A DNA stretch of 36,363 nt from an uncultured bacterium (GCA_903866605.1 CAIPOF010000071.1:1-36363), one strand, 5' to 3'; positions 1-36,363 are shown, numbered from the stretch's first letter. The notes: generated from the letters alone by a model not told the origin. Translations and numbers: made by a program.

Positions 1-1766
1 TAATACATATTAATCGTAGTATCGCCAGTTGCAAGGGAAGGTATTTTTACCCAATATTTACCATCTGTTTCTTGCCAATATGGGTATTCGGTTGTTCCTG
101 TCGTATCCTTGAAGCGAACGTCGCCGTAATCGCTGCGTACTTTTGGTGTGCCGGATGTGCCATAGCGGTTTGATATTTCAGTTGCGGAAAGTGCTCGGTT
201 GTATATTTTTACTTCGTCGATTTTTCCATTAAAATATCGTCCATAATCCGTACTATTTGGGGTATAGTATCCAAATCCTCCTATATTTAAAAGTTTTGTA
301 TTATCTGCTGGATTCACCGTGTTAGCAGCTTGACCTACATACGAGCCATTTACATATATCTTGCTATTAGAGCCATCATATACACCAACAACATGCGACC
401 AAGTGCCAGCAGCTAGTGTATAGTTGATATCACCACCACCATCCGCAGAGGCACTTATAGTAGTTAGTCCAATCGATTGAGTACCAGCATTATTTTTTAG
501 TCTAAGATCATATCCACCTTGATTTCCAGATCCATCGTATTTACTAACTATACTAGCAAGGTTCCCAGCTGTGGGGAGAGAAGTCGGATTAATCCAGGCC
601 TCAATTGTAAATGAGCTGCTTAAAGTCAGAGACGAGCTGTCTGCAGTCGTAACTTTATTCGTGCTGCCATTTCCACTAAGTCCACTTCCAAATTTGCCCG
701 AGCTATTCCAATAACTTGTCCCGGTCATGGTACCAGTATTGTTGTAGCCAGACGAATCAGTAGTAGTTGTCCCACTGCCTTCGTTTAAATGCCAACTTCC
801 AACTAGCCCGTTGTTATTTAAAAAGGCTGCATCTGAAAATGGATTTATTTGTACCTGATAATTTGTCAATGTACCACCAGAACTATTAGTAATAGTTATT
901 GGTCGTTTATACGCCAACTTCACAATATCTTGGCTTGAACTGGTTCGGATCGAGCCGGTCTGGCTGACAGTACGACCAGCGATAGTTTTACTAGCGTCTA
1001 TTTCGACTTTGATTGAACTGGCTGTTTGTAGGGCTGTTTGTCTGACAGTATTTGATTGACTAGAATCAATGGCACTTGGTATTGCTGTCGTAGGAGCAGC
1101 ACTTGTATAGTAATTGACAGTAAAACCATCTGATTGGACACCGTCAACTAATTTTATATCTTCAGATTTACAAAACGTATAATCTGTTGAGTTGTATCCA
1201 GGTACGCAGGTTGGTTTTTGCCAGGGCATATTACAATTTACGTTTGCACCTGCATTATAAGTGGATGGCATAATGATTCGTCGCCACAATGCTTTGTTTT
1301 TTACGAAATAGACAATATTTGTCATTAGTTTTGAATTTTGGCTAACTGACGAACTGGAACAGGCGTTTGGTTGACCTGTTAAATAAACATAACTTCGGGC
1401 TGAGGATAAGGGATTGGCAGTTGTCGCGTATGAATTTATAATTAACATTGAGCCTATTGAGGTATCAGAATTCACATTATTAAAAGCGGCTATGCCATTG
1501 TCGTAGCCCTGGCCATTTAAGAGTGGGGTAATACTATTGGTTGCCAAATATCCGCCACTGGCTTTGACATCAGCGCTAACAGTGTCCAGTGCATTTTGGA
1601 TATTGTAGGTCATGTTATTAACGCTTCGGACTGACAGCACATCACCTGTCATGCTGACAATAGCACTAACAAAAATTCCTATGACCAAAACAACAATCGG
1701 TGCGATTATTAACATTTCAACTAGTGTAAAACCCTTTTTCGTGGGTAGTGAGTTATGGTTTGACAT
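1..1766 (-). CDS. Pseudopilin-like protein with LamG domain inside DUF2341 (partial, C-terminus off the window)
   Basis: The open frame starts at the ATG at 1766 and is still open at base 1, giving at least 588 residues. The N-terminus is a type III (prepilin) signal: a short basic leader, then GFTLVEML and a long hydrophobic helix. After roughly 290 residues a DUF2341-type segment begins (YKRPITITNSSGG, NYQVQINP). It is interrupted by a LamG/concanavalin-like lectin domain (SWHLNEG near its start, FTIEAWINP, GTWSHVVGVYDG, GKIDEVKIYNRALS) and resumes with DVRFKDTTGTTEYPYWQETD and a VKIPS strand. The likely role is a pilus-associated or surface adhesin that binds glycans; this is inferred from the domains. 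Its start overlaps the end of the upstream pseudopilin by 14 bp, so the two are translationally coupled. Confidence 0.82.
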   Translation of the reverse strand, partial: MSNHNSLPTKKGFTLVEMLIIAPIVVLVIGIFVSAIVSMTGDVLSVRSVNNMTYNIQNALDTVSADVKASGGYLATNSITPLLNGQGYDNGIAAFNNVNSDTSIGSMLIINSYATTANPLSSARSYVYLTGQPNACSSSSVSQNSKLMTNIVYFVKNKALWRRIIMPSTYNAGANVNCNMPWQKPTCVPGYNSTDYTFCKSEDIKLVDGVQSDGFTVNYYTSAAPTTAIPSAIDSSQSNTVRQTALQTASSIKVEIDASKTIAGRTVSQTGSIRTSSSQDIVKLAYKRPITITNSSGGTLTNYQVQINPFSDAAFLNNNGLVGSWHLNEGSGTTTTDSSGYNNTGTMTGTSYWNSSGKFGSGLSGNGSTNKVTTADSSSLTLSSSFTIEAWINPTSLPTAGNLASIVSKYDGSGNQGGYDLRLKNNAGTQSIGLTTISASADGGGDINYTLAAGTWSHVVGVYDGSNSKIYVNGSYVGQAANTVNPADNTKLLNIGGFGYYTPNSTDYGRYFNGKIDEVKIYNRALSATEISNRYGTSGTPKVRSDYGDVRFKDTTGTTEYPYWQETDGKYWVKIPSLATGDTTINMY

Positions 1767-2142
1767 ATGTCGCATCCGTTATTGTTTGTTGTGGAGTGCC
1801 ATATTTAATCGTGACAGAGACTTTGGATATGGATGTTATTGCGCTGTATGGGCAGGTGATGGATACGGTCAATGTTACGTTTGATAAACCATTCACACCA
1901 CTTATTGGGGAATCTGTTGGCAGTGACGACGGATTTGTACATGGGTTGGTCGCGGATGATTTGTATTGTTGCAAATAATCCATTGCAACATTTGAGGCAT
2001 TTACTTTCAATCTAGCTTCACCGCCGTCTTTGATGACTACGGCATACAACTGAAAACCAGATATCAAAAATGCAGCCGCAACGAATAAGGTTATTAGCAA
2101 TTCGACCGCTGAAAAACCTAATTGTTTTTTAATATTTTTCAC
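1753..2142 (-). CDS. Type IV pseudopilin (minor pilin-like), 129 aa
   Basis: A short protein with a class III signal: MKNIKKQL, then GFSAVELLITLFVAAAFLISG. The Gly-Phe junction would be cut by prepilin peptidase, and the Glu at +5 is conserved. The remaining 95 or so residues form a small globular domain with two cysteines (PCTNP and ITCPY) that could form a disulfide. It sits between two larger pilin-like genes, overlapping the upstream one by 4 bp and the downstream one by 14 bp, so all three read as one transcript and probably one pilus or pseudopilus assembly. No specific family name can be given; small minor pilins diverge quickly. Confidence 0.8.
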   Translation of the reverse strand: MKNIKKQLGFSAVELLITLFVAAAFLISGFQLYAVVIKDGGEARLKVNASNVAMDYLQQYKSSATNPCTNPSSLPTDSPISGVNGLSNVTLTVSITCPYSAITSISKVSVTIKYGTPQQTITDATYVKP

Positions 2143-3569
2143 TGATTTATACTCGTTACCATATATACGGTGTTATCTGTTTCCATTCTGTAATACAAAT
2201 TAAATTTGCGGCACTCCTGGGCTGTAATGGTACATAACGCACCGCCACTTTGCAAAGGTTGGTAAACATATTCATTCTTTGTTGGATGCGTGCTGGCAGT
2301 TGTAGGTATTGTTCCGTCTGTCGCCGAAATAAATGTTGAAGCAACATGATCGGCAATAGTAGTACTATCGTCTCCTGAACTGGCCAAGCCTGGAGCAATG
2401 AATGAATTCGTGTCAATATCCCGCAGGGCAAGTTTTAGAGCATCCACAGTTGCCATTATTGCGGTAGAAGGGTATGAGCCAATGCCAATTGGTGTTAAGT
2501 AGCGAACGATGACTATTCCTTGGTACCCATTGCCACCAGGGCCACCTTGCCCATTTGAACCGCCAGCTGCACCGCCACCGCCACCATAATATGTGGCATT
2601 GCTACCAGCTCCTGATCCATTTCCACCACCGCCACCGCCATCTCCACCAGTTGATGTTCCACCTCCACGAAGGCTACCACCACCTCCACCAGCGTAAAGT
2701 AAAGCCGTGCCTGATATATTTTTTGAAATTCCAACCCCTCCATTTCCAGCTGCACTGCTGGTCGCACTACCGCCAAGGCCACCTGCACCACCACCACCAC
2801 CACCAACATAGGGGTTACCAGTATAGCCCATTCCACCTGCGTAGCCTTGATTTTCGGTTCCACTGCCACCTATTAGAGCTGGAGCACTAGTACCATGTGA
2901 CCCACCACCACCACTACCGCCACTAAACGCAGCGGGTGTTAATCCCCAAACATTTTGTTCGGCTCCACCACTGCCACCGCCATATGCTATTTGTCCGGCA
3001 AATGATGAATATACTCCACTTGTAGGCACTGATGTTGTGTACCCGCCATTTCCATTATTGCCAACTACAACAGTATATGGTTGAGCTGTTAGGGGTATAC
3101 TTGGGCTAAGAACACCACCTGCACCGCCACCGCCACCTTGATACCCTGCACCGCCACCGCCACCGCCACCTACAATCAAAGCCGAAGCAGTTACTGAGGT
3201 AGTACAGGTCAGTGTACTAGTGCCAGTGGCCGTGAATGTGTGAACAGTGTATAACCCATCATGTGAAATGCTTCCCCCAGTGCAGTCAACGTTAGCAGGA
3301 CTGCTGTCAGTTCCACCTTTATAGTATGTCTCCAAATGTTGGGCGATTGTTTCAATATCAGTTTTACGTTCATTATCACGAGCATTTGCCTGGGTCCCTC
3401 TTAAATTAACAACGCCCAGTGTAATCAGGATAGCCATAATTGTAATTACAATAATCAATTCAACAATAGTAAAGGCATTTTTAGTAGTTGGTAGGCGGTA
3501 GTTGGTAGGTAGTAGTTGGTTAATACGTAATTTTATCATCACTATTACAATAGCACTGTCTTTCATCAT
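2139..3569 (-). CDS. Type IV pilin-like protein with inserted glycine-rich domain
   Basis: 476 residues from the first ATG; an internal ATG at 3539 (residue 11) is an equally good start because the leader is long. The prepilin signal is NAFTIVELIIVITIMAILI. The helix continues into a pilin-type segment ending ETYYKGG, and pilin-like sequence resumes near residue 360 with GSYPSTAIMATVDALKLAL and ends with a cysteine-bearing C-terminal part. Between them lie about 250 residues of extreme glycine richness (runs of 5-7 Gly) closing with GYQGIVIVRY, the usual ending of glycine-rich receptor-binding-like domains. So the binding module sits inside the pilin head. The leader is encoded by a TAGTTGGTAGG-type tandem repeat (about 3482-3522). 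First gene of a three-gene pilin operon. Confidence 0.8.
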   Translation of the reverse strand: MMKDSAIVIVMIKLRINQLLPTNYRLPTTKNAFTIVELIIVITIMAILITLGVVNLRGTQANARDNERKTDIETIAQHLETYYKGGTDSSPANVDCTGGSISHDGLYTVHTFTATGTSTLTCTTSVTASALIVGGGGGGGAGYQGGGGGAGGVLSPSIPLTAQPYTVVVGNNGNGGYTTSVPTSGVYSSFAGQIAYGGGSGGAEQNVWGLTPAAFSGGSGGGGSHGTSAPALIGGSGTENQGYAGGMGYTGNPYVGGGGGGAGGLGGSATSSAAGNGGVGISKNISGTALLYAGGGGGSLRGGGTSTGGDGGGGGGNGSGAGSNATYYGGGGGAAGGSNGQGGPGGNGYQGIVIVRYLTPIGIGSYPSTAIMATVDALKLALRDIDTNSFIAPGLASSGDDSTTIADHVASTFISATDGTIPTTASTHPTKNEYVYQPLQSGGALCTITAQECRKFNLYYRMETDNTVYMVTSINQ

Positions 3570-3598
3570 AGCGCAAGCGTTTTTAGGACTAATAAGCC

Positions 3599-4618
3599 CT
3601 ACATTTCAAGTGGTTCTTGCTGGATTTCAACGCGAAATATATCACGAACTTTTCCAATAACTTGATCACGGGCATAGGCTAAGTCTTTATATGATGTGGC
3701 TGATTCGTTAATTAGCACTAGTGCATTTTTATCGTAAACTCTTATACCGTGAATTAAGGCGCCTTTTAGGCCAGCGTTTTCAATTAACCAACCAGCTGGG
3801 ATTTTGTAACGACTATCACCCAGCTCAAAAACAGGAACGTTGGGGTTACTTTTTCGTAAATCGTCTAGTTGCCATTTTTCGACAATTGCATTTTTAAAGA
3901 ATGAACCACTATTTGGATAGATGCTGGGGTCGGGCAGTTTAGTTTTTCGAATTTCAAGAACAGCATTTCTGATTATTTCGACGGAATACATTTTTATATT
4001 ATGTTCGTCAAGGTATTTTTGTAATGAATCATAAAATGGGGGTCGTGGCTGGTTTTTGGATAATTTAATGGTAATTGATGTTATAACGTAGCGTCCAGTA
4101 GCAATATTTCGAAAAATACTGTCGCGATAGAAAAAACCACAATCTTCATTTTGGATGGTTACAAATTTATCATTTTGACTATCATAGGCTTCAAGCGATT
4201 GCAAAGTATCAGCGATTTCTTGACCATAGGCACCAACATTTTGAACTGGTGTTGCACCAGTTGTTCCAGGTATTCCAGACATGGCTTCAATACCACTTAG
4301 ATTCATATCGACAACACGCTTGACAACTGAATCCCATATTTCACCAGCACCAATTTTAATAATTGTATTATTTATATCATCAGCAATGATTTCAAAGCCA
4401 GGGATTCGCATTCGGATTACTAAACCTCTGTAGCCTTCGTCGTGTGCAATAACATTACTACCACTTCCAAGTATAAATATTGGTATTTGTTTTGATTTGG
4501 CATCACGATATACTTCGGCAACTTCGTTTGGTGTACGAACTTCTACAATAAAACGGGCTTTGCCACCAATTTTCATGGTCGTAAAGTTTTTTAGGGGTAT
4601 ATTTGTGTGAATATCCAT
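3599..4618 (-). CDS. murB: UDP-N-acetylenolpyruvoylglucosamine reductase MurB
   Basis: 339 residues, a usual length for type I MurB. It reduces UDP-GlcNAc-enolpyruvate to UDP-MurNAc with NADPH and FAD in cytoplasmic peptidoglycan precursor synthesis. Visible motifs are the N-terminal NTTxxIGG-like segment (NFTTMKIGGKARF), the FAD-binding loop ILGSGSNVIA, the GIEAMSGIPGTTGATPVQNVGAYGQE segment split over two strands (GTTGATPVQNVGAYG), YRDSIF, and NSGSFFKN with the serine that acts as proton donor. The C-terminal ENAGLKG and HxxxLVN-like region (NALVLIN) completes the fold. A minus-strand TATAAT lies 9 nt before the ATG, so the mRNA is essentially leaderless. It is followed by the pilin operon on the same strand after a short gap. 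Confidence 0.97.
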   Translation of the reverse strand: MDIHTNIPLKNFTTMKIGGKARFIVEVRTPNEVAEVYRDAKSKQIPIFILGSGSNVIAHDEGYRGLVIRMRIPGFEIIADDINNTIIKIGAGEIWDSVVKRVVDMNLSGIEAMSGIPGTTGATPVQNVGAYGQEIADTLQSLEAYDSQNDKFVTIQNEDCGFFYRDSIFRNIATGRYVITSITIKLSKNQPRPPFYDSLQKYLDEHNIKMYSVEIIRNAVLEIRKTKLPDPSIYPNSGSFFKNAIVEKWQLDDLRKSNPNVPVFELGDSRYKIPAGWLIENAGLKGALIHGIRVYDKNALVLINESATSYKDLAYARDQVIGKVRDIFRVEIQQEPLEM

Positions 4619-4627
4619 ACAGTTATT

Positions 4628-4633
4628 ATTATA
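4628..4633 (-). promoter_or_regulatory. -10 box of murB
   Basis: Minus-strand TATAAT ending 9 nt before the murB ATG. Transcription would begin within a few bases of the start codon. No clear -35 box or ribosome binding site is seen. Confidence 0.55.
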
Positions 4634-4643
4634 ACGTATTTAG

Positions 4644-4951
4644 TTATTCTGTCGTCTGTTCTATTTTTTCCACTACTTTCTTGCCGTTCACCACCACTAA
4701 GTTCACACAAACGGCCACTCTACGTGTGACCATTTTATGGTCAGCACGTGGCGCTTGGCTGCCTACCGTCACATCCGTTCGTGTTGAACCATGTGGCGTT
4801 GAACGTGAGAAACTGTCTTAGAATGAACAATTTTGGGCTTTTAAGTATGTCTACGGGTGACGTTTGGTGGGGCAAACCGTACGGCAGGACCCAGTAAACT
4901 TAATCTGATTACTCTAGTTAATCTGTTAATTTTTGATATAATAAACAACAC
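4644..4951. other. Intergenic stretch with a possible small minus-strand ORF and the tRNA-Arg promoter
   Basis: About 300 bp between murB and tRNA-Arg. On the minus strand a frame open from about 4820 to a stop at 4644 reads a valine-rich C-terminus (VAVCVNLVVVNGKKVVEKI). The only ATG in it is at 4733 (29 aa) and a GTG is at 4772 (43 aa); neither has a good ribosome binding site, so a gene is uncertain. A TATAAT at 4937-4942 lies ten bases before the tRNA and is its likely -10 box. Confidence 0.3.
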
Positions 4952-5028
4952 GCACCCGTAGCTCAGTGGATTAGAGCATCTGTCTTCGGAACAGAGGGTC
5001 GGCGGTTCGAATCCGTCCGGGTGTACCA
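4952..5028 (+). tRNA. tRNA-Arg(TCG)
   Basis: 77 nt with encoded CCA. The acceptor stem GCACCCG pairs with CGGGTGT (one G-T pair), the D arm is GCTC/GAGC, the anticodon stem TCTGT/ACAGA encloses loop CTTCGGA (anticodon TCG, reading CGA), and the T arm has loop TTCGAAT. A TATAAT ends 9 nt upstream, and a strong hairpin plus T-run follows at 5076. Confidence 0.95.
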
Positions 5029-5073
5029 TTCTACTTCGCCACCCATTATCCAAAGCAAGATTGTGAAGAAAAA

Positions 5074-5108
5074 TGCCCTCCATTGCCTAGGCGACGGAGG
5101 GATTTTTT
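5074..5108. terminator. Bidirectional terminator between tRNA-Arg and the GGDEF gene
   Basis: Stem CCCTCC/GGAGGG (5076-5081 with 5096-5101), with an inner stem TTGCC/GGCGA, followed by GATTTTTTGATTTTTT. It stops the tRNA transcript. The minus-strand GGDEF gene ends inside it and has A-run/T-run symmetry on the other side. Confidence 0.75.
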
Positions 5109-6499
5109 GATTTTTTATCTTCGTACATATTAAAATCAGCAGAATGGTAAAGAGCATTATCCCATTCTGATGATTCTTTAGCTGTGGCAAGACCAATCGA
5201 AACAGAGATTTTAACATCAGGATCTTGTTGATTATACAAAGCAATATTTCCATGAATCCTCTCGGCGTATTCCTTAGCAGTTTCTTCGTCAACATCGGGC
5301 AACAATATAGTAAATTCATCACCACCTGATCGGCAAACGCAGTCTTCCTCACGGAAGACGCTTCGCAGGATAGAACCAAATATTATTAAAACTTCATCGC
5401 CTTTTGCATGACCCAGTTGATCGTTTACACTTTTGAAATTATCCAGATCCATTTGTAAAATACTCGCTGGAAAATGCCGACTATTTTTTATTATTCCGAA
5501 CTGTTCTTCCATGTGATACCTTGAAAATACCTTTTTTACTAAAGGATCATATAATGATTTATTCATTAATTCTTGTTGCAGTTGCTTTAAATCAGTTATA
5601 TCAATAACATTTATAGAACTAAAAACCACTTGATTAAATTTATCTTTTTCAATATTTAAATTAATTAAAGCTGGGAATTTTAACCCATCCTTTCGAATAC
5701 ATGTAGATTCGGTGTCCATCTGAAATATTCGGCTTTGGTTTTCATTAATATCTTTTTCTATTTTTAAACGAATTTCTGGTGCAAATAAATTAAAGAAAGA
5801 TAATTCTTTTAATTCAATTGGGGTATATCCGAATATTTTTTGGAAGGCCGGATTAGACATCCCGATATTTATACTTTTTCCACCGACTGCTTCCATTGCG
5901 ATGCCCCATTTGGCGCTAGAAAACAACTTTGTCCATCTTTGCCCCCGCTCTTTTAAGCGACTCAATTCGTTGATACCTTGTATTACTCCAAGCACAGATA
6001 TCACATTTCCATGCTCATCATATTCTACTGTTTCAGCGGTTTCCCTAACCTTGTTCCAGTAACCGTTTTTGTGTCTTATCCGTAATTCGCAATCATATTC
6101 TGGGATCTCGCCTTTAATGAATTCCTGTAATTGTTTATCCGACCTTTCGATGTCATCGGGGTCCATGAGGTGCGCTTTAATATTACTATTTAATTTTTCA
6201 ATATCTTTTTCGGGAAAACCAAGCTTTTCTAAAAATGAATGATACGTTTTTTCTCCAGTTAATACATCCAATTGCCAAAAACCAGTCTTTGAACTTTTTT
6301 GTAGTATTTCAATTTTTCGCCTCTCTTCAGCTAATTGATCCAAAGTTTGTTCAAAATCATTCGCCCAAAAACCCGTATTACCTGGAGAAGGTGTTTCGAC
6401 CACATTAGTTAATCTTAAAAGATCGGCTAACTGTCTGCTGTCAGTTTCGGTTTGGACTGCTTTAAATGCTATTTCTGCTAGTTTTCTTGCGGCGTGCAA
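5087..6499 (-). CDS. PAS-PAS-GGDEF diguanylate cyclase
   Basis: 470 residues from a TTG at 6499. Two PAS-type sensor domains (roughly 65-180 and 190-310; the first ends in a PAC-like segment around HGNVISVLGVIQ) precede a GGDEF domain (about 320-465). The active-site motif RSGGDEF is intact, and REED, five residues upstream of it, fits the RxxD inhibitory site, so an active, product-inhibited c-di-GMP synthase is likely. No membrane segment is seen. The TTG lacks a ribosome binding site. The frame stays open 32 codons further upstream with convincing coding sequence (INDNPDQDLEPQDFF), but contains no ATG, GTG or TTG there; an AAGGA stands just before an ATA at 6595. The true start may be a rare ATA or ATT codon. 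Confidence 0.85.
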   Translation of the reverse strand: MHAARKLAEIAFKAVQTETDSRQLADLLRLTNVVETPSPGNTGFWANDFEQTLDQLAEERRKIEILQKSSKTGFWQLDVLTGEKTYHSFLEKLGFPEKDIEKLNSNIKAHLMDPDDIERSDKQLQEFIKGEIPEYDCELRIRHKNGYWNKVRETAETVEYDEHGNVISVLGVIQGINELSRLKERGQRWTKLFSSAKWGIAMEAVGGKSINIGMSNPAFQKIFGYTPIELKELSFFNLFAPEIRLKIEKDINENQSRIFQMDTESTCIRKDGLKFPALINLNIEKDKFNQVVFSSINVIDITDLKQLQQELMNKSLYDPLVKKVFSRYHMEEQFGIIKNSRHFPASILQMDLDNFKSVNDQLGHAKGDEVLIIFGSILRSVFREEDCVCRSGGDEFTILLPDVDEETAKEYAERIHGNIALYNQQDPDVKISVSIGLATAKESSEWDNALYHSADFNMYEDKKSKNPSVA

Positions 6500-6678
6500 T
6501 CTAGTTTCGATATCAGGGCTTTCAAGATTTTCTGCTATTTCAAAAAAATCTTGCGGTTCAAGATCCTGATCCGGATTGTCATTTATTTTGTCTATAAAAT
6601 TTCCTTCAAAACCTAGTATAGTAATATCTGATTTTGTTATTATTTAGATTCTAGCATACTTAACCCATGCAGAGCATG

Positions 6679-6708
6679 AATATATGTAAGCATATCTTTA
6701 CATATATT
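6679..6708. repeat. 11-bp inverted repeat between divergent genes
   Basis: AATATATGTAA and TTACATATATT form a perfect inverted repeat around 8 nt. It lies between the GGDEF gene and the divergent membrane-protein gene, so an operator for a dimeric regulator is the simplest reading. No terminator T-run follows it. Confidence 0.5.
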
Positions 6709-6813
6709 ACTGAATTTGTAAATGTTTATATCGGATTTTGAAAAGTTTTGACATCTATGGATTGACAGCATTTATGATTAATAATTATTTTTATGATAAA
6801 CTTAATTTAATTC

Positions 6814-7548
6814 ATGAATAAAATAACCAATATACTTTTGACAAAAATTAGGCTCAGTTATTACTTTATTATTTTATTTGTTTTTTTCGTAATAGTTGTG
6901 ACTTTTATCCCACATATAAAATTTGATGGTGGAGCGTTGGCATTATTCTCTGTCAACTCATTTTTATATGGATTTTATATTTCGCCAATACTTAGCGCAC
7001 AAAAGGCAAGAATAGAGGATTTACATAAAATTGTTCGTTCTGAATCAAATGCAATTTTTGCAATGGCCCTTGTTGTTGCCAAATCACCAGATAAGTTCAG
7101 GGAAGAAATTCAAAATATGTTATTAGATTATCTAGATCACGCTATGCGTCATCGTCGTCCAGCTGGGGGCGAAGAAAAATACGAGGCTATGATTTCGTAT
7201 TGTCTAGATTACAAAGGTGCAAATCAGGGAGAGATTGATAAGTTGTTGGATAAATTAATTGCCAATCAGCAAAATCGTACTAACTATTCAATGCAACTTA
7301 GCAACAGAGTCTATAGTAACGAATGGATGATAATGATAATCTTATTTTCCGTTACGTTGACGTTTATATTACTGCTAGATGCTGGTAGTAATTATATTTA
7401 TAAAATTTTGGCCGCCCTACTTTGTACTGGTCTTAGTATGCTGTTGATTATCCTTGCCAAGATGTCGACGCTAACTCATAAAAAAGCCAAACAAATCTGG
7501 GATCCGTATAAAAAGTTGATTGATAGTCGTTTTTATCGAATTGACTAA
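6814..7548 (+). CDS. Four-helix membrane protein of unknown function (bestrophin-like DUF4239-type architecture)
   Basis: 244 residues with two N-terminal membrane helices (about 16-36 and 43-60), a charged cytoplasmic middle region (about 65-165) and two C-terminal helices (about 170-190 and 195-215). That two-plus-two layout resembles bestrophin-like DUF4239 proteins, but no diagnostic motif is recognised, so the family is a guess. A TATGAT/TAAACT region lies 15-20 nt before the ATG. It is divergent from the GGDEF gene across a shared region with an inverted repeat. The next feature downstream is the promoter of the tRNA-like RNA at 7600. Confidence 0.75.
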   Translation: MNKITNILLTKIRLSYYFIILFVFFVIVVTFIPHIKFDGGALALFSVNSFLYGFYISPILSAQKARIEDLHKIVRSESNAIFAMALVVAKSPDKFREEIQNMLLDYLDHAMRHRRPAGGEEKYEAMISYCLDYKGANQGEIDKLLDKLIANQQNRTNYSMQLSNRVYSNEWMIMIILFSVTLTFILLLDAGSNYIYKILAALLCTGLSMLLIILAKMSTLTHKKAKQIWDPYKKLIDSRFYRID

Positions 7549-7557
7549 ACTATTTCC

Positions 7558-7586
7558 TTGCACCAACAGAGGTAATAGTGTACAAT
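7558..7586 (+). promoter_or_regulatory. Sigma70-type promoter of the tRNA-like RNA and tRNA-Lys
   Basis: TTGCAC, a 17-bp spacer and TACAAT. Transcription would begin near 7593, about 7 nt before the tRNA-like RNA. A second TACAAT at 7788-7793 precedes the intact tRNA-Lys. Confidence 0.7.
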
Positions 7587-7599
7587 CTTTTTTGTGAGC

Positions 7600-7758
7600 G
7601 GGTCAGTAACTCAGCTGGTTAGAGCGTCTGCACACTTTCGGCAGATGTCGTGGGTGAGAACTGCCCAGAATGGCAGTTAGCAAGGCCGGAAGCCGGATGA
7701 CGAATGTCACCGACTGAGGCGGGGTCGCGGAATTTTCCAAAGGAAAATATCTATGACC
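7600..7758 (+). ncRNA. tRNA-Lys-like RNA with a ~100-nt structured insert in the T arm (copy 1)
   Basis: 7600-7655 matches the neighbouring tRNA-Lys from its 5' end through GTCGTGGGT of the T arm, with few differences. The anticodon arm TCTGC/GCAGA holds an odd loop, ACACTTTCG. Instead of the T loop, about 102 nt follow. They contain an AACTGCC/GGCAGTT hairpin (7659-7678), a GC-rich GGCCGGAAGCC segment, a TGAC/GTCA hairpin near 7698, and an ATTTTCC/GGAAAAT hairpin (7732-7748) enclosed by GGTC/GACC. The same insert occurs at 24179-24278, where the last pair of the 7732 hairpin changes from C-G to T-A. After 7764 this copy departs from tRNA sequence, so its own acceptor 3' strand is missing. 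A good promoter precedes it. I cannot assign a known class; it is too short for a group I or II intron. Confidence 0.65.
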
Positions 7759-7804
7759 AAGTCCTAGGATTTGAACCCACAGTACTTTACAATGATTATC
7801 ACAT

Positions 7805-7881
7805 GGGCCAGTAACTCAGCTGGTTAGAGTGTCTGCCTCTTAAGCAGAATGTCGTGGGTTCAAGTCCCACCTGGCCCTCCA
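7805..7881 (+). tRNA. tRNA-Lys(CTT), integration target
   Basis: 77 nt with encoded CCA. Acceptor GGGCCAG/CTGGCCC, D arm ACTC/GAGT, anticodon stem TCTGC/GCAGA with loop CTCTTAA (anticodon CTT), T arm GTGGG/CCCAC with loop TTCAAGT, discriminator T. Its 3' end supplies the repeated attachment core, and the serine recombinase gene overlaps its last 22 bases on the other strand. The 21 bases 7861-7881 recur exactly at 24279-24299, so the original 3' end was displaced 16 kb downstream and the gene rebuilt by the incoming element. Confidence 0.95.
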
Positions 7882-9566
7882 AAAGTGGATTCATATTCCA
7901 ACCCAATTCGAAACAGTCCGTTTATCTCTGGTAGCGGGCTGTTTTTTGGTGTTTCAAAATTTATTTCAGTGTAAGTTGGCGTGGAATTGAATAGAACTGC
8001 GAAAAAGGCGGCTTTCCGGAGTGGATTACTGAGCTCAAGTAGTATATCTGAGAGGTGTTTCAAAAGATATCTGGCGTATTCCAATACGAGGCTAATATTC
8101 ACTGTATTTTCGCCATTATTGGCTAACTGATCGTTTAGTTTTTTCATTTGTTTTTCTGCGCTCACGATATCTTCCTCCATGTATTTAATTGCCGTTTCAT
8201 TAGTTATGACCTTCATGCGATCTACAGTGACCCTAATTTGAGCCTCAAGAGCCTGTCGTTGTTCCACGAGTTTTTGGCTATCTTGTATTGTTTGTTCTTG
8301 CTGCGCACGCCAGGACTGCTCAATCATTTCTAAAAGCTTATCAATATGTTCTGGTGCGATCTCAATACTCTTAACGAAGCGCTCAATAGTCGCATCAAAC
8401 TCTGCTTGTGGCATACGGAAATAATGACCGTCACGACTACAGTGATAAGCAGGATAATATTTGCCGAGTTTGCCGCGTGCCGCACTCCCACTTAACGGTT
8501 TGCGGCAGTATGGGCAACCAATAACTTTCTTGTATGGAAACTTTGGATTCATCATTTGCTTCACAAGTTGCCACTCTTGCGGTTGTTTGTGACGTATCGT
8601 CACTTCGTTGTTGTTAGCTATTTCGATAACCAATTTGCCATGATTAGCTCGGTTGAATAGCTCCGTTGATACGAGTCCTTCAAACTGGGCTTTGACTGGC
8701 TTATCGTTTGTCCATTTACCCTTAATGATGCCTGCGTAGATTAAGTTGTGGGCGATTCTATCAATCATTTTGACGTCAATAAGTCGGCCACCGACAATAC
8801 GTTTAATTTTTGTGCGGTCGTATTTATCACGCACATAGGTAGTACGCGTTTTGAAGCCTAAACGATTCACTTCATCTGCGATTTCTTGTCCACTATAAAT
8901 ACCTTGAGTACGCATCTCAAAAATGCGCCTCACGAATACTGCTTCTTTAGGATGTGGTTTTAAAACGACACGTTTACCGTGGTTTGTATCAAGGGTTTCA
9001 CTTGTAAAGCCGTAGGGCGGTTGACGCATCCAATAGCCTAGTTGGGTGTAGCGGATTTCAGCGCCAATCATACGGGTCATAATGTCGCGCAGTTCATCTT
9101 TGGCGTGTTCAGCCTCTAGTATCTCGCTTTTAAACGAGGGGCTGTAATCGCTCCAATAGTAACTAAAGCCGGTGTGTTCAAGTGTATTGACCCTACGGCC
9201 GTCAATGATTCCAAAGGTATCAAGCAGACTAACGCCAAGTCCATCAAGTTGCTCTTTTAGTTTAATGTAGGCAACTGAACCGCCGCGAGTGAAGCGATCG
9301 ATGGCTTTAATCAATACAACTTCTATGCTCGGGTTGGCTCTGCAATGTTCGATGATCTCTTGCATCGGTTGCTCAACATGAGAGGCTGATTCAACCAAAA
9401 CGATAGTTTTAACAATCACGACGTTGTTATTGCGAGCAAGATTTTCGCCACGTTGGCGTTGCTCTTCTGGCGAATCACCGTCACGTTTCTGCTTACCAGA
9501 CGATACACGAACGGCCAGCAGGCCGACGCGCTGTTTAGTTGTGCTCGGTAACATCATCCACCCCAA
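7860..9566 (-). CDS. Large serine recombinase (site-specific integrase)
   Basis: 568 residues. The resolvase domain (about 13-165) has the catalytic serine in VRVSSGKQ (Ser22) and the DRFTRGG arginine segment. A recombinase domain (about 190-300) is followed by a zinc ribbon (CPYC near 350, HCSRDGHYF near 385) and a long coiled coil (about 410-480), the standard order for phage-type serine integrases. The last residues GGPGGT and stop are encoded by the tRNA-Lys 3' end. In frame across core B the reading continues GGPAYTFLKH for 46 residues to a stop at 21441, so the excised circle would encode about 611 residues. The first codons overlap the end of the small upstream gene by 32 bp; ATGs at 9557 and 9554 are alternative starts. 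Confidence 0.95.
   Translation of the reverse strand: MGWMMLPSTTKQRVGLLAVRVSSGKQKRDGDSPEEQRQRGENLARNNNVVIVKTIVLVESASHVEQPMQEIIEHCRANPSIEVVLIKAIDRFTRGGSVAYIKLKEQLDGLGVSLLDTFGIIDGRRVNTLEHTGFSYYWSDYSPSFKSEILEAEHAKDELRDIMTRMIGAEIRYTQLGYWMRQPPYGFTSETLDTNHGKRVVLKPHPKEAVFVRRIFEMRTQGIYSGQEIADEVNRLGFKTRTTYVRDKYDRTKIKRIVGGRLIDVKMIDRIAHNLIYAGIIKGKWTNDKPVKAQFEGLVSTELFNRANHGKLVIEIANNNEVTIRHKQPQEWQLVKQMMNPKFPYKKVIGCPYCRKPLSGSAARGKLGKYYPAYHCSRDGHYFRMPQAEFDATIERFVKSIEIAPEHIDKLLEMIEQSWRAQQEQTIQDSQKLVEQRQALEAQIRVTVDRMKVITNETAIKYMEEDIVSAEKQMKKLNDQLANNGENTVNISLVLEYARYLLKHLSDILLELSNPLRKAAFFAVLFNSTPTYTEINFETPKNSPLPEINGLFRIGLEYESTFGGPGGT
7873..7883 (+). repeat. Attachment core A (tRNA side)
   Basis: ggccctccaaa, spanning the last bases of tRNA-Lys including CCA. 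First of six identical cores in the window. Its left arm is tRNA sequence and its right arm is recombinase-gene sequence. Confidence 0.85.
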
Positions 9567-9726
9567 TGCCTAGAATATCAACTATCTTGCTACCGAAGCT
9601 TTGGTCTTCTACAATCCTCTCAACTATCAGGTCGGCAACGATTTTCATACGCTGTTCAAGCGTATATTCAAAAGCTCCTTCCGTGATAGGCTTTGGCTTG
9701 TTCTTCGACCCTATTCTTCTAGCCAT
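9535..9726 (-). CDS. Small protein encoded upstream of the recombinase, 63 aa
   Basis: A basic N-terminus (ARRIGSKNKPKP) precedes a short helical region. No named family is recognised. It overlaps the recombinase start by 32 bp and shares its transcript, so it is probably a DNA-binding accessory or directionality factor; that role is inference from position only. In the circular form it would head an operon of this gene, recombinase, PLD-like protein and the 75-aa protein. Confidence 0.65.
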   Translation of the reverse strand: MARRIGSKNKPKPITEGAFEYTLEQRMKIVADLIVERIVEDQSFGSKIVDILGIGVDDVTEHN

Positions 9727-9963
9727 TTTGATACCCTTTAACTATGCTTTATATGAATAGTATACCACCCAAATATGAATAGTTGCAATAGTTTTTTGGC
9801 GTATTTTCGCATATTCCTGTGGAAAAGTATCCCCACTAACGAAAGGTGGTATTTCTCTTGTTTTCACCTCTGTTGACTCTTGCTTTTTACTCTCTTTTCA
9901 TTTATATATACATATAGTAACAAAAGTATCGTGGTGGGCACGGGAAGATGTACGTGTTTGCCT
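9727..9963. promoter_or_regulatory. Divergent control region between recombinase operon and replication-relaxation-like gene
   Basis: Contains two direct copies of ATATGAATAGT about 20 bp apart (9762-9786), just upstream of the recombinase operon and suited to a helical-face operator. Further right are T-rich stretches and TATATATAC/TATAGTAAC near 9903-9920, possible -10 boxes for the rightward gene. No other gene is seen here; the rightward frame is open from 9880, but the first good ATG is at 9964. Confidence 0.4.
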
Positions 9964-10767
9964 ATGAAAAACTATCAACCTAAATATAGATGGAAAATCT
10001 CAGAACAACAGAAAACTATACTAATCTACATTCATAAATTCAGATTTGTATCGACGGATATACTGGCAGAGATATTCGGAAAAGATAGATCAACTATTTA
10101 TGAAAGGTTGTCGGTACTCGAAAAGCAAAGATATATCTTGAAACAACATGATAGTAGCTATCGATTGAGACGACGACTGGCAACCTATTGTATTGCACCG
10201 CTTGGCATCAGGACGCTCAAAGATGATCCCAGAGTTGAACAAATATCACTCCGTCAGAGTTACAGAAACAGAAGTCTTACAGAAGAACAGATAGATGATT
10301 GTTTGCAAGCCGCGCAGATCTATCTTCACTTTCGTCGCCACTACCTAAAACAATTCGATTGTTTCACCAAATACCAGCTTGATCGCGATAAGTTCATTAG
10401 ACCAACCCCTATCCTCTCGATTCATGGCCAGACCGACAAAATACCAGATTACTTGGTGGATATCGTACCGGCGAGGCTACAGACCTGGATTATCAGGAAG
10501 CGTATTATTCAGCACGAAAACTTCGCCGAAAAATCCGAAAAATACTACCCGCACGTCCTCTTTATAGCCGGAAACAACAATACAGAGAAACGTATCGTCA
10601 GACTAACCGAGGAGCGCTATAACGATTTCAGTTTCTACACTACGACCATGGAGCGACTGCTAGGCGGTGATACGAAGAAGATTTGGCAGGACCCAGATGT
10701 TTTTTCAGAGTTAGAAGATAATGAGGAGCCAAAAAGAGCAACATTGTTACTTAGACTAGAGAAATAA
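9964..10767 (+). CDS. Winged-helix replication-relaxation-like protein
   Basis: 267 residues from the ATG at 9964. The frame is open from 9880, but the first 28 residues there look non-coding. Residues 10-60 form a winged-helix DNA-binding domain: KTILIYIHKFRFVSTDILAEIF, then STIYERLSVLEKQRYI. The middle and C-terminal parts have the mixed alpha/beta look of the replication-relaxation family found on plasmids and integrative elements. It is divergent from the recombinase operon. Replication or mobilisation control of the excised circle is inferred. The 34 codons after its stop in another frame (ERFTTTELLHKEGISAKLW) look coding but lack a start, so a frameshifted remnant is possible. Confidence 0.65.
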   Translation: MKNYQPKYRWKISEQQKTILIYIHKFRFVSTDILAEIFGKDRSTIYERLSVLEKQRYILKQHDSSYRLRRRLATYCIAPLGIRTLKDDPRVEQISLRQSYRNRSLTEEQIDDCLQAAQIYLHFRRHYLKQFDCFTKYQLDRDKFIRPTPILSIHGQTDKIPDYLVDIVPARLQTWIIRKRIIQHENFAEKSEKYYPHVLFIAGNNNTEKRIVRLTEERYNDFSFYTTTMERLLGGDTKKIWQDPDVFSELEDNEEPKRATLLLRLEK

Positions 10768-10876
10768 TGAGCGGTTTACTACAACTGAATTACTGCATAA
10801 AGAAGGCATTTCCGCAAAACTGTGGGAAAAGGGGCGATTAAGGTATAGTTTATTACCAGACTAGCTTCAATAGCAA

Positions 10877-10915
10877 GATTTGCCTGAAAAAGAATAAGAC
10901 AGGCGGAATCTTTTT
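10877..10915 (+). terminator. Probable intrinsic terminator
   Basis: Stem GATT..GCCTG with CAGGC..AATC around an A-rich loop, then TTTTTATTG. It separates the replication-relaxation-like gene from hicBA. Confidence 0.55.
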
Positions 10916-10919
10916 ATTG

Positions 10920-10948
10920 TTGGAATGTTGCGAACTGTAGCTTATAAT
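10920..10948 (+). promoter_or_regulatory. Promoter of hicBA
   Basis: TTGGAA, 17-bp spacer, TATAAT. It leaves a leader of about 75 nt before hicB, which has the ribosome binding site AAAGGAG. Confidence 0.55.
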
Positions 10949-11028
10949 AGAGTTTATAGCAAAGGCAGTAACGCTCGAATTGCAATAACAACAAAAACAT
11001 TATAAAATAGACTAAAAGGAGCTAGGAT

Positions 11029-11376
11029 ATGCGAAGAGTGACATACGAAGTAAGTAAAATGCTGCGATCGTTTGGCGTTGTTTTCGATACTTCAAAAAAT
11101 GAACAAATCGCAGAACTAAAAAAGGCACTCCGGTTACTAAAAAACTCGAGAATTGAATTCTATATTGAGCAATACCCCGATGGCACTTGGTCGGCGGAAT
11201 CAACCAACGTAGACGGCATTGCGACGGGTGGTGATGATCCTCGACTTATAAGTGACAGTCTAAAAGATGCCGTGATGACATATTACGAGATTCCGGCACT
11301 TTATTATGATTCAGTTAACTTACGTTCAGACAATGAACCTGTCACCGTACAGCAAAAGGTTCACGTCGGTGCCTAG
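11029..11376 (+). CDS. hicB: HicB-family antitoxin
   Basis: 115 residues with an AAAGGAG about 9 nt before the ATG. The N-terminal 35 residues are helical and charged. Residues 42-95 form the HicB-like fold: FYIEQYPDGTWSAEST, GIATGGDDP, then an amphipathic helix DSLKDAVMTYYEIP, matching the usual pattern of a strand pair followed by GxxTxGDTxEEA. It neutralises the HicA mRNA interferase encoded immediately downstream and probably represses the operon. The antitoxin-first order is less common than hicA-hicB. On an integrative element it would act as a stabilising addiction module. Confidence 0.75.
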   Translation: MRRVTYEVSKMLRSFGVVFDTSKNEQIAELKKALRLLKNSRIEFYIEQYPDGTWSAESTNVDGIATGGDDPRLISDSLKDAVMTYYEIPALYYDSVNLRSDNEPVTVQQKVHVGA

Positions 11377-11602
11377 CATCACGTCGGCCAAACAAAAAGA
11401 CTGGATCAAAGCAGCCCGAAAACTCGGATTGGAAGTAAATAAAAAGGGTGGCAAAGGCAGCCACGTTTTGATAATCAATAGAGAATCAAGCAGTAAGTAC
11501 ACTATCCAAAAACATCTTTTCCCAATCGTAAATACAAAAATACTCAAAAAGTTTCTGGAATGGGGCTTCACGGAAGAAGAAATTCACGACTCGCTTAACT
11601 AG
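11369..11602 (+). CDS. hicA: HicA-family mRNA interferase toxin
   Basis: 77 residues from a GTG at 11369 that overlaps the hicB stop; the frame is open from an ATG at 11306, but that start would overlap hicB by 71 bp. The sequence fits the small HicA double-stranded-RNA-binding-like fold: KDWIKAARKLGLEV, a glycine/lysine turn, GSHVLIIN with the catalytic histidine, and a C-terminal helix LKKFLEWGFTEEEI. It would cleave mRNA when HicB is lost. Coupling by overlap keeps toxin and antitoxin output linked. Confidence 0.75.
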   Translation: MPSITSAKQKDWIKAARKLGLEVNKKGGKGSHVLIINRESSSKYTIQKHLFPIVNTKILKKFLEWGFTEEEIHDSLN

Positions 11603-11610
11603 TAACATTT

Positions 11611-11653
11611 GAGTTAGGTTACTAGGGAGAGCCTAACTCGGCATACTTTTTCG
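11611..11653 (+). terminator. Hairpin after hicA
   Basis: GAGTTAGG/CCTAACTC (11611-11618 with 11632-11639), then a short T-run at 11647-11651. A plausible but not ideal terminator. Confidence 0.5.
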
Positions 11654-11692
11654 GTAGCGATGGTTTAGGGCTAATACACGTAAGTTTTTTTA

Positions 11693-11721
11693 TTGCCTCC
11701 GCATAACACTAATGTTATACT
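11693..11721 (+). promoter_or_regulatory. Promoter of the prepilin adhesin
   Basis: TTGCCT, 17-bp spacer, TATACT. An ATAACA/TGTTAT inverted repeat lies in the spacer (11703-11718) and could be an operator. A 15-codon leader frame from 11752 overlaps the prepilin start. Confidence 0.55.
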
Positions 11722-11773
11722 AATTCTAACTAAGGATGATTTATAATAATTATGAGTACTAAAACAATAAATT

Positions 11774-12940
11774 ATGAAAAAGCAACTCTCTCTCTCTAAT
11801 AAGTTAAAAAATCCTATTTCACTGAAGTTTAGTAGGACAAGTCGTAGGACTGACCCTAACAAACTCGGTTTTACGATCGTCGAACTTTTAGTTGTTATTG
11901 TTGTCATCGGTATACTAGCTGCCATAACTATAGTCTCCTTTACTGGCATCTCCCAAAAAGCCACAGTAGCCTCAATTCAATCAGATCTATCTAACGCTAA
12001 AAAACAACTACAATTGTATTATACCGAATACGGTTATTATCCAGCCGCTCCACTAAGTAATAATTGCCCAGCTGCACCATCAATTGTTGACAATAGATAT
12101 TGCCTCAAGACAAGTCCTGGCAATACCTTTACCTCCTATACATCTGACGGTACAACCTTTAGTCTGGAAGCAACTAATACCAATGGTATGGTCTATAACG
12201 TAACTGACAATACTGGACCAACTGCTGGTGCAATAATCACCGGTTCGCCATACATCCAAACCATCACTGCAGCTAACTGCCCATCAACTCGTACCCAAGT
12301 TCAGGATGCCCGTGATGGTCACACCTACTGGGTTCAAAAACTAGCTGACGGTAAATGCTGGATGCTGACTAACCTTGGTTACGCTGGTGGTGGCACTAAT
12401 ACCTACAGTGACACAAAAACTCTAACTAACGCTCCTGGGTCAACCTACACAGCAGCGGGCTATTATACGCCTACAGGTTCCAATATCACCACCGAACCAA
12501 ACGCTCCTAGCACTTCAACTGACGGCACTGGTCAATACGGCTATCTATACAACTGGTGTGCCGCTACAGGCGGTGATCTAGCTAGCTCTGGCTGCTCAAG
12601 TACCATAACCACTCCACTACCAGTTACTACAGCATCAATCTGTCCCTCTGGTTGGCGTTTGCCAACCAGCAATGGCGGTGAATTCACCGCGCTCAACACA
12701 GCCATTAATAGCGGTTTAACCAGCACCGACGCCGGCTTAATCGGCGCTTCTTGGCTCGCGCAGCGAGGTGGCTACTGGGATTTTGGGTTTTACGATCAGG
12801 GTAGCTACGGCTACTACTGGTCGTCTACCCAGTACTCAGCCACTGTCGCCTACTACCTTAGATTCGGCAGCACTTACGTTAACCCGGTCAATCTCAGCAG
12901 TAAGAACGGCGGTTTTGCGGTGCGGTGTGTAGCGGTTTAG
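11774..12940 (+). CDS. Prepilin fused to a FISUMP / C-type-lectin-like domain
   Basis: 388 residues. A long basic leader (about 32 aa) ends in GFTIVELLVVIVVIGILAA, a canonical prepilin site and pilin helix, followed by a pilin neck (to about 110). From about residue 175 comes a Fibrobacter-paralogous (FISUMP) domain: QDARDGHTYWVQKLADGKCW, ICPSGWRLPTSNGGEF, then YYWSSTQYSATVAYYLRF and a closing GFAVRCV. This is the same lectin-like fold and ending seen in many variable proteins of diversity-generating retroelements. The gene is probably a cargo pilus-tip adhesin for attaching to a host cell. It is followed by a large hairpin and by a MutS-I/Avd-like gene. No template repeat or reverse transcriptase is visible in the window. 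Confidence 0.8.
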   Translation: MKKQLSLSNKLKNPISLKFSRTSRRTDPNKLGFTIVELLVVIVVIGILAAITIVSFTGISQKATVASIQSDLSNAKKQLQLYYTEYGYYPAAPLSNNCPAAPSIVDNRYCLKTSPGNTFTSYTSDGTTFSLEATNTNGMVYNVTDNTGPTAGAIITGSPYIQTITAANCPSTRTQVQDARDGHTYWVQKLADGKCWMLTNLGYAGGGTNTYSDTKTLTNAPGSTYTAAGYYTPTGSNITTEPNAPSTSTDGTGQYGYLYNWCAATGGDLASSGCSSTITTPLPVTTASICPSGWRLPTSNGGEFTALNTAINSGLTSTDAGLIGASWLAQRGGYWDFGFYDQGSYGYYWSSTQYSATVAYYLRFGSTYVNPVNLSSKNGGFAVRCVAV

Positions 12941-12975
12941 CCTTACCCCTAGATTTGAATGAATAAGAATTTGAA

Positions 12976-13035
12976 AGCAGTCTAATCAGGAAGCTACCCG
13001 TCCTTTAGGGCGAGTAGCTGACAGATTAGACTGCT
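12976..13035. repeat. 60-nt extended imperfect palindrome
   Basis: A perfect 12-bp outer stem AGCAGTCTAATC/GATTAGACTGCT, an inner stem AGCTAC/GTAGCT and an apical CGTCC/GGGCG with loop TTTA, separated by small bulges. It lacks a T-run, so it is not a standard terminator. Similarly placed hairpins follow the variable region in some diversity-generating retroelements. Confidence 0.7.
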
Positions 13036-13062
13036 AAGTAACGAACAAATAAGGCGAAATTT

Positions 13063-13782
13063 ATGGATGAAGACAAAAGTTACGAAAAACTAAAAACAGT
13101 GCCTGACCACATTCGGTATGAATTTACCAATCAAGATTCAATTGCGCTAAGAAAAAACGGGGTATACTATAAAGCCGTCGGTAATTCGGCGATTATGTTA
13201 AAAATTCTGGGCGCTAAAACCAAGATTCGTTCAAATTTCAACACTTTTTACGAACAAGAAGTATTAGAAATGAGTCTGCACGGCAGCAAGTTTGACGAAA
13301 TTAAAAATTATTTGCAAACACTTAGTTCAAAAACCCTGCGCGATGACAATTTGTTCTATATCATCCGGTTAAAATCACCGATTAACGCTAAAAGAATTAA
13401 ACGTGCCCGTGCTAGCGGCGATTTGCGTACAGAAGTTACCGAAGACATTTTGTTGAAACGACGGCACAGTACGCCTTTATCAAAAGAAGTTAGGGGGATT
13501 TTTAAAGAAGTGGGTTTACTGGTTAGCGCGATGAAAAGCCAAGATGGTCAGGTGTTAGGCCTTGCGCTATTGAACGAGGTAATCGATTTGCAGCGGGCGG
13601 TACGCGTTTTGACGCGAACCGAAACGCCGTCAGGCAAATTAAAATTGGCGGTTGATGATGCTGCCGACGATTTGTTAGGTACGTTGCTGTTAGTATCTAA
13701 TTTTGTCGAGCAAGCGACCAGGTTGGCAAGGATTGGCAGAAGCATCAACACGATCACAGTTACCCCAATAGCGAAAGACTGA
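13063..13782 (+). CDS. MutS-I-like domain fused to an Avd-like four-helix bundle (putative)
   Basis: 239 residues. The N-terminal 110 residues resemble MutS domain I: DSIALRKNGVYYKAVGNSA parallels the DAILLFRVGDFYEAFGEDA pattern, and LHGSKFDEIKNYLQTL parallels the MutS helix after GVPxH. A lysine/arginine-rich linker follows. Residues 145-225 form a helical bundle with the Avd/four-helix-bundle pattern (GQVLGLALLNEVIDLQRA, AADDLLGTLLLV, RLARIGRSI). MutS-like and Avd proteins are both known accessory factors of diversity-generating retroelements, and the preceding gene is a suitable target, but no reverse transcriptase is present. The C-terminal codons overlap a minus-strand gene remnant. The domain assignments are by eye. 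Confidence 0.5.
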   Translation: MDEDKSYEKLKTVPDHIRYEFTNQDSIALRKNGVYYKAVGNSAIMLKILGAKTKIRSNFNTFYEQEVLEMSLHGSKFDEIKNYLQTLSSKTLRDDNLFYIIRLKSPINAKRIKRARASGDLRTEVTEDILLKRRHSTPLSKEVRGIFKEVGLLVSAMKSQDGQVLGLALLNEVIDLQRAVRVLTRTETPSGKLKLAVDDAADDLLGTLLLVSNFVEQATRLARIGRSINTITVTPIAKD

Positions 13783-14015
13783 ACATCAAGTGAAAAATCA
13801 AGATAGTGATAATTTGATACCAGTTTGCCGAGGATGATACCAGTAGTAATTATTGTAACTAGCAAAACTGCCGAACCATTATCGCTGTCTCGACTATCAT
13901 TTTTTGATTTCGTATATACAAACAAAAAGTCGCAAATTGCCCAGATGAAGATTAAAATTAATAAAATATTATCTGACACCTTACTAACATAGGCTTTTGT
14001 CGCCTTTGTGGTCAA
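13730..14015 (-). pseudogene. N-terminal remnant of a membrane protein (isoprenylcysteine methyltransferase-like)
   Basis: From an ATG at 14015 about 95 residues carry three hydrophobic segments (NILLILIFIWAICDFLFVY, SAVLLVTIITTGIILGKL, FAIGVTVIVLMLLPILANL) and the SRDSDNGS motif typical of N-termini in the isoprenylcysteine carboxyl methyltransferase-like family. Beyond about 13730 the frame stays open to 13548, but the sequence is only the antisense of the MutS-I/Avd-like gene, so the catalytic C-terminal half is missing. It marks a deletion or insertion junction inside the element. Confidence 0.45.
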
Positions 14016-14035
14016 GCTTATATGGGGTCGTTAAA

Positions 14036-14064
14036 TTGATGAACAGTCATTTTTATGTTAAAAT
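14036..14064 (+). promoter_or_regulatory. Promoter of the radical SAM/GH3 operon
   Basis: TTGATG, 17-bp spacer, TAAAAT. A small hairpin (CCTTTTAAAGG, 14072-14082) lies in the roughly 65-nt leader, and AGAGAGG precedes the first ATG. Confidence 0.5.
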
Positions 14065-14133
14065 TACCAAGACCTTTTAAAGGTGTAATGCCCTGTTAAC
14101 CGGTAGCTCTTTGACAAGAGAGAGGTTTTCGAA

Positions 14134-15468
14134 ATGCAAAAGAAAATGGTACTTTTGATTTCGCCCGACGCGCACATGCACAAGTTCGTTATCGGCTCGT
14201 TCGTCAAGTCGTCAAGAGAAGCACCGCTTACTCTGACAACACTGGCCGCGATGGTCCCTGAGGACAGGTTCGACGTACGGATTGTGGATGGCAGTATCGA
14301 TACAATTCCGCTCGACTATCCGGCCGACTTGGTCGGAATCAGCACGCTCACGGGCACTTGCCTGCAGGCTTACGAGCTTGCGGAACACTATAGAAACAGG
14401 GGAATCCCTGTGGTGCTCGGTGGTGTACACGCTACGATCATGCCGGAGGAGGCGAAGCAGCACGCTGACAGCGTCCTCATCGGTATGGCTGAAGAATCGT
14501 GGCCTCAGCTTCTCCAGGATTTTCTGGACGGAGACCTGAAGCCTGTTTACGAGGCAATCGAACCTGAAGGAGACACACTCCTGAACGTTCCAACGCCTCG
14601 TCTCGATCTGATGCGCCGTAGCGGCTACATGCTGCCGGATACAATTCAAGCTACAAGAGGCTGCAAGCACGACTGCGATTTCTGCTCGGTGCCGACGGTT
14701 TGGTCGAAGTACTACAAAAGGCCGATCGCCGACGTCATCAGAGATATCAAGAATGCCCCAGGCACTTACTTGGCCTTCAACGACGTCAGCATCATCGAGG
14801 ATGTCGACTACGCCAAGGAACTCTTCACGGCTATGATCCCACTGAAGGTGAAGTGGGGAGGTCTTTCGACCACCCTCATCACGAAGGATCAGGAGCTGAT
14901 GGAGCTCGCCGCCAAGAGCGGCTGCATCTACATGCTTCTGGGGTTCGAGTCGGCAAGCCAGATGACACTCAAGAGTATCGCCAAGGGCTTCAACAAGAAG
15001 GACGACTACCACAAGGTCATGCAATGCATGCATGACTACGGCATCTCTGTACAGGGGTGCTTTGTTTTCGGCTTTGACGAAGACGATCAATCTGCCTTCC
15101 AGCAGACGGTCGATTGGGTCAACGAGCTCAAGGTCGACATCCCTAGGTACTCGATCTATACCCCTTATCCCTGTACGAGACTGTTCAAGAGGCTCGAGGG
15201 TGAGGGGAGGATCCTTACCTACAATTGGGGTAACTACGACACGATGCACGTTGTCTACCAGCCCACCCAGTTGACGCCACATGAGCTATTCGATGGTTTC
15301 AAGTGGGCGTACAAGCAAACGTTCTCTGCTGGTAGCATCGGCCGACGCATATTCTTCCAGAAGCTGGGAGCGCGCAGCGTCGTCAACCTGGCTGGGAACG
15401 TGACCTATCGGATATTCGTTCATCGCCTTTACAAAGATGAGCGTTTTGTACTTCCGATGATGCCGTAA
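14134..15468 (+). CDS. Cobalamin-binding radical SAM enzyme (class B type), copy 1
   Basis: 444 residues. The N-terminal Rossmann-like B12-binding domain (about 1-150; PADLVGISTLTGT, IPVVLGGVHATIMPEEA) precedes a radical SAM TIM barrel with the [4Fe-4S] motif CKHDCDFC near residue 177 (CX3CX2C) and the GFES segment near 270. A C-terminal tail has CFVFGFDEDD and YTPYPCTRLF. The family contains methyltransferases and carbon-skeleton-modifying enzymes of natural-product pathways; the substrate cannot be told. First gene of a tight five-gene operon, 12 bp before a paralogue. Base composition and codon use are markedly more GC-rich than in flanking genes, pointing to transfer. Confidence 0.88.
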   Translation: MQKKMVLLISPDAHMHKFVIGSFVKSSREAPLTLTTLAAMVPEDRFDVRIVDGSIDTIPLDYPADLVGISTLTGTCLQAYELAEHYRNRGIPVVLGGVHATIMPEEAKQHADSVLIGMAEESWPQLLQDFLDGDLKPVYEAIEPEGDTLLNVPTPRLDLMRRSGYMLPDTIQATRGCKHDCDFCSVPTVWSKYYKRPIADVIRDIKNAPGTYLAFNDVSIIEDVDYAKELFTAMIPLKVKWGGLSTTLITKDQELMELAAKSGCIYMLLGFESASQMTLKSIAKGFNKKDDYHKVMQCMHDYGISVQGCFVFGFDEDDQSAFQQTVDWVNELKVDIPRYSIYTPYPCTRLFKRLEGEGRILTYNWGNYDTMHVVYQPTQLTPHELFDGFKWAYKQTFSAGSIGRRIFFQKLGARSVVNLAGNVTYRIFVHRLYKDERFVLPMMP

Positions 15469-15483
15469 CGCAAGGAGACTTTG

Positions 15484-16809
15484 ATGCACATCACTCTGGT
15501 TTTGCCGTCCGTTGGGCGGAAAGGCAAGAAGTACATCAAGACCTGGACGATGGAACCGCTAGCGATAGCAGTTCTGGCCAGTCTGACTCCAGCCGATGTC
15601 AAGATTACTTTCTTTGACGATCGGCTCGAGGATGTGGATTACGACGCTCCGACCGACCTGGTTGGTATAAGTGTCGAGTCCTACACCTCGAAAAGAGCCT
15701 ACGAGATCGCGGCTGAGTATCACAAGCGTGGCGTACCCGTCGTAATGGGGGGTTACCACGCTACACTGGTACCCGAAGAAGTACAGAACCATGCAGAGGC
15801 TACGGTCATCGGCGACGCCGAGCCAGTTTGGGCTCAGGTGGTCGATGATGCAAAGAATGGCCGGCTCAAGAAGGTCTATCGGGCGGAGCGTCAGACGCTT
15901 TCGTCCGAGATGACAATTCCTGACAGAAGTATCTATGCCGATAAGAAGTATCTGGGCATAACACTTCTGGAGACCGGTCGTGGATGCAAGTTCCACTGCG
16001 AGTTCTGCTCTGTCACCGCGTTCTACGAAGGCGACTATCGTCGCAAGTCTGTAGACCTGATCGTCGAAGAGATTCGGGCGACCGGGAGCAAGCAGGTCTT
16101 CTTCGTCGATGACAACATCATCGGCGACGTCGAGTCCGCGAAGGAGCTTTTCACTGCACTGATCCCGCTGAACATCAAGTGGGTTACACAGTGCAGTCTG
16201 AATGCCGTCAAGGACCGAGAGCTTCTTGACCTCATGGTCAAAAGTGGTTGTGTCGGCATTCTGGTCGGTTTCGAGTCGATCGCAAAAGATAACCTCGTGC
16301 AAATGCACAAGGGGCAAAACAACGGCGCCAAGGACTATTCCGGCGCGCTTGCTCAGCTTCGTCAAAGAGGCGTGGTGATCTATGCGACGTTCGTATTCGG
16401 CTACGACAACGATGACGCCGGCCTCATCCAGAGAACGGTGGATTTTTGTCGGGAAGAAAAGATCTTCATCGCCGCCTTCAACCACTTGGTTCCCTTTCCC
16501 GGGACACCTTTGTATGGACGGCTGAAGAGCGAAGACAAGCTACTCATCGAGAAGTGGTGGCTTGACCCTGACTACCAGTACGGCGACATCAGCTTCTATC
16601 CGAAGTCGGTGTCACCCGATGAACTGACACGGCTATGCCTAGTAGCTAGGAACGAGTTCTACGGAGTTCGCTCGATTATCGAGAGAAGTCTCGATTTCCA
16701 CGCGAACTCCAAGAGTCCGAAATGGCTCTTCTTGTTCCTTCTGGCTAACTTCATGCTCCGCAAGGAAGTCATGGAGAAGAGGAGCTTGATGCTGGGTAGT
16801 GAGTCCTGA
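15484..16809 (+). CDS. Cobalamin-binding radical SAM enzyme (class B type), copy 2
   Basis: 441 residues from the ATG at 15484, which has AAGGAG 8 nt upstream; a TTG codon precedes it. It is a paralogue of the previous gene with the same order: a B12-binding domain (TDLVGISVESYTSKRAYEIA, VPVVMGGYHATLVPEEV), then CKFHCEFC near residue 170, GFESIAKDNL, and FVFGYDNDDAG. It differs throughout, so the two enzymes probably act on successive or related steps rather than being a recent duplication. The C-terminus (SLDFHANSKSPKWLFLFLLANFML) is hydrophobic and could touch the membrane. The next gene follows after 12 bp. Confidence 0.88.
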   Translation: MHITLVLPSVGRKGKKYIKTWTMEPLAIAVLASLTPADVKITFFDDRLEDVDYDAPTDLVGISVESYTSKRAYEIAAEYHKRGVPVVMGGYHATLVPEEVQNHAEATVIGDAEPVWAQVVDDAKNGRLKKVYRAERQTLSSEMTIPDRSIYADKKYLGITLLETGRGCKFHCEFCSVTAFYEGDYRRKSVDLIVEEIRATGSKQVFFVDDNIIGDVESAKELFTALIPLNIKWVTQCSLNAVKDRELLDLMVKSGCVGILVGFESIAKDNLVQMHKGQNNGAKDYSGALAQLRQRGVVIYATFVFGYDNDDAGLIQRTVDFCREEKIFIAAFNHLVPFPGTPLYGRLKSEDKLLIEKWWLDPDYQYGDISFYPKSVSPDELTRLCLVARNEFYGVRSIIERSLDFHANSKSPKWLFLFLLANFMLRKEVMEKRSLMLGSES

Positions 16810-16821
16810 AGGGGGGGTAAG

Positions 16822-17922
16822 ATGGGACGCTATGAAATCGGCCTGGCAACACCCGAGGAAGATGAACAGCTTATGGCCATTCAGGCCATGCCGATGGAGG
16901 GATCAATCAAGATTTCCTACCAGAGGCAGCCGAGCATATTCACTTCCATCGGTTTGCTGGGGCATCACAGCGACATCATGGTCATGCGAGACACCAAGAA
17001 GGACCAGATCGCTGGTTTTGGCGTACGGTCCATCAAAAGGGCCTACGTCAACGGAGAGCTGTCTGATGTAGGCTATCTAAACGGCCTCCGTTCACGCGAA
17101 GAGTACCGTGGTTCGGTGTTATTGGCTCGTGCGTATAGGTATCTTCGTGAGCTGCACGACCAGTCACCAATGCCGATGTACTTTACGACCATTATCGAGG
17201 GTAACGAAGTCGCACTGTCCGCCTTAACAGGCGGCAAGGCAGGGCTTCCTCGCTACCAAGATATTGGAAGATATACAACCTATGCGCTGAAGGCGTCTCG
17301 TGGTCACAGTCGTGATCATGGGATCACCATCGTCAAGGGCTGTAGTGATCGGCTCCCTGAAATCGTAGAGTTCTTAAATCAAGAGAGCTCACGCTTTCAG
17401 TTCGGCGCCCATTACGACACCCTGGAACTACAAGAAAGCGCGCAATATCGCGGCCTATCGATGGACGACGTTTACGTCGCCTACGACAATGGCTCGTGCG
17501 TAGGAGTTTTGGCAGTGTGGGACCAGAACTTCTGCAAGCAGAACGTTGTCAGTGGGTATGCCGACAGAACCAATAAGTACCGCCGGGTTTACAACTTGGT
17601 GGCGCGAATTGGTCAAAACCCTCAACTTCCACCGGTGGGCGCAAAGATCTCCCTCAGCTATATTGCCATGCTGGCGGTTCAGGATGATGATAAAGTCGTC
17701 TTCGAATCACTGCTTGACAAAGTCCGGGGGTCTAACCGCAATCGGGGGAATGACTATGTGCTAGTCGGAATGCATGAGGATAATCCTCTGTCGTCCGTGC
17801 TTCAAAAACTCCATCCGATTACCTACCATAGCCGTTTTTTCACGGTCTTTTGGGAGGATGGTCGGCAGTTTTACGAAGCGCTTGACGGGAGGACTCCGCA
17901 TGTCGAAGTCTCAAGCATGTAA
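16822..17922 (+). CDS. GNAT-like acyltransferase, double-domain (putative)
   Basis: 366 residues with a strong GGGGGGG-type ribosome binding site. The N-terminal half has the GNAT look: an EIGLATPEEDEQLMAIQ opening, a central strand pair GFGVRSIKRAYVNG, and LRSREEYRGSVLLARAYRYLRE, where the R-x-x-Y-R-G-S-x-L-L segment sits in place of the acetyl-CoA loop. The C-terminal half repeats a divergent GNAT-like pattern (DVYVAYDNGSCVGVLAVWD). It would transfer an acyl group from CoA or a carrier to an amine. The substrate is unknown, but its place beside a GH3-type amide synthetase suggests building a small amide-containing product. Confidence 0.6.
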   Translation: MGRYEIGLATPEEDEQLMAIQAMPMEGSIKISYQRQPSIFTSIGLLGHHSDIMVMRDTKKDQIAGFGVRSIKRAYVNGELSDVGYLNGLRSREEYRGSVLLARAYRYLRELHDQSPMPMYFTTIIEGNEVALSALTGGKAGLPRYQDIGRYTTYALKASRGHSRDHGITIVKGCSDRLPEIVEFLNQESSRFQFGAHYDTLELQESAQYRGLSMDDVYVAYDNGSCVGVLAVWDQNFCKQNVVSGYADRTNKYRRVYNLVARIGQNPQLPPVGAKISLSYIAMLAVQDDDKVVFESLLDKVRGSNRNRGNDYVLVGMHEDNPLSSVLQKLHPITYHSRFFTVFWEDGRQFYEALDGRTPHVEVSSM

Positions 17923-17934
17923 GCGAGGTGGAAG

Positions 17935-18651
17935 GTGAACAAGCTAACGGGGCGTATCATCCCTATTTCGGAACTCTCTCAAGGGGATACCGTCACGATG
18001 TGGCGGTTGATGCAACGGTTCTACAAGCATGTCAGTTGGGCCATCTTCACGAAAGATTTGGCAGAGAAGGATTCTGTCATTTTGCTTCGTGAAGTGGCCA
18101 CGGGCGACATCAAGGGCTTCTCGACGACGATGATTATCCAGACTGAGGTCGATGGCGTACAAATCGCCGCCGTCTTCTCTGGGGACACTATCATCGACAA
18201 GGAATTCTGGGGTGAGCTGGTTTTGGCCAAGCTCATGATCCAGTACCAACTCGAAGTTCTCGAGAGGTTCCAAGACCGAAACGTCTACTGGTTCCTGATT
18301 TCAAAGGGATACAAGACGTATCGGTATCTGCCGCTGTACTTCTGCAAGTTCTACCCGAGTTACTGCGAAGACACCCCTGCTTTCGAGCAGAGTGTCATCA
18401 ATGAGCTCTCTAGGCTGAAGTTCGGTGACTGCTACGACGAATCGAGAGGTTTGATCGTTTTCGATGAACCCTCGGAATGTCTGAGGCCCGACGTTGCCCA
18501 GATTGATGACAAGTCGATGAAGAACCCTCATGTCCAGTACTTCGCCAAGAAGAACCCTGGACATCGTGAAGGTGACGAATTAGCGTGTCTGGCTCGAATC
18601 GCGCCGGACAACTTCAATCGGGCGTTCCTAAGGACGGTGAAGCAAGAATGA
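17935..18651 (+). CDS. Hypothetical protein, possible GNAT-fold partner in the operon
   Basis: 238 residues from a GTG at 17935 with GAGGTGGA just upstream. The order of a substrate-side opening (SQGDTVTMWRLMQRFYKHVSW), strands with SVILLREVATGDIKGFSTT, a FSGDTIIDKEFWG turn and VYWFLISKGYKTYRYLPLYF is compatible with a divergent GNAT fold, but no clear acetyl-CoA motif is seen. It ends in a 4-bp ATGA overlap with the GH3 gene, so it is translationally coupled to it. Function unknown; conservation of the pair could be tested in other genomes. Confidence 0.55.
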   Translation: MNKLTGRIIPISELSQGDTVTMWRLMQRFYKHVSWAIFTKDLAEKDSVILLREVATGDIKGFSTTMIIQTEVDGVQIAAVFSGDTIIDKEFWGELVLAKLMIQYQLEVLERFQDRNVYWFLISKGYKTYRYLPLYFCKFYPSYCEDTPAFEQSVINELSRLKFGDCYDESRGLIVFDEPSECLRPDVAQIDDKSMKNPHVQYFAKKNPGHREGDELACLARIAPDNFNRAFLRTVKQE

Positions 18652-20354
18652 AACGAGCGGGAATTCTCCTAGCTAACGTTATCTGGATTGCTTCCTGCTT
18701 TTCGGGCTGGTTGCTTTTCAGACTTGCCAGTCTTTTTCCTGGAAAGATTCAGGAAAACGTTCTGCGCAAGATCTTAGGGCTGAATCAGGAAACTGAGTTC
18801 GGCCGAAACCACAATTTCGACAGGATCAAGAGCATTTCGGATTTTCGTCGATTAGTTCCGGTCGGGGACTACGGTTCTCACAAGAACTACATCACGGAGA
18901 TCATGGGCGGTAAAGAGAACGTGTTGGTCGGCGAAGATATTCAGGTGTTGATGCCAACCAGCGGTTCTACTGGGGGTGTTAAGTACATTCCCTACACCGC
19001 TTCGCTCCAACGTCAGTTCCGTGCTGGAATCTCTCCGTGGCTGTTTTCGCTATACCTTCGGAATCCAAGGCTCTTTCTGGGCACTGCCTACTGGTCAATC
19101 ACACCGGCGGGAAGTAAACAGGAGGAAACACCTTCTGGAATCCAAGTCGGTTACCAAAGCGACGGAGAGTATCTGGGCAAGACTGCCCAGCTGGTTCTAA
19201 ACGCCGTTATGAACGCTCCAAGCGAAATCGGACAAATCTCGGAAATGGATAACGTGTTCTACGCGACGCTACTATTCCTACTCCGAGACAAAGACCTTGC
19301 ACTGATTTCGGTCTGGAGCCCGACGTTCCTTACGGTGCTTCTTGATCGATTTACAGAGTGGGGAGGGTCAATTGTAGCCGACATCGAGTCTGGCACAGTT
19401 AACCTCCCCATCAAAGGAGATCAAGCAGTTGCCGAGAAACTGAAGGCAAAGACTTTCCCTGATCCAAAACGGGCAAGTGAAATTCGGACTAGGACATCAG
19501 TCTCTGGCCGAAAAATGGAGTGGACATTACTATGGCCCAAACTAAGAGTAATAAGCTGTTGGGCCGACGGAAGCTCCGAGAACTATTTGCCCGGGTTGCA
19601 ATCACGTTTTCCAACGGTCTCAATACAACCCAAAGGCCTGTTGTCAACAGAGGGGATAGTTTCTTTCCCTCTCTGCGATGAGCCTGGTGCGGTACCGTCT
19701 ATCAGATCCCATTTCTACGAGTTCTTAGAAGTCGGAACCAGCGCGGTTCCAAAACTTCTGATTGAGCTCGAGGTCGATGGGATATATGAGGTGGTACTGA
19801 CCACTAGTGGGGGACTGTATCGTTACCGAACAAGCGATCTCGTTGAGGTCGTAGATATTCGGCGCGGTATTCCCAGACTAAGGTTTGTTGGACGAATCGG
19901 CAACGTCTCTGACCTGTTCGGTGAGAAACTTCACGAAGAACAGATTATTGAGGCGATGTCGGCTATAACTGTTCGGCAAAGGTCAAGACTGTCCTTCTGG
20001 ATGGTTGCGCCTGATAAAGAGTGCTCAGGGGAAACCCACTACACCCTCTTTATCAAGCCGGCAGATCCTGACGGTACAGACGGATGCCGTGAGATTGCTG
20101 ACGAACTCGAACGCAGTCTTCTCGTTAATCCCCACTACAAGTATGCGAGAGAGCTTGGCCAGCTCTCGAGCCTACGTGCTGTTCTAGTCGAAGAAGACTA
20201 TCTTCGACGCTACACCGAAGGGTGTGTCCAACTGGGCCAGAGACTCGGGGACGTCAAGTTGACGTTTCTGAGGAAAGAATTCGGCTGGACGGAAAGGTTC
20301 CAGGAACCAATCACAACTGAGTCCGCAGTGTCCTCACCCCGACGCTGCACATAG
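18648..20354 (+). CDS. GH3-type acyl-acid amido synthetase (adenylate-forming)
   Basis: 568 residues from the ATG overlapping the previous stop. An N-terminal hydrophobic helix (ILLANVIWIASCFSGWLLF) may anchor it. The ATP-binding signature MPTSGSTGGVKYIPYT (near residue 105) is the GH3 version of the adenylation P-loop. SCWADGSSENYLPGL, LLSTEGIVSFPL, and GGLYRYRTSDLVEVV with GRIGNVSDLFGEKLHE are the further GH3 landmarks. GH3 enzymes adenylate a carboxylic acid and couple it to an amine or amino acid. In bacteria they are rare and largely uncharacterised. Last gene of the operon, directly followed by a strong terminator. It makes amide or ester formation the likely final step of this pathway. 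Confidence 0.85.
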   Translation: MKRAGILLANVIWIASCFSGWLLFRLASLFPGKIQENVLRKILGLNQETEFGRNHNFDRIKSISDFRRLVPVGDYGSHKNYITEIMGGKENVLVGEDIQVLMPTSGSTGGVKYIPYTASLQRQFRAGISPWLFSLYLRNPRLFLGTAYWSITPAGSKQEETPSGIQVGYQSDGEYLGKTAQLVLNAVMNAPSEIGQISEMDNVFYATLLFLLRDKDLALISVWSPTFLTVLLDRFTEWGGSIVADIESGTVNLPIKGDQAVAEKLKAKTFPDPKRASEIRTRTSVSGRKMEWTLLWPKLRVISCWADGSSENYLPGLQSRFPTVSIQPKGLLSTEGIVSFPLCDEPGAVPSIRSHFYEFLEVGTSAVPKLLIELEVDGIYEVVLTTSGGLYRYRTSDLVEVVDIRRGIPRLRFVGRIGNVSDLFGEKLHEEQIIEAMSAITVRQRSRLSFWMVAPDKECSGETHYTLFIKPADPDGTDGCREIADELERSLLVNPHYKYARELGQLSSLRAVLVEEDYLRRYTEGCVQLGQRLGDVKLTFLRKEFGWTERFQEPITTESAVSSPRRCT

Positions 20355-20392
20355 CCTCCGACGCTGCAAAGCGTCGGAGGCTCTACTTTTTT
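20353..20392 (+). terminator. Terminator of the radical SAM/GH3 operon
   Basis: A perfect 12-bp stem AGCCTCCGACGC/GCGTCGGAGGCT (20353-20364 with 20371-20382), loop TGCAAA, then CTACTTTTTT. The operon is a self-contained transcription unit. Confidence 0.9.
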
Positions 20393-20563
20393 GTGGATTA
20401 ACCTAGTGTTCTTGCCGTTGGATTATCGGCTCAGGGTATGACCTAAGCAAGGCTATAACTTCGTCAACCACAGCGTACTAAATCGACATTATAAAAAATC
20501 ACTCTTTGAACTCGGTTCTAATATTTTAGACACAAGTCTCTACTGTAAACTTTTCAAAAGCGG

Positions 20564-20569
20564 TATAAT
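20564..20569 (+). promoter_or_regulatory. -10 box of the XRE gene (leaderless)
   Basis: TATAAT, nine bases before the ATG at 20579 and with no ribosome binding site between. The rest of the gap from 20393 shows nothing recognisable. Confidence 0.6.
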
Positions 20570-20578
20570 ATATTCAAT

Positions 20579-20791
20579 ATGTCATCCAAGCTAAGCAGTT
20601 ACATTGGTCGCCAGCTCCAGCTAGCGCGACAAAAGAAAGGGCTCACACAAGCTGAGGTTGCAGGGCATGCAGGCACAACTGTCAATCACTACGCCAAGAT
20701 TGAGCGTGGCGAAGTAGTGCCATCACTTAAAACGTTAGAGAAGATAGTCAAAGCTCTCGGTGTGAAGTCGTCGGACGTTTTGTCTTTTTAG
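20579..20791 (+). CDS. XRE-family helix-turn-helix regulator
   Basis: 70 residues, almost all one Cro/C1-type HTH domain: YIGRQLQLARQKKGLTQAEV, then VNHYAKIERGEVVPSLKTLEKIVKALGV. It is a DNA-binding repressor or activator of the short single-domain class. It lies between the GH3 operon and the PLD/75-aa genes, tail to tail with the latter (4-bp overlap). It is a candidate regulator of the element, for instance at the ATATGAATAGT repeats before the recombinase; that link is inference. Leaderless promoter. Confidence 0.9.
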   Translation: MSSKLSSYIGRQLQLARQKKGLTQAEVAGHAGTTVNHYAKIERGEVVPSLKTLEKIVKALGVKSSDVLSF

Positions 20792-21015
20792 TCTTTTGGT
20801 GACTGGTTGTATTGATCGATAAACTTTTCAAAATCCAGCTTGGATGAGTCAGCCATAGTCTTGGCGACACTTTGCATTCGCTTCAGTAATCCAATCGCAT
20901 ATTCGCGATTAGCATTGTTTGGATCTTTGTATTTCAAATAATTGATAGTCTTCTCAATAACCCCTTCATTTTCTGCGAGGTTGCGGTCATTGAAATCAGT
21001 ATTTTCGTCTAGCAT
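20788..21015 (-). CDS. Hypothetical 75-aa protein
   Basis: A small acidic, helical protein (ENEGVIEKTINYLKYKDPNN, REYAIGLLKRMQSVAKTMAD) with no recognised family. Its start overlaps the end of the PLD-like gene by 20 bp, so they are co-translated. In the excised circle it would be the last gene of the recombinase operon. Confidence 0.6.
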   Translation of the reverse strand: MLDENTDFNDRNLAENEGVIEKTINYLKYKDPNNANREYAIGLLKRMQSVAKTMADSSKLDFEKFIDQYNQSPKD

Positions 21016-21448
21016 ATTTCTTCACGCCAATAAAATTAATCAGTATCTTGGCTTCTACGGATGATACCACTCTTCTCATTATCTCACAACTGTTACTGAA
21101 TGATAGGAAGTTGAGGCTACCCTCATAAAACACTTCTCGGTCAAGGATGACCAGTTTACGGTGATGGTTAGTGGTATAAAGAACCGTGATGCCTAAATCT
21201 TGCATCACCTCAATAGCATTTAGTGCTTGATGGTAGTAATCGCCATCGTGTTCTATAGGATTGCGTGTATTCACGATGATAGTAACGTTACGTTTCCGTA
21301 AGCTAGCTAAAATAGGCAACAGGGCGTTCGTGCGTCTCGTAGTGATAAATGGACTTTCTATGATTAACTCTTGCTTGCAGTACTTCAAATCGCGTTCAAA
21401 AGCATCATAAAACGTATTCTGGTCGTAGAGTTGGGAGGATTTAAACAT
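20996..21448 (-). CDS. PLD-like (HKD) domain protein
   Basis: 150 residues from the ATG at 21448, preceded by GGAGGAG; the frame is open seven codons further. A single HKD motif is present: NHHRKLVILD (HxKxxxxD), followed by EVFYEGSLNFLSFSNSCEIM, like the small dimeric PLD nucleases and PLD-like DNA-binding domains. The N-terminal part has ELIIESPFITTRRTNALLPIL and VTIIVNTRN, the usual phospholipase D-like strand and helix. Its start overlaps the stop of the displaced recombinase C-terminal codons by 8 bp, so in the circular element it would be translated right after the recombinase. A role in DNA processing is inferred. Confidence 0.8.
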   Translation of the reverse strand: MFKSSQLYDQNTFYDAFERDLKYCKQELIIESPFITTRRTNALLPILASLRKRNVTIIVNTRNPIEHDGDYYHQALNAIEVMQDLGITVLYTTNHHRKLVILDREVFYEGSLNFLSFSNSCEIMRRVVSSVEAKILINFIGVKKYARRKY

Positions 21449-21593
21449 CTTTCTCCTCCAAATCAGCAAGGTAAACTTCGCCGTTTCGGTATTCTACGCC
21501 TAGTTCAACCAGTTTGGTGTATAGGGATATTAAATCATCAATCAACTTATGTGTAGTTTGGTGTTTCAGAAAAGTATACGCTGGCCCTCCAAA
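21441..21593 (-). pseudogene. Displaced C-terminal coding segment of the serine recombinase
   Basis: In the frame that reads GGP across core B, the minus strand continues AYTFLKHQTTHKLIDDLISL and on to DLEEKDV before a stop at 21441: 46 residues after the shared proline. The recombinase at core A reads FGGP in exactly the same frame. Joining the two element ends therefore gives an uninterrupted recombinase of about 611 residues. In the integrated state this piece has no start of its own; the frame is open to 21749, but that part is antisense of the next cassette. The stop overlaps the PLD-like start. Confidence 0.8.
21562..21593 (+). repeat. Attachment site B (right end of the 13.7-kb element)
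   Basis: TGTTTCA, 14 nt, then ctggccctccaaa. The core is at 21583-21593. The left arm belongs to the large element and the right arm to the first small cassette. Confidence 0.8.
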
Positions 21594-21605
21594 CCGGTTA
21601 TGCTT

Positions 21606-21636
21606 AAAACAGAGATATAATATCTCTGTTTTTTTG
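21606..21636 (+). terminator. Terminator at the head of cassette B-C
   Basis: AAAACAGAGATA/TATCTCTGTTTT (12 bp, loop TAA), then T-run. Before the large element arrived this would have been the terminator of tRNA-Lys. Confidence 0.85.
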
Positions 21637-21649
21637 TTACAATCTATGT

Positions 21650-22048
21650 ATGGACATACTGAAACAAGTATCGACTCTAAGATTACCATCAGGACAATAT
21701 GCAATTTTTGGTAGCGGGCCAATGGCGTTACATGGAATAAGAGAATCACGTGATATTGATTTGATAGTTACAACTAATCTATATAATGAGTTACATCGTT
21801 CAGGATGGCAAGAAGAAGGAAGCGGGAGCAAAAAACATTTAGTAAGAGATAATATTGAAATATTTAGTAGTTGGGATTTTGATAACTATCATCCAATTCC
21901 CAAACAATTGATTAATGAAGCAGAAATAATAGATGGCGTAGCCGTTGTTCAATTGTCTGAAGTTATGAAATGGAAAAATGCATTTGGTAGAGAAAAAGAT
22001 TTAGCGGATATTAAACTAATTCAGGATTATTTACTGACCGAAAAATAG
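21650..22048 (+). CDS. Nucleotidyltransferase-like protein (AbiEii/DUF-type substrate-binding fold)
   Basis: 132 residues. LPSGQYAIFGSGPMALHGIRESRDIDLIVT is the small nucleotidyltransferase signature in two parts: a GSGPMALHG loop, then RxxxDIDLIV with two acidic metal ligands. The rest has FSSWDF and an ending with EVMKWKNAFGREKDLADIKLI, like the K-x3-RxKDxxDI element of AbiEii/nucleotidyltransferase-like toxins and antitoxins. It could modify tRNA or protein, or act as an orphan half of a toxin-antitoxin pair; the partner is absent. It is the only gene in its cassette, leaderless: TACAAT at 21638-21643, six nt before the ATG. Confidence 0.75.
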   Translation: MDILKQVSTLRLPSGQYAIFGSGPMALHGIRESRDIDLIVTTNLYNELHRSGWQEEGSGSKKHLVRDNIEIFSSWDFDNYHPIPKQLINEAEIIDGVAVVQLSEVMKWKNAFGREKDLADIKLIQDYLLTEK

Positions 22049-22078
22049 TTCCAATAGACTCTACTACGGCCCTCCAAA
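22047..22078 (+). repeat. Attachment site C
   Basis: AGTTCCAATAG, with AGTTCCA 14 nt before the core (22068-22078), then TTGGTTATGCTTAAAAC, nearly identical to the right arm of site B. Confidence 0.8.
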
Positions 22079-22090
22079 TTGGTTATGCTT

Positions 22091-22119
22091 AAAACAGAGA
22101 TGATTTGTCTCTGTTTTTT
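22091..22119 (+). terminator. Terminator at the head of cassette C-D
   Basis: AAAACAGAGA/TCTCTGTTTT, loop TGATTTG, then T-run. A diverged relative of the terminator at 21606. Confidence 0.85.
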
Positions 22120-22177
22120 GTTAGCAATTTGAGCTCAATTTGTGGTATTGTGTAGATACATATAATAAGGAGCAAAC

Positions 22178-22480
22178 ATGGGTACTGATGGCGAAAATGG
22201 AGTATATGATTGGCAAAAGGAAGGCGATATTGTTGGCGAACCTCAAAAGTTGCCAGAGTTAGAAGAATCTGTTGAAACTTTCGAATCAAAAATAGATGCG
22301 ATGCTTACCAATTGCGTTAATAATCCTGACTATAGTGATTGGCCAAGCGACTATACTGAAGCAGTAAACACTTGGGGCTTGGAATGTTCGGAAGACGATG
22401 TCTATAGTTCTCTTAAAAGACTAGCGGCACAAGGTGTAATTGAATGGAAAGTTGATCATTACGAACCTAAAACAAACTAA
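22178..22480 (+). CDS. Hypothetical 100-aa acidic protein, single-gene cassette
   Basis: No family is recognised. The N-terminal half is acidic (GEPQKLPELEESVETFESKI); the C-terminal half is WPSDYTEAVNTWGLECSEDD, then YSSLKRLAAQGVIEWKVDHY, which looks like a short winged-helix-type module (helix, turn, GVIEWK strand). TATAAT at 22161-22166 is followed immediately by AAGGAG, so the mRNA leader would be only about 5 nt. It is the sole gene between cores C and D. Confidence 0.65.
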   Translation: MGTDGENGVYDWQKEGDIVGEPQKLPELEESVETFESKIDAMLTNCVNNPDYSDWPSDYTEAVNTWGLECSEDDVYSSLKRLAAQGVIEWKVDHYEPKTN

Positions 22481-22519
22481 AGCTAATCAATTTAACTCAA
22501 TCGAAAAGTTGCGGACTAT

Positions 22520-22551
22520 AGTTCCAATAGCCAACAATATGGCCCTCCAAA
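22520..22551 (+). repeat. Attachment site D
   Basis: AGTTCCAATAG, with AGTTCCA 14 nt before core 22541-22551. The left arm nearly matches site C (ATAGTTCCAATAG in both). Confidence 0.8.
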
Positions 22552-22564
22552 CTAGTTTTGATTA

Positions 22565-22590
22565 AAAAAGACCTTTTCTAAGGCCTTTTT
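22565..22590 (+). terminator. Terminator at the head of cassette D-E
   Basis: AAAGACCTT/AAGGCCTTT with one A-C mismatch, loop TTCT, then TTTTTG. Confidence 0.75.
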
Positions 22591-22604
22591 GTTATTATAG
22601 GATA

Positions 22605-23081
22605 GTGCAAAATATAATTAAATACAGGTCATATCAAACCTCTAATTTCCAAGACTTATTAGAATTTTTGTCTACTGTAGAAAAAGATTTTTATCCACCG
22701 CTATCAAAACGAACTACTTTAAGAAATTATTTACTAAGTGATCTAGTAGAAAATAGCTATACTTATTTAGCTTTATGCAATGATTCAATAATTGGGTTTA
22801 TTAATCTTCAAATTAATGAACCAGCAAAAAATGATACTAATATAAATACTGTTGCCATTCACCCAAAATTTAGAAAAATGGGGATTGCTACACAATTAAT
22901 GGGGAATGTAATTAATTTTGCCAAGACTAATGGCTTTGGATGTATAAAAACAAGAACCTGGTCCATAAATAATTCTGGACTTGGATTATATAAGAAGTTT
23001 GGATTCGAAGTAGATTACATAGTAAAAAATGATAGAGAAAATAATGTTGACAGCATTTATTTAGTCAATAAATTCACTTGA
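22605..23081 (+). CDS. GNAT-family N-acetyltransferase
   Basis: 158 residues from a GTG. The acetyl-CoA-binding motif A is clear: NTVAIHPKFRKMGIATQLM (V-x-P-x-x-R-x-x-G-I-G/A). Motif B follows (NNSGLGLYKKFGFEVDYI, with the usual N-x-x-x-x-x-x-Y-x-x-x-G-F). The FINLQI strand precedes it. The acceptor cannot be predicted; small-molecule or ribosomal-protein acetylation and resistance functions are all possible. TATTAT at 22593-22598 ends six nt before the GTG, a leaderless start. It shares the cassette with a transporter, which may export the acetylated or related compound. Confidence 0.88.
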   Translation: MQNIIKYRSYQTSNFQDLLEFLSTVEKDFYPPLSKRTTLRNYLLSDLVENSYTYLALCNDSIIGFINLQINEPAKNDTNINTVAIHPKFRKMGIATQLMGNVINFAKTNGFGCIKTRTWSINNSGLGLYKKFGFEVDYIVKNDRENNVDSIYLVNKFT

Positions 23082-23160
23082 TATCTAGTTGAGATTAGCT
23101 TGATGATTGCTCTCCATCTTATTTTTGCTAATATATATGGTTGAGTTATAATAAAAATTG

Positions 23161-24009
23161 ATGACTTGGTTCTATTACACTTTACTTGCTGTTTTTTCAT
23201 ACTCTTTATACTACCTTTTCTCAAGAGTTTTTTTGAAATCTAAAGACAGCAACGTAGTCACTTATGCGATTTTATTTAATTTTGTATGTGCAACAATTTT
23301 AACGGTTTTAGCTGTTAGCAGGGGATTCGAATCATTAGACATTAAGAAATATGCCCCTAATCTTATATTAATGGCTATATTGTACGCTGCTGCTCAAATA
23401 TTAATTTTCAAAGCTTCCAAATTGATTGAAGCTTCAGAATTGATAATTCTATCCGCGACTCGTGTATTGTGGACAATTGCTGGGGCTATGTTACTGCTGG
23501 GGGAAAGTTTTAACCTACAAAAAGCAGTTGGAGTATTTTTAATAATTTTTGCAGTTATATTTGTATCCTACAAGAAAAAACGCATGAAGCTAAATTGTGG
23601 CCATTGGTATGCAATACTGGCTGGATTTTGTTTAGGTATAGGTTTTGTTAATGATGCATATATACTTCAACATTCTGATGCAATGTCATACGGAGCAATA
23701 GTTTTTATATTGCCTTTGGTTTTAACGTTAATTGTCTATTCTTCGTCTTTGAATAAATTAAAAAAAGAAGTTACTGTAAAGTTGCTTTTCAAAAACTTGT
23801 TGCTGGGTGTTGTCTATTCAATCGGTGTTATTTCTTCATATCTTGCATATCAGAACGGGGGCAATGCGTCACAAATTGTTCCTATAGGACAATCAGTAGT
23901 AATCATAACCGTTATTTTAGCTGCGATTTTTTTGGGTGAGAGAAACAGTTTGCTTAAAAAGTTTGTAGCCGCTGGGTTTGTTACTATAGGTGTCTTTCTA
24001 ATTAAATAA
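23161..24009 (+). CDS. EamA/DMT-superfamily transporter
   Basis: 282 residues from the ATG at 23161 (a TTG precedes it). Ten membrane helices in two EamA repeats: the first from WFYYTLLAVFSYSLYYLF to the helix ending GVFLIIFAVIFVSY, the second from WYAILAGFCLGIGF to GFVTIGVFLI. LGESFNLQKAVGV and LGERNSLLKKFVAAG are the characteristic E-x5-7-G junctions after helices 4 and 9. Typical substrates are amino acids, nucleotides or other metabolites, usually outward. TATAAT at 23147-23152 lies 8 nt before the ATG, so it has its own leaderless transcript. Confidence 0.9.
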   Translation: MTWFYYTLLAVFSYSLYYLFSRVFLKSKDSNVVTYAILFNFVCATILTVLAVSRGFESLDIKKYAPNLILMAILYAAAQILIFKASKLIEASELIILSATRVLWTIAGAMLLLGESFNLQKAVGVFLIIFAVIFVSYKKKRMKLNCGHWYAILAGFCLGIGFVNDAYILQHSDAMSYGAIVFILPLVLTLIVYSSSLNKLKKEVTVKLLFKNLLLGVVYSIGVISSYLAYQNGGNASQIVPIGQSVVIITVILAAIFLGERNSLLKKFVAAGFVTIGVFLIK

Positions 24010-24068
24010 CACAACCGATACTGTCTACATAGTTATTTAATATATTGCCTTCGATTATCATGAGACAT

Positions 24069-24100
24069 AGTTGCGATTAATTCTAAGATGGCCCTCCAAA
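24069..24100 (+). repeat. Attachment site E
   Basis: AGTTGCG, 14 nt, core 24090-24100. The right arm is part of an 18-bp perfect hairpin. Confidence 0.75.
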
Positions 24101-24138
24101 TAATAAACTCCTATCTACGGTAGGAGTTTATTATTTGG
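24096..24138 (+). terminator. 18-bp perfect hairpin beginning inside core E
   Basis: The arms 24096-24113 and 24121-24138 are perfectly complementary (CCAAATAATAAACTCCTA and its reverse complement), with a 7-nt loop. The stem includes the last five bases of the core. There is no T-run beyond TTATTATTT, so it may work as a structured DNA or RNA element as well as a terminator. Confidence 0.7.
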
Positions 24139-24165
24139 AAGTGCTCAGTTGAACCTTGAATCCTC

Positions 24166-24278
24166 GACTGTCGGGGGTGAGAACTGCCAGTCGGCAGTTT
24201 GCAAGGCCGGAAGCCGGATGACGAACGTCACCGACTGAGGCGGGGTCGCGGAATTTTCTGAAAGAAAATATCTGTGAC
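24166..24278 (+). ncRNA. Structured tRNA-insert RNA (copy 2)
   Basis: The insert runs 24179-24278, preceded by GACTGTCGGGGGT, which resembles the variable loop and T-stem 5' strand of tRNA-Lys. It shares nearly all of its sequence with 7656-7757: AACTGCC/GGCAGTT with a shorter loop (AGTC instead of CAGAAT), GCAAGGCCGGAAGCCGG, the TGAC/GTCA hairpin, GACTGAGGCGGGGTCGCGG, and ATTTTCT/AGAAAAT with a compensatory pair change. Unlike copy 1, it runs directly into a perfect tRNA-Lys 3' end. It lacks the tRNA 5' half. It is the only recognisable content of the E-F cassette besides the hairpin. Confidence 0.65.
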
Positions 24279-24301
24279 CAAGTCCCACCTGGCCCTCCAA
24301 A
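24279..24301 (+). repeat. Displaced tRNA-Lys 3' end / attachment core F
   Basis: 21 bases identical to the tRNA-Lys 3' end (CAAGTCCCACCTGGCCCTCCA), then AA. This is the distal end of the whole array and probably the original 3' end of the tRNA before any insertion. Confidence 0.85.
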
Positions 24302-24304
24302 TTC

Positions 24305-24336
24305 ATTAAATCTGTATAGATTTAATCGAAATTTTA
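24305..24336 (+). terminator. Probable original tRNA-Lys terminator
   Basis: ATTAAATCT/AGATTTAAT with loop GTAT, then CGAAATTTTAT. A weak, AT-rich terminator just after core F. Confidence 0.55.
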
Positions 24337-24354
24337 TAAGGTATAATAGATATT

Positions 24355-24828
24355 ATGAAATTACCAACTAAGCAAGCAACATTATTATTTCTTGTTAAAG
24401 ATAAAAAAATACTTTTAGCCATGAAAAAGCGTGGCTTTGGTGTTGGCAGATTGAATGGGGTTGGCGGAAAACCTGATGGTAATGAATCTATAGAACAAAC
24501 CGCAATTCGTGAATGCCAGGAAGAAATTGGTGTAACGCCAGATATTATCAAACATGTCGCTACACTAAACTTTTATTTTCCTATAAAAAAGTCAGATTGG
24601 AATCAGCAAGTTATGGTTTATTTTTGCACAAAATGGAAAGGTGATCCCGAAGAAACCGAAGAAATGAAACCAAGTTGGTTTGAGATTGGGGACATTCCTT
24701 ATGATGATATGTGGAAAGATGATAAATACTGGTTACCTAAAGTAATTGATGGTAATTATGTTGATGCAGAATTTCATTTTGATGATAATGACGATGTTTT
24801 AAATTACAAAGTCAAAGTAAGAGCCTAG
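24355..24828 (+). CDS. NUDIX hydrolase, MTH1-like (8-oxo/2-OH purine dNTP diphosphatase)
   Basis: 157 residues. The NUDIX box is complete: GKPDGNESIEQTAIRECQEE, then IGV, with the REx2EE metal ligands. The preceding MKKRGFGVGRLNGVGGK strongly resembles the nucleotide-recognition loop of MTH1-type sanitising enzymes. The C-terminal WFEIGDIPYDDMWKDDKYWLP also matches that family. It would hydrolyse oxidised purine dNTPs to monophosphates in the cytoplasm. TATAAT at 24342-24347 lies 7 nt before the ATG, a leaderless start. It is the first gene past the array, so probably ancestral chromosome. Confidence 0.92.
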   Translation: MKLPTKQATLLFLVKDKKILLAMKKRGFGVGRLNGVGGKPDGNESIEQTAIRECQEEIGVTPDIIKHVATLNFYFPIKKSDWNQQVMVYFCTKWKGDPEETEEMKPSWFEIGDIPYDDMWKDDKYWLPKVIDGNYVDAEFHFDDNDDVLNYKVKVRA

Positions 24829-24908
24829 TAAATTAAACAAAAAGATTTTGATGAATGACTTTAGTCCTTGTGCTTGCAGTTTGTGTTTAAGGGCATAAAA
24901 TATATCTC

Positions 24909-25391
24909 ATGGATAAATTAGGTGAAGTTATTGACGCAAAGTTTGATGAAGCATTAGGAATAATGCTTGAAAAAGGGAATAATTCGGTTTTAACAGGAAA
25001 ACCATTAATGGGTTCTGCACACGAAATTATTGGTTTGGATTGTGAAATCGGGCAACCAAACAGATATATTCTTTCCAGACCATGTATCGATGGTCACGAT
25101 GTGAGTTTTGATTTAGGCGACTCCGAAACAGACGAAATTGATGGCACGTCTTGGATGGTTCAAATGCCTCGAAATTTGGGCGATAGGCGCAGAATGGAAG
25201 ATTTGCCAGTTGAAGCAATGCACGGTGATATATTTATTGTTGACGGTGAAAAAGAAGTTATCCTTCGTATAGAAATGCTAGAACCTTTGGCAAAAACCGC
25301 AATTAAAGCAATTACTTTTGAATTAAGTGGACTTAGGGTTGCAGAAGACATGTCAAACTTTCTAAAAATTACAGAAATTCCAGAATTATAG
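24909..25391 (+). CDS. Hypothetical 160-aa protein
   Basis: A soluble protein with no signal or membrane segment. Recognisable features are a helical N-terminus (KLGEVIDAKFDEALGIMLEK), an acidic middle (SFDLGDSETDEIDGTSWMVQ) and a strand-rich part (GDIFIVDGEKEVILRIEMLE). No family is recognised. TAAAAT at 24896-24901 is 7 nt before the ATG. It is flanked by NUDIX and GyrI-like genes on the same strand, each with its own leaderless promoter, so there is no operon evidence. Confidence 0.7.
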   Translation: MDKLGEVIDAKFDEALGIMLEKGNNSVLTGKPLMGSAHEIIGLDCEIGQPNRYILSRPCIDGHDVSFDLGDSETDEIDGTSWMVQMPRNLGDRRRMEDLPVEAMHGDIFIVDGEKEVILRIEMLEPLAKTAIKAITFELSGLRVAEDMSNFLKITEIPEL

Positions 25392-25407
25392 GTTTATAAT
25401 ATAATTT

Positions 25408-26022
25408 ATGGAAAAGATTGATTATAAAAAACAACTATCTGAATTTTATGGGGCCAAAGTTGGTAAACCGGTAACCGTAAAGGTTCCGAAAATTAATTAT
25501 TTAATGATTGATGGGCATGGCGATCCAAACAAATCAAAGCAATATGTCGATGCCATTCAAACTCTGTATGCAGTCGCTTATACGATTAAATTTATGGTTA
25601 AAAAGGAGTTAGGCAAGGATTTTGGTGTTATGCCACTGGAAGGGTTGTGGTGGACAGAAAAAATGGCAGATTTTAAGGTTGACGATAAAAGTAATTGGCA
25701 GTGGACAGCCATGATTATGCAACCAGATTTTATTACCAAAGAAATGTTTGAACGTGCTGTTAAACAAGCGACTGAAAAGAAAAATCCCGTATCAATTGAA
25801 AAAATTCGTTTTGAAGCCTACGACGAAGGTCGCAGTGCTCAGGTGATTTACGTTGGGCCATATTCCGGCGAAGGTCCAACAATTATGAAATTACACGAAT
25901 ATATAATAGGGCAGGGCGGCAAGCTGGACGGAACAAACAAACATCATCACGAAATTTATTTGGGCGATCCACGTCGCACCGATCCATCGAAGCTAAAAAC
26001 GATTATCCGGCAACCTTACTAA
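25408..26022 (+). CDS. GyrI-like small-molecule-binding domain protein
   Basis: 204 residues. NYLMIDGHGDPNKSKQYVDA followed by LYAVAYTIKFMVKKELGKDF and MPLEGLWW is the standard opening of the GyrI-like (SHS2-fold) stand-alone proteins. The second half has PVSIEKIRFEAYDEGRSAQV, the GPYSGEGPTIMKLHEYI loop, and the ending HHEIYLGDPRRTDPSKLKTI. These proteins bind or hydrolyse amphipathic or cyclic compounds; some relatives are cyclopropanoid hydrolases. TATAAT at 25395-25400 is 7 nt before the ATG. Confidence 0.93.
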   Translation: MEKIDYKKQLSEFYGAKVGKPVTVKVPKINYLMIDGHGDPNKSKQYVDAIQTLYAVAYTIKFMVKKELGKDFGVMPLEGLWWTEKMADFKVDDKSNWQWTAMIMQPDFITKEMFERAVKQATEKKNPVSIEKIRFEAYDEGRSAQVIYVGPYSGEGPTIMKLHEYIIGQGGKLDGTNKHHHEIYLGDPRRTDPSKLKTIIRQPY

Positions 26023-26044
26023 GACATTTTGGTATACTGTCTAT

Positions 26045-26857
26045 ATGCCAAGCTTTTTTAAATATTTGAGAAATATTTTTATTCCAATACCTAAACTTTA
26101 TGTTGCTTTTGACTCTGGGGGTAGCAAAAAGCAGACGATTGTACTGTTGCATGGTATTGCCGCAACCTCAAAAACCTGGGATTTGTTGATTAAAGAGCTA
26201 GATGCTAAAAAGTTTCGTATTGTTGCCTTGGATCTACTGGGTTTTGGTCAATCTCCAAGGCCAACAGGTTATAAATATGACGCTGACGACCATATTGCAT
26301 CTGTTCATAAAACCCTAAAAAAACTTAAAATACGCCAGCCATTTATTATTGTAGGACATTCTATGGGAGGAATAATTGCATCGCATTACGACGCAGTTTA
26401 TTCTGCCAAAATAAAAGAAATGTTTTTATTGAGTTTGCCGATATATTTGGATGATAACATTCCTCAGACAATCATCACTCGTACACGCACCGATTTATAC
26501 CTTGAAGCCTATAAATTTTTAGCTGAAAAAAAGGATTTTACGATTACAAATTCGCAACTTATTCGTAAAATATTGCTGATCAAAGATGGTATTGATGTCA
26601 ACGAAAATAACTGGAATGGTTTTCGGTTGTCGTTAATGAATACGATAGTTAAACAAGACACATATGAGGAACTAAGCAATACAAAAATACCAGTACATAT
26701 CGTCTACGGATCATTAGATGAGTTTTTAATTCAAGAAAGTATTAAGAAACTTGAGGTATTAAATAAGGTCAATGTTTCCAAAATTGACGGGGTTGATCAT
26801 ATCATCGGCAAGCGATTTGCACATGTATTAGCTGATATGATTATCGGCAAAAAATAA
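26045..26857 (+). CDS. Alpha/beta-hydrolase fold protein
   Basis: 270 residues. Oxyanion-hole strand VLLHGIAATSKTW, nucleophile elbow GHSMGG (Ser near 105), acid in YGSLDEFL and the final histidine in GVDHIIGKRF complete a catalytic triad. RIVALDLLGFGQSPRP is typical of haloalkane dehalogenase/esterase-like members. The cap region (about 130-210) is helical and does not define a substrate. TATACT at 26033-26038 is 6 nt before the ATG. It is tail to tail with the MFS exporter, with no gap. Confidence 0.93.
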   Translation: MPSFFKYLRNIFIPIPKLYVAFDSGGSKKQTIVLLHGIAATSKTWDLLIKELDAKKFRIVALDLLGFGQSPRPTGYKYDADDHIASVHKTLKKLKIRQPFIIVGHSMGGIIASHYDAVYSAKIKEMFLLSLPIYLDDNIPQTIITRTRTDLYLEAYKFLAEKKDFTITNSQLIRKILLIKDGIDVNENNWNGFRLSLMNTIVKQDTYEELSNTKIPVHIVYGSLDEFLIQESIKKLEVLNKVNVSKIDGVDHIIGKRFAHVLADMIIGKK

Positions 26858-28456
26858 TTATTTCTTGATTACTTTATCGGGCAGATATTTTGAGAATAAC
26901 AAAGATAGTAGAGACAGGAATGTTAAAACTAGCATAGATCTTTTTAGTGATGCCATTTGTGCGTTCGAATAGTAATCAGATATTTCAGTAGCTTCAGATT
27001 GAGATAGACCTTTATCGACTGAATATTTATAGACCTGGTTTTTATTAACAACTGATAAACCAGACTTAGAGTTATCTGATATATATTGTTTGACGTCACT
27101 AGGCAAGGTACTGGAGGCGCTGGTTGCACCGGTGACAAAACCTGTAGTCAATGAGGCTATAAGAACCGAACCGATGAGTGCCGTGCCTAGTGATGAACCC
27201 AAATTCTGGAATGTTCCCTGCAGACCACCTGCTTCTGATGACTGAGTATCTTCAACTGATGATAAAATAACATTTCCAATTTGTGAAGCCATTAATCCCA
27301 TACCACCACCGACAAGGAACATCCCGATTTGGAATATTGTGTCTTTTAAGTCTGGCCCAATCGACAACATTAGAGCGAGCAAACCGACAACGATTAAATA
27401 TTTTCCGGTAACAATAATTCTTTTAGGCGAATATTTGCTGACTAGTCGTGCCCCAAAAAGTGAGAATAGAACTAATGCAATCGAAAGAGGCAATATTTTT
27501 AGGCCGGTTGAAAGGGCATCTAGGCCCAATGTCATCTGTAGGTAGACTGGTAGAATAAAAAACAAACCGCCTGTTAGCAAATACTGAATTGTTATGTTTG
27601 ATATGCCAGATCGTAGGGCGGGGATACGTAGCATTGATACATCTAGCAATGGAGAATTGTTCTTTGATTTAAGTTTGATTTGGCGTTGAACGAAAAACCA
27701 CAATATCCCAACTCCAATTGCGATCATAAACGGCACAACCGAAAACCCAAATGGTGTGAATGACTGGCCATTGATTGTTGGCGCCGACAGTGGTTCGATC
27801 CATCCCCAGGTTTTTGATTGTAAAATTGCCAGAATTATCATAAATATACCACTTACTGAAAGTAATACACTTGGAATGTCGAGTCTTGGTTTTTCTTTGA
27901 CTTCGATGTCTTTGATTTTACTGGCAAAGAATATCAAAATGATCAGTACAATTACTGTTTCGGCTGCAAAAACGTAGCGCCATGAAAGGTAAGTAGTAAC
28001 TGCACCACCAATCAGTGGTCCAGCGGCAGCAGCGGCACCTGAGACTGCACCAAGAATACTATAGGCTACAACTCTGTCTTTGCCTTTATAATTTGCCGCA
28101 ACCAACGCAACAATAGCAGGAATTACAAGGACTGCACCTAGGCCCTCAACAAATGACCAACCCAGCACAAGCATCGGTAATCCAAATGATAATGATGTGA
28201 TGAATGATCCAATCCCATAAATAAATAAGCCGATTTTAAAGGCTTTTAATCTTCCCCAAATGTCACCAAATTTTCCACCAGTTAACATAAAAGCGGCCAT
28301 AACCAAGGTATAAAAAGTTATCGCAACTTGTAATCCGGAAACACTAGTATGCAAATCAGCCACTATCTCTGAAATTGAAACGTTCATAACAGTGCTATCA
28401 AGCACCATAATAAACTGAGCACATGCCAGTACAGCAACAACCATCCATTTCTTCAT
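26858..28456 (-). CDS. MFS drug exporter, DHA2 (14-helix, EmrB/QacA) family
   Basis: 532 residues with about 14 hydrophobic helices. Family motifs: VLDSTVMNVSISEI in helix 1 (motif D1), GGKFGDIWGRLKAFKIG for motif A, and VSGAAAAAGPLIGGAVTTYLSWRYVF for the DHA2 motif C, characteristic of antiporters. It would export cationic or amphipathic drugs with protons. The minus-strand -10 (TATACT) lies 6 nt before the ATG and is embedded in an ATTAGTA/TACTAAT palindrome, so a dimeric repressor probably controls it. The long loop before the last helix (about 450-505) is family-typical. Confidence 0.95.
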   Translation of the reverse strand: MKKWMVVAVLACAQFIMVLDSTVMNVSISEIVADLHTSVSGLQVAITFYTLVMAAFMLTGGKFGDIWGRLKAFKIGLFIYGIGSFITSLSFGLPMLVLGWSFVEGLGAVLVIPAIVALVAANYKGKDRVVAYSILGAVSGAAAAAGPLIGGAVTTYLSWRYVFAAETVIVLIILIFFASKIKDIEVKEKPRLDIPSVLLSVSGIFMIILAILQSKTWGWIEPLSAPTINGQSFTPFGFSVVPFMIAIGVGILWFFVQRQIKLKSKNNSPLLDVSMLRIPALRSGISNITIQYLLTGGLFFILPVYLQMTLGLDALSTGLKILPLSIALVLFSLFGARLVSKYSPKRIIVTGKYLIVVGLLALMLSIGPDLKDTIFQIGMFLVGGGMGLMASQIGNVILSSVEDTQSSEAGGLQGTFQNLGSSLGTALIGSVLIASLTTGFVTGATSASSTLPSDVKQYISDNSKSGLSVVNKNQVYKYSVDKGLSQSEATEISDYYSNAQMASLKRSMLVLTFLSLLSLLFSKYLPDKVIKK

Positions 28457-28459
28457 TGT

Positions 28460-28476
28460 ATTAGTATAGTACTAAT
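28460..28476. promoter_or_regulatory. Palindromic operator over the MFS -10 box
   Basis: ATTAGTA-TAG-TACTAAT, a perfect 7-bp inverted repeat covering the minus-strand TATACT and the start of transcription. No MarR/TetR gene lies next to it. Confidence 0.55.
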
Positions 28477-28605
28477 GACCGATAAACTGAATATCAATAC
28501 ATAATTTTTTGATTTGACTATCGATATGGAAAAGATGATATTATTAGATACAGACAAATGAAAAAATAATCTGTATACTGGCGAAACAGAAGAGTAATAA
28601 ATTAT

Positions 28606-30174
28606 ATGGCTATTGACAAAAAACTAAACGCAAATGGTTTTCAGCTAATGAATCAACTAGCGGCTGCCAAAGTTGCTGGAAAAAAAGAGCAAATAGGGCA
28701 ACTGATAAATGTTGCTGGAGTTGGGGGATTAGTGTCGGTTGCCTATGAGCAACTTCGTAATGCGGCCGAATATGCGCAGGAACATTTGCTGATTCAAAAC
28801 GCAATTCGTCGGTTTTTTGTGCGCAGCATTTCTTTTCATAGTCATAGCCCTGTCGGCAAAACAACAGCCGAAGAGTTGATAATAGAATTGACACAGTCTG
28901 GTTATATCAAAAATAATACTCAACCAGTTGAAATTATTAGTCAACTTGGTCGAATAATAAAAAAACATTACGATAATTATTGGAAATTAAAAGTATCTGG
29001 GATAGACGAAAATATTGCTCGCGATTGGACACTTGATCTGTTGTCGATTGGGTGCGAAAATGTGCTAGGTGAAGATGTTGTTCAGACAATATATCTGCAG
29101 TTTGCATATCATCACTACAAATCTATTCTTCACAAAAGGTCTTTTGTATCCAGTAGGTCATCTGATGCAAATTTTGATGTCAGTTTATACATTGCGGTTC
29201 ATAGGGCTTTGTTGAAATCTGATTTATCTGCAGTTAGATTCGATATGCAAAAACTGTATAAAGTGTCTGATGAAAATATAAATGAATACGCCCAGTTTCA
29301 TCAAAATGTTGACGACATGTTCAGTTCAGAACTGACAAACAAAATTACAATGCATATAAATAAATATGGTGCTCCACTTAGAATTCTGCGGAGCATGATC
29401 CAGGACGATGAAAAAATTAGCGAAGAATTAGTTGATAGCGAACGTTTTGAAAGAGCCTACGGCGAACAAATTAAAAAAGAATACAAAAAAGCGGAGTCGA
29501 AACTAAATAAAGGTTTGATAAAAAGTATTTTATTCTTGCTAATTACAAAAACTTTAATTGGTTTGGCTCTTGAGGTTCCCTATGATTTATTGACAATTGG
29601 CACGGTATTGATGGTCCCGTTATTTATCAATCTGTTTACACCAATTGTATATCTAGTAATATTAAGGTTTGGATTTAAATTTCCAGGTACGGCTAATTCA
29701 AGAGCTATGCGATTATATTCAGACGACATGTTGTACGGTGATCAGTCTCAGACGAGTCTATATCCGGCCGTGAAAAACAAAAAATATCCTATTGGTTTTT
29801 CAATCGCCTATGCCGTATTGTCATTGATTATTTTTGCATTAGTGATAAATATCCTAATAACGCTGGGCTTTAATTTCTTGCAAATTATTATTTTCTTTGT
29901 ATTCCTCGCAACGGCAAGTTTCTTGGGCTTTAGATTATCGCGAATCGTACGAGAGATAGAACTAGTTGTGGCAAAATCGGGTTTTATCACGACTATTCAG
30001 GAATTATTATTTGCTCCGTTCACTTTTATGGGCAAATGGATATCTGATAAATATCAAAAATTGAATGTGGTAGCACTAGTCTTGGATACATTGATTGAAT
30101 TACCGCTTAAAACAGCCCTTCGTTTAATTAGACAGTGGACTGGCTTTTTAGACGATAAAAAGGACGAGTTTTAG
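28606..30174 (+). CDS. Membrane protein of unknown function, 522 aa
   Basis: The N-terminal 300 residues are soluble, helical and charged; the C-terminal part has two hydrophobic pairs (about 305-365 and 405-450), roughly four helices, ending in a cytoplasmic tail. No motif is recognised. A possible -10, TATACT, is at 28573-28578 with a roughly 25-nt leader and AAGAG before the ATG. It converges with the 169-aa gene (4-bp tail overlap). Likely function is unknown; the architecture is that of a membrane-anchored scaffold or sensor. Confidence 0.75.
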   Translation: MAIDKKLNANGFQLMNQLAAAKVAGKKEQIGQLINVAGVGGLVSVAYEQLRNAAEYAQEHLLIQNAIRRFFVRSISFHSHSPVGKTTAEELIIELTQSGYIKNNTQPVEIISQLGRIIKKHYDNYWKLKVSGIDENIARDWTLDLLSIGCENVLGEDVVQTIYLQFAYHHYKSILHKRSFVSSRSSDANFDVSLYIAVHRALLKSDLSAVRFDMQKLYKVSDENINEYAQFHQNVDDMFSSELTNKITMHINKYGAPLRILRSMIQDDEKISEELVDSERFERAYGEQIKKEYKKAESKLNKGLIKSILFLLITKTLIGLALEVPYDLLTIGTVLMVPLFINLFTPIVYLVILRFGFKFPGTANSRAMRLYSDDMLYGDQSQTSLYPAVKNKKYPIGFSIAYAVLSLIIFALVINILITLGFNFLQIIIFFVFLATASFLGFRLSRIVREIELVVAKSGFITTIQELLFAPFTFMGKWISDKYQKLNVVALVLDTLIELPLKTALRLIRQWTGFLDDKKDEF

Positions 30175-30680
30175 TCGATAACCAAGATACCAAGCAATGA
30201 TTTTAGTTTGTTTGCGGGGTCTTTGAACGTATAGCCGTCGTTCGCTTTGACATGATAATAACTATGATTATACTCGATGTTATTTAATTGATTGGCGTCA
30301 TAAATCATCCAGATATCAACTTTTTTTTGTGGACGTTCGAGACACATCGGTTTCCATTTATGAAAGCCTTCTAGCACTGATAATGTCATAGGCCTTTTTG
30401 CAACACATCCATAACCGAATAGATCGATAGTCCGGTCATTAACTTTTATCTCATTTTTATTTTCTAAGGCATATCTATCCGAACCAGTGTCGACAATTGT
30501 CTGAATCAATTTTTCTTTTGAGATATCGTGTTTTTCTGATTGGATTCCTCTAATAACAACTTTTTTATTGGCAAATTTATCAATTAGTATGCCATCGAGG
30601 CATTGACTCACTTTATCTAAATCCAAATTATTAAAATTATAATCTGAGCAGGAAATGTGTTCAATAATAGTATTCATCAA
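30171..30680 (-). CDS. Hypothetical protein co-transcribed with phosphoketolase, 169 aa
   Basis: A soluble protein with four cysteines (ISCSDYNF, VSQCLDGIL, YGCVAKRP, MCLERP) and strand-rich stretches (KKVVIRGIQ, KKVDIWMIYDANQ). No family is recognised. Its ATG overlaps the phosphoketolase stop by 4 bp, so it is translated with it; a role tied to phosphoketolase would be unusual. The hydrophobic C-terminus LKSLLGILVID is short. Confidence 0.7.
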   Translation of the reverse strand: MMNTIIEHISCSDYNFNNLDLDKVSQCLDGILIDKFANKKVVIRGIQSEKHDISKEKLIQTIVDTGSDRYALENKNEIKVNDRTIDLFGYGCVAKRPMTLSVLEGFHKWKPMCLERPQKKVDIWMIYDANQLNNIEYNHSYYHVKANDGYTFKDPANKLKSLLGILVID

Positions 30681-33085
30681 GCATCAATCACAGAGTCGGC
30701 CAGCTTTGCAATATCAGGCGCTATGCCTTCACCATTCCAGGTCCATGAGTTGATTTCAGGCATATCGGTGCCATGAGCTTTTGCGTATTCGATATTTTCA
30801 GTAATCTTTTTTTGATATTTGATGATGATATTTTGAGCCATTTCTTTCGGCATACGATCAGCAGCGGCCAACTTTTCAAAAACAGCAATCAACAGATGAT
30901 AACGACTGGTCAAATTACGTACTTGCATATCAAATGGCGTCGTGGTGCTGCCATGTTCGATGTATCCGCGGACATCAAAACGTCTGGTATCGACGTCGTA
31001 ATTGAAAAAGATTGACTTGATGGTTTCTGGATAACCATGGAAGGTGATTATGACCGGCTTATCTGTCGTGAAGTTTCGATTAAATTCTTGTTCGGATACA
31101 TATTCACCATATCGGCCGATGCCGTGGCTGTGCCTACCACTAGTAAGTGAGCTTATATTGACGAAACGTAGTCGAGCCTCCGGATATTCCTTTTTGACCA
31201 AACTGATTGCGGCCAGGGCTTCCTTTGTCGGATAATCGCCGATGCCTGCCAATATAACGTCAGGATTTAGATCGCTGGCAAAGTCCCAGGTCATAATACA
31301 TTCATCATATTGTTTTTTGGCCAAGTCGGTTGTTAGCCAGCGAGGTTCAAGGGTTTTGCCGGCAACCATAACATTCACTTTACGGATTGAACTTAGCATT
31401 TTTTCTAGGATTACTAATACCGTATTGCCATCACTTGGGAAATAGACGTCGCAAAAATTACCCTGTCGTCTGAGCGTGTCGTCAATAAAGCCGGGGTTTT
31501 GATGGCTGAACCCATTATGGTCTTGTCTCCATCCTGAACTGGTCAATATGTAGTTAAGTGATGGAAAATCACCGTGCCAATCAAATTGATCCATGTGTTT
31601 TAGAAATTTTACGTATTGATCAACCATACTACTAACTATAGGTAAAAATGCTTCATAACTGGCGAATACTATATGACGGCCAGTTAAGGCATACCCTTGA
31701 GACAAGCCCTGTAAGTTATGCTCACTTAGCATTTCCATGACGCGACCGTCTGTTGCCATGTCTTTGTCCCATTTTTCGAGAGGCCAAACCCAGGCGCGAC
31801 TGGCTTCGCCAAAAATTGCGTCAAGCTTGTTAGAGTATGTTTCATCAGGTGAAAAAAACCGAAAATTTTTAGATTCTTTATTAAGTTTGAATACTTCTTG
31901 TAGATAAAGGCCAACACGTCTCATGCCAGATGATCCAATTGTACCTGGTTTTTTTGCGTCTTCTGCAAATTGATCGGCTGGAGGTAATTTTAGAGGTCTA
32001 TAGACTGCATTGCCACCACGAGCGTGTTTGTTCATGCCCATACATTGTTCGAAGTCGGGTATGATGTTTTTTATAAAATCACCAAAACCATGTTCACGGT
32101 CGAATAATTCATTAAATTTATATGATTTCAGCCAATCCTCCAGCATTTTTAATTGTTCAGGATTGGTTTTTGCTTCGGCCAGAACTACTTGGTGAGAAAG
32201 ACAATTGCCTTCTATTTTTTGGCCATTTAATTCTTTGACGCCAGTCCAACCTTTTAGGGTTCGCATGATTATCATAGGCATTCTGGGAGCAATAATCTCT
32301 TTGTCAGATTCTTTGATGTCCCAGATTAATTGGTGTGCCCACTGCAAAGCTTCTTCCATTTGCTGATCCAGATTATCCCCACTGACTAGGCGTGGTTCGT
32401 AACCGTAGCCCCAGAATAAAGATTTGAGTTCATCGTCACTCATACGTCCAAAGACAGTCGGAGCCGAAATCTTGTATCCATTTAGGTGCAAAATAGGTAG
32501 TACTGTGCCATTTATTTTTGGGTCAATTAACTTATTTAGGTGCCAGGCACCAGCCGCAGGACCTGTTTCGGCTTCACCATCGCCAACAAGGCAGGCAACA
32601 ATCAAATTGCGATTATCCAAAATAGCTCCATACGATGTCGCTAATGAATAACCTAACTCGCCACCTTCCAATATAACTCCAGGAGTACCTGGGTTGCTAT
32701 GACTTGGGAAACCATAAGGCCAACTAAAATTGCGACATATATAACCGATACCGTCATAGGTATGTTTGGCTTTGGGATAGAATTTTTCTAATGTACCTTC
32801 TAAAAACAAGTTTGCCTGGAGTGAGGGGAAAGCATGTCCAGGACCAAGTACAAACATCATTTCTTGGCCAGTCTTTTTGATGAGTTTATTCAGATGGGAA
32901 TAGATAAGGTTCACTCCTGGGCCAGAACCCCAGTGGCCTAATAATCTGGGTTTTATATCTTCTGGTTTCAATGGTCTTTCTAATAAAAAATTATCCTGCA
33001 AAAATATTTGTGCAGCTGTTAAATAATTTGTGGCACGTCGAAATTGCTCGAAATCAGTAATTTGCCCATCCTCATTATCATTCAT
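30677..33085 (-). CDS. xfp: Xylulose-5-phosphate/fructose-6-phosphate phosphoketolase
   Basis: 802 residues, the family length. It cleaves X5P (or F6P) with phosphate to acetyl phosphate plus glyceraldehyde-3-phosphate (or erythrose-4-phosphate), using thiamine diphosphate. Visible are LGHWGSGPGVNLIYSHLN at the N-terminus, the TPP motif GDGEAETGPAAGAWHLNK (near 168), FSPDETYSNKLDAIF, and the C-terminal VRGYIEHGSTTTPFDMQVRN. In a reduced CPR metabolism it gives ATP through acetyl phosphate from pentoses. The minus-strand promoter has a TACAAT about 14 nt before the ATG. It is followed by the 169-aa gene. Confidence 0.97.
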   Translation of the reverse strand: MNDNEDGQITDFEQFRRATNYLTAAQIFLQDNFLLERPLKPEDIKPRLLGHWGSGPGVNLIYSHLNKLIKKTGQEMMFVLGPGHAFPSLQANLFLEGTLEKFYPKAKHTYDGIGYICRNFSWPYGFPSHSNPGTPGVILEGGELGYSLATSYGAILDNRNLIVACLVGDGEAETGPAAGAWHLNKLIDPKINGTVLPILHLNGYKISAPTVFGRMSDDELKSLFWGYGYEPRLVSGDNLDQQMEEALQWAHQLIWDIKESDKEIIAPRMPMIIMRTLKGWTGVKELNGQKIEGNCLSHQVVLAEAKTNPEQLKMLEDWLKSYKFNELFDREHGFGDFIKNIIPDFEQCMGMNKHARGGNAVYRPLKLPPADQFAEDAKKPGTIGSSGMRRVGLYLQEVFKLNKESKNFRFFSPDETYSNKLDAIFGEASRAWVWPLEKWDKDMATDGRVMEMLSEHNLQGLSQGYALTGRHIVFASYEAFLPIVSSMVDQYVKFLKHMDQFDWHGDFPSLNYILTSSGWRQDHNGFSHQNPGFIDDTLRRQGNFCDVYFPSDGNTVLVILEKMLSSIRKVNVMVAGKTLEPRWLTTDLAKKQYDECIMTWDFASDLNPDVILAGIGDYPTKEALAAISLVKKEYPEARLRFVNISSLTSGRHSHGIGRYGEYVSEQEFNRNFTTDKPVIITFHGYPETIKSIFFNYDVDTRRFDVRGYIEHGSTTTPFDMQVRNLTSRYHLLIAVFEKLAAADRMPKEMAQNIIIKYQKKITENIEYAKAHGTDMPEINSWTWNGEGIAPDIAKLADSVIDA

Positions 33086-33183
33086 ACTTATGTTTAATTG
33101 TATAGTAGCGGTTATTGTTTGTAAAACAAATAATTTTAACTCTGAGCTTATATCTGTTAGACTTGTATAGTTAGGATTATAAA

Positions 33184-34014
33184 ATGAGTAAGATTTTAGA
33201 TGGTTTAGAATTAGCTAGTTATATAAAAGAACGCCAATTAAAACAAGTGCGGTCATTGCGTCAATCATGGAAAATTATTCCACGCTTGGCAATTATTCGA
33301 ATGGGGGATGATGCGGTAACTGATAAATATACACAGTTAAAGTCAATTTACGGTGAAGATATTATGGTTGATGTTGATATCTATAATCCAATTCCAACAG
33401 AATTATTAGGTCAAATAAAATCACTAAATGATGAGGACAGTGTACATGGTATTATCATACAATTACCACTAGCAGATAAAACTTTGACTGAAGATGCTAT
33501 TAATTCTGTATTGGCGTCAAAAGATGTTGATGGGCTAGGGGATAATTCATTGTTTACTCCCGCGACAGCCATGGCGATTGATTGGCTACTTGCTGGCTAC
33601 AATATTAATTTGGTCGATAAAAAGATTGCAATTGTCGGCAAAGGACGTCTTGTCGGTGCGCCTCTGGCAAAGTTGTGGAAAAGTTCTGGATTTGATGTCA
33701 CGATTTGTGACACTAAAACAGCTGATTTGGCATTAGCGTTAAAACCTATGAATATTATTGTATCTGCTACAGGTATTCCTGGATTAATCAAGAGCAGTAT
33801 GATTAGGGCGGATGCAGCGGTAGTAGATGCAGGTACTGCATCCGAGCAGGGGATGATTGTAGGTGATTTGGCCGATGACGTGCGCGAACGACCGGATTTA
33901 TCAATTACGCCAATAATTGGCGGAGTCGGCCCATTAACAGTTACGGCTTTATTTGATAATGTTATTTCTGCTGCAAGAAAAGTTGCCGATCAAAAAGGCC
34001 AATCAGATATCTAA
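33184..34014 (+). CDS. folD: FolD bifunctional methylene-THF dehydrogenase/cyclohydrolase
   Basis: 276 residues, a usual length. Converts 5,10-methylene-THF to 10-formyl-THF with NADP. Landmarks: TDKYTQLKSIYGEDI (catalytic Tyr/Lys pair), GIIIQLPLADKT, DVDGLGDNSLFTPATAM, nucleotide loop GKGRLVGAPLAKLW, and GGVGPLTVTALFDN. DVDG is followed by LGDNS where most FolD have FH-x-x-N, and GKGRLVG replaces GRSxxVG; such variants occur in divergent FolD, so activity is likely but not certain. TATAGT ends 12 nt before the ATG, giving a very short leader. Confidence 0.95.
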   Translation: MSKILDGLELASYIKERQLKQVRSLRQSWKIIPRLAIIRMGDDAVTDKYTQLKSIYGEDIMVDVDIYNPIPTELLGQIKSLNDEDSVHGIIIQLPLADKTLTEDAINSVLASKDVDGLGDNSLFTPATAMAIDWLLAGYNINLVDKKIAIVGKGRLVGAPLAKLWKSSGFDVTICDTKTADLALALKPMNIIVSATGIPGLIKSSMIRADAAVVDAGTASEQGMIVGDLADDVRERPDLSITPIIGGVGPLTVTALFDNVISAARKVADQKGQSDI

Positions 34015-34493
34015 AATATTTTTTTTAAATCTTTGATGTTTATATATTCGACTAGGAAATTCAATTCCCGAGGTAGTTCAGCTGAAATAAATTCTTTTAA
34101 TATATAAATTTTCTTTTTATTAAAATATTGAGCACAGGCTATTTCTTTCATTGCACCCCAGGCAAAGCCAATACATATAAAGATATCGCATTGTCGGTTG
34201 AATTCGTTAGCTTGTATATCCCAATCACGGCAGTCGATTATTTCGCCAATTTCGATATTCAGATAGTCTTTGTGGCTTTCTTCCTGAGTTGGGATGACTA
34301 ACCAGACCTTTTTACCGCCAAATTCAACATATTTTTTACCGAAATGCTCTAAAAGTGATTCTTTATCAGCTGTCAGAACGATTTCATTGTTACTTTTTGC
34401 GATAATTTCGGCAATATTATCAATCAGACGTTTTCGTTCATCAATATTTGCTCCATAAATTTTATTCGGGCCGATTATTCCAATTTTTATCAT
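34011..34493 (-). CDS. Rossmann-like protein, possibly SLOG/LOG-related, 160 aa
   Basis: KIGIIGPNKIYGANIDERKR opens like a LOG/SLOG Rossmann fold, with a later CDIFICIGFAWGAMKEIACA helix after a strand, analogous to the GGxGT-type loop of nucleotide-binding SLOG proteins, though the canonical GGGT/PGGxGT is not intact. KKKIYILKEFI follows. It could bind or cleave a nucleotide; the evidence is weak. Its minus-strand TATAAT lies 6 nt before the ATG. It converges with folD (4-bp overlap). Confidence 0.6.
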   Translation of the reverse strand: MIKIGIIGPNKIYGANIDERKRLIDNIAEIIAKSNNEIVLTADKESLLEHFGKKYVEFGGKKVWLVIPTQEESHKDYLNIEIGEIIDCRDWDIQANEFNRQCDIFICIGFAWGAMKEIACAQYFNKKKIYILKEFISAELPRELNFLVEYINIKDLKKIF

Positions 34494-34533
34494 GTCAATA
34501 TTATAGCTTAAACCATGACTTTTAGCTTTTAGA

Positions 34534-34607
34534 GCTTTTAGAGGGCGTTCCTCTATAGGTGTTATTTCGTGCTTTTAGAGGGCGTTCCTCTATAGGTGTT
34601 ATTTCGT
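34534..34607. repeat. Two tandem 37-bp REP-type repeats
   Basis: Identical units at 34534-34570 and 34571-34607, each with the small hairpin AGAGG-GCGTT-CCTCT and a tail TATAGGTGTTATTTCGT. They lie just upstream of the REP-associated transposase. Confidence 0.9.
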
Positions 34608-34648
34608 GACACTTTTATTATAAGCTAAATTTAAGTTATAATATTAGT

Positions 34649-35263
34649 ATGCCATCAAGAAATGTTAAAAAAGAACAAGCACCTGATTCGTATTATCATG
34701 TTTACGTAAGGGGTGGCAACAAACAAAAAATATTTATCGATGACGCTGATTACAAATATTTTCTAAAATTATTTGATCGATATTTGTCGCAAACACCGGT
34801 AATCAGCAAAACAAACGAAGTCTATCCGAATTTTCAAAACAAAATTGAGATTTTGGCATATTGCTTGATGAAAAACCATTTTCATATCCTTGTTTACCAA
34901 TATGACGTGCCATTTTTAGAAAAGTTTATGCGTAGCATCATGATCAGTTATAGTAGATATTTTAATCTAAAATATAAAAGGACCGGGCCTATATACGAAA
35001 ACCGATATAAAGCAGTTAGAATTGATCAAAATACTTATCTACAGCATGTTTCTAGATATATTCACCTAAATCCGAGAGTCTGGGAACGATATAGGTATTC
35101 AAGTCTACGGTACTATCGGGACGAAAATGTCCTATTTTGGCTAAATACAAATCGAATTCTAGAACAGTTTACCTCGAAGCAAAAATATCTAGAATTCGTT
35201 TCAGATTATGAAGAAATGCACGATACACTAGGCGAAATACAACATCAGTTAGCGGATAAATAA
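34649..35263 (+). CDS. REP-associated tyrosine transposase (RAYT, Y1 HUH)
   Basis: 204 residues. The HUH motif NHFHILV (near 79) and the catalytic tyrosine in TYLQHVSRYIHLNP (near 130) are intact, as is the opening DSYYHVYVRGGNKQKIF. The GPIYENRYKAV segment is typical of RAYT/IS200-like proteins. It would nick and join single-stranded DNA at REP hairpins. TATAAT at 34637-34642 lies 6 nt before the ATG. The C-terminal extension after the Y1 domain contains SKQKYLEFVSDYEE. Confidence 0.93.
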   Translation: MPSRNVKKEQAPDSYYHVYVRGGNKQKIFIDDADYKYFLKLFDRYLSQTPVISKTNEVYPNFQNKIEILAYCLMKNHFHILVYQYDVPFLEKFMRSIMISYSRYFNLKYKRTGPIYENRYKAVRIDQNTYLQHVSRYIHLNPRVWERYRYSSLRYYRDENVLFWLNTNRILEQFTSKQKYLEFVSDYEEMHDTLGEIQHQLADK

Positions 35264-35270
35264 AAGAAGC

Positions 35271-35303
35271 ACAAAATAACACCTATAGAGGAACGCCCTC
35301 TAA
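35271..35303 (-). repeat. Inverted downstream REP copy
   Basis: AAATAACACCTATAGAGG, then AACGCCCTCTAA: the reverse complement of the upstream unit with a single difference near its left end. Confidence 0.85.
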
Positions 35304-35328
35304 CAGAGTGGGGAATAATGTGTATCAA

Positions 35329-35700
35329 TTAGGCAATGTTTAGGGCTTCTTTGACGCGAGCTACAACCTGTTTTGGTGTTAGATTGGCTTTTACGATATA
35401 GCTGTGGATGCCTAAATCGCGGAGTTTTTTTGGTGATTCTTCTTCGCCCATATTTGTCAGAATTATTACTGGGATGTTTTTACCCCACTCATTTTTTCGA
35501 ATAATTTCTAATGCATCGGCACCACCCATTTCTGGCATTTGCAAATCAAGTAGTATAAGGTCAGGCAAGAATGATTCGACTAATTCAACACCAAGTTTTC
35601 CATTAGTTGCCAGTTGAACATCAAATCCATCAGCTTCGAATTTTGTGCGGTACATTTGGCTGATAACCGGGTCATCTTCGATAATAGCGATTTTTGTCAT
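35329..35700 (-). CDS. Single-domain response regulator (CheY-like)
   Basis: 123 residues, just one receiver domain. Acid pocket EDD (8-10), phospho-acceptor Asp52 in LILLDLQMPEMGG, the Thr in VIILTNMG (about 82) and the Lys in SYIVKANLTP (about 104) are all present, so it should be phosphorylated by a histidine kinase; none is in the window. No output domain, so it signals by protein contact. Related single-domain regulators control type IV pilus function, and pilins occur at the other end of the window, but no link is shown. TATAAC ends 8 nt before the ATG. Confidence 0.94.
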   Translation of the reverse strand: MTKIAIIEDDPVISQMYRTKFEADGFDVQLATNGKLGVELVESFLPDLILLDLQMPEMGGADALEIIRKNEWGKNIPVIILTNMGEEESPKKLRDLGIHSYIVKANLTPKQVVARVKEALNIA

Positions 35701-35779
35701 ACTTTGATGTTATAATAAATAACGAATAATTACCATAGAAGGTATATCAAAAATCTTCTTAAAAACAAACGGGGTACAA

Positions 35780-36363
35780 ATGTCTGACACCAACCTAAAA
35801 GAAAAGCTATCTGAAATAAGTGGACTAGTTATGCCCGTTATCGAAGAATTATTAACTCAAAATGTCGAAGAGCATAACTCTGAACTAGTTGTTTATCAAT
35901 GTAAAGTTGGTGGCAAAAGAATTAGGCCATCGCTGGTGGTTTTAAGTGGTCAAGTGTTTGGGGCTGGTATAAATGAATTGCTATATCCTGCGGCGTCAAT
36001 CGAAATATTACATAACTCGACATTGGTTATCGATGATATTATTGATCACTCAGAATTTAGACGAGACGAACCGACTGTTTGGAATAAATATGGCAAATCA
36101 ATCGCTGAGTGTACCGCTTTTGACTATTTGGCTGCCGTCTATGAGGGTATAAATCACGTAAATAACAGTTCAAAACTAATTGATTTATATAGTAAAACAT
36201 TAAAAACTATTATTGACGGTGAAATTAAGGACATTTTATTTGAACGTTCCGGTCGTGAAGACGAAGATTATGTTGTAAAGAATAGATATCAAACAATCAC
36301 CAAAGACGACTATTTTAAAATGATTGGTCAAAAAACAGCAGTCCTATTGCAAGCTTGCTGTAA
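35780..36363 (+). CDS. Trans-isoprenyl diphosphate (polyprenyl) synthase, C-terminus off the window
   Basis: 194 complete codons from the ATG at 35780, still open at the window end. GGKRIRPSLVVLSG and the first Asp-rich motif DDIIDHSEFRRDEPTVWNKYG identify the family. The TIIDGEIKDILFERSGR segment and the helix DYFKMIGQKTAVLLQACC (the K-T-A region) follow. The second Asp-rich motif (DDxxD) would come after the window edge. It elongates allylic diphosphates with IPP, probably for the undecaprenyl or other lipid carrier. It has a leader (GGGG before the ATG), unlike most of its neighbours. Confidence 0.9.
   Translation, partial: MSDTNLKEKLSEISGLVMPVIEELLTQNVEEHNSELVVYQCKVGGKRIRPSLVVLSGQVFGAGINELLYPAASIEILHNSTLVIDDIIDHSEFRRDEPTVWNKYGKSIAECTAFDYLAAVYEGINHVNNSSKLIDLYSKTLKTIIDGEIKDILFERSGREDEDYVVKNRYQTITKDDYFKMIGQKTAVLLQACC

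Follow-up and report, generated by a model that had tools for sequence, protein, structure and literature searches.

A five-gene set of B12-radical SAM, GNAT and GH3 proteins carried by a predicted integrative element at a tRNA-Lys gene

The window, the whole stretch of 36,363 nucleotides that was analysed, contains an operon of five genes encoding two predicted B12-dependent radical SAM (rSAM) proteins, two proteins of GNAT fold and a GH3-family acyl-acid amido synthetase. In our judgement, and with somewhat better than even confidence, the operon is best explained as a horizontally acquired and intact copy of a widespread undescribed pathway, brought into tRNA-Lys by a serine-recombinase integrative element and leading to an N-acyl-amide-type product. 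The earlier note on this DNA had called the operon uncharacterised, in agreement with the open-licence papers searched, in which no description of the gene set and no matching pathway was found; as far as found in those papers, the five-gene set thus appears to be a widespread but undescribed biosynthetic pathway. The operon and its flanking features comprise:

14036..14064, plus strand: possible promoter, TTGATG, 17 bp, extended -10 TG-TAAAAT ending at 14064
14134..15468, plus strand: rSAM1 ('A'), B12-binding and radical SAM protein of 444 aa, motif CKHDCDFC
15484..16809, plus strand: rSAM2 ('B'), B12-binding and radical SAM protein of 441 aa counted from the ATG at 15484, motif CKFHCEFC
16822..17922, plus strand: tandem-GNAT acyltransferase-fold protein ('N'), 366 aa
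17935..18651, plus strand: single-GNAT protein ('P', the small partner), 238 aa, GTG start, extra C-terminal helices
18648..20354, plus strand: GH3-family acyl-acid amido synthetase ('G'), 568 aa, three GH3 domains
20353..20392, plus strand: intrinsic terminator, stem-loop at 20353-20382 with a 13-bp stem (9 GC) and a 4-nt loop, followed by a T tract, CTACTTTTTT
20579..20791, plus strand: Cro/C1-type HTH regulator, directly after the operon

By domain content, rSAM1 and rSAM2 are B12-dependent radical SAM proteins, each with both domains and a CX3CX2C motif, at residue 177 in rSAM1 and residue 168 in rSAM2, the B12-binding domain of the latter being marginal. The Pfam scores of rSAM1 are 48.3 bits for PF02310 and 46.7 bits for PF04055, whereas rSAM2 scores 53.9 bits for PF04055 and 28.9 bits for PF02310, against a cut-off of 32.1 bits; a second profile search of this B12-binding domain, run on the host genome, gave 32.3 versus 32.1 bits. 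The AlphaFold model of the tandem GNAT (pLDDT 95.6) finds its top fold matches among the N-myristoyltransferases (TM up to 0.65) and the tandem GNAT MAB_4324 (TM 0.61), and that of P (pLDDT 95.2) matches GNAT folds with TM of about 0.4 on P's own length. Both models display the fold of the GNAT superfamily, and sequence matches in the relatives are weak, with 26 of the 53 members of the tandem-GNAT family matching Acetyltransf_1 at E<=0.1; both proteins are strongly diverged and acyl-CoA binding by either is not assured. The operon GH3 belongs to the GH3 amido synthetase family PF03321, its amide-forming activity being putative, and all three of its domains (PF03321, together with PF23571 and PF23572) exceed the cut-off of 23.6 bits, with scores of 184, 55.7 and 32.9 bits; among PDB sequences it matches the plant GH3.15 (E=4.6e-23). 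The earlier note had proposed two cobalamin-binding rSAM paralogues, a GNAT-like protein and a GH3-type amide synthetase, all of which are borne out, the GNAT-like protein as a tandem GNAT by both its fold matches and its relatives. The small coupled partner of that proposal does share an ATGA overlap between its stop and the GH3 start, but had gone unrecognised as a second GNAT, which its fold and its relatives now show it to be.

All five open reading frames are intact, and they retain 261 of the 271 conserved columns overall (58/60 highly conserved family columns in rSAM1, 88/93 in rSAM2, 13/14 in the tandem GNAT, 26/26 in P and 76/78 in the GH3), so that the window copy is not visibly decaying. 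As the note had it, the operon is tight, ends in a terminator and is richer in GC than its surroundings (0.524 versus 0.386 in the remainder of the window). The intergenic gaps are 15, 12, 12 and -4 bp, the terminator is the strongest of the region, and GC3 reaches 0.54-0.70 in the operon genes compared with 0.28-0.42 in four adjoining genes. On the other hand, the claim that it has its own promoter is not supported, promoter-like matches showing no excess (5 found versus 5.5 expected from shuffled sequence). A search of the window for leader RNAs disclosed no cobalamin riboswitch, nor any Rfam match other than two tRNAs.

The operon lies within DNA inserted at a tRNA-Lys gene, delimited by the following features:

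7805..7881, plus strand: tRNA-Lys(CTT), the integration site
7860..9566, minus strand: large serine recombinase adjoining the tRNA, with Resolvase and Recombinase domains (Pfam) and a match to PHROG 95 integrase of 131.6 bits
7872..7883, plus strand: left attachment core, 12 bp at the 3' end of the tRNA, TGGCCCTCCAAA
9880..10767, plus strand: HTH / weak Replic_Relax protein of the element, both Pfam matches under the cut-off
21582..21593, plus strand: second attachment core, the right end of a 13.7-kb unit with the recombinase and the operon
21594..24100, plus strand: three further small units, each ending in a core, at about 22068-22078 (an 11-mer), 22540 and 24089

The exact core occurs at 7872, 21582, 22540, 24089 and 24290, and these are the only five exact copies in the genome. 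In a relative (G382) the site is empty: a MurB homologue, a tRNA-Arg, a bestrophin-like gene and tRNA-Lys occur in the same order as in the window and are followed directly by the sequence that in the window lies after the core at 24089, which marks 7884-24100 as inserted DNA. The insertion is, as read from its recombinase, the direct repeats of the tRNA 3' end and the empty site of the relative, an integrative element, and its sequence reads as four tandem units, the operon being in the 13.7-kb unit closest to the tRNA, together with the recombinase. The small units contain a gene that is nucleotidyltransferase-like on our own reading, without a Pfam match, a gene of unknown type, and GNAT and EamA genes. 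The operon is absent from the 59 close relatives searched, which fits an insertion, and the notion of mobile cargo put forward in the note is therefore well supported by the recombinase-bearing unit, its tRNA-Lys cores and the empty site. A 23-bp repeat at 24279 was considered as the right end of the insertion and rejected, since the relative places that end at the core at 24089, the last 0.2 kb being ancestral. A phage origin was likewise rejected: viral contigs contain no relatives of the GH3 or the recombinase, and two 'phage' matches are Acinetobacter records with bacterial-type genes.

A sharp change in GC at each end of the operon could also arise if the assembly were chimeric and had fused a GC-rich block to the host contig; nevertheless, one edge of the operon falls in an intergenic region and the other at a terminator, the block lies whole within a unit that has matching attachment cores at its ends and occupies a proven integration site, and no near-identical source is known, the nearest relative being only 45% identical over four concatenated proteins, all of which makes such an artefact highly improbable.

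Several further observations concern the element and its site. A short hairpin-like stretch follows each of the cores at 21582, 22068 and 22540, giving the aspect of an integron-like cassette array beside a serine recombinase, and positions 11774-12940, in the mobile unit, encode a pilin-like protein in which an N-methylation motif and a Fibrobacter succinogenes major domain were recognised. In addition, a structured repeat of ~110 nt (predicted at -39 kcal/mol, with no Rfam match) is present at 7646-7764 and 24170-24285 of the window and in 20 of the 28 genomes of the genus, with up to 19 copies in one of them, adjacent to a wide variety of tRNA genes; an apparent T-arm/3' end of the adjoining tRNA terminates several of the copies. 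At 7598-7764, just upstream of the intact tRNA-Lys, a degenerate tRNA-Lys copy has its T loop broken by this repeat, and in the relative with the empty site a 185-bp unit, comprising a hairpin and the ~110-nt repeat, lies between two tRNA-Lys cores and is possibly a miniature tRNA-targeted element.

The conservation of the gene set was examined in 84,980 species genomes, scanned by GH3 peptide patterns for GH3 relatives only, the best 80 loci being analysed. Because the loci were picked by GH3 alone, the neighbours lie outside the selection, beyond likeness to the window GH3. All five genes are present at 62 of the 80 GH3-selected loci, so the gene-neighbourhood search called for in the note found its neighbours kept in most of them. 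P lies immediately upstream of GH3 at 74/80 loci, N is found at 71/80, at least one B12-rSAM of these two subfamilies at 72/80, and the exact order A-B-N-P-G on one strand at 39/80. As the 80 loci are the GH3s closest to the query, conservation is lower among bacterial GH3s at large; two distant GH3s from the phylum of the window (L010 and L011), found by weak similarity, lack the five-gene set. Over 65 five-gene loci the pairwise divergences correlate for all ten gene pairs (r 0.37-0.77, with 0/500 permutations as high), most strongly for P with GH3 (r 0.77) and N with P (r 0.76).

The tree of concatenated proteins comprises 19 named phyla with 24 label changes, and the nearest relative of the window copy in it is a Nitrospirota locus. 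The four Patescibacteria-type loci, namely (i) the window, (ii) a second locus of its phylum (G050), (iii) a Nealsonbacteria locus and (iv) a Parcubacteria locus, occupy four separate positions, and a single transfer into hosts of this type was rejected, their union in one clade having an AU p of about 4e-101. Judging by its genome size and by those of the other members of its phylum, we infer the host itself to be a Patescibacterium.

Besides the common set, the loci display variable neighbourhoods. At least three B12-rSAM paralogues occur at 34/80 loci, and a second neighbour set, formed by a fatty acid desaturase (FAdes), PAP2, SnoaL-like, Rieske and (alpha/beta-)hydrolase-like proteins, at up to 19/80, homologues of FAdes, PAP2, SnoaL or Rieske proteins lying near 16-19 of the 80. 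In myxobacteria the P-GH3 pair is accompanied by a Rieske protein, no rSAM being in the vicinity; on a Burkholderia replicon P, N and GH3 occur together with desaturases, a Rieske protein and a PF10118 (diiron-type) protein; Acinetobacter has a P-GH3-N triad without rSAMs nearby. A strict replacement of the rSAMs by oxygen-dependent enzymes was rejected, both kinds being present at many loci. Since desaturase, Rieske or extra B12-rSAM genes are found in only part of the relatives, the GH3 and the two GNATs look like the core, and the distribution suggests that the carbon tailoring, by rSAM or by desaturase/Rieske enzymes, is exchangeable.

The Citrobacter portucalensis plasmid NZ_CP134684.1 (L121, positions 51417-63512), of IncF type and from a gull, contains the full set with five B12-rSAMs, PAP2, SnoaL-like and desaturase genes. 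An Acinetobacter record filed as phage (L123, positions 7044-11926) has homologues of P, GH3 and the tandem GNAT amid HlyD, EmrB, TolC and SurE genes but lacks an rSAM in the vicinity, and P-GH3-N relatives of this type are also found in two A. baumannii plasmid-collection records.

The GH3, GNAT and rSAM steps of the pathway are all predicted, being read from the enzyme families. The note had proposed C-methylation or rearrangement of a carboxylic acid and then amide formation, a scheme that is likewise putative. On our reading, the GH3 enzyme would activate a carboxylic acid by adenylation, its substrate probably being a fatty acid, modified or not, which would then be coupled to an amine or amino acid. 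Both the tandem and the small GNAT may take part in this amide/acyl-transfer step, and the latter, translationally coupled to GH3, may either prepare the acceptor or acylate it. The rSAM pair would use B12-dependent chemistry to alter an unactivated carbon in the acid or in the acceptor, by C-methylation, desaturation or ring formation. As best we can infer from the genes, the outcome would be an amide-containing lipid or small molecule of the N-acyl amide or lipo-amino acid kind, which might often be exported.

Two rival accounts of the product have to be weighed. In the first, the GH3 would act like OlsH, the bacterial GH3 of ornithine-lipid synthesis, a GNAT would add a second acyl chain, the rSAMs would modify the chains, and the product would stay in the membrane as an ornithine-lipid-like aminolipid. 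The OlsH precedent speaks for it, as do the likeness in fold of the tandem GNAT to N-myristoyltransferases and, at part of the loci, neighbours of desaturase, PAP2 and alpha/beta-hydrolase-like type; nevertheless, the window GH3, at 75.7 bits, is far below the 620 bits required for OlsH, exporter genes adjoin some clusters, and the chains would need import into a host in which no ketoacyl synthase was found, and we regard this account as rather unlikely. In the second, a modified carboxylic acid amide would leave the cell through MFS or ABC transporters and act between cells, as a secondary metabolite or signal able to diffuse, giving the small host an interaction trait made from scavenged precursors. 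EmrB/HlyD/TolC genes adjoin the Acinetobacter triad, ABC transporter genes lie near several Bacillota clusters, the distribution is patchy with transfer between phyla, and a GH3 occurs within a Streptomyces PKS cluster, with no P partner seen there. The mobile unit of the window has no exporter, however, the MFS gene at 26858-28456 lying outside it, and ABC genes are common in general, so that this account, too, is held to be doubtful.

The host genome is an 814-kb draft, 95% complete. A genome profile search located its only two radical SAM domains and its only two B12-binding domains, all of them in the operon. SAM synthetase is present, but the draft disclosed no ketoacyl synthase and, in searches that covered B12 uptake by FecCD/BtuC-type permeases and Fe-S assembly by SufBD, neither of these two; when reference genomes were searched as controls, most or all of them had the families in question. 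To judge from these searches, the host seems to be without the means of producing or loading what the operon enzymes need, and the operon may work on scavenged precursors or may be a silent passenger. A silent passenger would be a recent acquisition, non-working in this host and kept merely by travelling with the element. The lack of SufBD, other radical SAM, BtuC-type permease and ketoacyl synthase in the draft, the absence of the operon from the close relatives searched and its retained foreign GC, which means that it may be recent and unexpressed, are consistent with such a passenger; the five intact frames with their conserved columns stand against it, and the independent gain of the set at the three other Patescibacteria-type loci argues for use. 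On this evidence we consider silence possible but not probable.

Beyond the window, a tentative generalisation, to which we give less than even credence, is that the set defines a new N-acyl amide/aminolipid class in at least 19 phyla, made by a core of GH3 and two GNATs with exchangeable rSAM or oxygen-dependent tailoring, and that small parasitic or symbiotic bacteria repeatedly acquire it via mobile elements and run it on the precursors and cofactors of others. The set is kept together in no fewer than 19 phyla, gut Bacillota, Planctomycetota and Verrucomicrobiota among them, with the triad lacking nearby rSAMs in Acinetobacter baumannii, and its compound most likely matters to many communities. 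Ornithine lipids would then no longer be the only physiological setting of bacterial GH3 enzymes, and the window copy poses the puzzle of why a genome without other radical SAMs or detected SufBD keeps two that need [4Fe-4S] and B12.

Compared with known B12-dependent radical SAM enzymes (BchE, HpnJ, PhpK, AprD4 and others), the operon rSAMs have the same B12-binding and radical SAM domains and CX3CX2C motif, but score under every listed NCBIfam equivalog cut-off (best 98 versus 481 bits) and, unlike BchE, HpnJ, PhpK and AprD4, form two constant subfamilies linked to GH3. The ladderane-associated rSAM (TIGR04072) was rejected, at 70.6 and 74.4 bits against a cut-off of 360, the text of the ladderane paper making no mention of GH3, and identities with ladderane, hopanoid, BchE, PhpK and OlsH proteins were all set aside as falling under the family cut-offs. 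Similarly, the tandem GNAT resembles N-myristoyltransferases and tandem GNATs (MAB_4324, Eis-like) in having two GNAT domains per chain, with TM of 0.6-0.65, but is about 10-13% identical to N-myristoyltransferases and MAB_4324; its assignment as an N-myristoyltransferase by sequence was rejected, there being no PDB sequence match up to E=1 and the similarity being one of fold.

The window GH3 shares by sequence the three-domain family of the plant GH3 synthetases (JAR1, GH3.12, GH3.15), although it is distant from them (phmmer 59-85 bits over about 400-500 residues) and is encoded in a bacterial operon. OlsH, as far as found the sole characterised bacterial GH3, produces N-acyl-ornithine from fatty acid, ornithine and ATP, and OlsH/OlsI constitute the ornithine-lipid pathway of Singulisphaera acidiphila (PMC12493201). 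The operon is like OlsH/OlsI in having a GH3-family enzyme in bacteria, and the reaction expected by analogy would be the ATP-dependent joining of a fatty acid to an amino acid through an amide bond; by its score against the OlsH family NF052613, however, the window GH3 belongs to a different subfamily, the OlsH paper (PMC12493201) mentions no rSAM enzyme, and no description of a partnership with two GNATs was found. As for the element, its architecture resembles that of tRNA-targeted integrative elements and integrons, in that a recombinase adjoins a tRNA whose 3' end recurs as direct repeats and several units have accumulated in tandem; it differs from an integron in its recombinase, which is of the large serine type and not an IntI tyrosine integrase.
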